A DNA stretch of 44,362 nt. Source: a bacterium (lineage in GTDB: Bacteria; Sysuimicrobiota; Sysuimicrobiia; Sysuimicrobiales; Segetimicrobiaceae). Of this stretch, positions 1 through 44,362 are shown in pieces. Position 1 is the first letter of the stretch. Each line of letters starts with the position of its first letter. The position numbers and the translations under genes were made by a program. Below the pieces are notes generated by a model. The model had not been told where the DNA came from, made no database searches, and worked only from the letters and a program-made list of their open reading frames with translations. Location of the stretch: positions 1 to 44,362 of the forward strand of contig DATGHU010000017.1 of NCBI GenBank assembly GCA_035307765.1. Direction: 5' to 3'.

Positions 1-2814
1 TTGCAAGACGTGTACCGGCAAAACTTCGCCATCGCCACCGTGGTATCGACGGTTGGCGCGGCCGCCGCGGTCGCCGGGTTGCTGCCACTCTTCGTCGCCG
101 ACGAGGTCAACCAGTTACTCACCCTCGCCCTGCTGGTCAACTCCAGACGTCTCAGCGTGTTTCCTATCGGTGGGTCGCGAACGGAAGACGTTGAGCGGGG
201 CCAAGCGCCGCCGTGGCACGCGCTCCCGTCGGTTGAGGTCGCGCGGTTTCTGGCGACCGATAGCGACAGCGGCCTCGGTACCGCGGAGGCCGGTCGCCGG
301 CTGCGGCGGTACGGGGTGAACGCGCTGGCCGAGGTAGCCCCGCCGACCTTTGGCACCCTCTACGTCAAACAACTCGCCACCGGAATGACGCTGGTCCTCG
401 GCGCGGCCGCGGCTGTCTCTCTCGCGATCTCGGAGCCGCTCAGCGCGGTTTTGATCGGTGGCGTCGTGCTGGTGAATGCGGGCCTCGGCGCCTTCCAGGA
501 GTTGCGGGCCGAGCAGGCGGTGGCGGCGCTTCGGAGCTACGCGGCGCCTACCGCGCACTGTCGTCGCGACGGGGACCTTCAGGAGATTCCGGCGACGCAG
601 TTGGTCCCGGGGGACGTGGTCATGCTGCGTGCCGGGGATACCGTCCCGGCCGATGCCCGGCTCATCGAGAGCTACGAGCTCGAGATCGAGGAGGCGGTGC
701 TCACCGGGGAGTCGCAGGCCGTCCAGAAAGGCGTCCTCCCGGTCCGGGTGAACGCGGAACTCGGCGACCGGGCTTCGATGGTCTATATGGGGAGCGGGGT
801 CGTCGTTGGGCGGGCGAGGGCGATCGTCGTGGCGACGGGGAAGGACACCGCGATCGGCCGGATCGCCGGGCTCTTGACCCAGGAGGACGCGGCGGTACCC
901 TTGCAGATGCGGTTAAGCAAAGTGAGCAACGTCATGGCCGGCGGTTCGATGTTAGCCGGGATCGCTTTTGTCGGCGCCGGGTTGCTGCGGCGCTTGCCGT
1001 TCAGCACGCTCGCGCTCGGTGGCATCACCCTCGTCACGGCCGCCATCCCCGAAGGGCTGCCGGCCACCGTCACGATCGCGCTCAGTGCGGCGGTGCAGCG
1101 GATGAGCCGCCGGTCGTTGATCGTGCGCCGGCTGAGCGCCGTTGAAACGCTGGGGCGGGTCACGGTGGTCTGTTGCGACAAGACCGGTACGCTCACCCAA
1201 AACAAGATGACGGTGCGCGCGCTTGCCGCGGGCCCGCTGGAATGGGCCGGCGAGGAACCACGCTGGAGTGCGCTCGATCCAGACGCGCGGCAGGTGCTGA
1301 CGATCGGCGCGCTGTGCAACGATGCGGTGCTCGTCGATGCGGCCGGGCGCACGACGATGGGCAGTTCTACGGAGGGCGCGCTGCTCTTGGCGGCCGCCGA
1401 CGCAGGGCTCGATCCTGCTGGGCTGTGGTATGCGCACCCCCGCCAGACCGAGCTGCCGTTTTCCAATGAGCGCGGGTTCATGGCCGTGGTGATCCGCGAT
1501 CCCCAGGTGGGTCCCGTCCTCATGCTCAAGGGCGCTCCCGAGATTGTGGTCGAGTTTTGCGACCGCCGACTTCTCGATGGGACCGTCTCGTCGTTCGATG
1601 CGGCCGGGAAGAAACAGGCGCTGACCGTCTCCGATCGCATGGCCTATGAGGCGATGCGGGTTCTGGGCATGGCCTATCGTCCCCTCGACAGCGTGCCCAC
1701 TCCGGAATCGCTGGAGCACCCACGTGGGTGTATCTTTGCCGGCCTTGTCGGGATGGGAGACCCCCTGCGGCCAGAAGTGCGGGACGCGGTGGAACGCTGC
1801 CGCAGTTACGGTGTGCGTGTGGTAATGGCGACGGGCGATCATCGCTCGACGGCGATTGCGATTGCTCGGCAACTCGGCCTCGTCTTCGCCCGCGAGGGCA
1901 TGCTCGATGGCACTCAACTGGAGGCGATTACGGACCAAGAGCTCGCGGCGTTGCTTCCACAGACACAGGTCTTCGCGCGAGTCACGCCGGAGCAGAAGGT
2001 CCGGATTGTACGCACGATGCAGGCTGCCGGTGAAGTGGTGGCGATGACCGGCGACGGGGTCAACGATGCCCCCGCGGTCAAGCGGGCCGATGTGGGGATC
2101 GCCATGGGTCACACCGGGAGCGAAGTGACTCGCCAGGCCTCCTCGATCGTGATAGGCGACGACTCCTTCGAGTCGATTGTGTACGCGATTGAGGAGGGCC
2201 GCGGCGTGCAGCGCAATCTACGCCGCTCGATTGGGTTTCTCCTCGGCGGAAACCTGGGCGAGGCCCTGTTCATGCTGAGCGGCACGCTCCTTTCTGGCGA
2301 GGTACCGCTCCTACCCCTTCACGTCCTGCTTGTGAACTTGTTCACCGATGCCCTTCCGGTAATGGCGCTGGCCGCCCTGCCGTCGTCGCCCGACCAGGTA
2401 GGGCCCCGAGAGGGGCAGAATCTCTTTGATCCGTCCTTCTACCGGGATGTCCTTCGCCGTGGACTCGTCACCGGCACCGCCGCCACGGCGATCCGTGGCC
2501 TGGGCGGAGGGGCGGGGTCGGCCAGACGCCGTTCGATGGGTCTGGCGGGTTTGGTGGCAAGTCAATTAGTCCAAGCCCACAACTGGAGCAGCGGCGGTCG
2601 GGGTGACCGTTTCTTCTACGCATCGCAGGGGGTCTCGTGGGCGGCGCTGGTCGGCGTGATGGCCCTTCCGCCCTTGCGACGTGTTTTTGGGACGACATCC
2701 CTGAGCCCGTGGGCGTGGGCGCAGATCTTGGGCATCGCCATGGTTGCCGATCGCGCACTGTGGGGTTCGGTCCAGCTGCCGGCTGTGTCACCCCGGCAGA
2801 CGCCGACACTATGA
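1..2814 (+). CDS. P-type cation-transporting ATPase, Ca2+-type site residues, 5'-truncated by the window edge
   Basis: Integral membrane ion pump driven by ATP through an aspartyl-phosphate intermediate. Visible in order: actuator motif TGES (residues 235-238), PEGLP in M4 (350-354), phosphorylation motif DKTGTLT with D393, TGD loop (611-613), hinge GDGVNDAP from G684, then C-terminal membrane segments. The ion-site residues match Ca2+ (P2-type) pumps: E351 in PEGLP, N751 and E754 in GNLGEAL (M5), and N779, T782, D783 in NLFTDALP (M6). Residues 1-50 look instead like the last two membrane helices of a P1-type (heavy-metal) ATPase ending LLVNSRRL. The true protein is therefore probably a roughly 1500-residue double ATPase of the mycobacterial CtpI kind, with its first half outside the window; the TTG at base 1 is unlikely to be the start. 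The stop lies just upstream of the next gene's ribosome site, so the genes form an operon. The ion is inferred. Confidence 0.92.
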   Translation: MQDVYRQNFAIATVVSTVGAAAAVAGLLPLFVADEVNQLLTLALLVNSRRLSVFPIGGSRTEDVERGQAPPWHALPSVEVARFLATDSDSGLGTAEAGRRLRRYGVNALAEVAPPTFGTLYVKQLATGMTLVLGAAAAVSLAISEPLSAVLIGGVVLVNAGLGAFQELRAEQAVAALRSYAAPTAHCRRDGDLQEIPATQLVPGDVVMLRAGDTVPADARLIESYELEIEEAVLTGESQAVQKGVLPVRVNAELGDRASMVYMGSGVVVGRARAIVVATGKDTAIGRIAGLLTQEDAAVPLQMRLSKVSNVMAGGSMLAGIAFVGAGLLRRLPFSTLALGGITLVTAAIPEGLPATVTIALSAAVQRMSRRSLIVRRLSAVETLGRVTVVCCDKTGTLTQNKMTVRALAAGPLEWAGEEPRWSALDPDARQVLTIGALCNDAVLVDAAGRTTMGSSTEGALLLAAADAGLDPAGLWYAHPRQTELPFSNERGFMAVVIRDPQVGPVLMLKGAPEIVVEFCDRRLLDGTVSSFDAAGKKQALTVSDRMAYEAMRVLGMAYRPLDSVPTPESLEHPRGCIFAGLVGMGDPLRPEVRDAVERCRSYGVRVVMATGDHRSTAIAIARQLGLVFAREGMLDGTQLEAITDQELAALLPQTQVFARVTPEQKVRIVRTMQAAGEVVAMTGDGVNDAPAVKRADVGIAMGHTGSEVTRQASSIVIGDDSFESIVYAIEEGRGVQRNLRRSIGFLLGGNLGEALFMLSGTLLSGEVPLLPLHVLLVNLFTDALPVMALAALPSSPDQVGPREGQNLFDPSFYRDVLRRGLVTGTAATAIRGLGGGAGSARRRSMGLAGLVASQLVQAHNWSSGGRGDRFFYASQGVSWAALVGVMALPPLRRVFGTTSLSPWAWAQILGIAMVADRALWGSVQLPAVSPRQTPTL

Positions 2815-2827
2815 AGGAGGGAGACTC

Positions 2828-3070
2828 ATGGCGGGGGAGTTCGGAAGAGGTGTGTCGACGATTCTCTTCGGCGAGGCCCTTGCGCTCGCCGCGGTGCTTG
2901 CCTTTTCACCGAAGGCCCGGGAGATCGCGCGTCCATACTTCGTTCGCGGGATTCGTAAGGCGCTCGAGCTCGGGGAGGAGATGAAGGGGATGGTCGAGGA
3001 GGCGAAGGTGGAGGCAACCCGGCTGGTCCGGGACCTCGAGATCGAACGGGTCGGCACAAGCCAGCACTGA
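2828..3070 (+). CDS. Small membrane-associated protein, DUF5132-like
   Basis: 80 residues. An AAGGAGG ribosome site (2814-2820) overlaps the upstream stop and sets the ATG at 2828. The N-terminal third is hydrophobic (ALALAAVLAFSP), followed by an amphipathic, Glu/Lys-rich helix with RPYFVRGIRKALELGEEM and a probable coiled coil to residue 75. This shape (short membrane segment, RP motif, charged helix) fits DUF5132, small proteins often found beside CtpI-like P-type ATPases and HMA-like proteins. It may be an accessory subunit or regulator of the upstream pump; that role is inferred from position. Family assignment is by pattern only. Confidence 0.7.
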   Translation: MAGEFGRGVSTILFGEALALAAVLAFSPKAREIARPYFVRGIRKALELGEEMKGMVEEAKVEATRLVRDLEIERVGTSQH

Positions 3071-3071
3071 G

Positions 3072-3527
3072 GTGGCTCGATCCTCCCAGACGGTCCACAT
3101 TGACGCCCCACCGGCGAGCGTCTTTGGGTTCGTCGCCGATCGCTTTCGTGCCGGCCGTTTGGACCCCCGCCTCCAGGTGCTTCGGGTCGAATCAGAAGAC
3201 GGCAGGCCTCGGACCGTCCACCTTCTCGTCACGGTACCCGGGATGAGGCGGATGGAACTCGTCGCGGACGTTGCCGCTTTTGAACCTAACCGGTTGATCG
3301 TGCTGCGATCGTTGCCACCGAGCCACGGACTCCAATTCAATCTGCGGTATGCGTGCGTCCCGGCGGAGACCGGATCCAACCTGACCTGTGACATCGAGAT
3401 CAGGATGGGAGGGCTGGCCGCAGGTTTCCTCGGCCCCCTCCTGAAGCGGAATATTGCGCAGCATGTTGGCCGGATGCTCGACGTCGCCAAGCGGGAATTA
3501 GAACGGGGGAGGACCGCCGGGTTCTAA
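3072..3527 (+). CDS. SRPBCC-fold protein (polyketide cyclase/dehydrase-like)
   Basis: 151 residues starting at a GTG one base after the previous stop, so probably translationally coupled. The N-terminus SSQTVHIDAPPASVFGFVAD is the classic first strand and helix of START/Bet v1-like (SRPBCC) proteins. It is followed by alternating strands and a long C-terminal helix (LLKRNIAQHVGRMLDVAKR) that closes the hydrophobic cavity. Such proteins bind lipids or other hydrophobic ligands; no catalytic residue can be named. It is the third gene of the ATPase operon, and a broken second SRPBCC-like segment follows directly. Confidence 0.8.
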   Translation: MARSSQTVHIDAPPASVFGFVADRFRAGRLDPRLQVLRVESEDGRPRTVHLLVTVPGMRRMELVADVAAFEPNRLIVLRSLPPSHGLQFNLRYACVPAETGSNLTCDIEIRMGGLAAGFLGPLLKRNIAQHVGRMLDVAKRELERGRTAGF

Positions 3528-3600
3528 CCATGCCCCGTCGGGTGGGGTTTCTGGCGGTGCTCCACACTGGCGCAACGTCGGAGGCACGACGTCGTTGTGC

Positions 3601-3773
3601 GTGGCGGCCAGGTCACACCGTCACCTTCGCGGAGCACAGTGGCGAGACGACCCTCTCGGTGAATGCGCGTGTCGTCACATCGACCGCTAAGGCCGGCGCC
3701 GTATCTCGAGGGGATTGAGGCGGGCTGGGCACAACGCCTGGACCGCCTCAGGATGTACCTCAGGGAGGAGTGA
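3601..3773 (+). pseudogene. Frameshifted remnant of an SRPBCC (AHSA1-like) gene
   Basis: Two adjoining frames together give the C-terminal end of an AHSA1-type SRPBCC protein. One frame encodes HTVTFAEHSGETTLSVNARV up to about 3697. After a +1 shift at about 3697-3700, the other encodes PYLEGIEAGWAQRLDRLRM and ends at TGA 3771-3773. The last helix (GWAQRLDRL) is the signature closing helix of the family. No intact N-terminal half is visible between 3528 and 3600. I read it as a decayed duplicate or neighbour of the intact SRPBCC gene just upstream; a sequencing error is the alternative for the frameshift but would not restore the missing front half. Confidence 0.55.
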
Positions 3774-3833
3774 CCGCTTCGCCGGGGGCCGGCATGGTGG
3801 ATGGCGGTGAGCCGCCGCAAGGGGGGACGAATC

Positions 3834-4247
3834 ATGATCTTTGCACTGTGGATCGTTCAAGGGCTGCTCGCGCTCATCTTTCTGTTCACCGGTGGAATGA
3901 AGCTGATGTTGCCGCTCGAGGCACTGACGAAGCAAGTGCCGCTGCCGGGGCTGCTCTTGCGGTTCGTGGGGGTGGCGGAGGTGCTCGGAGCGATCGGCTT
4001 GATCCTCCCCGGGCTCTTGGGCATTCGGGAGGGCCTGACACCGCTGGCCGCGGCCGGGCTGGTGATCGTTATGATCGGGGCGACCGCGTTCACGCTGGTC
4101 GAAATGGGCGCCGCGCTGGCACTGATCCCGCTCGTGGTCGGGCTCCTCTCGGCGTTTGTCGCCGTCGGCCGCTGGCGACTGTTGCCGAATCGTGGTTCGG
4201 CCCGTCCGTCACGCCTTCAACCGGCCGGCCACTCACGTCAAGGGTGA
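3834..4247 (+). CDS. DoxX-like membrane protein
   Basis: 137 residues from the ATG at 3834, chosen because a G-rich ribosome site (3821-3826) lies 7 bases upstream; an in-frame ATG at 3801 would add 11 polar residues. Four hydrophobic segments are visible: ALWIVQGLLALIFLFTG, LLRFVGVAEVLGAIGLILPG, LAAAGLVIVMIGATAFTLV and ALALIPLVVGLLSAFVAVG. The first-helix motif F.F.GG.KL and the GVAEVLGAIGL helix fit the DoxX/DoxX-like family, small inner-membrane proteins linked to redox or thiosulfate metabolism in some bacteria. No specific role can be assigned here. Confidence 0.8.
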   Translation: MIFALWIVQGLLALIFLFTGGMKLMLPLEALTKQVPLPGLLLRFVGVAEVLGAIGLILPGLLGIREGLTPLAAAGLVIVMIGATAFTLVEMGAALALIPLVVGLLSAFVAVGRWRLLPNRGSARPSRLQPAGHSRQG

Positions 4248-4273
4248 GGGTGGTTCCCTTTTTGTTCTAGATG

Positions 4274-4299
4274 AAAGGGCCCGGCCGGCCGGTCCCTTT
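4274..4299. terminator. Inverted repeat between convergent genes, candidate bidirectional terminator
   Basis: AAAGGG (4274-4279) and CCCTTT (4294-4299) enclose CCGG-repeat DNA that extends the stem after one C/T mismatch. The hairpin ends in a short T/A run on both sides and sits between the stop of the DoxX-like gene (+) and the stop of proline iminopeptidase (-), where a shared terminator is expected. Confidence 0.45.
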
Positions 4300-4395
4300 G
4301 GGGACACCGCAATCCGTGTGGCCTTCTCTCCTCATGAAGCTCCTAAACCCCCGCCATTACACCGGATCCGGGGGTGTCGTACATCCGTAGAACCC

Positions 4396-5361
4396 CTACC
4401 GGATTGATGCGAATCGGTCGGTGGCGCGTACGAGTTCCCGGGTGATGCCGGGGTCGTCGGCGGCGTGCGCCGCACCGTCAACGACCACTAATTCAGCCCG
4501 GGGCCAGACGCGTTTAAGGTCCCAGGCCCACGCGATCGGGGCTTGTAGATCGAGGCGTCCGTGGACCATGATCCCGGGGATACTGGCCAGTGAGTCCGCG
4601 CCGCGGAGCAGACTGCCGTCCTCGATCCACGCATTGTGTCGCACGTAGTGGGTGACCAGACGCGCAAACGCCATCGCGAAGGCGGGATCGGTGAATCGTG
4701 GCGACAGCCGCGGGGCGGGGGGCCAATCGGGGGTGGCGGACTCCCACGTGCACCATTCGACGGCGGCCCGCTCACGAACCGTGGGATCGGGATCGTGCAG
4801 TAGTCGATGGTATGCCTCGACGATATCGCCTTCGCGTTCGCCGGCTGGCACCGCGGCGCGGAGGCGTTCCCACTGCGCGGGAAGCAGGACTGCGGCGCCG
4901 CTCCGGAACCACCAGTCGAATTCCTTGCGCCGTCCGGTCGTCACGCCGAACAGGATCATCTCCGTGATCCGATCCGGGTGCCTTTCAGCGTAGGCAAGGG
5001 CGAGGGTGCTGCCCCAAGAGCCGCCTATCACCGACCAACGGTCAATCTCGAGATGCCGCCGCAGCCGTTCGATGTCCGCCATCAGGTGTGATGTGGTGTT
5101 GCTCGCGAGGCCCGTACCAGCGACGCTTGCGTGCGGCGTGCTCCGCCCGCAGCCCCGCTGGTCGAAGAGCACGATGCGGTACGCGTTTGGATCGAACAGC
5201 CTGCGGTGCCAGTTCGTGCACCCCGAGCCGGGGCCGCCGTGCAGGACCACGATCGGCTTGCCAGTGGGACGGCCGCATGTCTCCCAATACACGAGATGGC
5301 CGTCACCCACCTCGAGCATTCCGTGGTCGTACGGGTCGATCCCTGGATACAATGCGGTCAT
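4396..5361 (-). CDS. pip: Proline iminopeptidase (S33, alpha/beta hydrolase)
   Basis: Cytoplasmic exopeptidase that removes N-terminal proline from peptides. Starting at the ATG at 5361 (MTALYPGIDPYDHGML) the protein has 321 residues, the usual family length. Oxyanion motif HGGPG at 41-45, DQRGCGRS at 67-74, nucleophile elbow GGSWGS with S115, the catalytic Asp in GRLDLQAP and the His in GAAHAADD complete the S33 triad. A TTG at 5658 would add 99 residues in frame, but that extension looks like a relic of another gene (separate entry). The gene is convergent with the DoxX-like gene and divergent from the peptide-binding protein at 5917, which fits peptide use. Confidence 0.9.
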   Translation of the reverse strand: MTALYPGIDPYDHGMLEVGDGHLVYWETCGRPTGKPIVVLHGGPGSGCTNWHRRLFDPNAYRIVLFDQRGCGRSTPHASVAGTGLASNTTSHLMADIERLRRHLEIDRWSVIGGSWGSTLALAYAERHPDRITEMILFGVTTGRRKEFDWWFRSGAAVLLPAQWERLRAAVPAGEREGDIVEAYHRLLHDPDPTVRERAAVEWCTWESATPDWPPAPRLSPRFTDPAFAMAFARLVTHYVRHNAWIEDGSLLRGADSLASIPGIMVHGRLDLQAPIAWAWDLKRVWPRAELVVVDGAAHAADDPGITRELVRATDRFASIR

Positions 5362-5658
5362 GGCGAGTGTGGCCTCCGACGGCAGAGGGACTTCCACGGG
5401 GCGGGGCCGGGAATCCCCCTGCCGAGCCTGGATGGATCGTATCGCCGCGAAGTTGCTTAGCGCCATGGTCTCGATGTACTCGTTTCCGTCCCGCTGCGGC
5501 ACAAGACCTTCGACGCCGTTCCGCATCAGATTGGCACCTTGGTGCGGGCGATCGGTATCATCGCGATCCCGAGCCGCGAGTTCTGCGATTTGCGCGTACA
5601 GCTTCGCGCGTTCAGACTGACTGGTCACGACCCGTGCCTGCGTCACGAGAGCTATCAA
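5362..5658 (-). pseudogene. C-terminal relic of a peptide-binding protein (SBP_bac_5), in frame with pip
   Basis: The 99 codons before the pip start are open and in frame. They read like the tail of a dipeptide/oligopeptide-binding protein: LVTQARVVTSQSERAKLYAQ matches the QAR...D..R..LY.Q helix near the end of that family, and NGVEGLVPQRDGNEYIETM matches the final V.G....DG......M segment. A TAG (in the minus-strand sense) just upstream of 5658 closes the frame and no further family sequence is recognisable beyond it. Either a former binding-protein gene ended upstream of pip and decayed, or the fusion is expressed from the TTG. The first is likelier, since a cytoplasmic enzyme gains nothing from this tail. 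Confidence 0.5.
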
Positions 5659-5916
5659 GCCCGCCGCTAGAGGCGGACTCTATTTCTCCTTTCGAGCCTT
5701 CGGGGTTGCCCTGGCTGAATCCCGAGTGCAGACCACCGAAGCCGTCGTGCACTCTGGCGGCCGTGCCGATCGGTTCCGGTTCGGGCTCGGCGGCAGGGGA
5801 GAGGGGGGAGCGAGGCCACGATCGAAGTGTCTCAATCATTTCATCGAAGGAAGCTGCACGATCGATGGTGACCCCGCACGGTGCCGCTCCTGGAGGCGAG
5901 GCCCTGAGGAGGCGAG

Positions 5917-7722
5917 ATGATGAAGATCGGCGAGCGTGAACTCGAGCTTTTAACGGCGGATCTTCGGGCAGGGCGGCTCACCCGGCGTGAGGCGCTCGTG
6001 CGGTTGACCGGCCTCGGCCTTTCGGCGGGCGGCATCGCATCCGTCCTGGCGGCCGCCGTTCCCCGCCCATCGTGGGCGGCGGCACCGGGGGCCCGCGGCG
6101 CCAGCGGCGTTCTGAAGATGCTCTACTGGCAGGCGCCGACGATTCTCAACCCACACCTCACGGGGTCAAATCAGGACCTGCAGGCGGCCCGCCTCTGCCT
6201 GGAGCCTCTCCTCACGGTGGACGTGGCGGGTGCGTTCACCCCTGTGCTGGCGGCGGCGGTTCCGACCCGGGCGAACGGAGGACTGTCCGCGGACGGCAGA
6301 TCGGTGACCTACAAGCTGAAGCGAGGGATCCGCTGGGCGGATGGACAGCCGTTTAGTGCGCAGGATGTGATCTTCACCTGGAGGTTCATCACCAACAAGC
6401 AGACCGGCGCCACTTGGTACGCCAGCTATGACGGCATCGAGACCGTTGAGGCCCCGGATCCCTCCACGGTGAAGATCACGTTCAAAGCGCCCACCCCCGC
6501 ATGGTTCCTGCCCTTTGTGGGCGACAAGGGCCTGGTCCTGCCGCAGCACGTCATGGAAAGTTACCTGGGGGAAAGCGCACGCCGTGCGCCCTTCAACATG
6601 AAATGCTTTGGCACCGGCCCCTACAAGGTTGACGATTTTGCGCCCGGCGATCACGTGTTGTATTCCATCAACGAGCTCTACCGGGAGCCCACGAAGCCGG
6701 CGTTCGGTCAGGTGCAGTTGAAAGGCGGAGGCGACGCGACGTCAGCGGCGCGGGCGGTGCTGGAAACGGGCGAGTACGATTTCGCGTTCAATCTGCAGGT
6801 CGAATGGCCGGTGCTGGAACAGATGGCGAGCGCCGGTAAGGGAGTGGTGCAAACCGTTCAGGGGGGCGGCATCGAGGCCGTCTACTGCAACATGACCGAC
6901 CCGAACAAAGAGATCGATGGCCAGCGTTCCTCCATCATGGCGCCCCATCCCTTTCTGACCGACGTGAGGGTTCGGCAGGCGTTGGGGCTCGCGATCGACC
7001 GCGAGACGGTGGCCAAGCAGTTGTACGGTGAGGAGGGGGGGGCGACGGCGAATGCCCTCACGACGCCGACCCGGTATGCCTCGAAAAATACCCGCTTGAT
7101 CTTCGACATCGCCAAAGCCAATCAGTTGCTCGACGAAGCGGGCTGGCAACGCGGACCGGACGGCGTGAGAGTCAAGGGGGGCATGCGGCTCCACCTGACG
7201 TACGTGACGAGCGTCAATACCCTGCGGCAGAAAGAACAGGAGATCGTCAAGGCCGGCTGGGAGAAGATCGGCGTCGCGGTGGACCTGAAGGCCATCGAGT
7301 CCAGCGTGTTCTTCAGCACGACGCTGAACAACGACACCTTTCTGCATTTCTACAGCGACGTCGAGATGTACACGCAGAACTTTTCGCTATTTCCCAGCCT
7401 CTATATGGCGCAGTTCTTCAGCGGGGACCCGGCAAAGACGATCCCGCAGAAGGACAACAATTGGTCGGGGCAGGACGTGACCCGGTGGCAGAACGAGGAA
7501 TACAACACCCTCTACCAACAGGCACAGGTCGAACTGGACCCCAAGAAGAACGACGCCCTCTGGATCAAAATGAATGACCTTGTCGTCGGCCAGGCGGTGG
7601 AGCTTCCGATCATCGACCGGAGGACCGTGGCCGCCCACGCCCGCACCCTCGATACGGGTCGTAATTTGAGTCCCTTCGACAACGCGACGCCGAACGTCGC
7701 CGACTGGAGGCGCACGTCCTAG
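5917..7722 (+). CDS. Peptide/nickel-type ABC transporter substrate-binding protein (SBP_bac_5), Tat-like signal
   Basis: 601 residues, the normal length for extracytoplasmic peptide-binding proteins of the DppA/OppA family. An AGGAGG site (5906-5912) precedes the ATG at 5917. The N-terminus carries LTRREALVRLTGLGLSAGG, an RR-containing, moderately hydrophobic leader of Tat type, after about 20 cytoplasmic residues. Family marks are GTGPYKVDDF, the LKRGIRWADGQPFSAQDVIF segment, VRQALGLAIDRE and the late DEAGWQRGPDG. No permease or ATPase gene is adjacent, so it is an orphan binding protein that must use transport subunits encoded elsewhere. Neighbouring pip and metallohydrolase genes suggest a peptide or acylated amino acid ligand; this is inference. 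Confidence 0.92.
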   Translation: MMKIGERELELLTADLRAGRLTRREALVRLTGLGLSAGGIASVLAAAVPRPSWAAAPGARGASGVLKMLYWQAPTILNPHLTGSNQDLQAARLCLEPLLTVDVAGAFTPVLAAAVPTRANGGLSADGRSVTYKLKRGIRWADGQPFSAQDVIFTWRFITNKQTGATWYASYDGIETVEAPDPSTVKITFKAPTPAWFLPFVGDKGLVLPQHVMESYLGESARRAPFNMKCFGTGPYKVDDFAPGDHVLYSINELYREPTKPAFGQVQLKGGGDATSAARAVLETGEYDFAFNLQVEWPVLEQMASAGKGVVQTVQGGGIEAVYCNMTDPNKEIDGQRSSIMAPHPFLTDVRVRQALGLAIDRETVAKQLYGEEGGATANALTTPTRYASKNTRLIFDIAKANQLLDEAGWQRGPDGVRVKGGMRLHLTYVTSVNTLRQKEQEIVKAGWEKIGVAVDLKAIESSVFFSTTLNNDTFLHFYSDVEMYTQNFSLFPSLYMAQFFSGDPAKTIPQKDNNWSGQDVTRWQNEEYNTLYQQAQVELDPKKNDALWIKMNDLVVGQAVELPIIDRRTVAAHARTLDTGRNLSPFDNATPNVADWRRTS

Positions 7723-7752
7723 GCCGTACGCCAGGTGCGATCGGTCGACGCC

Positions 7753-9009
7753 TCACACGGAAATCAGCTCCTTCAGCGCGTCAACGGTCTCCGCGACGGG
7801 CGGCTCGCTCTTGTCGATCGGCTCGAAGGTCGCGGGCCAGCGCAGACCCGCCCCGGTGGCGATGAGGACGATGGTCGGACCTCCGGCATTCGTCCCCTCC
7901 GGGTGGAGGACCCTCAGTCCGGCGAGCGGAGCGGCCGAAGACAGTTCCACGCAGAGGCCGACGCGCCGCAGGTGCTCTTGGGCCGTCCGCAAGGCGGTAT
8001 CGGTGAGGGCCAGGGCACGTCCGTTCGACCGCCGAACGGCCAGCAGAGCGTGCTCCCCCGACTGTCGGTCGACAATGGATCGGGCGTCTGAAGGACCGGT
8101 GGAGACCGGCTCGACGTGGGGGAGGTTCAGACGCCACGCCGGCTCGAGCGGTGCGCCCGCCGCGGACTGACACGCGATGATTCTCGGCACGGCGGGGGCG
8201 AGCCCGAGGCGGGCGAGTTCGTGAAACCCCTTGTACAACCCCCAGGCGCCATCGCCGCCGGCCACGGGAATAAACACTTCGTCGGGGACCGTCCCCCCCA
8301 ACTGATGAAAGATCTCATACGCCATGGTCTTGTACCCCTCCAGCCCGAAGGGGTTACCGGTCGGCCGCCCACCCGCGCCGGGCGAGTTTCGCTGGGCGAC
8401 GTACCAGCGGTGTTGTCGCACCAGGTCGGCCATGAGGGGAGTGACCGCCCCATCGGGCACGGTCACCGCGCCCGCTCCGAAGTAGCGAATCTCTCTGACC
8501 GCGGTCGCGGGGGCACCCGGGGAGAGGAGAACCAGGCACCGCAGGCCGGCACGAGCGGCGTACGCGGCGAGCGACACGCCATGGTTCCCAGTCGAAGTGC
8601 ACAAGATTTTCTCGAATCCGAATTGAACGGCCGAGGCGACGGTGACCGCGTTCGTCCTGTCTTTGAAGGAGTGCGTAGGATTCACGGCCTCGTGCTTGAC
8701 CCAGACAGAGGAGGCTCCCATTTTATCGGCGATTGTTGGCAGGCCCACCAAGGGAGTGGCGCCCTCTCCCAGCGTGACAACCGCGCGTTCATCGACGATC
8801 GGCAGGAGGGTGTGGTAGTCCCAGAGCCGGTGGACCCCGCCGGTGGTAAGCTGGGGGATCACGCGTTCTCCGTACTCATACGTGACATCGAGCGATGCCG
8901 GAGATCCCACCCTTCGGCACTCCGGGCATCCTTCAAGCATCGGGCCCAGGGGATAGCCCCGTCCGCACGTGAGGCACGTCAGCCCCTGTGCCGACGAAAA
9001 GCCATTCAT
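7753..9009 (-). CDS. Threonine-synthase-like PLP enzyme with N-terminal zinc ribbon
   Basis: Fold-type II PLP enzyme of the threonine synthase/threonine dehydratase group. From the ATG at 9009 (MNGFSSAQGL) it has 418 residues. A GAGGAGGG site lies 9 bases before this ATG but directly abuts an alternative ATG at 9018, so 9009 is preferred. Cysteines in the pairs CLTC and CPEC form a zinc ribbon at residues about 12-31, as in archaeal-type threonine synthases. The PLP lysine is in THSFKDR, and STGNHGVS is the phosphate-binding loop. It is convergent with the peptide-binding protein and followed on its 5' side by an aspartoacylase-like gene in the same direction. True threonine synthesis or a catabolic beta/gamma-elimination are both possible; no thrA or thrB is nearby. 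Confidence 0.85.
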   Translation of the reverse strand: MNGFSSAQGLTCLTCGRGYPLGPMLEGCPECRRVGSPASLDVTYEYGERVIPQLTTGGVHRLWDYHTLLPIVDERAVVTLGEGATPLVGLPTIADKMGASSVWVKHEAVNPTHSFKDRTNAVTVASAVQFGFEKILCTSTGNHGVSLAAYAARAGLRCLVLLSPGAPATAVREIRYFGAGAVTVPDGAVTPLMADLVRQHRWYVAQRNSPGAGGRPTGNPFGLEGYKTMAYEIFHQLGGTVPDEVFIPVAGGDGAWGLYKGFHELARLGLAPAVPRIIACQSAAGAPLEPAWRLNLPHVEPVSTGPSDARSIVDRQSGEHALLAVRRSNGRALALTDTALRTAQEHLRRVGLCVELSSAAPLAGLRVLHPEGTNAGGPTIVLIATGAGLRWPATFEPIDKSEPPVAETVDALKELISV

Positions 9010-9108
9010 TCGCTGCATCCCTCCTCGTCCCTCCGATCGTCGCGATTTGGATAGATGGCCTCGGGGCTTCCGCCGGATGGATGGCGCGCCGACGACTTCG
9101 GCCCGACG

Positions 9109-10077
9109 TTATCTGCGACGAGGGAAGAGGGCAATGACGAGTTCTCCGGGGTTAACCGAGACGAATTGACGGACCGCGGCCACGAGGCCGGCATAGGGCG
9201 CGCGCATCTCCACGAGCGGTTCGCCGTGAAGGTCCGTAATGGCGGCGAGTCCTGCGCCGGCTTCGACGCGCTCCCCCGGCGATACTCGAAGTCGGAGCAT
9301 CCCCCCCGTTGGAGCATACAGCATCCCCCGATCGTAGAACTCCGGCACGGGGTTCGGAGGTGGCGTTCCCTCGAGAATGCCCAGATGCTGAAGCAGCCGC
9401 ACGAAGTGTTGTTCGTATGTTCGGCGATTCTCCGCGCATGTGCGGCCCCCGCCGCCGATCTCCGCCTCGATCACCGGCACGCCCAATTCCACTGCGGTGG
9501 TTCCGAGGACCCCCGGGATCCAGCCGCCTTCGCGGAGCCGCGTGAACCCGGCGGCCACGGCGGCGTCCCGGCTCCGTTGGGCGATCGTCCCGGTCCCCTC
9601 CGGAAGCTCTGCGTACGGGCTCACCATCCCGGTAGCGAACCAGCTGTGGAGCGTAAAGACAAAGTCTGCCCCCGCAACGATGTCGTGGATGAGGTGGTAG
9701 GCCAGGCGTTCGGACGGCGTCCCTTCGGCATTGCCGGGAAAGATGCGATTGAGATCCAAGCCGTCCACGGGGCTGCGGCGCTGGTGCGCCGCAAAGGCGG
9801 GAGAGTTGGCAACGGGAATGAGGATGACTGTGCCCCGCAGAATCGTTGGGTCGCATCCGCGCCAGAAGTCCAATAGCGCCAGCATCCCTTCCGGTTCGTC
9901 ACCATGGATCCCCGCGATCGCAACACACCGGGGGCGTCGCCGCGACCCGATCGCCACCTGGACCGGAACCGTGAGCGAGGACCCATCGGCGAAGTGTGTG
10001 ATGGCGAAATCGAAGGCGTGGCGGGACCCGGTGGCCAATTTGTCGACATCGACCCATTCCGAGACACGGATCGCCAT
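9109..10077 (-). CDS. Succinylglutamate desuccinylase/aspartoacylase-family metallohydrolase
   Basis: 322 residues, M14-type zinc hydrolase of the AstE/AspA group, which cleave amide bonds of N-acyl amino acids. Zinc ligands H58 and E61 are in GIHGDEPEG, DLNRIFPG (from D108) is the substrate-binding motif, and H144 in LHSW is the third ligand. EAEIGGGG holds the likely catalytic glutamate. The last ~70 residues form a beta-rich biotinyl/lipoyl-like C-terminal domain (RVSPGERVEAGAGLAAI), common in the longer members. A G-rich ribosome site precedes the ATG at 10077. It is co-directional with, and upstream of, the threonine-synthase-like gene, so a two-gene operon is likely. The acyl amino acid substrate is unknown. 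Confidence 0.85.
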   Translation of the reverse strand: MAIRVSEWVDVDKLATGSRHAFDFAITHFADGSSLTVPVQVAIGSRRRPRCVAIAGIHGDEPEGMLALLDFWRGCDPTILRGTVILIPVANSPAFAAHQRRSPVDGLDLNRIFPGNAEGTPSERLAYHLIHDIVAGADFVFTLHSWFATGMVSPYAELPEGTGTIAQRSRDAAVAAGFTRLREGGWIPGVLGTTAVELGVPVIEAEIGGGGRTCAENRRTYEQHFVRLLQHLGILEGTPPPNPVPEFYDRGMLYAPTGGMLRLRVSPGERVEAGAGLAAITDLHGEPLVEMRAPYAGLVAAVRQFVSVNPGELVIALFPRRR

Positions 10078-10582
10078 GGATGGTTTACCCCCCGTTCGCC
10101 GGAGCCCCCGGTTGACCTTGCTTCTCTTCGTCTGCGTTCCGTGTAGGGTGGACCTCGATCCGCCCCACCGGTGGCCGGAACTCGTCTAAGGGCACACGGC
10201 GTTTCCTTCGGTACCGTGCGGAACCGTCCCCTTCACGCGCGCGCTCCCGCTCCGGGATGCCCATTGAGGACCAGAAGGCCTCCGAACAGGCGGCGCCGCC
10301 CGCGGCCGGTCACGGCGGTCCTGATGTGCGCTTCCCGCCGATTGCCTCACGGGACTGCGGTCTCAGGCCGGGGCTCTTGACGAAGCATCCTCTCCTCGCG
10401 AACAAGGGCGGGACGGTTGGATGCTGTACGGTCCGGCGAAGGAGATCTCCATGACGGAGAGAAACACGTGCGTGCCAAGGTGATCGTCGGCCCTATCCTG
10501 ACCGGGGGGTAGCTCGATGCACCTGTTACCCTCCGCCTTAGCACACCGCACGAGGGCCTCACTCAAAAGGGGGTGGAGCACG
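10078..10582. other. Intergenic region between divergent genes, no supported gene
   Basis: About 500 bases between the metallohydrolase (-) and the DUF1326 gene (+). It must hold both promoters. Short open frames exist on both strands (for example plus strand from 10257, minus strand through 10363-10560), but none has a ribosome site plus a recognisable protein. I see no clear promoter pair, operator or RNA structure. Confidence 0.5.
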
Positions 10583-11191
10583 ATGGCGTGGCGCCTCAAA
10601 GGGACGTACTTTGAAAGTTGCAACTGCAACATGGTCTGCCCATGTAGCACCTCCGGCCTGACGATGCCCGCGGACAACGAGCGCTGCCGGGTCGTGCTGG
10701 TGTTCCACGTCGCCTCGGGCGATGTCGAGGGGGTGGACGTGAGCAACCTCACCGTGGCCGTATTGGCCGACACCCCACGGCAGATGCTCGATGGGCAGTG
10801 GCGCGTGGGTGTGTTCATGGATTCGACCGCCTCCTCCAAACAGGCGGAGAAGCTCGGTGCCGTGTTCTCGGGGAAACTCGGTGGCCCGATGGCCGGCCTG
10901 GCGCCGTTGATCGGGGAGATGTTGGGAGTGGAGGTTGTGCCCATCGAGTACCGGGACGACGGGCGCCGGCACCGGGTGAAGATCGGCAACGCCGCGGCGA
11001 TTGAGATCGAGGACTTCGTGCCGCCGGGGAGTCCCACCGGCGAGGTGTCCAAAATCACGGGAGCGTTCCATCCGGCGAACTCGACCCTCACCATTGCCAA
11101 GACGACAACGGCGCGAGTGAAGGCGTTCGGGTTGGAGTTTTCCAACGATGGAAAGAACGGCCACTCTGCTCCGTTTTCGTGGGCCGCATGA
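10583..11191 (+). CDS. DUF1326 domain protein
   Basis: 202 residues from the ATG at 10583, which has GGTGGAG upstream; an ATG at 10517 in frame lacks support. The N-terminus AWRLKGTYFESCNCNMVCPC carries the cysteine cluster CNCNMVCPC that defines DUF1326. The rest alternates beta strands and ends with ATTTARVKAFGLEFSNDGK-like strands typical of the family. Function is unknown; the cysteines suggest metal binding. The next gene is DUF2182, its usual genomic partner, so the two probably act together, perhaps in metal handling at the membrane (inference). Confidence 0.88.
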   Translation: MAWRLKGTYFESCNCNMVCPCSTSGLTMPADNERCRVVLVFHVASGDVEGVDVSNLTVAVLADTPRQMLDGQWRVGVFMDSTASSKQAEKLGAVFSGKLGGPMAGLAPLIGEMLGVEVVPIEYRDDGRRHRVKIGNAAAIEIEDFVPPGSPTGEVSKITGAFHPANSTLTIAKTTTARVKAFGLEFSNDGKNGHSAPFSWAA

Positions 11192-11247
11192 GCATTCGGT
11201 ATCCACATAGCGACCGGGTCGGTTCTCCTCGCTGAGGCTTGAGCCCG

Positions 11248-12039
11248 ATGTCCACGGCCCCCCTCGGGATCTCCAGGCGGCCGCAGATCGTATTGTGGCT
11301 GGTCGCGTTACTGCTGGCCGCCATCGGGTGGGCCGTCACCGCGATCCAAGCCCGGGGGATGGGGAGCATGCCGGGCATGGGGGGAATGGTGGGGGGGCCG
11401 AGTCCAGTCCTGGTCTTTCTGCCCGTCTGGGTCGCCATGATGGTGGCGATGATGTTCCCGTCGGTGGTGCCGATGCTGTCACTCTTCTCCACGATGGGCC
11501 GCCATCAGCGGAGCGCCGGTGGGTCGGCGGCGCCGACGTGGGTCTTCCTCGTCGGCTATTTAGCGGTGTGGAGTATGTTCGGGGTTGCCGCGTATCTGCT
11601 CTCCCTGGTGGTGCCCGCCGTGGGCATGGCCGCTCCCGGTCTCAGGGCACACAGCCCGCTGGTAGGGGGATTTGTGCTGGTTCTGGCCGGGGCGTATCAA
11701 TGGAGCCCCTGGAAGGGCGTCTGCCTGCAACACTGCCGCTCTCCATTGGCGTTCATGCTCCAGTCGTGGCGCGCTGGCTACGGCGGCGCGTTTTTCATGG
11801 GGGTCTCCCACGGCGCCTACTGCGTGGGGTGCTGTTGGGGACTGATGGTGGTGTTGTTCGCGGTGGGGTTGATGAATCTGGGGTGGATGATTCTGCTGGC
11901 GACCGTGATCTTCATCGAGAAGATCTTCCGGCACGGTCCACTCATTGGCCGGTTGGTGGGCCTCGGTCTTCTTCTCTTTGGCCTGGCCACCGCGGTCGCA
12001 CCCTGGTTTGGAACGCCGACCCCCGTGGCACCAATGTGA
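11248..12039 (+). CDS. DUF2182 multi-pass membrane protein, putative metal binding
   Basis: About 263 residues from the ATG at 11248; a TTG at 11239 in frame is the alternative. Six or seven hydrophobic segments are visible. A Met/Gly-rich first loop (GMGSMPGMGGM) and MMVAMMFPSVVPM in the second helix supply many possible metal-binding thioethers. The family signature follows: YQWSPWKGVCLQHCRSPL and HGAYCVGCCWGLM with paired cysteines and histidines. DUF2182 proteins are annotated as predicted metal-binding integral membrane proteins. It lies about 56 bases after DUF1326 on the same strand and is probably co-transcribed. The transported or bound metal is unknown. Confidence 0.88.
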   Translation: MSTAPLGISRRPQIVLWLVALLLAAIGWAVTAIQARGMGSMPGMGGMVGGPSPVLVFLPVWVAMMVAMMFPSVVPMLSLFSTMGRHQRSAGGSAAPTWVFLVGYLAVWSMFGVAAYLLSLVVPAVGMAAPGLRAHSPLVGGFVLVLAGAYQWSPWKGVCLQHCRSPLAFMLQSWRAGYGGAFFMGVSHGAYCVGCCWGLMVVLFAVGLMNLGWMILLATVIFIEKIFRHGPLIGRLVGLGLLLFGLATAVAPWFGTPTPVAPM

Positions 12040-12329
12040 GGACCATGCTGAGCGGGACGGTCGAGCATTTCCGCGAACGCGATCAGCGCTGGATGAATGA
12101 TGCCGAATACGTTGCCGACACACGCGTGAGTTTTGAACAAAGATCGGATGGATACCAAGCGCATCGAGTGGGTGGCAGATCTTCTCAACGCCCGCTCCCC
12201 ATGTCGCTCGATCGGTTCGGGCGCAGGGTTCGGCATGGGGCGGCGGGCATTGATCGGCCGGGCGGGGCGATGCCCTGTCCTTGGCCGAGCGTCGATCGCG
12301 ATGTTGCACCGGGAGATGGGAGGTCTGCG
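12040..12329. other. Non-coding or undetermined spacer
   Basis: About 290 bases between DUF2182 and the secreted protein. The reading frame of the downstream gene stays open back through this spacer, but no start there has a ribosome site and the translation lacks any recognisable domain. The GGGAGG at 12316-12323 belongs to the downstream ATG at 12330. Confidence 0.4.
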
Positions 12330-12950
12330 ATGTGGAGGGTGGCCGTCGGGTGTGTGACTTTCCTGATCGGGATGCTGGTCTCTGCCACGTTGACGAACGC
12401 GCAAACCGCGTTGCCGCAGTTCTCCGCCGATGTGGCGAATCCAAGGGGGACACTCGATCGATTGTACGTGGGGTCCGACAAAGTGCGCATCGAATCTTCC
12501 CAAGGACAACAAACGTTCATTTTCATTGTGGACCTCAAGACGCAGATCGCGCAGGCACTGGATCCGAGCCAGAAGACGTTCCGGGAAGCGAACATGCCTG
12601 GGATCGCGACGCTTCTCCGGCTCTTGCAGCCCATAGATCCCGGCAATCCCTGCCCGCAACTGCTGCAAATTAGTCGAGTGGCCTCTCCGGCCACAAAACT
12701 GCTGGACTGCAAAAGCGTCGGCGGCGAAACCGTGAACGGCCGCAATACGGTGAAGTGGGTCGGGACGACACAGACGCCTCCGGGGCCCGCGAGGACCGGG
12801 TACTTCTGGATTGACCCGATGCTGCACTTTATCGTCAGGGCGCGAAATGCAGACGGGTCCGACCTCTTCGAGCTTCGGAACATCAAAGAAGGACAGCAAC
12901 CGGCTAGCCTGTTCGAAATTCCCCCCGGGTACCAGAAGATCAGTGGCTGA
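12330..12950 (+). CDS. Secreted protein, DUF4412/outer-membrane-sorting-like
   Basis: 206 residues. The ATG at 12330 follows GGGAGG at good spacing and begins a Sec signal peptide (WRVAVGCVTFLIGMLVSATL, cleavage near TNAQ). The mature part, with ADVANPRGTLDRLYVGSDKV then RIESSQGQQTFIFIVDLKT and later DPSQKTFREANMPG, follows the pattern of DUF4412-like or LolA-like proteins: strands that describe a modified molecule and its stored value. The ending SLFEIPPGYQKI is also typical of that group. Probably periplasmic with an unfinished beta-barrel-like fold; no catalytic residues. The family assignment is by pattern. Confidence 0.7.
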   Translation: MWRVAVGCVTFLIGMLVSATLTNAQTALPQFSADVANPRGTLDRLYVGSDKVRIESSQGQQTFIFIVDLKTQIAQALDPSQKTFREANMPGIATLLRLLQPIDPGNPCPQLLQISRVASPATKLLDCKSVGGETVNGRNTVKWVGTTQTPPGPARTGYFWIDPMLHFIVRARNADGSDLFELRNIKEGQQPASLFEIPPGYQKISG

Positions 12951-13071
12951 GCGGTGTGCGGGGGAGGGCCGACGGGTCGATAAGCGAGAATTCCGGCGCC
13001 ATCTGCACCATTGGAGTTCGTGAGCCCCTGTCCTCGATGCGCGGGCGGGGCGGTCGATGAGGAGGAGGGCG

Positions 13072-13779
13072 ATGGCGGAGAGACGGTCCGCAACCTTAGA
13101 ACAACGGGTGGCAGTGCTCGAGGGTGAGTTGCGGAGGGCGAATGAACGCATTCGCGCTTTCGAGTACTGGCGACGACGGGCGACGCGTCAGTGGACCCTC
13201 ATCTTTAGCGGGGTGGTCTCCCTCCTGCTCGTGCTTGGTTGGGTCGCTCCGACCCCGGGCGCGGGCCCGGCGTCGGCCAAAGCACCCTTTCGGGTGGTGA
13301 ACGGCGCTGGCACGACGATTCTGGAGGTCCTCGCCGGCAAGCAGGGGGGGTTGGTGGAAATTAATAGCAACACCGGGCGCGCTGGGGTGGAGATCGGCGT
13401 GGGGCAGAGCGGGGGCGGCGCCATCGCTCTGGTCGGGGCCACTGGTGGCACGGGCGGCGTTCCGGATCAAGAGTTCCTGGCGGGCATCATTGACGGCAGG
13501 CCTAAGCTGGAGCTTCTCAAGGGCGTGTCCAAGACCGTGGAACTCGCCGGGGCCAGCGATGCCGACCAAGACGCACATCTTGTGATGTTCAACAAGAACG
13601 CCAATCAGGTTGCCGATTTCGGGTCCGGCACCTCTCAGAACGGTTTCATGGCACTCAAGAACGAGAAAGGCGCCACGTCAGTCGAGGCGGGCACCGATGT
13701 CACCGGCCGTGGCTTTGTGACCGCCGCCACGGCCGGCCATGCTGACGCACTGACCTCGCTGGTCGGGCCGCGGAAGTAA
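13072..13779 (+). CDS. Single-pass membrane protein with coiled coil and repetitive beta-rich exterior
   Basis: 235 residues from the ATG at 13072, directly behind GGAGGAGG (13061-13068); an ATG at 13057 is in frame. Residues about 8-30 (LEQRVAVLEGELRRANERIRAF) form a short coiled coil inside the cell. One membrane helix follows (WTLIFSGVVSLLLVLGW), then an exterior region rich in Gly, Val and Asn. Its irregular repeats have the form V.N..G..VLEV and G.VEIN-NTGR, and recur as LVMFNKNANQVADFGSG and FMALKNEKGATSV. This is the look of a beta-solenoid or trimeric fibre-like stalk. Function unknown; oligomerisation through the coiled coil is inferred. Confidence 0.7.
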   Translation: MAERRSATLEQRVAVLEGELRRANERIRAFEYWRRRATRQWTLIFSGVVSLLLVLGWVAPTPGAGPASAKAPFRVVNGAGTTILEVLAGKQGGLVEINSNTGRAGVEIGVGQSGGGAIALVGATGGTGGVPDQEFLAGIIDGRPKLELLKGVSKTVELAGASDADQDAHLVMFNKNANQVADFGSGTSQNGFMALKNEKGATSVEAGTDVTGRGFVTAATAGHADALTSLVGPRK

Positions 13780-13847
13780 CTCCATGTCAGCTCTGCGGGC
13801 CGGGGCGGCGAGTATTCGGGGTGAGATCCCGGACGGGAGGTAGCGCC

Positions 13848-14654
13848 TTGGCGAAGTTTTGCGCCGAATGCGGTGCGCCGCTGCAGCCGCAGCAGAAATA
13901 CTGCAGCGAATGCGGCAAAGCGGTCATTGGCAATGCGCCCCCCGCTCCCGCCGCGGCGTCCCATCCTCCGGGTGCGTCCGCCGGTCGGAGCGCTGTTTCG
14001 AAGCTCCCAAGCCGACTCCCGAGGAATCTTGCCCTTGCAGGCGGTGCGGTCGTTCTCCTCGCGCTTCTTGTTGCCGGCCTCACGCACCTGAATAGCCGCA
14101 CCCTTAAGACGGCCGAAGTATCGCCTCTCAGCCCGCAAGCGCCGGCTCCGGGGGCGCCGACGCCACCTGTGGTCCAAACACCCGTGGCGACGCCACCCCA
14201 GAAACCGGTCGAACCTCCAACCGAAGTCCGACACGTCACCGCCAAGGATGGGCAGTGCAGCCTCTTTACGAAGGCGGAGCTGACCAGCGTGCTCGGGGTC
14301 ACCTTCACCCACGCCACCGAGGACACCACCGGCTGCACCTACAAGGGTGACAACGCGCGGGAATGGGTGCGGGTTGAGGTCCTCTGGACCGGCGGCCGGA
14401 GAGCCCTCCAGCAGAGGGCGACGGCCTACGAAACCCTGACGAAATCCAACCCGAAAGGCTGGATCCCCCCGTTCCAGCCGGTTCCCGGATTGGGAGACGC
14501 GGCCTTCGTCAACCTGGTGAACGCCGTTCAAGTCGAGAAGGGAGACATCGCATTCACCCTCGACCTGCGGTATTTTCATGACCTGCCGGACCCGAACGCG
14601 CTGGTGCCGGATTCAACAACGCTCTTGGTCAATAGGGCACTGGATCGGCTGTGA
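13848..14654 (+). CDS. Zinc-ribbon membrane protein with external domain
   Basis: 268 residues. GGGAGG (13835-13840) sits 7 bases before the TTG at 13848, which places the zinc ribbon at the very N-terminus and is preferred over the GTG at 13821. C5, C8, C19 and C22 (CAECG...CSECG) form the ribbon. Then come a linker, one membrane helix (LALAGGAVVLLALLVAGL), a Pro-rich spacer to about residue 128 and an external domain opening CSLFTKAELTSVLGVTF. That domain, with CTYKGDN and GLGDAAF, resembles DUF3558-like lipoprotein domains. Cytosolic ribbon plus external domain suggests a signalling or scaffolding role; this is inference. Confidence 0.75.
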   Translation: MAKFCAECGAPLQPQQKYCSECGKAVIGNAPPAPAAASHPPGASAGRSAVSKLPSRLPRNLALAGGAVVLLALLVAGLTHLNSRTLKTAEVSPLSPQAPAPGAPTPPVVQTPVATPPQKPVEPPTEVRHVTAKDGQCSLFTKAELTSVLGVTFTHATEDTTGCTYKGDNAREWVRVEVLWTGGRRALQQRATAYETLTKSNPKGWIPPFQPVPGLGDAAFVNLVNAVQVEKGDIAFTLDLRYFHDLPDPNALVPDSTTLLVNRALDRL

Positions 14655-14737
14655 CCGCACCCGAGGGACGTCACACCCCCTGATCGTCCGATCGGCTGCT
14701 CTGCGATGCGCGACGGGCGGGACGTCCGGCGCCGCGT

Positions 14738-15346
14738 TCAGTTCAGTTTCGGCTTCACCGCCCCAACGAACTTGTCCACCGCCTCCAAGGTGGCTTTTCC
14801 GATGAGTTGTCCGTCGAAGTTGTCGAGGCTGACATTCCCCCATCCGACCCACACCGAGGTGCTGCCCGTCTGTTTCTTGACGTCGGCCTTGGGTTCAGCC
14901 ACCATCTGTCCGGTCGACGCGTCCAGGACCTTCCCGTGGATGCTGACCGTTGCCGTGTCGGTATAGGTGCACCCGACGATGGGAAGGCACCCGCCCGTGC
15001 GCTGTTGGTCAAACGACGTGACTTCCCCCATGATCACAAAGTCTGCCGCGAGCGTTTTGGCCACCGTCTGGGCGTCCTCCGGGTCGATCATCCCGGCCGT
15101 CTCCACCTTGGCCTGCTGGAGGGCCTCCTGAACGCGCTCCCGCGGGAGCACTCTCAGCGACTGATCGTCACGCAGCTTGCTGATGACCCGGGTCGTCACC
15201 GCCTCCCGGGTGTTTTGCCACCCGCCCGCCCGATCTGCAAAATCCACGACCATGATGGACTTCCGAGGAGTCTGGGCATGACCGGGCGGCATCACGAGCG
15301 CCAGGGCGAGCATCAGTGCCCCCACCACGGAAACGACTCGCCTCAT
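14738..15346 (-). CDS. CsgG/HfaB-like secreted protein
   Basis: 202 residues. AAGGAGG sits 7 bases before the ATG at 15346. The signal peptide (VVSVVGALMLALALVMPPG) ends at GHAQ with no lipobox cysteine, so the protein is soluble and periplasmic, unlike classical CsgG lipoproteins. The family core is clear: IMVVDFADRAGGW, then TRVISKLRDDQSLRVLPRER, VAKTLAADFVIMGEVTSFD and GKVLDASTGQMVAEP. CsgG forms the curli secretion pore, but many soluble relatives lack the membrane-spanning hairpins and have unknown roles; this length favours that type. It is convergent with the zinc-ribbon gene. Confidence 0.82.
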   Translation of the reverse strand: MRRVVSVVGALMLALALVMPPGHAQTPRKSIMVVDFADRAGGWQNTREAVTTRVISKLRDDQSLRVLPRERVQEALQQAKVETAGMIDPEDAQTVAKTLAADFVIMGEVTSFDQQRTGGCLPIVGCTYTDTATVSIHGKVLDASTGQMVAEPKADVKKQTGSTSVWVGWGNVSLDNFDGQLIGKATLEAVDKFVGAVKPKLN

Positions 15347-15452
15347 TTTCCTGCCTCCTTGAGGGGCTGCGCGGGTGACGGCCCAACGCCCGCACGCCCG
15401 GGACCGTGTAGCCATTCCCGAAGGAGCGCGCTGCCCCGTGGGATCTTGCCCA

Positions 15453-16682
15453 TCACCACGGGCCCGTCCACGTGACCACGATGCTCAGGACTTGCGCCGT
15501 GAGGGCGTAGTGAGTCGTCGTGTTCTCACCCGCGGCATAGATGCCCGTCCCCGCGGGCACGCGGATCCCCATCCCCTGGGGGAGCTTGGGGAATAAGGCA
15601 AATTCCTGGGATTCGATCTCTGATCGCTGGACCCTCAGCAATTTCCCAAAGACCGGTTCGAGATCCCGGAGCCGCATTCCCGGGTGCACCCCCCCGGCGG
15701 TGGCATAGGTCGGAGCATACACCTCGATCCCATGGATCCCCGTACGCTCGTTGACCGGATCCCAGGCCTGCTTGGGGAGGGGGAAGAGCACCATCACGCG
15801 CTGGGTCCCGTGCCGCACGACGTAGATGACGGCACCGTCGCCGTTTGTCCCTTTCGCCACCTCCAGCCCGTGCAGGGCGATTTGCGCCTGTGCAATGGTC
15901 ATCCCAACCCGCACCGGCCCCACCGAGGCAGGCGCAATGAGATGATCCGATGGTACAGGGTTCGTCGAGGCGGGGGCGCCCTGCGGTTCCTTCTGCGCCG
16001 CTGCATGCGGGGGACCGATGGCTCCCGGGTCAGTACATCCCAACCGCACCGGCCGCTGCAATATCGCCGCGCCGTCAAAATCCATCGCCAACCAGGCTTT
16101 CCCGAGGATCGCGCAGGCGTGGCAGCCGTCTCGCAGGGCGAACGTGAACACAAAGCGCTGCCCTCCCTGCGGCAGGGTCGTCATCTCCTTGAAGCTCGGG
16201 ACATCCCCCAACCACCTCGCGTTCGGATGTCTCCGGAGGATGGTGTCATAGTAGGGATCTCCCGCGAGAACGAGCGAGGCCGCGGAACTCTGGACGTCAA
16301 CCACGGGAGGCTTGCCGTTGATTAAGGCCGGGACCTCATTATCGTTTGCCCGAAACGGATAGGCGATGGTCGCCAGATCGACCCGTCCCAACGCCCGAAG
16401 CGCCTCGAGATATCCTTCCCCACCCAGCGACCGACTAAATTCGATGGCTTGTGCCGACGCCGCCGACTGCTCCATCAGACCCGGAAGACACCCCGCGCTC
16501 TTCCCCGCACACTCCCGCCCAATCTCCAGGAAGACCTCTCGCGGCGGGTTCCAGACGGCCTCCGGGCCCACCCGCTCCCTCATCCCTGGCGGTTGGGCCT
16601 TCGCGCTCTCGGTCGCGGAGAACGCCAACACGATCACCACGCACAACAGCGGCATTCTGCTACGGGCGTGTGCTGCGTTCAT
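15453..16682 (-). CDS. Large secreted protein of unknown function
   Basis: 409 residues from the ATG at 16682, with GGAGCGGGG upstream in the minus sense. A signal peptide (MPLLCVVIVLAFSATESAKA) is followed by a domain with paired cysteines (GRECAGKSAGCLPG) and a CHAC motif in LRDGCHACAILGKAW. The C-terminal third has two copies of a G..GM pattern (VGPVRVGMTIAQAQIAL; GGVHPGMRLRDLEPVFG), as in small periplasmic domains that bind a ligand or a lipid. I do not recognise the whole protein. It may be co-transcribed with the CsgG-like gene 106 bases downstream. Confidence 0.65.
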   Translation of the reverse strand: MNAAHARSRMPLLCVVIVLAFSATESAKAQPPGMRERVGPEAVWNPPREVFLEIGRECAGKSAGCLPGLMEQSAASAQAIEFSRSLGGEGYLEALRALGRVDLATIAYPFRANDNEVPALINGKPPVVDVQSSAASLVLAGDPYYDTILRRHPNARWLGDVPSFKEMTTLPQGGQRFVFTFALRDGCHACAILGKAWLAMDFDGAAILQRPVRLGCTDPGAIGPPHAAAQKEPQGAPASTNPVPSDHLIAPASVGPVRVGMTIAQAQIALHGLEVAKGTNGDGAVIYVVRHGTQRVMVLFPLPKQAWDPVNERTGIHGIEVYAPTYATAGGVHPGMRLRDLEPVFGKLLRVQRSEIESQEFALFPKLPQGMGIRVPAGTGIYAAGENTTTHYALTAQVLSIVVTWTGPW

Positions 16683-17100
16683 GAGCCGTCCCCGCTCCCT
16701 GTCTCGAGGTCCGAGGTTCCCCGGTCTGCCGCGGGAGGGACGCGTCGCCATCCCGGCGGCGAGGTCAGGTATGGGATTCGTGTGGCACTCGACGTGCCCC
16801 TGTTCGCTGAAGGTGACGGTGCGGGGTAGGAGCGCGCGTATCGCCGATGCTCGGGGACCGACCGCCGGCCGTCACCGTGTGCGTTCCGTCGGCAGCGAGG
16901 AGGCCCCCCCAATGGGGCGCAAGGGCTGCGGGGCATCACATCGAGATCGACGACACGTCCCCGCGGTCGCCACGTCCTCCACGGTCGCTCACCGGGACGC
17001 GAGCAGGAATCGCTTTCAAGCCATCCGAACACTACTCGCGCGCAGAATCCCGCTTCGAATGCCTGCTCGTCGGTGCGGAGATGGGCGAAGGGGAGAGGCA
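16683..17100. other. Intergenic region between divergent genes
   Basis: About 420 bases between the secreted protein (-) and the cupin (+). It should hold both promoters. An open frame on the plus strand joins the cupin frame, but its translation is unlike the cupin and has no good start. No repeat or RNA structure stands out. Confidence 0.4.
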
Positions 17101-17508
17101 ATGGCCGGCTTTTCGCCGCGGTGGGTCACCCGCGTCACGGAAGAGGACTTCCGGCCCCTGACGGCCAAGCCCGAGGCGGACCCGCGAGAGGAAGGCTTCA
17201 CCTGCAATCTGATCTCTCGGGTGCGGAGCGGATCCGAGGATCTCCGTATCACCTACTGCCGGATGCTGCCCCACCAATACCATATCCGCCACCACCATCC
17301 GAATGCCGCCGAGTTCTATTTCGTGATCGCGGGGACGTGCGCCGTGTACCTCGGGGGGGAAGTGGTGTCCGCGTCCCCGGGGACGTGCATCTACATTCCG
17401 GCGAACACCGTGCACGCCGTCCGCAACGAGTCGGAGAGCGTCTGCGAGTTGCTCGCCGGCTTCAACCGCCCGGAGTACGCTGAGTGCGGGCTGGTCTACG
17501 ATGAGTAG
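17101..17508 (+). CDS. Cupin-domain protein
   Basis: 135 residues; GGGGAGAGG lies just upstream of the ATG at 17101. A single cupin barrel is marked by the metal-site residues in HIRHHHPNAAEFYF (H64, H66, E71) and by H105 in IPANTVHAV; this is the classical 3-His/1-Glu pattern. The glycine-rich turn PGTCIYIPANT separates the motifs. Small cupins of this kind are isomerases, dioxygenases or sensors, so no reaction is assigned. It starts the long plus-strand run, about 90 bases before the binding-protein gene. Confidence 0.82.
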   Translation: MAGFSPRWVTRVTEEDFRPLTAKPEADPREEGFTCNLISRVRSGSEDLRITYCRMLPHQYHIRHHHPNAAEFYFVIAGTCAVYLGGEVVSASPGTCIYIPANTVHAVRNESESVCELLAGFNRPEYAECGLVYDE

Positions 17509-17601
17509 GGCGATGTCCCGCGAGCGGGGCACACGGTCGGCCGCGGGACGTGTCCGATCTACCCGATCGTTCGGAGAGCTCCGATAGGGGAGGGGAGAAC
17601 G

Positions 17602-18495
17602 ATGGTAGGGAAACGGTTGATTCCTGTTGGTGGCGTGGTGGCACTGCTGGTCCTGATGGTCCTGGGGAGCGGGTCCGTGCCGGTGGCGAGCGGCGCGCCG
17701 AACTGTCCGCCCAAGGTCGCGCATCCCCCGCTCGTCCAGACCGGCACGCTGATCGGCGCGATCAACCCCACGGTGCCGCCGATCCAGTACGTCGACAAGG
17801 ACGGGAAGATCGTCGGCCTGGACGTCGACCTCGGAAACGAGGTCGCCAAGCGCCTCTGCCTGACCATGCAGTTCTGGAGCCTGCAGTTCGCGACGATGAT
17901 CCCCGGCCTCAAGGACGGCCGGTTCGACATGATCGACTCCTTCATGTTCTACACCGAGGAGCGGGCGGCTCAGGTCATCATGATCCCGTACGGCGCGAGC
18001 ACCTTGGCGATCCTGGTGCCGCGGTCCGACACCGACAAGATCACGGGACCGAAGGACTTTTCCGGGAAGAAGTTCGGCGTCGAACTCGGCACCGTGGATG
18101 CGAACGACGCGACGAAGGCCGACCAGGACCTGAAGGCCGAGGGCAAACCGGGGATCGAGGTCCACACCTTCGCCAATTACTCCGATGTGCTGCAGGCGCT
18201 GCGGGCCGGCCAGGTGGACGCCGCGTTCGTCGGCACGGAGGAGGCCTACTACTACCAGCGGCAGGGACAGACGTTCTTCCGCGTCGCCCTCACCGGGTAC
18301 GATCCGCACGCGGAGGCCCTGGCCTTCAAGGACCGCGACCTCGCCGATCGGGTGGCGGGGGTGCTGAACCAAATGAAGCAGGACGGCTCCCTGGACAGGA
18401 TCTTCGCGCCGTACCACCATTGCCTCTTGCCGGGCCCCTACCAGGTCACGACCGGCCCGCTGCCGCCCCCAGCCTGCCAAAGCACGGGCGGGTAG
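17602..18495 (+). CDS. Polar amino acid-type ABC transporter substrate-binding protein (SBP_bac_3)
   Basis: 297 residues, secreted: signal peptide KRLIPVGGVVALLVLMVLGS, cleavage near VASGA. GGGGAGGGGAG precedes the ATG at 17602. The fold is given by LIGAINPTVPPIQYVDKDG, then IVGLDVDLGNEVAKRL, GRFDMIDSFMFYTEERA and GKKFGVELGTVDAND, which match HisJ/GlnH-type periplasmic proteins. The usual ligand arginine contact seen as S.T.ER in amino acid binders is MFYTEERA here, so the ligand may differ. It is followed by a cognate permease and ATPase. The downstream acyl-CoA genes make a carboxylate or amino acid derivative a reasonable guess. Confidence 0.9.
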   Translation: MVGKRLIPVGGVVALLVLMVLGSGSVPVASGAPNCPPKVAHPPLVQTGTLIGAINPTVPPIQYVDKDGKIVGLDVDLGNEVAKRLCLTMQFWSLQFATMIPGLKDGRFDMIDSFMFYTEERAAQVIMIPYGASTLAILVPRSDTDKITGPKDFSGKKFGVELGTVDANDATKADQDLKAEGKPGIEVHTFANYSDVLQALRAGQVDAAFVGTEEAYYYQRQGQTFFRVALTGYDPHAEALAFKDRDLADRVAGVLNQMKQDGSLDRIFAPYHHCLLPGPYQVTTGPLPPPACQSTGG

Positions 18496-18528
18496 CCCGT
18501 GACCAGCGGGGAATGCGCGGCGTAGCCC

Positions 18529-19281
18529 ATGTGGCACTGGCCGGCATTCTTCGGCAACCTGGTCAGTCCGTATCTGCTGGCCGGCGCGTGGACGACGCTC
18601 TGGCTGTCCACCGCCTCGATGGCGATCGGCCTGTGTTGCGGGATGATCGCCGCCCTGATGCGCCTCTCCAGCAAGCCGATCCTCAACCTGCCGGCCTTCT
18701 TCTATATCTGGCTGATGCGGGGGACCCCGGTCCTGGTCCAGCTGATCATCATCTTCACGGCGCTCCCCCAGATCGGGATCAGGCTGAACGTCGTCCAATC
18801 GGCGTTGCTCGGCCTCGGCCTGAACGAGGGGGCCTACCTGGCGGAGATCATCCGCAGCGGGATTCTCGCCGTGCCGAAAGGGCAGTTCGACGCCGCCCGA
18901 TCGGTCGGCATGCCCTATCCGATGATGATGCGCCTGATCGTGTTCCCGCAGGCGCTTCGGGTGATCGTCCCGCCGCTCGGCAACACATTTAACAGCCTGC
19001 TGAAGACGTCCTCGCTGGCCTCCGTGATCTCGATGGACGAGCTGCTGCGGCGCAGCGAAGTGCTGATCCAGCTGCGGTTCGAGGTCCTGGAGATCCTGAT
19101 GGTGGCGGCGCTCTACTACCTCGTGTTCACGACGGTGTGGGGCTTGATCCAATCCCGCATCGAGGCCTACTTCTCGCGCAGCGTGGCCCCCTATCACGGC
19201 TCGCGCCCGGGTCCGACGGGGCGGACGCCGGGTATGGTGGAGCAGATCGAGCAGTCGCTGCTCGCCCACGATGCCCAATAG
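18529..19281 (+). CDS. Amino acid ABC transporter permease (HisM/GlnP-type)
   Basis: 250 residues with about five membrane helices. Hallmark features are [20 protein letters not shown] at the start of the transmembrane domain, [14 protein letters not shown], and the EAA loop [20 protein letters not shown] that docks on the ATPase. Only one permease gene is present, so a homodimer is expected. It begins 33 bases after the binding protein and ends 8 bases before the ATPase start, so the three form one importer. Confidence 0.92.
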
Positions 19282-19289
19282 CCGCGACG

Positions 19290-20084
19290 ATGCCGCCGTC
19301 TCCTAAGGGCGCGGACGCTCGGGACGCCGTGCTCGAGGTCGCGGACGTCCACAAGTTCTTCGGGCGCCAGCACGTGCTGAAGGGCATCAGCATGCGGGTC
19401 AGCAAGGGCGAGGTGGTGGTGATCGTCGGCCCGAGCGGCGGCGGCAAGAGCACGTTCCTCCGGATCATCAACCACCTGGAACGGGCCGACCAGGGATGGG
19501 TCAAGGTCGGCGGGCATCTGATCGGCTATCGCGAAGCGGGCGGCCGCCTGGTCGAACTGTCGGAAACGAGGATCGCCAAGCACCGCAGCGAGATCGGGAT
19601 GGTCTTTCAGCAGTTCAACCTCTTCGCCCACCTGACCGCGCTCGAAAACATCACCGTCGCGCCGGTGAACGTGCTCAGGGTCGCCCGCCGGACCGCGGTC
19701 GACGACGCCCGGCGGCTGCTCGCTCTGGTGGGCCTTTCCGACAAGGCGAGCGCCTATCCCGAGCAGCTGTCCGGCGGCCAGCAGCAGCGCGTGGCGATCG
19801 CCCGGGCGCTGGCCATCCACCCCAAGCTCATGCTGTTCGACGAGCCGACCTCCGCCCTCGATCCCGAGATGGTGACCGAAGTCCTCGACGTGATGCTCAA
19901 GCTGTCCCGGGACGGGATGACGATGGTCGTCGTCACGCACGAGATCGGGTTCGCCCGCGCCACCGCCGACCGGGTGGCCTTCATGGAGGGAGGACGGATC
20001 GTGGAGGAAAATATGCCGGATCGGTTCTTCGCCAATCCCGAGAACGAGCGCACGCGGCAGTTCCTGAGCAAGGTCCTGCGGTGA
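19290..20084 (+). CDS. Amino acid ABC transporter ATP-binding protein (GlnQ-type)
   Basis: 264 residues from the ATG at 19290. Walker A is GPSGGGKST, the Q-loop sequence is [14 protein letters not shown], the signature is LSGGQQQR and Walker B is [14 protein letters not shown], followed by the H-loop [10 protein letters not shown]. The end [18 protein letters not shown] is typical of GlnQ/HisP. It energises the importer formed by the two preceding genes. Its stop overlaps the start of the crotonase gene by one base (TGATG), so uptake and catabolism are translated together. Confidence 0.94.
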
Positions 20085-20878
20085 TGGCGCCGGAGGCCCG
20101 CTACGAGACGATCGCGCTCTCGCACGACGGGGGCGTGTCTCGGCTCACGCTCAACCGGCCCCCGCTCAACCTGGTCACCTCGACCCTGCTGGAGGAGGTC
20201 ATCGCGGCCCTCGACCTCCTCGAGCAGCGGGGGGAGACCCGGGCGGTGATCCTGACCGGCGCGGGGGACCGCGCGTTCTGCGCCGGCGCCGACCTGGGCG
20301 AGGAGTCGCGCGGGGGAGGGGACGGCGGGTACCGGTTCCGGAAGCGCGGCCAGGCGCTCGTCGATCGGCTCGAGACGTTTCCGAAGCCGACCGTGGCCGG
20401 GATTCGGGGTTGGTGCATCGGCGGCGGGACCGCGCTGGCCTGGCCGTGCGACATCCGGCTGGCCTCCACCACGACGAAGTTCCGGACCGCCGATGTCTAC
20501 CTCGGCCTCGTCCCCTCCTGGGGGATGGGCTTCGTCCGGCTCGTGCACTACGTCGGGCGCAACCGAGCGATGGACATGCTCCTCCTCGGCGAGGATGTGG
20601 GCGCGGAGGAGGCGCTGCGGATGGGCCTGGTCAGCCGGGTGGTGCCGGACGATCGCTTCGACGCCGAACTCGCCCGCATCGCGCTTCGGCTGGCCGGCTC
20701 GGCGCCGATCGCCGTGCGGGCGGTGAAGGAGGCGATCCGCGCGCAGTACCGCGATGGGTACGACCGCGCCAAGGTCCTCGAGGAAAGCTGGGCCGACCTC
20801 GTGGCGGCGACCGACGACGCGCACGAAGGGGTGGCGGCGTTCAAGGAAAAGCGCCGCCCGGCCTTCAAGGGTCGCTAG
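20084..20878 (+). CDS. Crotonase (enoyl-CoA hydratase)-fold protein lacking both catalytic glutamates
   Basis: 264 residues of the crotonase superfamily, which bind acyl-CoA and stabilise an enolate. The first oxyanion contact is in FCAGADLG (A67-G68) and the second in CIGGGTALAW (G114). In rat enoyl-CoA hydratase the two glutamates that add water sit in GGGCE and FGQPE. The equivalents here are A117 (GGGTA) and D137 (FRTAD), so simple hydration is doubtful. Isomerase, hydrolase, lyase or another crotonase chemistry is possible. The ATG overlaps the ATPase stop, and an acyl-CoA dehydrogenase gene follows 10 bases later. Confidence 0.88.
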   Translation: MAPEARYETIALSHDGGVSRLTLNRPPLNLVTSTLLEEVIAALDLLEQRGETRAVILTGAGDRAFCAGADLGEESRGGGDGGYRFRKRGQALVDRLETFPKPTVAGIRGWCIGGGTALAWPCDIRLASTTTKFRTADVYLGLVPSWGMGFVRLVHYVGRNRAMDMLLLGEDVGAEEALRMGLVSRVVPDDRFDAELARIALRLAGSAPIAVRAVKEAIRAQYRDGYDRAKVLEESWADLVAATDDAHEGVAAFKEKRRPAFKGR

Positions 20879-20888
20879 GGGCCGCCGG

Positions 20889-22037
20889 GTGGACTTCCGC
20901 CTCACTCCCCGGCAGCGGGAACTGCAGGACCGCGCACGCGAGGCGGTGGAGCGGGTCGTCGCGCCCGTCGCCTCCGGGGTGCTCCCCGGGCAGAAGCTGA
21001 CGCCCGACCAGCTCCGCGGGATCTACGCGGGCCTGCGCCCCCTGGGCTACCTCGGCAGCACGGTCCCCGAGTCCGCCGGCGGAGCGGGGATGACGAACGT
21101 CGACTACGGCCTGCTGCTCGAGGCCCTGGCGCACGGTCCGGTCCTGCTCGGCGAGGTGGTGCTGCCGCGTCTCGTCCACCGCCTCGGCAACGCCGACCAG
21201 CAGCGCCGCTGGCTCGGCCCACTGCTGGCGGGAGACTGGATCTCCACCTCCGCGATCACCGAGCCGCAGGCCGGGAGCGACGTGCGTGGCATCCGGACCG
21301 CCATCGTCCGCGCCGCCGACGGGCTGCGCCTCCGGGGGCGCAAGAAGTGGATCAAGCTCGGCGGCGTCTCCGACCTCATGGCGGTGCTGATCGTGACGGA
21401 CCCGGAGCGCGGCGCCGCCGCCGGCACGAGCCGGATCGTCGTGGAGCGCGCGCGTTCGCCCTGGCAGGCGGTCGAGGTCGAGGGGGTGGGGATGCGTAAC
21501 CTCAGCTGGGCGGAGATCATCTTCGACGACGTCCCCGTCGACGCCGGGAACCTGCTGGGGAGCCCGGGGGAGGGCACCGAGGCGTTCTACCGCGGGATCG
21601 AGGCCTCCCGCGCCTTCGTCGCGATCGAGGCGGTGGGCATCGCCGACCACGCCCTCTCCATCGCCAAGGCCTACGTCCGCGAGCGCAGCGCCTTCGGCCG
21701 GCCCCTCGCCAAGTTCCAGGACATCCAAGGGAGGCTGGCCGATGCCGCCGCCGAACTGGACGCGGCGCGCCTCCTCTCCCTGCGCGCGCTGGCCCTCCTC
21801 GACGCCGGGGAGCGCTGCCCGCTCGAAGCCTCCATGGCCAAGGCGTACGCCACCGAGGCGGCGGTGCGGGTGTGCGGTGACGCCATGGACTGCATGGGAG
21901 CCCACGGGCTCTCCCAGGAGGCCGGGGTCGAGGAGTGCTGGCGGACCGCGCGGATGCTGACGGTGATCGACGGCACCTCGGCCATTCAGCGCCTCATCGT
22001 CGGACGCGAGCTCCTGGGGGAGGCCGCCTTTGTCTAG
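20889..22037 (+). CDS. Acyl-CoA dehydrogenase
   Basis: 382 residues from a GTG at 20889, FAD-dependent enzyme that makes an alpha-beta double bond in acyl-CoA. The FAD-site signature TSAITEPQAGSDV, the middle-domain WIKLGG and the C-terminal RSAFGRPLAKFQDIQGRLAD helices are all present. The usual base in the C-terminal YEGTS.IQR motif is aspartate here: D361 in VIDGTSAIQR. Asp at this place occurs in many bacterial paralogues and may slow or redirect catalysis. It precedes an NDP-forming acyl-CoA synthetase, which would supply its CoA substrate; the electron acceptor gene pair is not in the window. Confidence 0.92.
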   Translation: MDFRLTPRQRELQDRAREAVERVVAPVASGVLPGQKLTPDQLRGIYAGLRPLGYLGSTVPESAGGAGMTNVDYGLLLEALAHGPVLLGEVVLPRLVHRLGNADQQRRWLGPLLAGDWISTSAITEPQAGSDVRGIRTAIVRAADGLRLRGRKKWIKLGGVSDLMAVLIVTDPERGAAAGTSRIVVERARSPWQAVEVEGVGMRNLSWAEIIFDDVPVDAGNLLGSPGEGTEAFYRGIEASRAFVAIEAVGIADHALSIAKAYVRERSAFGRPLAKFQDIQGRLADAAAELDAARLLSLRALALLDAGERCPLEASMAKAYATEAAVRVCGDAMDCMGAHGLSQEAGVEECWRTARMLTVIDGTSAIQRLIVGRELLGEAAFV

Positions 22038-24174
22038 CCGCACCACCCCGACCGTTCGCGAGATCCTCCACCCGCGCTCGGTGGCGGTGTTCGGGGCGTC
22101 CGAGAGCACCGACAAGTTCGGCGGCCGGATCACCCACTACCTGATCAGGCACGGGTTCGAGGGGCGGTTGGTGCCGATCAATCCCAGCCACCGCGAGGTG
22201 TTCGGGCGCCCCTGCGTGCCGCGCATCGGCGCCGCCCCCGGCCCGATCGACGTGGCCATCCTCGCCGTTCCCCCCGAGGTGCTCGTGCCGATGGTGGAGG
22301 AGTGCGGGCAGGCCGGCGTCGGGTGCTGCGTCATCCTGACGATCGGGTTCGCGGAGACGGACACCCCCGAGGGCGTCGCCGCCCAAGCCCGCCTGGTCGA
22401 GCTCAGCCGGCGGTACGGGATCCGGCTGGTCGGCCCCAACTGCCTCGGCCTGATCAACCCGCACCACCATCTGGCCCTGACCTCCTCGGTGGCGATGGAG
22501 GTGCCCGCACTGATCCCGGGCGCGATCGGGCTGATCAGCCAGAGCGGGGCGCTGATGGTATCCATCCACAACCGGGCCCACGCCTCGGGGATCGGCTTCA
22601 GCGCCTGCGCCTCGCTCGGGAATCAGGCGGACCTCGAGATCTGCGACTTCCTGGAATACATGGTCGAGGATCCGCTGACGCGGGCGATCTGCCTGTACGT
22701 GGAGGGGTTCAAGGATCCGATGCGGTTCCTCCGCGCCGCCGAATCCGCACAGCGGGCGAGGAAACCGGTGATCATGGTCAAGGTCGGGCGGACCGGCCCG
22801 GGCGTGCGCGCCGCCAAGTCGCACACGGCCAGCCTGGCCGGTGACTTCGCCGTCATCGAGGCCGCCTGCCGGGAGCGGGGGGTGATCCTCACCGACGACC
22901 CCAACGACGGGATGGTGCAGGCCGCCGACGTACTGGCCCGCTGGGGCGCGCCGCGCGGGGACGGGATCGGCGTCCTCTCGCCGTCCGGCGGCGGGGTGTC
23001 GGTCACCGCCGACCGGTTGACCGAGCGCGGCCTCCGGCTGGCCGCGCTCCACCCCTCGACCCGGGACCGCCTGCGCGGCCTGCTGCTTCCGCCGCAGGTG
23101 AACAACCCGCTCGATCTGGGCGGGCGCCTCTCCGCCGACATCATCGAGAACGCCGGCCAAGCCATGGCCGCGCTGGCGGCCGACCCGGACGTGTCGGCCC
23201 TCATGATCATGCTCAGCACCACGCCGTTCTTCGCCGAGGTGACGCGCGAGCTGGCCAAGGCCGCGCTCGCCTCGGGGAAGCCCGTGGTGACGATCGTGAT
23301 GCCGGGGTCCGCCGCCGACCGCCCCAGGGAGGTCCTGCGCCAGAGCGGATGCCCGTTCTACGACCGGCTGGACGACGGCGTGCGGATCTGGGAGATCTGG
23401 ACCGCGTACTGGCGGGCGCTCCAGCGCCCGGCCATCGTGCCTCCGGGAGACCCGCCGCGCCCCGCCGGCGCGGCGGAGGCGCTGCGCCGGGCTCCCGCGG
23501 GCGCCCTCACCGAGCCCGAGGCGAAGACGCTGATCGCGGCGTACGGCATTCCCGTCACCCCGGGCCGGATGGCGGCGACGGGCGACGAGGCGGTCGCCGT
23601 GGCCGGGGCGATCGGGTATCCGGTCGCCCTGAAGGCGGTGTCGCGTCGGGTGGTGCACAAGACCGAGGCGGGGGCGGTGCGCCTCAACCTGGCCGACGCC
23701 GCTTCGGTGCGCGAGGCGTTCGCCGCGGTCGCCGACGCGGTCCGCCGCTACGACCCGGCCGCGGTCGTGGAGGGCTGCCTGGTCCAGGCGATGGCGCGGG
23801 CGGAGGCGGAGGTGATCGTCGGCGTCCGCCGCGACCCCCAGTTCGGCCCCGTCGTCCTGGTCGGCGCCGGCGGCATCCTGGCCGAGCTGATGCGGGACGT
23901 CCAGATCGCGCTGGCCCCGGTCTCGGTCGAGCGTGCGCGAGAGATGCTCCGAGCGCTTCGGGTCTGGCCCGTGCTGGAGGGCCTTCGAGGACGACCGGCG
24001 CTCGATGCCGACGCGGTCGCCGAGATCGTGAGCCGGATGAGCTGGCTGGGGGCCGATCTCGACGGCCGCCTCGTCGACCTGGAAGCGAACCCGGTGCTGG
24101 TCCGCCGGGCGGGGGAGGGGGCGGTGGTGGTCGACGCCCGCGGCGCCACGCAGGGAGGGCCGTCCGATGCCTGA
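22030..24174 (+). CDS. NDP-forming acyl-CoA synthetase (acetate-CoA ligase, ADP-forming type), alpha-beta fusion
   Basis: 714 residues from a TTG at 22030 that overlaps the dehydrogenase stop by 8 bases. It makes or breaks CoA thioesters through a phosphohistidine with ADP/ATP. Order: CoA-binding Rossmann domain (SVAVFGASES, about 16-140), ligase domains with the phosphorylated histidine H265 in KSHTASLAGD, and a C-terminal ATP-grasp domain (about 490-700; ALKAVSRRVVHKTEAGAV then VGVRRDPQFGPVVLVGAGG). A fused alpha-beta protein of this kind is standard. It likely activates the acid imported by the adjacent transporter for the dehydrogenase and crotonase; that order is inferred. Confidence 0.92.
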   Translation: MSSRTTPTVREILHPRSVAVFGASESTDKFGGRITHYLIRHGFEGRLVPINPSHREVFGRPCVPRIGAAPGPIDVAILAVPPEVLVPMVEECGQAGVGCCVILTIGFAETDTPEGVAAQARLVELSRRYGIRLVGPNCLGLINPHHHLALTSSVAMEVPALIPGAIGLISQSGALMVSIHNRAHASGIGFSACASLGNQADLEICDFLEYMVEDPLTRAICLYVEGFKDPMRFLRAAESAQRARKPVIMVKVGRTGPGVRAAKSHTASLAGDFAVIEAACRERGVILTDDPNDGMVQAADVLARWGAPRGDGIGVLSPSGGGVSVTADRLTERGLRLAALHPSTRDRLRGLLLPPQVNNPLDLGGRLSADIIENAGQAMAALAADPDVSALMIMLSTTPFFAEVTRELAKAALASGKPVVTIVMPGSAADRPREVLRQSGCPFYDRLDDGVRIWEIWTAYWRALQRPAIVPPGDPPRPAGAAEALRRAPAGALTEPEAKTLIAAYGIPVTPGRMAATGDEAVAVAGAIGYPVALKAVSRRVVHKTEAGAVRLNLADAASVREAFAAVADAVRRYDPAAVVEGCLVQAMARAEAEVIVGVRRDPQFGPVVLVGAGGILAELMRDVQIALAPVSVERAREMLRALRVWPVLEGLRGRPALDADAVAEIVSRMSWLGADLDGRLVDLEANPVLVRRAGEGAVVVDARGATQGGPSDA

Positions 24175-25351
24175 GGATCCGGCCGGAGGGGCGCGCACCT
24201 CCTACGGCGGGCCGACGATCGATGCCTGCGCCCACCACCACTGGACGAATCAGCTGGAGCTGATGGAGTACATGCCGGAGGGGTGGCGCGAGTTCCTGGG
24301 ACGCCCGGGCGCGTTTCCCGGCGGCGGGGTGATGGCCGCCGTCCCGGTGCACAAGTACCAGCACCCGGAGGGCGACAAGCTGACCGAGGCCTGGCCGGAG
24401 GCGGGTGGTCCGCCCGGCTCCGACCTGGACACCCTTCGGCATCAGCTGCTCGACCGGAACCGTCTGGAGCGGGTCGTGCTCGCGCACGACGCGGCGATCG
24501 TGGCGCCGACGATGCCCAACCACTATCTGGCGCTGGAGGTCGCCAAGGCGGCCAACACGTGGTCGGCCGAGCGGTGGATCGGCCGCGACGAGCGGATCGC
24601 CTGCCTGGCCATGGTCCCGAACCAGCTCCCCGACGAAGCGGCCAAGGAGATCCGCCGGATCGCCGCCACCCCCGGCTTCGTCGGCGTCGTGATGGGGGGC
24701 AACGGGCTGGGGAAGCCGTTCGGCCATCCCGTCTACCACCCGATCTACGAGGCGGCGGCGGAGTGCGATCTGCCCGTCGTGCTGCACGCCGGCGGGGACG
24801 CGACCCCGGATGTGATCACCCACACCGCCGGCGGCGGGCTGCCGGCGACCTACGCCGAGTACGAGGTGCTGAAGGCGCAGCCGGTCATGACGCACCTCGT
24901 GAACATGATCGTGCAGGGGGTCTTCGAGAAATACCGCGGGTTCCGCCTGATGGTGGCCGGCGTCGGCATCGCCTGGCTGCCGTCGCTGTTCTGGCGCTTC
25001 GACACGAACTACAAGACCTTTCGCCGCGAGGTCCCCTGGCTGAACCGGTCGCCGAGCGAGGTGCTCTGGAGCAGCATCCGGATCGGGACGTGGCCGCTGG
25101 AGCAGGCGCCGGGACGCGAGGCGCTGGTGCGGCACATGCGCGCCTTCGGGCCCGTCGAGGATCTCCTCTGCTACGCCAGCGGCTACCCCGACCGGGAGAT
25201 GGATCCCGCCGCGGCCGCATCCGAGCGGCTGCCGGCGGAGTGGCACGCCAAAGTCTTTCACACCAACGCCGCGGGGTTCTACCGATGGCCGGGCGGGAGC
25301 CCTCCGCGCGGCCCCGGCACCGCCGCCGGGGGCGGGACCTCCCCGCCGTAG
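24167..25351 (+). CDS. Amidohydrolase-family paralogue A, metal site largely lost
   Basis: 394 residues, TIM-barrel amidohydrolase_2 (ACMSD/decarboxylase-like) relative, starting 8 bases inside the previous gene. It clearly aligns with the next gene over its full length (shared GLGKPFGHP, YHPIYEAAA, GVFEKYR and WLP segments). Conserved metal/catalytic positions are changed. D-V-H of the intact copy is C21-A-H23 here (DACAHHHW), the glutamate in VENGVSW is missing (VAGVGIAW), and TDYPHW is SGYPDR, with G339 replacing the conserved aspartate. H207 (VVLH) is kept. I expect an inactive or altered subunit that may pair with copy B. The tail (375-394) is Gly/Pro-rich and disordered. Confidence 0.85.
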   Translation: MPEDPAGGARTSYGGPTIDACAHHHWTNQLELMEYMPEGWREFLGRPGAFPGGGVMAAVPVHKYQHPEGDKLTEAWPEAGGPPGSDLDTLRHQLLDRNRLERVVLAHDAAIVAPTMPNHYLALEVAKAANTWSAERWIGRDERIACLAMVPNQLPDEAAKEIRRIAATPGFVGVVMGGNGLGKPFGHPVYHPIYEAAAECDLPVVLHAGGDATPDVITHTAGGGLPATYAEYEVLKAQPVMTHLVNMIVQGVFEKYRGFRLMVAGVGIAWLPSLFWRFDTNYKTFRREVPWLNRSPSEVLWSSIRIGTWPLEQAPGREALVRHMRAFGPVEDLLCYASGYPDREMDPAAAASERLPAEWHAKVFHTNAAGFYRWPGGSPPRGPGTAAGGGTSPP

Positions 25352-25423
25352 GCCCGCGGTGCGCCCGGAGCCTGCGCCGTGTCGTATAATCAGCGCAGAC
25401 GTCCGCAAGGGAGGCGGGGAGCG

Positions 25424-26554
25424 ATGCGGTACGGCGGCCCGTGCATAGACGCCGACGTCCACCACGATTGGGCGTCGGAGGCGGAACTCCACCAGTACCT
25501 GTCCAAGGAGTGGCGGGAGTACGTGCGGCTGCCGGGGAAGACGACGAACCGCATTCGCCCCGCCACGATGGCGTACCCGCACACCGGCGGCACGAACAAG
25601 CGCATCGACACCTACCCGCCCAACGGGGGCGGCCCGGGATCGGACTACGCCACGATGAAGCGCCAGCTCCTCGATCCGCTGGACGTCCGGGCGGCGATCC
25701 TGTCGTACAGCATCGGCCACAACGCCGCGCTGCCGAATCTCTACCTGGCGACCGCCGTGTGCCGCGCCGCCAACGACTGGTCGATCGACCGCTGGCTGGA
25801 CGGCCGCGACGACCGGCTCTACGGGGCGGTGCTGGTCCCCACCCAGGTCCCGGACGAGGCGGCGGCGGAGGTCCGGCGAGTCGGCCGCCATCCGAGGATG
25901 AAAGAGGTCATCCTGATCTCCAACGGCCTGGGGAAGCCGTTCGGGCACCCCGCCTACCACCCGATCTACGAGGCCGCGGCCGACGTCGGCCTGCCGGTCG
26001 CGCTCCACGTCGCGGGCGAGCTGAGCGCCACCGGCGCGCACATCGCGGGCGGCGGGGTGCCGAGCACCCGGCTCGAGAACATCACCCTCGCCCCTCAGGC
26101 GGAGCAGCACCACCTCACCAGCCTGATCGCCCACGGCGTCTTCGAGAAGTATCGCGACCTCAAGATCCTGCTGGTGGAGAACGGCGTTTCCTGGCTGCCG
26201 TGGCTCTTGTGGAACCTCGACGACAATTACCGGTACTGGCGGCGGGAGAGCCCGTGGGTGAAGAGGCGGCCCAGCGAGTACGTCCGCGAGCGGGTGAAGC
26301 TGACCACCCAACCGCTGGAGGACCCCGCCCGCCCCGAGCAGCTGATGGAGGTGCTGGAGTCCTTTGGCGGAATGGAGGATCTCCTCTGCTTCGCCACCGA
26401 CTACCCGCACTGGGACGCCGACGATCCGCAGTACATCGCGCGCAAGCTGCCCGAGGCGTGGCTGCCGAAGGTCTTCTACGAGAACGCCCGGGAGTTCTTC
26501 GGCCTGCCGAAGACCGCGCCCGCGCAGGCCGGCGGGGGGACGGCCCGGGGGTGA
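25424..26554 (+). CDS. Amidohydrolase-family paralogue B (ACMSD-like), metal site intact
   Basis: 376 residues from the ATG at 25424, set by AAGGGAGG (25407-25414) 9 bases upstream; the GTG at 25379 would add 15 residues. Amidohydrolase_2 proteins hydrolyse or decarboxylate with a divalent metal. Ligand positions seen: D11 and H13 (DADVHHDW), H195 (VALH), E252 (VENGVSW) and D326 with H329 (TDYPHW). NGLGKPFGHPAYHPIYEAAA is shared with copy A. The pair arose by duplication, and B keeps the active-site residues that A lost. The next gene, a Rieske protein, overlaps its stop. The substrate is unknown. Confidence 0.88.
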   Translation: MRYGGPCIDADVHHDWASEAELHQYLSKEWREYVRLPGKTTNRIRPATMAYPHTGGTNKRIDTYPPNGGGPGSDYATMKRQLLDPLDVRAAILSYSIGHNAALPNLYLATAVCRAANDWSIDRWLDGRDDRLYGAVLVPTQVPDEAAAEVRRVGRHPRMKEVILISNGLGKPFGHPAYHPIYEAAADVGLPVALHVAGELSATGAHIAGGGVPSTRLENITLAPQAEQHHLTSLIAHGVFEKYRDLKILLVENGVSWLPWLLWNLDDNYRYWRRESPWVKRRPSEYVRERVKLTTQPLEDPARPEQLMEVLESFGGMEDLLCFATDYPHWDADDPQYIARKLPEAWLPKVFYENAREFFGLPKTAPAQAGGGTARG

Positions 26555-26916
26555 TCCGGGACGTCGGCCCCCTCGAGGAGTTCCCCGAGTGGCAGATGCG
26601 GATTCTCAGCGTCGGGGGGCGGGAGATCGGCATCGTCCGGCTCGGCCGGCAGGTGTACGCGCTGCGCAACGTCTGTCCGCACCAAGCGGGACCGCTCTGC
26701 CGCGGGCTGGTCTTCGGTAAGGTCGTCGCCGCCGGAGCGGGGCGGGTGGAGGTCGATCGCGAGCATCCCGTCGTCACCTGCCCCTGGCACGGCTGGGAGT
26801 TCGATCTCATGAGCGGCCGCTGCCTGACCGACCGGAGCAAGCGGGTCGCCGTGTACCCGACCGAGGTGCGGGAGAACCGCGTCTTCCTGAGGACCGGGGA
26901 GTCGTCCCGGGGCTGA
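26551..26916 (+). CDS. Rieske [2Fe-2S] ferredoxin-like protein
   Basis: 121 residues from a GTG that overlaps the amidohydrolase stop by four bases (GTGA). Cluster ligands are C42 and H44 in CPHQAG and C77 and H80 in CPWHGWEF, the standard Rieske spacing of paired Cys-His. It is short, with no membrane anchor or oxygenase domain, so it is a soluble electron carrier or a component of an unseen oxygenase. Its coupling to the amidohydrolase pair suggests an electron-transfer partner for a reaction on the same substrate; no oxygenase subunit is in the window. Confidence 0.9.
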   Translation: MIRDVGPLEEFPEWQMRILSVGGREIGIVRLGRQVYALRNVCPHQAGPLCRGLVFGKVVAAGAGRVEVDREHPVVTCPWHGWEFDLMSGRCLTDRSKRVAVYPTEVRENRVFLRTGESSRG

Positions 26917-27226
26917 CGTGCGTCGAGCCCAGTCCCGCCGATGGGGTCTCGCGGGACAACTCGGATGCGACGGCGCGGTCGATTCCTGCGACCCCGGAGA
27001 TCGGAGCGCTATTTCCGATGGTGTTGCCGTCCACTCAAGAGGGGGGCACCGATGCGGTGTACGGGGAGGATCGTCAACGGCGGAACGAGCGCGGGCGTTG
27101 TGCGCCCACGCGTCCCGCGGGGACGTTGCCTGCTCACACTGAACGCGGCCCCGCCGGGCGTGTCGACGTGACCGCGGCGGCCGGTCCCGCTTCACGCGGT
27201 GCGGTGTCGCTTCGGGGGCGACGTCG
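26917..27226. other. Spacer before the uronate module, no supported gene
   Basis: About 310 bases between the Rieske gene and uxaE. A 39-codon open frame (27052-27171) follows GAGGGGGG but is not recognisable as a whole protein. A promoter for uxaE may lie here; none is obvious by eye. Confidence 0.4.
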
Positions 27227-28708
27227 ATGACGGGATTGCGGTCCGTCCCGGGACTCGACGTCCGGGCGCAGTCCCTGGTCCGGGTCGGCGACGCCGAGTT
27301 GGGGATGGCGCGCACCCGGGAGGGAGATCGGCTCGCGGCACTGGCCCCCACCCGGCCGACCGCGCTGGAGGGGCTTGAGGGGGACACGACCTCGTTCGAG
27401 GGGGGGTGGCTCCTGGTCGGGCCGGCCACTCCCCGAAACCTGCGCGCGCTGCGAACGCTGCTCCCATGGCTCACGCCCCGGCCCCTCGGACTGCAGCGCT
27501 CCTTCGGGTTCGGGGACCGCCTCGGATGTGCCACCCCCGGGCACATCCGCGCGATGCGGGCGGCGGGCGGGGGGCTCGCCCCGATCTTCGCCCAGCAGTC
27601 GATCCGCGAGATGGAGCGGACCGGCCGCAGCCCCGAGCAGGTGCTGGATGACGCCACCTGGGGGGTGTTCGCGGAAGGGTGGCGGGAGGGGTTCGGCGCC
27701 GACGCCGATCACCTGAAGACGACGGCCGACGTCGACGCGTGCCTGGCGGCGGGGTACACGTTCTTCACGTTCGACCCGGGGGGATATGTCGACCCGGCCG
27801 CGGAGGGCCGGCCGGAGGGGGCGCTGCGCGCGGCGCTGGAGGCGCTCCCCTGGGGGGATCTCGACGACAGCAGCGGGCGGATGCGGGACCGCTACCGCAG
27901 CCAGACGCTCGACCTCGGCGGCCGATCGATGCGCGTCGACGAGGAGGAGGTCGTTCGGGCCGCCGTCAAGTACGGCCGCGCCGTGGCGCACGCGCTGCTC
28001 CTGTACCGCCACCTTCGGGCGCGCAGCGCTGATGCGGAGGTGGAGATTTCCGTGGACGAGACCGAGACCCCCACCACCCCCGCCCAGCACATCTACATCG
28101 CCACCGAGCTCCGTCGCCTGGGCGTCCGCTGGGTGGGTCTGGCCCCGCGCTTCGTCGGCCGCTTCGAGAAGGGGGTGGACTACCTGGGCGACCCCGCCGC
28201 GTTCGATGCCGACGCCGCCACGCACGCGGCGATCGCGCGGCGGCTCGGGCCGTACAAGCTGAGCCTCCATTCCGGATCCGACAAACTGAGCGTCTACGGC
28301 GCCTTCGCACGTCGGGCGGGAAACCTGCTCCACGTCAAGACCGCCGGGACCAGTTACCTGGAAGCGCTGCGCACCATCGCGGCGCTGGATCCGGGGTTGT
28401 TCCGTGAGATCTACGCGCTGGCGCACGATCGCTACGAGCAGGATCGGGCCAGCTATCACGTATCGGCGAGCCGAGATCGCGCGGCGGCACCCGATGCGGT
28501 GTCGGATGCGGCACTCGCCTCGCTGCTCGACAGCTTTGACGCCCGGCAGATGCTGCACGTCACCTTCGGATCGGCGCTGGCGCGCTACGGAGACCGCGTG
28601 CACGCCCTGCTGCGCGCGCACCCCGAGGCCTACGACGCCAATCTGGAACGTCATTTCATCCGGCACCTCTCTCCGCTCGCCGCCCCCACGCCCGGGGTGC
28701 GGGGCTGA
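27227..28708 (+). CDS. uxaE: Tagaturonate epimerase family protein (UxaE)
   Basis: 493 residues. UxaE interconverts D-tagaturonate and D-fructuronate, the keto forms of galacturonate and glucuronate. The protein shows the family marks GFGDRLGCATPGHIRAMR, PIFAQQSIREMERTGR, FGADADHLKTTADVD, EISVDETETPTTPAQHIYIA, LAPRFVGRFEKGVDYLGD, YKLSLHSGSDKLSVYG and HVKTAGTSYLEALRT. A short G-rich ribosome site precedes the ATG. It is followed by an SDR of the mannonate oxidoreductase type, two bases after the stop, so the two make a small uronate module. Isomerase, dehydratase and kinase genes of the usual pathway are not in the window. Confidence 0.9.
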   Translation: MTGLRSVPGLDVRAQSLVRVGDAELGMARTREGDRLAALAPTRPTALEGLEGDTTSFEGGWLLVGPATPRNLRALRTLLPWLTPRPLGLQRSFGFGDRLGCATPGHIRAMRAAGGGLAPIFAQQSIREMERTGRSPEQVLDDATWGVFAEGWREGFGADADHLKTTADVDACLAAGYTFFTFDPGGYVDPAAEGRPEGALRAALEALPWGDLDDSSGRMRDRYRSQTLDLGGRSMRVDEEEVVRAAVKYGRAVAHALLLYRHLRARSADAEVEISVDETETPTTPAQHIYIATELRRLGVRWVGLAPRFVGRFEKGVDYLGDPAAFDADAATHAAIARRLGPYKLSLHSGSDKLSVYGAFARRAGNLLHVKTAGTSYLEALRTIAALDPGLFREIYALAHDRYEQDRASYHVSASRDRAAAPDAVSDAALASLLDSFDARQMLHVTFGSALARYGDRVHALLRAHPEAYDANLERHFIRHLSPLAAPTPGVRG

Positions 28709-28710
28709 CG

Positions 28711-29526
28711 TTGGATCCGCTCTTCAGCCTGACCGGCAAGGTGGCGGTGGTCACCGGCGGGACGGGCGTCCTGGGTGCGGTCATGGCGCGCGGCCTGTCC
28801 GCCGCCGGGGCGAGGCTGGGGATCCTCGGCCGCCGGGAGGAACGCGCCCGGCAGGTGGCGGCCGAGATCGAGCGGGCCGGTGGGGAGGCGATGCCGCTGC
28901 CCGCCGATGTGCTCGTCCGCGAGGACCTGGAGCGCTGCCGGAAGACGGTCGTCGAGCGATGGGGGGGCATCGACATCCTGGTCAACGCCGCGGGCGGCAA
29001 CCTGCCCCGGGCGACCCTGGAGGAGGGGGAATCGATCTTCAACCTTCCGCTCGATGCGTGGGCGTCCGTCGTGGATCTGAATCTCCTGGGAACGCTCCTC
29101 CCCGTGCAGGTCTTCGGCGCGGCGATGGCGGAGGCCGGGCAGGGGTGCATCGTCAACATCTCGTCCATGGCGGCGCAGCGATCGCTCACCAGGGTGCCGG
29201 CCTACTCCGCGGGAAAGGCCGCGGTGGAAAACCTGACCCGCTGGCTCGCGGTCGAACTCGCGCGCAAGCACGGGCCGGGCCTGCGCGTCAATGCTATCGC
29301 GCCCGGGTTCTTCATCGGGGACCAGAACCGCACGCTGTTGATCAACCCGGACGGGAGCCTCACCGCGCGGGGGAGGCGGATCGTCGATCACACGCCCGCG
29401 GGGCGGTTTGGCGAGCCGGAGGAATTGGTGGGGACGCTGATCTGGCTCTGCGGCCCGGGCAGCCGCTTCGTCAACGGCGCGGTCATCCCCGTCGACGGAG
29501 GCTTCAGCGCGTTCAGCGGTGTGTAG
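28711..29526 (+). CDS. SDR oxidoreductase, D-mannonate oxidoreductase/fructuronate reductase-like
   Basis: 271 residues from a TTG two bases after uxaE. Classical short-chain dehydrogenase: NAD(P) motif VTGGTGVLG at 15-23, NAAGGN, catalytic S-Y-K as NISSM, then YSAGKA with Tyr and Lys. NAAGGNLPRATLEEGES and the opening LTGKVAVVTGGTGVLGAVMA resemble the SDR form of mannonate oxidoreductase, which reduces fructuronate to mannonate. That reaction is exactly downstream of UxaE, so context and sequence agree. Other sugar-acid substrates remain possible. Confidence 0.87.
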   Translation: MDPLFSLTGKVAVVTGGTGVLGAVMARGLSAAGARLGILGRREERARQVAAEIERAGGEAMPLPADVLVREDLERCRKTVVERWGGIDILVNAAGGNLPRATLEEGESIFNLPLDAWASVVDLNLLGTLLPVQVFGAAMAEAGQGCIVNISSMAAQRSLTRVPAYSAGKAAVENLTRWLAVELARKHGPGLRVNAIAPGFFIGDQNRTLLINPDGSLTARGRRIVDHTPAGRFGEPEELVGTLIWLCGPGSRFVNGAVIPVDGGFSAFSGV

Positions 29527-29645
29527 CGCGGCCCCGGTGTGTCGGGCGCTCGCCTCGGCCCGGCCCGCACGCTGATTGCAGGAGTTCGTTCACGATAACC
29601 CCGCCCCGCGCCGGCTGCGGTGGCCTTGACGAGGGGATGGAGCGG

Positions 29646-30686
29646 ATGGCCACGTCGATGCAGGCAGCGGTGATTCGCACGCACGGCGGTCCCGACCATC
29701 TCGTCGTCGAGCAGTTCGCGCGCCCCGAGCCCGGCCCCGGTGAGGTTCTGGTGCGGGTGGGCGCTTGCGCGCTCAACCACCTCGACATTTTCGTGCGGCG
29801 CGGGATGCCCGGCCTGCCGGTCCCGCTCCCGCACATCGGCGGGGGCGACATCGTCGGCTGGGTGGAGGCGCTCGGTCCGGGCGGCGGGGGAATCGCGGTG
29901 GGGGCGCCGGTGCTGGTCGACCCATCTTCCGAGCACGGGATGCTGGGGGAGACCAGGCGCGGCGGGCTGGCCGAGTTCGTCAGCGTCCCGACGACCAGCC
30001 TGCTGCCGCTTCCGGACGAAGCGCGCCTGCTCGAGTTCGCCTGCCTGCCGGTTGCCTACGGGACCGCCCACCGGATGCTCTTCACCCGAGCCAAGCTCGA
30101 GGGGGGGGAGTTGCTGGTGGTGGTCGGCGCGAGCGGCGGCGTCGGCGTGGCCTGCGTGCAGCTCGGCAAGCGGATCGGCGCCCGGGTGATTGCCGTCACC
30201 AGCAGCGACCAGAAGGCGCGGCGCCTCACCGAGCTGGGGGCGGATCACTGTGTGGTCGCCGCCGATGGGCAGTTCGGGCGAGCGGTCTGGGAGCTCACCG
30301 GCAAGCGGGGCGCGGACGTGGTGGTCGATTACTCCGGCAAGGAGACCTGGCCTCAATCCCTCCGCTCGCTCCGGCACGGCGGCAGGCTGGTCTGCTGCGG
30401 TGCGACGTCCGGGTACGAGGCGGTGACCGATCTGCGCTACCTGTGGGCGCGCGAGGTGGACGTCCGCGGCTCCGACGGCTGGGGGCGCGACGATCTGCTC
30501 CAGCTGAGCCGGCTCGTGGCCGCGGGGGAGCTGCACCCCGTCATCCACGCCGTACTGCCGCTCTCCCGGGCGCGGGAGGCGGTCGCGGAGCTCGAGCAGC
30601 GTCGGGCGTTCGGGAAGGTGCTGCTGGTGCCCGACGCGCAGCTGGGCCGCGTCGCGCAGGCAGGGGGGAGGGGGTATCCCTCTTGA
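29646..30686 (+). CDS. Medium-chain dehydrogenase/quinone oxidoreductase-type protein
   Basis: 346 residues from the ATG at 29646 (GAGGGG 9 bases upstream). MDR family: MQAAVIRTHGGPDHLVVEQF and PGPGEVLVRVGACALNHLDI open the catalytic domain, and VVGASGGVGVACVQLGKRIG is the NAD(P)-binding Rossmann motif. The canonical GHE zinc-site segment is PHIGGGDIVG here, so the catalytic zinc is uncertain and the protein fits the zinc-free quinone oxidoreductase branch better. It sits between the uronate module and the Liv-type binding protein, about 120 bases after the SDR. Substrate unknown. Confidence 0.85.
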   Translation: MATSMQAAVIRTHGGPDHLVVEQFARPEPGPGEVLVRVGACALNHLDIFVRRGMPGLPVPLPHIGGGDIVGWVEALGPGGGGIAVGAPVLVDPSSEHGMLGETRRGGLAEFVSVPTTSLLPLPDEARLLEFACLPVAYGTAHRMLFTRAKLEGGELLVVVGASGGVGVACVQLGKRIGARVIAVTSSDQKARRLTELGADHCVVAADGQFGRAVWELTGKRGADVVVDYSGKETWPQSLRSLRHGGRLVCCGATSGYEAVTDLRYLWAREVDVRGSDGWGRDDLLQLSRLVAAGELHPVIHAVLPLSRAREAVAELEQRRAFGKVLLVPDAQLGRVAQAGGRGYPS

Positions 30687-30759
30687 AAGGGTGGGGGCGG
30701 CGGTGTAGCACGTTGTGTGCCCGACCGGGATGCGGACCGAGTCAAAGGGAGGCCAATTG

Positions 30760-32037
30760 ATGAAGGGGTGGAGATCCATGAAGCGGACGGAGTGGAAGCA
30801 AGTTGCCGTAGGGGTGTCGCTGGCCCTGGCGCTGGGGTTCGGCGTGAGCGGCGGTGTCAGCGGGGCCAGCCCGAGCTTCACGATGACGATCGGCGACGTC
30901 GAGCCGTACACCGGCGACCTCGGGCCGCTCGGGGCGCCGGCGGACAAGGCGGTGAAGCTGGCCACGGCGCAACTCAACCAGGCCGCCAAGCAGGCAGGGC
31001 TCAGGATCACCTTCAAGCTGTCGACCGCGGACACGCGGACGGATCCACAGGGAGCGATCCTGGCAGCCCGGCAGGTCATCGATGCGGGGGCGACGTGCCT
31101 CACCGGTCCCGCCACCACCCCCGAGGCGACCGCCATCCTGAACTCGGTCACCAAGCTCAAGCACATCGCCATGATGCCCTCGGCGACGAGCACCAAGCTG
31201 CGGAAGGTGGACGACGGGCACACCATCTTCAGGACCGCTCCGCCGGATAATCTGCAGGCGCGCGCGCTGGTCCTCGCCGTCAAGGGCGCGCTGGGCGCCG
31301 CCCAGGGCAAGACGGTGGCGATCGGCTACCAGAACTCCCCCTATGGCGAGGGACTGGCCAACACCTTCAAACAGGAGTGGACGGCGATGGGGGGAAAGAT
31401 CCAGGGCCCGGTGGGATACGATCCCAACCAGGCCAGCTATGACTCGGAGGCGGCCGCGATCGTGAAGGACAATCCGGACGCCTTCGTCTTCGCCGACTTC
31501 CCGGACACCTTCGGCAAGGTGATCGCCGCGCTGCTGCGCACCGGCAAGTTCTCCGCCAGCAAGCTGTTTGTGTCCGATGCGCTCGCGGTCTCCCCGATCC
31601 CGTCCGCGATCCCAGCGGCCGGCCTGGAGGGAGCCCACGCCACCAACGCCGGGAGCCCCACCGGCACCCCTGAGGCGAAGGCGTTCAACGCGCTCTACCT
31701 GGCCGCGCCCGGGCCGCGGCGCTTCGCCCTCGACGCGAACAACTTCGACTCGGCGATCCTCTGCGGGCTCGCCGCCGTCGCCGCCGGCTCGAACGCCTCC
31801 GCGAAGATCGCCGCCGAGCTGCCCAAGATCTCGGGACCGGCGGGGCAGCCGTTCACCTACCTCAAGCTCTCCAGCGCGATGAAGGCGCTGGCCGCCGGAA
31901 AGCAGATCCACTACGTGGGCGTGTCGGGCCCGATCGACTTCGACTCACGCGGGGACACGAGTTCCGGTACCTTCGATCTCTCGACGTGGAAGAACGGCAC
32001 CCTGGTCCTGGTGCGGAAGATCGACACCAAGGGGTGA
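30760..32037 (+). CDS. Branched-chain amino acid-type ABC transporter substrate-binding protein (LivJ-like)
   Basis: 425 residues, secreted. AAGGGAGG (30745-30752) sits 7 bases before the ATG at 30760. A signal peptide (VAVGVSLALALGFGVSGG) is followed by the type I binding-protein fold: MTIGDVEPYTGDLGPLG, then GAILAARQVIDAGATCLTGP, TPEATAILNSVTKL, AMMPSATSTKL and IFRTAPPDNLQARALV. Members bind leucine-type amino acids, amides, urea or aromatic acids, so the ligand cannot be read off. The complete transport machinery follows, after a 142-base gap with two hairpins. Confidence 0.9.
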   Translation: MKGWRSMKRTEWKQVAVGVSLALALGFGVSGGVSGASPSFTMTIGDVEPYTGDLGPLGAPADKAVKLATAQLNQAAKQAGLRITFKLSTADTRTDPQGAILAARQVIDAGATCLTGPATTPEATAILNSVTKLKHIAMMPSATSTKLRKVDDGHTIFRTAPPDNLQARALVLAVKGALGAAQGKTVAIGYQNSPYGEGLANTFKQEWTAMGGKIQGPVGYDPNQASYDSEAAAIVKDNPDAFVFADFPDTFGKVIAALLRTGKFSASKLFVSDALAVSPIPSAIPAAGLEGAHATNAGSPTGTPEAKAFNALYLAAPGPRRFALDANNFDSAILCGLAAVAAGSNASAKIAAELPKISGPAGQPFTYLKLSSAMKALAAGKQIHYVGVSGPIDFDSRGDTSSGTFDLSTWKNGTLVLVRKIDTKG

Positions 32038-32064
32038 TCCGGAGGAACGCGGTCAAGGGGGGGA

Positions 32065-32110
32065 GAGGGGCCGATCGGGGCCCCTCCCGTCCCGCCGCCG
32101 TCGCGGCGGC
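32065..32110 (+). promoter_or_regulatory. Two tandem hairpins between binding-protein and permease genes
   Basis: First hairpin: an 8-bp stem GAGGGGCC/GGCCCCTC (32065-32072 and 32079-32086) with a 6-base loop. Second: GCCGCC/GGCGGC (32094-32099 and 32105-32110). Neither has a T-run, so they look less like full terminators than like mRNA-stabilising or attenuating structures, which would raise binding-protein output over the permeases. This reading is inferred. Confidence 0.4.
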
Positions 32111-32179
32111 CCCTACCCCAGGCGGCTTCCCCCGGCCGACGCGGCGGCCGGGCCCGCTCGAGGGGAAGGGGCGGGCGGG

Positions 32180-33220
32180 GTGCTGAACGCATCCTGGCGG
32201 TTTGCGGCAAGGCGGCTGGGCTTCCTGGTCCAGCCGCGCACCGCTGAAGCCCCCGCGCGTCCGGCGGGGCCTGCGGCGGGACGCGTCTGGGGATCCGCGG
32301 CGGTCCTGGGGGTGGTCGTCCTGCTCGTCGCCTCCAGGGGGGGCCAGGCGACCGCCCAGGCCACGATCAACGGGCTGGTCACCGGCACCTACTTCGCCCT
32401 GGGGGCCGTCGGGCTCTCCCTCATCTTCGGGGTGCTCCGCCTCGTCAACTTCGCGCACGGCGACATGCTGACGTTCGGCGCCTACATCGCCCTCCTGCTC
32501 AACGTGACGCTCCGCCAGTCGATCGTCACGGCGGTCGCGGGCGGGGTGATCGCGACCGCGGCCTTGGGGGCGGCCTCCGAGCTGGTCATCTGGCGGCCGA
32601 TGCGGGCGCGGCGCGCCGGCGGCCTCCAGCTGCTGCTGATCGCGATCGGGCTGGCCTTCGTGATCCGAAACGCCATCCAGCTCGTCGCCGGGGCGGACCC
32701 GCTCCAGCTCCGGGTGAACGTCACCACCGCGATCGCCCTGCCCGGCGGGCTCCGCGTCGGCACGGTTGAGCTCGTGGTGGTGATCGTCGGACTGGTGGTG
32801 CTGCTCGGGGTCGCCACCCTCCTCCGCTTCAGCCGCCTGGGCAAGGAGATGCGCGCCCTGGCCGACAACCTGACCCTGGCCGAGGTGGCGGGGATCAACA
32901 CCGGCCGGGTCATCGTCACCACCTGGCTCGTTGGCGGCGGCCTCGCCGGGCTGGCCGGGGTGCTCTCCGCGGCGGCCGCCGGGGTGATGACGCCGAACTT
33001 CGGGTTTCAGCTCCTGCTCAGCCTCTTCGCCGCCGCCGTGCTGGGCGGCATCGGCAACGCCTACGGGGCCGTGGTGGGGGGGGTGCTGCTCGGCCTGGCC
33101 GAGGAGTGGTCGACGATGTTCATCGATCCCCGCTGGAAGCTCGCCGTCGGCTTCGCGATCCTCATCCTGACGCTCCTGCTGCGCCCCAGCGGCGTGCTGG
33201 GGAGGCCGGCCCTCAAATGA
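32180..33220 (+). CDS. livH: Branched-chain amino acid-type ABC permease LivH
   Basis: 346 residues from a GTG at 32180. About eight hydrophobic segments; family signature NGLVTGTYFALGAVGLSLIFG then VLRLVNFAHGDMLTFGAYIA, and VLGGIGNAYGAVVGGVLLGL near the end. It carries about 50 extra N-terminal residues rich in Arg, Ala and Pro (WRFAARRLGFLVQPRTAEA) before the first helix, longer than E. coli LivH. Forms the channel with LivM and is coupled to it by a four-base ATGA overlap at 33217-33220. Confidence 0.92.
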   Translation: MLNASWRFAARRLGFLVQPRTAEAPARPAGPAAGRVWGSAAVLGVVVLLVASRGGQATAQATINGLVTGTYFALGAVGLSLIFGVLRLVNFAHGDMLTFGAYIALLLNVTLRQSIVTAVAGGVIATAALGAASELVIWRPMRARRAGGLQLLLIAIGLAFVIRNAIQLVAGADPLQLRVNVTTAIALPGGLRVGTVELVVVIVGLVVLLGVATLLRFSRLGKEMRALADNLTLAEVAGINTGRVIVTTWLVGGGLAGLAGVLSAAAAGVMTPNFGFQLLLSLFAAAVLGGIGNAYGAVVGGVLLGLAEEWSTMFIDPRWKLAVGFAILILTLLLRPSGVLGRPALK

Positions 33221-34179
33221 CGCTCGCGGCCTTCAACCTCGGGGCACTCGGCGCGCCCGATTTCTGGCTCGGGGTCGGCATCGTCGCCGGGATCTACAGC
33301 ATCTTCACCCTGGGGCTGCAGCTGAACGTCGGGTTCACCGGCCTCTTCAACTTCGGCCAGGCCGGGTTCATGGCGGTCGGCGCGTACGCGATGGCGATCC
33401 TGATCCTGAGCTTCGGCTGGTCCCCGCTGCTGGCGCTGCCCGTGGCGACGGGCATCGCCGTGGTGGCGGGGGTCATCGTCGGCATCCCGTCGATCCGGTT
33501 GAGCGGCGACTACCTGGCCATGGCCACCCTCGCCGCGGCGCAGATCGTCGGGAGCGTCGTCCAGAACGCCGGAGGGTTGACGGGGGGCAATCAGGGCCTT
33601 CTGGGATTCGACGCGAGCTGGACGGCGCTCGCCGGCTGGATGCTCGCCCGGCTTTCCGCCGTGGGGCTGGGAGGCGAGAGCCAGGTCCCGCTCTTCGTCG
33701 TCACCTGGCTCACCTTCGGCGTCCTGGTGGTCGTGCTGCGGCTCGTCCTGCGCACGCCGTGGGGCCGCGTGCTGCGGGCGATTCGGGAGGACGAGGCGGC
33801 GGCCGAGGCGCTGGGCAAGAACACGTACGCCTACAAGCTTCAGTCGCTCGGCATCGCCGCGGCCGTAGGCGCCATCGCCGGCTACCTCCTCGCCCTCAAC
33901 GTCACCCTCATCTACCCGCAGGCGTTCTCGGCCGACTTCACGTTCATCGGCTTCGCCATCCTGGTGCTGGGCGGGTTGGGGAGCTTCGCCGGGGTGGCCT
34001 GGGGGTCGATCCTGCTCTGGACCGTGCTCGAGGGCGCGAGCTTCATGCAGCTGCCCATCTCCGCCGACAAGGTCGCCGCGGTCCGGATGCTGATCGTGGG
34101 CCTGGTCCTGATCGGGGTGATGGTGCTGCGTCCGCAGGGCCTGCTGGGGAAGCGCCAGGAGATGGTCCTCCGTGGCTGA
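33217..34179 (+). CDS. livM: Branched-chain amino acid-type ABC permease LivM
   Basis: 320 residues, ATG overlapping the livH stop. Signature YSIFTLGLQLNVGFTGLFNF then GQAGFMAVGAYAMAIL and LSGDYLAMATLAAAQIVGSV; the ATPase-contact region is WGRVLRAIREDEAAAEALG. It is shorter than E. coli LivM, as is usual for the single-domain form. Partner of LivH. Its end overlaps livG by 8 bases. Confidence 0.92.
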   Translation: MTLAAFNLGALGAPDFWLGVGIVAGIYSIFTLGLQLNVGFTGLFNFGQAGFMAVGAYAMAILILSFGWSPLLALPVATGIAVVAGVIVGIPSIRLSGDYLAMATLAAAQIVGSVVQNAGGLTGGNQGLLGFDASWTALAGWMLARLSAVGLGGESQVPLFVVTWLTFGVLVVVLRLVLRTPWGRVLRAIREDEAAAEALGKNTYAYKLQSLGIAAAVGAIAGYLLALNVTLIYPQAFSADFTFIGFAILVLGGLGSFAGVAWGSILLWTVLEGASFMQLPISADKVAAVRMLIVGLVLIGVMVLRPQGLLGKRQEMVLRG

Positions 34180-34972
34180 GCCGGCCGCGGCGCCCCCGTG
34201 GATCCTGGAGGTCCGCGGCCTCTCGCGCAGCTTCGGCGGGCTGCGGGCGGTGGACGGGACGAGTCTGGCGGTCGCCCGCGGCTCGATCACCGCGCTGATC
34301 GGCCCGAACGGGGCCGGCAAGACGACGCTGTTCAACCTGGTGACGGGATTCATCCGGGCCGATCGGGGCGAGGTGGAGTTCGACGGTCACGCTGTGTTCC
34401 GCCGATCCCCGCACGCGATCGCGCGGCTGGGGATGATGCGGACGTTTCAGATCACCAAGGCCCTCGCCGCGATGACCGTGCTCGACAACATGCTGCTGGC
34501 CGCGCGCGACCAGCCCGGCGAGCGGCTGCTCGGCCTGCTCACCCACCCGCGGGGCTGGCGCCGCCGCGAGGCACTGAACCGCGCGCGGGCGATGGAGCTC
34601 CTGGAGCGGTTCCGGCTCCGCGGCCAGGCGGGGGAGTACGCGGGCACGCTCTCCGGCGGACAGCGCAAGCTGCTGGAGCTGGCGAGGCTGTTGATGGCCG
34701 ACCCGCAGCTGGTGCTGCTGGACGAGCCGCTGGCCGGCGTGAACCCGGTGCTCGGCCGGGAGATCCTCTCCCACATCCACGCGCTGAGGCGCGAGCGCGG
34801 CATGACCTTCTTCTTTATCGAGCACGACATGGAAGTGGTCATGAACAACGCCGACGTGGTGATCGTGATGGCCCAGGGCCGGGTCATCGCCCGCGGCGGG
34901 CCCGCGGAGGTGAGGCGCGATCGGGCGGTGATCGACGCCTACCTGGGCTCGCGGGCGGAGGACGTGGGATGA
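34172..34972 (+). CDS. livG: Branched-chain amino acid-type ABC ATP-binding protein LivG
   Basis: 266 residues from a GTG at 34172 inside the livM end. Walker A GPNGAGKTT, the Q-loop sequence MMRTFQITKALAAMTVLDNM, signature LSGGQRKLLELARLLM, Walker B LVLLDEPLAGVNP and the H-loop FFIEHDMEVVM. ATPase of the Liv importer, paired with LivF. The four-base ATGA overlap with livF (34969-34972) couples translation. Confidence 0.93.
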   Translation: MAEPAAAPPWILEVRGLSRSFGGLRAVDGTSLAVARGSITALIGPNGAGKTTLFNLVTGFIRADRGEVEFDGHAVFRRSPHAIARLGMMRTFQITKALAAMTVLDNMLLAARDQPGERLLGLLTHPRGWRRREALNRARAMELLERFRLRGQAGEYAGTLSGGQRKLLELARLLMADPQLVLLDEPLAGVNPVLGREILSHIHALRRERGMTFFFIEHDMEVVMNNADVVIVMAQGRVIARGGPAEVRRDRAVIDAYLGSRAEDVG

Positions 34973-35724
34973 GCGTCGCCGCGGTCGGCCTCCCCCTGCT
35001 CCAGGTGGAGGGCGTCGCCGCCGGTTACGTCCCCGACGTCGACATCCTGGCCGGGGTGGACCTGCACCTCGGTCGAGGCGAGATCGTCACCGTGGTCGGC
35101 CCGAACGGGGCCGGCAAGTCGACCCTGCTCAAGGTGATGTTCGGGCTGCTGCGCCCCCGCGCCGGCCAGGTCCGCCTGCGGGGCGAGCGGGTCGACCAGC
35201 TGACCCCGCACGAGATCGTGGAGCGGGGGATGGGGTACGTCCCCCAGCTGGAGAACGTCTTCCCCTCGCTCACGGTTGAGGAGAACCTCGAGATGTCGGC
35301 GGGCCCGCTGGGGCGGGAAGAGGCGCGGCGCCGGGTGGCGGAGCTGCTGACCCTGTTCCCCGCCCTCGCCTCCGCGCGCCGCCGGCAGGCCGGCCTGCTG
35401 TCGGGCGGCGAACGGCAGATGGTCGCCATGGCCAGGGCGCTCGTGCTCCGCCCCGACGTTCTGCTCCTGGACGAGCCGTCGGCGGGCCTCGCGCCGGGGT
35501 ACGTTGCGCTCGTCTTCGAGAAGATTCTCGAGATCCGCCGCGCCGGCGTCAGCGTGCTGGTGGTGGAGCAGAACGCCCGTCGGGCCCTCGCGTTGTCCGA
35601 TCGCGGGTACGTGCTCGAGCTCGGGCGGAAGCGGTTCGAGGGCAGCGGGCGGGAGCTGCTCGAGAACGAGATGGTGATCGAGCTCTACCTGGGCCGGCGG
35701 CAGGGGAGGGGCACCGATGACTGA
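34969..35724 (+). CDS. livF: Branched-chain amino acid-type ABC ATP-binding protein LivF
   Basis: 251 residues. Walker A GPNGAGKST, YVPQLENVFPSLTVEENL as the Q-loop segment, signature LSGGERQMVAMARALV, Walker B VLLLDEPSAGLAPGY and the LivF-type VLVVEQNARRALALSD at the H-loop place. Second ATPase of the importer. The last 8 bases overlap the M24 peptidase start, so transport and peptide or amide processing are translated together. Confidence 0.93.
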   Translation: MSVAAVGLPLLQVEGVAAGYVPDVDILAGVDLHLGRGEIVTVVGPNGAGKSTLLKVMFGLLRPRAGQVRLRGERVDQLTPHEIVERGMGYVPQLENVFPSLTVEENLEMSAGPLGREEARRRVAELLTLFPALASARRRQAGLLSGGERQMVAMARALVLRPDVLLLDEPSAGLAPGYVALVFEKILEIRRAGVSVLVVEQNARRALALSDRGYVLELGRKRFEGSGRELLENEMVIELYLGRRQGRGTDD

Positions 35725-36832
35725 GGCCGCGTTGACGCCACAGTGGCGGGCGGAGCTCGCGGCCCGGCGGGGGCGGGTGCGGCGGCTGCTCGAGGAGAGC
35801 GGCTGCGACGTCGGGGTGATCTTCGGCTGCGACGGCCACAACGAGCACTTCCGCTACCTGACCAACTTCGCGCCGGTGCTGGGCGACAGCTGGCTGATCT
35901 TGGGGGCGGAGGAGCGCTGCGTCCTCACCTTCCAATGGCAGATCCCCGAGGCGCGGACGCTGTCGGGGATCGAGCGCTGGGAGGGCGCCTTCGACCCGGT
36001 GCCTCTGGTGCGGGATGTCCTGCGCGGGATGAGGCCGACGCGGATCGGGATCGCCGGCCTGGAGCGGATGCCGGTTCCGGTTCACGGGGCGCTGGCGGAC
36101 GGGCTGGCCGCGCGGGTCGTCGATCTCAGCGCCTCCGTGGCCGGCCTGCGCCGGCGGAAATCACCCTTGGAGGTGGAGCGGCTTCGGGCGGCGGCGCGGA
36201 TCACGGACATGATGCTCGACGCCGCTCGGGCGATGGCGCGGCCCGGCGTCACCGAGGCCGAGCTCGCCGCCGAGCTCTCCGTCATACCGCTCAGGCGCGG
36301 CGCCCGGTGCGCCTTCGAGACCACCGTCGTCTCGGGCGTCGACGCCCCCGTGTCGATCAGGCGCCCGACCGGCCGCGCCCTCGCCGTCGGCGACAGCGTG
36401 ATGGTGGACCTGGGCGCGGAGGTGGAGGGGTACCAGGCGGACGCGACCCGCACGTTCGTGGTGGGGGCGCCGAGCCGGGCCCAGCTGCGGGCCTGGGACG
36501 TGGTGCGGAGGGCGTACGAGGCCGCGGTCGGGCTGGCGCGGCCGGGGGTGCCGTGCTGCGAGCTCCAGCGCGCCGCGGCCCGGATCATCACGGACGCCGG
36601 GTTCAGCCTGGAGCACCGGATCGGCCACGGCATCGGCCTGGCCACCTCGTTCGAGTGGCCGAGCCTGGACGGCGAGCAGGCCCCGCTCGAACCGGGGATC
36701 ACGATCTGCATCGAGCCCGGCGTGTACGCGCCGGGGATCGGGAACATGAAGCTGGAGGACGACGTGCTGATCACCGAGCGCGGCTGCGAGCTGCTCACCC
36801 ACAGCGACCAGGGCCTGGAGGCGAGGCCGTGA
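35717..36832 (+). CDS. M24-family metallopeptidase (Xaa-Pro peptidase/creatinase-like)
   Basis: 371 residues: an N-terminal creatinase-like domain (1-145) and a C-terminal pita-bread domain. Dimetal ligands are all visible: D231 and D242 in MVDLGAEVEGYQAD, H304 in GHGIG, E333 in CIEPGVY and E347 in KLEDDV. Such enzymes cleave Xaa-Pro peptides or, in relatives, creatine-like amides. The complete ligand set argues for an active peptidase. It lies directly in the Liv operon, overlapping livF by 8 bases and the ligase by four, so it probably processes the imported compound. Confidence 0.92.
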   Translation: MTEAALTPQWRAELAARRGRVRRLLEESGCDVGVIFGCDGHNEHFRYLTNFAPVLGDSWLILGAEERCVLTFQWQIPEARTLSGIERWEGAFDPVPLVRDVLRGMRPTRIGIAGLERMPVPVHGALADGLAARVVDLSASVAGLRRRKSPLEVERLRAAARITDMMLDAARAMARPGVTEAELAAELSVIPLRRGARCAFETTVVSGVDAPVSIRRPTGRALAVGDSVMVDLGAEVEGYQADATRTFVVGAPSRAQLRAWDVVRRAYEAAVGLARPGVPCCELQRAAARIITDAGFSLEHRIGHGIGLATSFEWPSLDGEQAPLEPGITICIEPGVYAPGIGNMKLEDDVLITERGCELLTHSDQGLEARP

Positions 36833-38400
36833 ACCGGCGCCGGCCCTGGATCCTCACCCCGAACCTGGGGGACATCACCGCCGAGGCCGCGGCGCTCGAT
36901 CCCGGCCGCATCGCGGCGATCGCCGGCCAGGAAGAGCACTCGTACGGCGAGCTCGAGGCGCGGGCCCGCCGCTTCGCGGGGCTGCTCGTCGAGTCGGGGG
37001 TCGCCCCGGGCGAGACGGTGGCGCTCGCGCTCGGCAACGACTGGCGCTTTCTCGAGACGCTGCTCGGCACGCTGCGCGCCGGCGCCGTCGCGCTCCTCGC
37101 GAACGTGAAGCTGGGGGCCGACGCGCTTGCCTACATCACCGCGCACAGCGAGACCCGGCTCATCGTGGCGGACGGCGCGCTGGGCCCGAAGCTCCAAGCT
37201 ATGATCGGGGCGGCGAAAGGCCTCCGGGCCACGCTGGCGGTCGGCGCCGATGGCGGCGGCATCCCCTACGAGGAGGCGCTGGCGGCGGCCCCGGACGCGC
37301 CGTCCCGTCCCGCCGCGCCGGACGATCTGGCCCTGTTGATGTACACCTCGGGGTCGACGGGCCGCCCGAAGGGCTGCATGCTCAGCCACAGCAACACGTG
37401 GTGGCAGGCCCGCTCCACGGCCCGGACCATGCTCCTCGACCGCTCGGACCGGGCGCTGGTGATGGGGCCGCTCTATCACGCCAACGCCCTCTGGGGAGCC
37501 CTGCTGCCGATGCTCTTCACGGGCGGCAGCGTCGTCATCCTCCGCGACTTCGACCCCCGCCGGGCGCTCGAGGCGATCCACACGCACCGGGCGACGTTTA
37601 GCTCCGGCACCCCGTCCATGTACTCGCTCCTGCTCGCCGACCCGGAGATCTCCCGCTTCGATCTCTCCTCGATCGTGCTGCTGGAGTGCGGCTCGGCGCC
37701 CGTGCCGGAGGAGCTGATGTCGCGGATCAAGGCGACCTTCCCCTGCGAGGTGGTGGAGACCTACGGGCTGACCGAGGCCGGCGCCAACCTGCTGAGCCCC
37801 CGCTGGGGGGTGCAGAAGCTCGGCAGCACCGGGCTGCCGGTGCCCGATGTCGAGATCCGGGTCACCCCGCCGGACGATCCCACCCGCGACTGCCCGCCGG
37901 GGGAGGTGGGCGAACTCTGGTCGCGCTCCCCCGCCAACGCGCTCGGGTATCTCAAGGAGCCGGAACTGACCGCGCAGCGGTTCACATCCGACGGCTGGGT
38001 GCGGACCGGGGACCTGATGCGCCGCGACGCGCAGGGGTACTGCTACTTCTGCGGGCGCACCGACGACATGATCAGCGTCGGCGGCGAGAACGTGTACCCG
38101 AAAGAAGTGGAGACGATCGTCCTCACCCACCCGGCGGTGGACAGCGTGGGGGTGGTGCCGGTGGCGCACGCCGTGAAGGGCGAGGCCCCGGTGGCCTTCG
38201 TCGTCCTCAAGCCGGGGGCGGAAGCGACGGAAGACGAGCTGAAGGCGCACTTCCTCGCCCGGGGACCGGCCTACGCCCATCCCCGCCGGGTCTTCTTCAC
38301 CGACCAGCTGCCGATCTCCAGCACCAACAAGCTGGATCGGACCGCGCTGAAGCGCCGGGCGAGCGCGCTCCTGCCGGACGGGCTGGAGGCCAGCCGATGA
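36829..38400 (+). CDS. AMP-forming acyl-CoA ligase
   Basis: 523 residues from a GTG overlapping the peptidase stop. ANL-family enzyme that adenylates a carboxylate, then forms the CoA thioester. The AMP-binding core MYTSGSTGRPKG is at 171-182; ETYGLTEAGAN, GWVRTGDLMRRD (hinge region) and PISSTNKLDR with the late lysine complete the set. Good conservation suggests activity. It is the only AMP-forming ligase here, in contrast to the NDP-forming one at 22030, and is followed by a thioesterase. The acid substrate is unknown. Confidence 0.93.
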   Translation: MNRRRPWILTPNLGDITAEAAALDPGRIAAIAGQEEHSYGELEARARRFAGLLVESGVAPGETVALALGNDWRFLETLLGTLRAGAVALLANVKLGADALAYITAHSETRLIVADGALGPKLQAMIGAAKGLRATLAVGADGGGIPYEEALAAAPDAPSRPAAPDDLALLMYTSGSTGRPKGCMLSHSNTWWQARSTARTMLLDRSDRALVMGPLYHANALWGALLPMLFTGGSVVILRDFDPRRALEAIHTHRATFSSGTPSMYSLLLADPEISRFDLSSIVLLECGSAPVPEELMSRIKATFPCEVVETYGLTEAGANLLSPRWGVQKLGSTGLPVPDVEIRVTPPDDPTRDCPPGEVGELWSRSPANALGYLKEPELTAQRFTSDGWVRTGDLMRRDAQGYCYFCGRTDDMISVGGENVYPKEVETIVLTHPAVDSVGVVPVAHAVKGEAPVAFVVLKPGAEATEDELKAHFLARGPAYAHPRRVFFTDQLPISSTNKLDRTALKRRASALLPDGLEASR

Positions 38401-38819
38401 ACGATCCGCATCCGGCGGACAAAGTCGCGATGTCCCGCGAGGAGGCGGAGCGCCTCTTCGCCTCCTGCGAGCTGCACCGCGCCGTGGGCCTAGAGCTGTT
38501 GGACTGGGAGTCGGGCCGGGTGCGGTTTCGATTCACCCCGCCGGCGATGGCGCGCTCGGGCGAGGGCGGGACCGTGCACGGGGGCGCGATCATGACCGCG
38601 CTCGATGTCGCCGCCTGCTTCGCGGTCATCTCCGTGGCGGGGCAGGATTGCTTCACGGTGGATCTCCGGGTCGATTTCCTTCGCCCGGCCGCGGGCGCCC
38701 CGTTGGTCGCCGCGGGGACCGTCCTGCGGGTCGGCCGCCGCCTCGGCTCGGCGGACGCGGTCCTGACCGGACCCGAGGACAAACTCCTCGCGACCGCCCG
38801 GGGGACATTTACCTGGTGA
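38397..38819 (+). CDS. PaaI-type hotdog thioesterase
   Basis: 140 residues, ATG overlapping the ligase stop. Single hotdog domain: GLELLDWESGRVRFRFTP, then GGTVHGGAIMTALDVAACFA, the family segment holding the long central helix and the active-site loop. PaaI relatives cleave acyl-CoAs, often phenylacetyl- or hydroxylated aryl-CoA, and rescue stalled CoA. Placed next to a CoA ligase it may be a proofreading or release step; this is inference. Confidence 0.88.
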   Translation: MNDPHPADKVAMSREEAERLFASCELHRAVGLELLDWESGRVRFRFTPPAMARSGEGGTVHGGAIMTALDVAACFAVISVAGQDCFTVDLRVDFLRPAAGAPLVAAGTVLRVGRRLGSADAVLTGPEDKLLATARGTFTW

Positions 38820-38856
38820 GGTGGTTGGCGAAACGCGCAATCAGAAGGAGCGTGCG

Positions 38857-39267
38857 ATGACGGACTCGGTGTTTCCGTTCGACCTGAATCACGCGGCGGA
38901 GGAACTGGCGCGGGGTGGCCCCACCATCGATGTGGAGGGGCAGCGGATCGCGTGCGCTCCGCTGTTCGAGACGGCCCGCTCGCAGGCGGCGCTGTTCCGG
39001 CTCCGGCCGGGCCAGCGCATCCCCGCGCATCGGCACAGCGCCATCGACGACATCTTCTTCTGCGTCAGGGGACGCGGCCGGATCCGGACCTGGGACGCCG
39101 CCGGGACCGCGCGCGACCACCCGATCGAACCGGGGGCGGTGTTCCTGGTCCAGCCGGAGACGGCCCACGAGGTGGCGTGCGCGGGAGACGAGTTCTGCTA
39201 CGTCCTGCTCCAGGCGCCGAAGGAGCTCTACGACAGCCACGCCTATTCGGCGGGCGCCGCCTCGTGA
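38857..39267 (+). CDS. Cupin-domain protein
   Basis: 136 residues from the ATG at 38857, set by AAGGAG (38845-38850); a GTG at 38821 is in frame. Single cupin: H58 and H60 in PAHRHSAIDD with D64/D65 where a glutamate is usual, and H104 in PETAHEV. With the acidic ligand as aspartate the metal site may still form. Unlike the cupin at 17101 in sequence. The gene is coupled to the last hydrolase by a GTGA overlap. Confidence 0.82.
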   Translation: MTDSVFPFDLNHAAEELARGGPTIDVEGQRIACAPLFETARSQAALFRLRPGQRIPAHRHSAIDDIFFCVRGRGRIRTWDAAGTARDHPIEPGAVFLVQPETAHEVACAGDEFCYVLLQAPKELYDSHAYSAGAAS

Positions 39268-40181
39268 CGGCCGTGACCGAGACCGAAGGCTTCGTGGACT
39301 TCCGCGGGCACCGCGTCTTTTACCGGATCGTCGGGTCCGGCGAGGCGCCGGGGAAGTATCCGCTGCTCACGCTTCACGGGGGTCCGGGAGCGGCCCACGA
39401 CTGTCTGGAGCCGCTCGCGGTCCTCGCCCGCACCGGCCGCCGGGTGATCTTCTATGACCAGCTCGGCTGCGGCCGCTCGGACCAGCCCCACGACCCCGCG
39501 CTGTGGACGATCGACCTCTTCCTGGAGGAACTGGCGGTGGTCAGGCGGGCCCTCCAGCTCCCGGCGGTCCACCTGCTCGGCCTCTCCTGGGGCGGCATGT
39601 TGGGGCTCGAGTACGCCACCCGCCAGCCGCCCGGCATCGTCAGCCTGATCGTGGCCAGCGCGCCGGCCAGCATGCGGCAGTGGATGGACGAGGCTCGACG
39701 CCTCCGCGCCGAGCTTCCCGACGAGGTGCAGCGGGTCCTGGACCGGCACGAGCGGGCCGGCACCACCGACGATCCCGAGTACCAGCGGGCGATGATGGTC
39801 TTCTATGAGCGGCACGTGTGTCGGGTCAAGCCGTGGCCCGACTGCGTCCAGCGCTCGATCGGCCAGCTGATGAGGAACCCCGAAGTCTACCTGACCATGA
39901 ACGGCCCCAGCGAGTTCCACGTCACCGGCACGCTTCGGGAATGGAGCGTCGAGGAGCGCCTGGGACTGGTGCGGGTGCCGGTCCTGGTGACCAGCGGCCG
40001 GTACGACGAGTGCACGCCGGCGATGGCTGAGACGATCCAGCGGCGGATCCCGGGGTCGGAATGGGTGCTCTTCGAAGAGAGCGCGCACTTTTCCCATGCC
40101 GAGGAGCCGGAGCGGTATGCGTCCACGGTGACCGCGTTTCTGGAGCGGGTGGAGCGGGATCGGGGCCGAGGCACGCTCTGA
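39264..40181 (+). CDS. Proline iminopeptidase-like alpha/beta hydrolase (tricorn-interacting-factor F1 type)
   Basis: 305 residues from a GTG at 39264. Oxyanion motif LHGGPGAA, YDQLGCGRSD, and the nucleophile elbow LSWGGMLG with its serine; the acid is in RYDECTP and the histidine in ESAHFSHAEE. It matches the S33 F1-type aminopeptidases that release N-terminal residues from short peptides, and differs from the pip at 4396. Last gene of the coupled run that starts with the Liv importer. A peptide or amide hydrolase role agrees with the M24 enzyme four genes earlier. Confidence 0.9.
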   Translation: MTAVTETEGFVDFRGHRVFYRIVGSGEAPGKYPLLTLHGGPGAAHDCLEPLAVLARTGRRVIFYDQLGCGRSDQPHDPALWTIDLFLEELAVVRRALQLPAVHLLGLSWGGMLGLEYATRQPPGIVSLIVASAPASMRQWMDEARRLRAELPDEVQRVLDRHERAGTTDDPEYQRAMMVFYERHVCRVKPWPDCVQRSIGQLMRNPEVYLTMNGPSEFHVTGTLREWSVEERLGLVRVPVLVTSGRYDECTPAMAETIQRRIPGSEWVLFEESAHFSHAEEPERYASTVTAFLERVERDRGRGTL

Positions 40182-40523
40182 CCGATCATCCGCGGCCGCT
40201 CCGATCGGCGACGGGGTGGGGGGTCCGCCACGCGCGTTGTGCCCCGCGCCCTGGCGGTCGAGTGTCGTAAGGTTCCCAAGATCGGTACACTGGCGGCGCC
40301 ATCGCGCGCACCGTCGTTGCAGATGCAGTGACGGCGCGGCGGCGGTCAAACGACCCCGCCCCGCACTGGTCGGCGCGCGCTAACCCCCTGGTCTTCCGGA
40401 GGTCGGATACGGGCAGATACCGTGTAGCAGGATCCATCCGGCGATCCTCAGGCGAGCAAGCCCGATGTGTTGGAGGGCGCCGCGACCGGATGACCGCCAG
40501 ATCTACGCCAGCGAAGAGTGCTC
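40182..40523. other. Spacer after the catabolic operon
   Basis: About 340 bases without a supported gene. Short open frames exist but have no ribosome site or domain. A promoter for the glycosyltransferase is expected here. No tRNA-like or attachment-site-like sequence was seen. Confidence 0.4.
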
Positions 40524-42059
40524 ATGGACGTGGGACAGAGAGGCAGTAGCGGAATCAGGGCCCTCCCGGGTCCCTTGCGCCCCTTGTGCCTGGCTCGGGA
40601 GGTGCGCATTACCCCCCAGGCCGCCCTCGCAGGCGTCATGGTGCTGGCGGTGGCGATGCGCTTCGTATCGCTTGGGCGCAATAGCCTGTGGGACGATGAG
40701 GCGTTCGTCGTCTGGGTCGTGCGCCACGGGTGGCGGGAGATTCTGCCGATCCTGCGGCAGGGCGACGTGCACCCGCCGCTCTACTACGTGCTCATCAAGG
40801 CGTGGACGAGCCTCGCCGGTACAGGCGAGGCAGCGCTTCGGTTCCCATCGGCCTGCTTCGCCGCCGTGTCGGTCGCCCTGACCTACGTTCTGATGCGTCG
40901 GATCGCCGCCGAAGGGACGGCGCTCCTCAGTGCATTTCTCGTCGCGGTGTCGCCCTTCCAGGTCATGGCCGCGCAAGATGCTCGGATGTACGCGCTCCTC
41001 GGCGCGCTTGCCCTGGCGTCGACGCTCGTCCTGCACGAGGGGGCGGTCCGGGGCGGGCCGAAGCCGTGGGCCGCCTACTCCATCTTAGCAGCCCTGATGC
41101 TCTACACCCACGACTTCGCCTTCCTCGCCCTCGCCGCGCACGGGGCGTGGGCGTTGCTGTACGCGCGCCGACGGTTCGGGCTGTGGCTCGCGGCGGCCGC
41201 AGTTGCCATAATCTTCTACGCCCCGTGGCTGCCGTCTCTGTGGGCCCAGATCTTGCAAGCGGCGGGGTCGTCGCTCCTGCCGAGTTCGTCGCCGAACGTG
41301 ATCGTCGGCGACACCATCGGCATGCTGTCCTTCGGCGGCTCGCTGTTCGGCATGGGCGACTTCTTCCGGCGCGGGACGCTCGGGCCGGCCGGTCAGTTCG
41401 TCGTGCTCCTGCCCTTCCTCGCCGTTCTGTGGCGCGGCCTCGCGGGGCGAGAGCGACCGGACATCGCCCTCATCGCCATGCCGCTCGGCCTCACGCTCGC
41501 CGTGTTGGTCGCCTTCCGGTTGGCGGTGCCGATCTTCTTCGCACGTTGGGTTTCCTTTCTGGGACCATTCTACCTGATGCTCCTGGCCAGAGGGATCGTC
41601 GACATTGGCGCCAGAGCCCCCGAGCGGTGGAGGGCTTGGACCACGATTGTGGTGACGGGCGCGCTCCTCGCCTACGGCATGCCGGCACTCGCCGACTACT
41701 ACCTGGACACCACATCCCGCCGTGACTGGCGGGGCGTCTCGACGGTGGTCGCGCAGGGGATGGGGCCGCACGACGTCGGGTTGTTCGTCGGCCGCGCCAC
41801 AGCCCAACTGCCGTTCTCCTACTACTTGCCCGGCCTCCCCTCGGTGACGACCGATCTGCGGAGGCCCATCGCGGAACCGCAGCTGCGATGGCTGGCAGCA
41901 CGCTACCCACGCATGTGGTTGATCGTCGCCCGGCCGTACAGCCCGTATGGTCCCTATATGCGTGCGTTCTTCCCGGCGCTCGGGAAGGCGTACCAGGTGG
42001 TCGGCGCGCACGACTTCAAGGGTCAGATATGGGTCTACCTGCTCCGGGCGGTGAAGTGA
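40524..42059 (+). CDS. GT39-like membrane glycosyltransferase (ArnT/PMT superfamily)
   Basis: About 511 residues with roughly ten or eleven hydrophobic segments. GT-C-type enzymes use polyprenyl-phosphate sugars; the acidic loop motif is LWDDEAF (D57, D58, E59 in this numbering), followed by the family's GDVHPPLYYVLIKAW. The ATG at 40524 is chosen, but a GTG at 40518 or 40602 is possible and no strong ribosome site decides. The predicted role is transfer of a sugar to protein or lipid outside the membrane. A pilin gene lies downstream, so pilin glycosylation is an attractive guess, not shown. Confidence 0.85.
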   Translation: MDVGQRGSSGIRALPGPLRPLCLAREVRITPQAALAGVMVLAVAMRFVSLGRNSLWDDEAFVVWVVRHGWREILPILRQGDVHPPLYYVLIKAWTSLAGTGEAALRFPSACFAAVSVALTYVLMRRIAAEGTALLSAFLVAVSPFQVMAAQDARMYALLGALALASTLVLHEGAVRGGPKPWAAYSILAALMLYTHDFAFLALAAHGAWALLYARRRFGLWLAAAAVAIIFYAPWLPSLWAQILQAAGSSLLPSSSPNVIVGDTIGMLSFGGSLFGMGDFFRRGTLGPAGQFVVLLPFLAVLWRGLAGRERPDIALIAMPLGLTLAVLVAFRLAVPIFFARWVSFLGPFYLMLLARGIVDIGARAPERWRAWTTIVVTGALLAYGMPALADYYLDTTSRRDWRGVSTVVAQGMGPHDVGLFVGRATAQLPFSYYLPGLPSVTTDLRRPIAEPQLRWLAARYPRMWLIVARPYSPYGPYMRAFFPALGKAYQVVGAHDFKGQIWVYLLRAVK

Positions 42060-42537
42060 CTTCGGGAAAACCGCAGCTGCGCTGCTTCCGCCTGCGGTGA
42101 TCCGGTGCATTCCGACGCGAATAGACTTCCGCTCCTCCTCTTCCTCCATTGTGGACCCCACTCCGTGAAGCACCGTCCTCGGCTGCATATTTATCCAGTC
42201 CGCTTGCACACATAGCGTTCGGTCATTTCCGCCAGGCTCCCATGCCCTCGGCAGCCCTGGGGAGGGAGGCCGATCGCTCAACTTGGGTCGGTGAGGGGGC
42301 GCCAGGATCTTGGCTGGTATCCTGCGCATCCGGCAGAAGTCCTCCGCTCCGGAGCGTGATGGCTGCATGAAGTCTCCGTCGGTTCCACGCAAATTCCACG
42401 AATTGGTGCAAAATTGGGCCCCAGCCTTTCATGCCAGCGTATCGGATGGATGAGAGATATCGTTCGGACGCATGAGGGCGTGGCGGTCCATCCTCTGGCG
42501 TGTCTTGGGCATTAAGAGACGGCAGGAGGGGATGCGA
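42060..42537. other. Long spacer upstream of the pilin gene
   Basis: About 480 bases, less GC-rich than the operons to the left. CCGCAG/CTGCGG just after the glycosyltransferase (from 42069) is a weak hairpin. No gene, promoter or repeat is clear. AGGAGGG at 42524-42530 serves the pilin. Confidence 0.4.
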
Positions 42538-42942
42538 ATGTTCTCGTTGCTTCGTAAGACCCTGAAACACAAGGACCACGGGTTCACACTGATCGAGCTG
42601 GTGGTCGTTCTGGCTATCCTGGGAATCCTGATCGCCCTCGCCGTCCCGCGTTACCTGGCCGCTCGGAAGAAGGCGTACAAGTCTGAGGCGGACAACATTC
42701 TCCAGGAGACGAAGACCCTGGAATGGGCCTACTATCAGCAATACAACACATTCGACTCTGCGGGGGGGGCGCTTGGGCTCGCGATGCCGGGTGGCTCGTA
42801 TTGGAACACACCGGCGATCACTGGGACAGCGACGAACGTGACGATTACGATGAGCGGACTACAGAGTCCTCTGGACAGCACCGACAGCGTGTGGATTACT
42901 CTGTCGAGCGACGGATCGTCGAGCGGTGGGGCCACGTACTAA
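42538..42942 (+). CDS. Type IV pilin-like protein (prepilin)
   Basis: 134 residues from the ATG at 42538, 8 bases after AGGAGG; ATG at 42532 is a close alternative. The N-terminus HKDHG/FTLIELVVVLAILG is a class III (type IVa) prepilin signal: a short basic leader, cleavage after Gly, Phe+1 and Glu+5, then the hydrophobic assembly helix. The globular part is small and rich in Ser, Thr and Gly (TSSDGSSSGG-like end), with no disulfide. Forms pilus, competence or secretion fibres with machinery encoded elsewhere; none is in the window. Confidence 0.9.
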   Translation: MFSLLRKTLKHKDHGFTLIELVVVLAILGILIALAVPRYLAARKKAYKSEADNILQETKTLEWAYYQQYNTFDSAGGALGLAMPGGSYWNTPAITGTATNVTITMSGLQSPLDSTDSVWITLSSDGSSSGGATY

Positions 42943-42971
42943 TTAGTCACCCCTTTTCACCACAACCGACG

Positions 42972-43003
42972 GGCGGCCGAGTTTAGTCGAAGTCTCGGCC
43001 GCC
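42972..43003 (+). terminator. Strong hairpin after the pilin gene, candidate terminator
   Basis: A perfect 10-bp inverted repeat, GGCGGCCGAG (42972-42981) and CTCGGCCGCC (42994-43003), encloses a 12-base loop. It lies about 30 bases after the pilin stop and is followed by TGAATATTTG, only weakly T-rich. It may end the pilin transcript or protect its 3' end. Confidence 0.6.
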
Positions 43004-43431
43004 TGAATATTTGACGGAACCTATCACAACCGGAGCCGTGTTATACACCGGGACAAAGGGAACGTCCCTTATTTCTGGAGTACAGTACGAGCACTCGGCA
43101 CCTGACCAATCTCCGGGCAGGCCCCGCCAGAGGTCCACCCGTGGATGCCTCCCCCGCGCCCGGCTATCCGGCCGAGCGCCTGTCTCCTATCTTCCAGTCC
43201 TCCGGCTTTCCCCATATCTAGAATCCTATGGCACGGGCACAAAGACCCAAAAGGTCCTTCATAAGTTCCACATCAGTCCTTGGCAGAGTCTTCACGGCCG
43301 ATGCTTACAGTGGAATTGCGGCACGGATCACTGATGGTCGCGGCCACCGGTCGCTGGAAGCGTCCGGTGGCGGAACCAGAGGGTCCGTGGCGCACAGCCG
43401 CCAGCAGAGCGGCCCGAGAAGGAGGCACACG
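43004..43431. other. Spacer with a small palindrome, no supported gene
   Basis: About 430 bases. AAGGGA/TCCCTT (43056-43061 and 43065-43070), with GGGAC at 43050 and GTCCC at 43064, looks like the palindromes of REP-type elements. The frame of the following gene is open back to an ATG at 43228 but that extension has no recognisable domain. AGAAGGAGG at 43418-43426 is the ribosome site for 43432. Confidence 0.4.
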
Positions 43432-44362
43432 ATGCGAACGATCATCTCTATTGTGCTGGGTGCCCTTTTACCGCTCCTTGGGCTGACCGGAATCGGTCAA
43501 GCTCAATCGGCGATCGAAGTGCAGGGGACTATCGCGTCGGTGGACTGCGTGGCGGGAACCGTCGTCCTGAATGCGTCCGACGGCTCCGAAACGTTCGGCA
43601 CAGGCGACTACACGGCGGTGTTGGTGAATTCGACCAGCGTTCCTTTCTGTAGTCTGGAAGGGTACATTGGCGCGCCAACGAACGTCTGGCTCATCCCCGA
43701 TGGCAGCCAATTCTCGGCCACGCAGATCGATGTGACGGGACCCGCGGCCGTGGTCCCTGCGCCATCGGCGGCGGTGTCGCCGCTGCCGATCGTCGGCACC
43801 GTTCTGGGGACGATCGTCGCGGCTGGGCTCGTCTATCTGATTGTGCATGGTCCCGATGACGGGTATTATCGCTATCCCTACTACGGCGCGTACTATCATT
43901 ACTACTACCGCCCTCAGTACGGGCCGTACCGAGGATACTATCCTGCATCGGCGCCAATCATCACGGTCGCCCCGGCAATTACGGGATTTGTGCTTGGGAT
44001 CGTCGTGGTCAACAGTTTCCAATATATCCTCACCCGTGACTCAGACAATCATTTCTACCGCTACCCCTACTACGGGCCGTACCGGCAGCACTATTACCGG
44101 CCGACGTACAGGCCGTACACGGGGGTCTATCGGGATGTTCCGGTGCGGCAAGGTGATTCACGCTGGGATGCGCCGGCTCATGCAATTAGCCAGGTGAATT
44201 ACGTTCGGCCGACCCCGCAGCGGCAGGTTGTCCAGCCGACCCCGCAGCGGCAGATTGTCCAGGCGGCCCCAGAGCGGCAGGTTGCTCAGCCGGTCCCAGA
44301 GCGGCAGGTTGTCCAGCCGACCCCGCAGCGGCAGGTTGCTCAGCCGGTCCCAGAGCGGCAGG
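43432..44362 (+). CDS. Secreted tyrosine-rich protein with C-terminal 9-residue repeats, 3' end outside the window
   Basis: At least 310 codons, open to the last base. GAAGGAGG sits 5 bases before the ATG at 43432, followed by a signal peptide (IISIVLGALLPLLGLTG, cleavage near QAQS). Order: a beta-rich domain with one cysteine pair (to about residue 105), a hydrophobic segment (IVGTVLGTIVAAGLVYLIV), a Tyr-rich stretch (YYRYPYYGAYYHYYYRP), a second hydrophobic segment (VAPAITGFVLGIVVV), a second Tyr-rich stretch, then repeats of PTPQRQVVQ. The architecture (two hydrophobic/Tyr-rich blocks, then Pro/Gln repeats) suggests an envelope or surface protein. I do not recognise the family. Codon use is less GC-biased than in the operons to the left. 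Confidence 0.8.
   Translation, partial: MRTIISIVLGALLPLLGLTGIGQAQSAIEVQGTIASVDCVAGTVVLNASDGSETFGTGDYTAVLVNSTSVPFCSLEGYIGAPTNVWLIPDGSQFSATQIDVTGPAAVVPAPSAAVSPLPIVGTVLGTIVAAGLVYLIVHGPDDGYYRYPYYGAYYHYYYRPQYGPYRGYYPASAPIITVAPAITGFVLGIVVVNSFQYILTRDSDNHFYRYPYYGPYRQHYYRPTYRPYTGVYRDVPVRQGDSRWDAPAHAISQVNYVRPTPQRQVVQPTPQRQIVQAAPERQVAQPVPERQVVQPTPQRQVAQPVPERQ
44209..44362 (+). repeat. Tandem 27-bp repeats inside the tyrosine-rich gene
   Basis: Five full 27-bp units (starts 44209, 44236, 44263, 44290, 44317) and a partial sixth reach the window edge. Each encodes nine residues of the form P-x-P-Q/E-R-Q-V/I-V/A-Q. Units alternate between PTPQRQVVQ and PVPERQVAQ types. The array surely continues beyond the window. 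Confidence 0.93.

What the first reader, a model, noticed from the sequence alone, without database searches (positions are those of the whole stretch)
24167..26916. Tandem amidohydrolases, one apparently dead, coupled to a Rieske protein
Paralogues A and B align end to end, but A has lost D-to-C (C21), the active-site Glu, the terminal Asp (G339) and the following His, while B keeps D11, H13, H195, E252, D326 and H329. Such a pair, followed by a Rieske gene with a GTGA overlap, suggests a heteromeric enzyme with a catalytic and a structural or regulatory subunit plus an electron carrier. I know of no characterised system of this composition.
Basis: partly seen in the sequence, partly recalled or inferred. 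Interest (0 to 1): 0.68.

Follow-up and report, generated by a model that had tools for sequence, protein, structure and literature searches.

The report
Monooxygenase gene pair with dead partner
Two neighbouring genes look like a metal-dependent, oxygen-using enzyme and its catalytically dead twin, followed by the small iron-sulfur protein that would feed them electrons; this resembles a known bacterial enzyme (AibH1H2), but the dead twin arose separately and has lost its metal site more completely.

Summary
A (24167-25351) and B (25424-26554) are 43% identical end to end. B keeps Asp11, His13, His195, Glu252, Asp326 and His329. A has Cys21, His23, His207, Gly265, Gly339 and Asp342 there. A Rieske gene follows B with a GTGA overlap.

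B's six residues are the six ligands of the dinuclear (Fe2 or Mn/Fe) site of 'amidohydrolase-related dinuclear oxygenases' (AROs: AibH2, SfbO, PtmU3). A two-paralogue plus Rieske system of this make-up is characterised: AibH1H2-AibG of Rhodococcus wratislaviensis.

What is new: A is not an AibH1. It arose by a separate duplication inside another ARO clade (A + AibH1 as one clade rejected, AU p = 2.8e-5). Two Chloroflexota genomes carry the same A, B and Rieske genes. One A copy there has lost all six ligands, and all three copies share a remodelled G-x-G / SGYPD site. Other ARO lineages also have ligand-less partners beside an intact ARO and a Rieske gene. So this is a new variant of a known kind: an ARO monooxygenase with a probably metal-free pseudoenzyme subunit. 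Substrate and heteromer formation are untested.

The parts
24167..25351 (+). A: ligand-less ARO paralogue (394 aa, PF04909), proposed non-catalytic partner subunit
   Evidence: 43% identical to B; positions of the six ARO ligands read C21 H23 H207 G265 G339 D342; orthologues in G653 and G471
25424..26554 (+). B: ARO catalytic subunit (376 aa; GTG at 25379 is a longer alternative start) with D11 H13 H195 E252 D326 H329
   Evidence: best solved relatives are the AROs 8sm7, 8sm9, 8sm8, SfbO 8sm6 and AibH2; all six ligands present; AF2 model matches the same structures first
26551..26916 (+). Small Rieske [2Fe-2S] ferredoxin, AibG-like role proposed (C42-x-H44 ... C77-x2-H80), GTGA overlap with B
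   Evidence: Pfam Rieske_2 / Rieske; a Rieske gene adjoins nearly every relative of B
22030..24174 (+). NDP-forming acyl-CoA synthetase, overlaps the start of A by 8 bases; probable member of the same transcription unit
   Evidence: Pfam CoA_binding_2, Succ_CoA_lig, ATP-grasp_5; coordinates
20754..22037 (+). Acyl-CoA dehydrogenase (longest open frame; true start further in), upstream in the same direction
   Evidence: Pfam Acyl-CoA_dh N/M/C domains
17602..20084 (+). Polar amino-acid type ABC transporter: binding protein 17602-18495, permease 18529-19281, ATPase from the 19137-20084 frame
   Evidence: NCBIfam 3A0103s03R and HEQRo_perm_3TM; ABC_tran
30715..35724 (+). Branched-chain amino-acid type ABC transporter downstream (binding protein, two BPD_transp_2 permeases, ATPase); genes of the same transporter type also lie beside the G471 A-B-Rieske set
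   Evidence: for G471

Best explanation
B is the oxygenase subunit of an amidohydrolase-related dinuclear oxygenase (ARO). Its six side chains bind two metals (Fe2 or Mn/Fe); reduced by the Rieske protein encoded next to it, they activate O2 and hydroxylate a C-H bond of a small organic or amino acid. A is a paralogue of B that has given up metal binding and catalysis and works as a structural or conformational partner in an A-B heteromer, as AibH1 does for AibH2. Unlike AibH1, A descends from an independent duplication within B's own clade and most likely has no metal. Shown here: sequence, ligand pattern, family membership of B, conserved linkage, phylogeny. Inferred: metal occupancy, O2 chemistry, heteromer formation, substrate type.
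For: B's closest solved relatives are AROs (8sm7 252 bits, AibH2 198 bits; decarboxylases 52 bits or less), with all six AibH2 ligands (D25 H27 H211 E265 D337 H340 in PMC7782822) present. AF2 models of A and B match SfbO, the other ARO structures and AibH1H2 ahead of all other amidohydrolases. AibH1H2-AibG-AibF is a characterised system, and all four proteins are needed for activity (PMC7782822). A Rieske gene adjoins nearly every relative. A orthologues in G653 (order B-Rieske-A, ligands CHHGGD) and G471 (order A-B-Rieske, then a ferredoxin reductase gene and a second Rieske ferredoxin gene; ligands GYRGGD) sit beside an intact B. The A clade (100/99) and B clade (97/96) have mirrored topologies and similar branch lengths, so A has been kept and co-inherited with B. 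A has codon-position composition like B's (GC3 0.93 against 0.95). Degenerate AROs occur only in gene pairs: 11 of 18 pairs, 0 of 31 single genes (rows are not independent).
Against: No A-B complex was modelled, and no interface was analysed. B's nearest relatives outside the A-B sets are single genes, so this clade does not need a partner in principle. Only three A-type genes were found in about 1,670 genomes searched. C21, H23, H207 and D342 could still hold one metal in the window copy. No dedicated ferredoxin reductase gene was recognised next to the window's set; the own genome shows only a weak Reductase_C match on another contig.
Confidence: 0.73

Rival explanations
1. A is a mononuclear metalloprotein like AibH1: Cys21, His23, His207 and Asp342 bind one structural Zn or Mn ion, and the partner role is the same as that of AibH1.
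For: Window A and G653 A both keep C, H, H and D at these places; AibH1 binds one structural metal (PMC7782822, PMC10401708).
Against: AibH1 keeps all six positions by sequence and uses D, H, H, E, D (PMC7782822); A lost D, E and D. The G471 orthologue has G, Y and R in place of C, H and H, so the site is not conserved within the A family.
Confidence: 0.2
2. A is an independent enzyme with a new activity (for example a metal-free hydratase or decarboxylase step in the same pathway), and does not form a complex with B.
For: The pocket is remodelled in a conserved way (G265-x-G267, SGYPD in 3 of 3), which could mean a new active site; a cofactor-free PF04909 enzyme is mentioned in PMC10811679.
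Against: Always in a pair with an intact B and a Rieske gene, never alone; other ARO pairs with one degenerate member follow the same layout; AibH1H2 gives direct precedent for a complex.
Confidence: 0.13
3. A is a recent duplicate on its way to becoming a pseudogene.
For: Four of six ligands are lost, and the stem of the A clade is longer than that of B (0.34 against 0.18).
Against: Intact frame, GC3 like B's, orthologues in two phyla with similar branch lengths to B (0.58/0.45/1.33 against 0.35/0.44/1.34), and the same replacement residues at the Glu, Asp and last His positions in all copies.
Confidence: 0.03
4. B is an ordinary mononuclear amidohydrolase_2 decarboxylase or hydratase (ACMSD or gamma-resorcylate decarboxylase type), and the Rieske gene is a chance neighbour.
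For: PF04909 contains those enzymes; Pfam alone does not separate them.
Against: Score gap 252 against 52 bits, the complete dinuclear ligand set, and a Rieske gene beside relatives in four phyla.
Confidence: 0.03

Closest known systems
AibH1H2-AibG-AibF, 2-aminoisobutyrate monooxygenase of Rhodococcus wratislaviensis (PDB 6m1w, 6m2i, 8ful-8fuo; PMC7782822, PMC10401708)
   Same: Two adjacent PF04909 paralogues plus a Rieske ferredoxin; one paralogue has the D-H-H-E-D-H dinuclear site, the other is non-catalytic
   Different: AibH1 keeps the site by sequence and binds one metal, whereas A has lost four of six ligands. A and B are clade-mates (43% identical; AibH1/AibH2 28%), and A + AibH1 as one clade is rejected (AU p 2.8e-5). 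No reductase gene recognised adjacent here; different neighbours suggest a different substrate
Single-gene AROs: 8sm7 (Geobacillus Y412MC10), 8sm8 (Afipia), 8sm9 (Cytobacillus), SfbO 8sm6 (PMC10811679)
   Same: B is 33-39% identical to them with all six ligands; small Rieske gene adjacent
   Different: They were picked and solved as single proteins with no dead paralogue; B belongs to another clade
PtmU3, platensimycin/thioplatensimycin pathway hydroxylase (6omp)
   Same: PF04909 dinuclear hydroxylase; hit by both A and B
   Different: Much more distant (60-64 bits), no auxiliary paralogue according to PMC10401708
Amidohydrolase_2 decarboxylases (gamma-resorcylate decarboxylase 2dvt, 5-carboxyvanillate decarboxylase 4icm, ACMSD)
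   Same: TIM-barrel PF04909 fold
   Different: Described as mononuclear Zn/Mn, non-redox enzymes; scores far lower; Rieske association not tested here

Membership tests
ARO (amidohydrolase-related dinuclear oxygenase), protein B | PF04909 TIM-barrel fold, nearest to characterised AROs | tested here: met
ARO, protein B | Six dinuclear ligands Asp-His-His-Glu-Asp-His | tested here: met
   D11 H13 H195 E252 D326 H329
ARO, protein B | Small Rieske protein gene in the same unit | tested here: met
   26551-26916, GTGA overlap, C-x-H / C-x2-H motif
ARO, protein B | O2-dependent C-H oxidation by an Fe2 or Mn/Fe cofactor | not testable with these tools
   Needs purified protein
ARO, protein A | Six dinuclear ligands | tested here: not met
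   C21 H23 H207 G265 G339 D342; G471 orthologue G Y R G G D
AibH1 (non-catalytic subunit of AibH1H2), protein A | Common descent with AibH1 | tested here: not met
   A groups with B at 100/100; A + AibH1 clade rejected, AU p 2.75e-5
AibH1, protein A | Mononuclear site Asp-His-His-Glu-Asp | tested here: not met
   Only the two His remain in A; the alternative C/H/H/D set was not assessed structurally because no coordinates were available
AibH1H2-type heteromeric ARO system | Two adjacent PF04909 paralogues plus Rieske gene | tested here: met
   Window, G653 and G471
AibH1H2-type heteromeric ARO system | Dedicated ferredoxin:NAD+ oxidoreductase (AibF) in the cluster | tested here: inconclusive
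   None recognised beside the window set, but the AibF family itself was not searched for; the G471 set has a Pyr_redox_2/Reductase_C gene; own genome has one weak Reductase_C match on contig C23
AibH1H2-type heteromeric ARO system | Alpha2-alpha'2 heterotetramer | not testable with these tools
   No complex prediction available
Amidohydrolase_2 decarboxylase (ACMSD, gamma-resorcylate decarboxylase) | Closest sequence relatives are decarboxylases | tested here: not met
   52 bits against 252 for ARO 8sm7

The most novel reading that the evidence does not exclude
AROs have repeatedly and independently turned a duplicated oxygenase subunit into a pseudoenzyme: A/B here, the AHHDNx type in the same genus, the DHHEGD type, and some AibH1-clade members. 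In the A family the former dinuclear site has been rebuilt without metal (G-x-G, SGYPD, Arg or His at position 207 with Asp342) into a conserved structure that gates or binds something essential, such as Rieske docking, substrate or a shared active-site wall. This would be a metal-free regulatory TIM barrel inside a metalloenzyme.
Probability: 0.25. Interest if true: 0.66.

Novelty: new variant of a known kind. Interest (0 to 1): 0.52.

Why it matters
AROs are a young enzyme class whose Mn/Fe cofactor hydroxylates strong C-H bonds, and the role of the AibH1 partner is described as elusive (PMC10401708). Attempts to remove AibH1's metal gave insoluble protein. The A family offers natural partner subunits that have already lost the metal site, one of them all six ligands, together with closely related single-gene AROs that do without a partner. 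That makes the question of what the partner is for directly testable, and the recurrence of such pairs suggests a general evolutionary route.

Tried and rejected
The search for related loci in genome contigs with A alone found nothing; with the A+B alignment it returned only single-gene B relatives. A tblastn of plasmids found no A-type gene among the listed hits. A-type searches of class samples around the Thermoleophilia (299 genomes) and Acetobacteraceae (385 genomes) loci found only intact single AROs among the strong matches. The idea that A is simply AibH1 was rejected by tree and ligands. A pseudogene reading was rejected. Contamination or foreign contig: the window's tetranucleotide profile agrees with the rest of its genome and with genus mates (0.92-0.94 on stretches of 14-16 kb). 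The AibH1-AibH2 interface residues named in PMC12141560 (K282, Y287) could not be matched in the chain numbering used, so no interface test was made. No paper uses the PDB name 'TruffO' in the held library.
Full report
**Check of the observation.** The window contains A (24167-25351), B (25424-26554, or from GTG 25379) and a Rieske gene (26551-26916) in one direction. A and B are 43% identical over 382 columns (E 2e-104) and both belong to PF04909. The GTGA overlap of B and the Rieske gene is real, and the Rieske protein has C42-P-H44 and C77-x2-H80.

**What B is.** Among solved structures, B is closest to 8sm7 (252 bits), 8sm9, 8sm8, SfbO (8sm6) and AibH2 (6m1w chain B, 198 bits); gamma-resorcylate decarboxylase scores 52 bits. 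The top structures belong to the amidohydrolase-related dinuclear oxygenases (AROs), which were recognised by a Rieske gene next to a PF04909 gene (PMC10811679). AibH2 binds its two metals with D25, H27, H211, E265, D337 and H340 (PMC7782822); all six are present in B. In AibH1H2 the active cofactor is Mn/Fe and hydroxylates 2-aminoisobutyrate (PMC10401708). B is therefore very probably an ARO monooxygenase subunit.

**A characterised system of this composition exists.** AibH1H2 is an alpha2-alpha'2 heterotetramer of two PF04909 paralogues served by the Rieske ferredoxin AibG and the reductase AibF. All of them are needed for activity, and only AibH2 carries the dinuclear site (PMC7782822). 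AibH1 binds a single metal thought to be structural, and its role is called elusive (PMC10401708; review PMC12141560).

**A is not AibH1.** By sequence AibH1 keeps all six positions. A keeps two. In trees A falls inside the clade of B and of single-gene AROs from Chloroflexota, Thermoleophilia and Acetobacteraceae (100/100); forcing A together with the AibH1 lineage is rejected (AU p 2.75e-5). AibH1 and AibH2 lineages form another pair.

**A is a conserved family.** In about 1,670 genomes searched, two further A-type genes were found, both in Chloroflexota. G653 has B (59% identical to window B), Rieske, A (51% identical to window A, ligand positions C H H G G D). G471 has A, B, Rieske, then a Pyr_redox_2/Reductase_C ferredoxin reductase, a second Rieske ferredoxin and branched-chain amino-acid type ABC transporter genes; its A has G Y R G G D, so all six ligands are gone. 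All three A proteins share G265-x-G267 and SGYPD (338-342). The A clade (100/99) and the B clade (97/96) mirror each other (G471 basal, window and G653 together), and A branches are about as long as B branches. GC3 of A and B is 0.93 and 0.95. A is therefore a maintained protein inherited together with B, not a decaying copy.

**The pattern recurs.** In two genomes of the window's own genus another clade shows catalytic ARO, Rieske, degenerate ARO (A H H D N Y/S/H; L041, L049, L050). G557 has an intact ARO followed by D H H E G D and a Rieske gene (L129). Several AibH1-clade members have also lost ligands (A H Q E H R; D H Q E D H; L130, L131). Among the mapped loci, degenerate AROs occur in 11 of 18 pairs and in none of 31 single-gene loci. 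The rows are related and the search was started from A, so the Fisher value of 1e-6 is only indicative.

**Structure.** AF2 models (A: mean pLDDT 72.5, pTM 0.77; B: 75.9, 0.83; only nine sequences each) give TIM barrels whose best matches are the ARO structures and AibH1H2, with other amidohydrolases clearly behind.

**Mechanism.** NADH-derived electrons reach the Rieske protein (a reductase gene is adjacent in G471; here it would have to lie elsewhere in the genome) and reduce the dinuclear site in B. O2 binds and is activated there and a substrate C-H bond is hydroxylated. A occupies the AibH1 place in the oligomer and stabilises B or shapes its pocket. Shown: genes, ligands, linkage, phylogeny. 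Inferred: everything about metals, O2, complex and substrate. The upstream genes (polar amino-acid ABC transporter, an enoyl-CoA hydratase-like frame judged by eye, acyl-CoA dehydrogenase, NDP-forming acyl-CoA synthetase overlapping A) suggest uptake of an amino or carboxylic acid and later CoA-dependent degradation; this is an inference.

**Verdict.** A real, very probably functional ARO system of AibH1H2-like design whose partner subunit has an independent origin and a largely erased metal site: a new variant of a known kind, of moderate interest.

Noticed in passing
L041:5615-8220, L049:6218-8794, L050:335-1779 (genomes G030, G033, same genus): A separate ARO pair type with order catalytic ARO - Rieske - degenerate ARO; ligand positions of the degenerate member read A H H D N Y/S/H (in L050 the catalytic gene is cut by the contig end).
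   Followed up: partly
L128:6492-8718 (G645): Two adjacent ARO paralogues that are both degenerate (D Q H E A R and G H H G G G), so neither has a complete site; no intact ARO or Rieske gene was seen in the 8.9 kb held, which ends at the contig end.
   Followed up: no
L130, L131, L129: AibH1-clade partners with A H Q E H R or D H Q E D H, and a G557 pair with D H H E G D that shares the GYPD motif of A, apparently by convergence, each beside an intact ARO.
   Followed up: partly
L085:3872-5420 (G471): Beside the A-B-Rieske set lie a ferredoxin reductase (Pyr_redox_2 + Reductase_C) and a second Rieske-type ferredoxin, a fuller electron chain than in the window.
   Followed up: partly
window 27227-28708: UxaE-family (tagaturonate epimerase, PF16257, 458 bits) gene shortly downstream of the Rieske gene, followed by an SDR gene; relation to the oxygenase unclear.
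   Followed up: no
G000:C41:55959-57929 (L042): Own genome has another tandem pair of PF04909 genes that are not AROs by profile and have no Rieske neighbour in the 16 kb held.
   Followed up: no
L078, L079, L080, L081 (G049): An Acetobacteraceae genome carries five ARO pairs, two of them flanking one Rieske gene, suggesting expansion of this oxygenase class.
   Followed up: no
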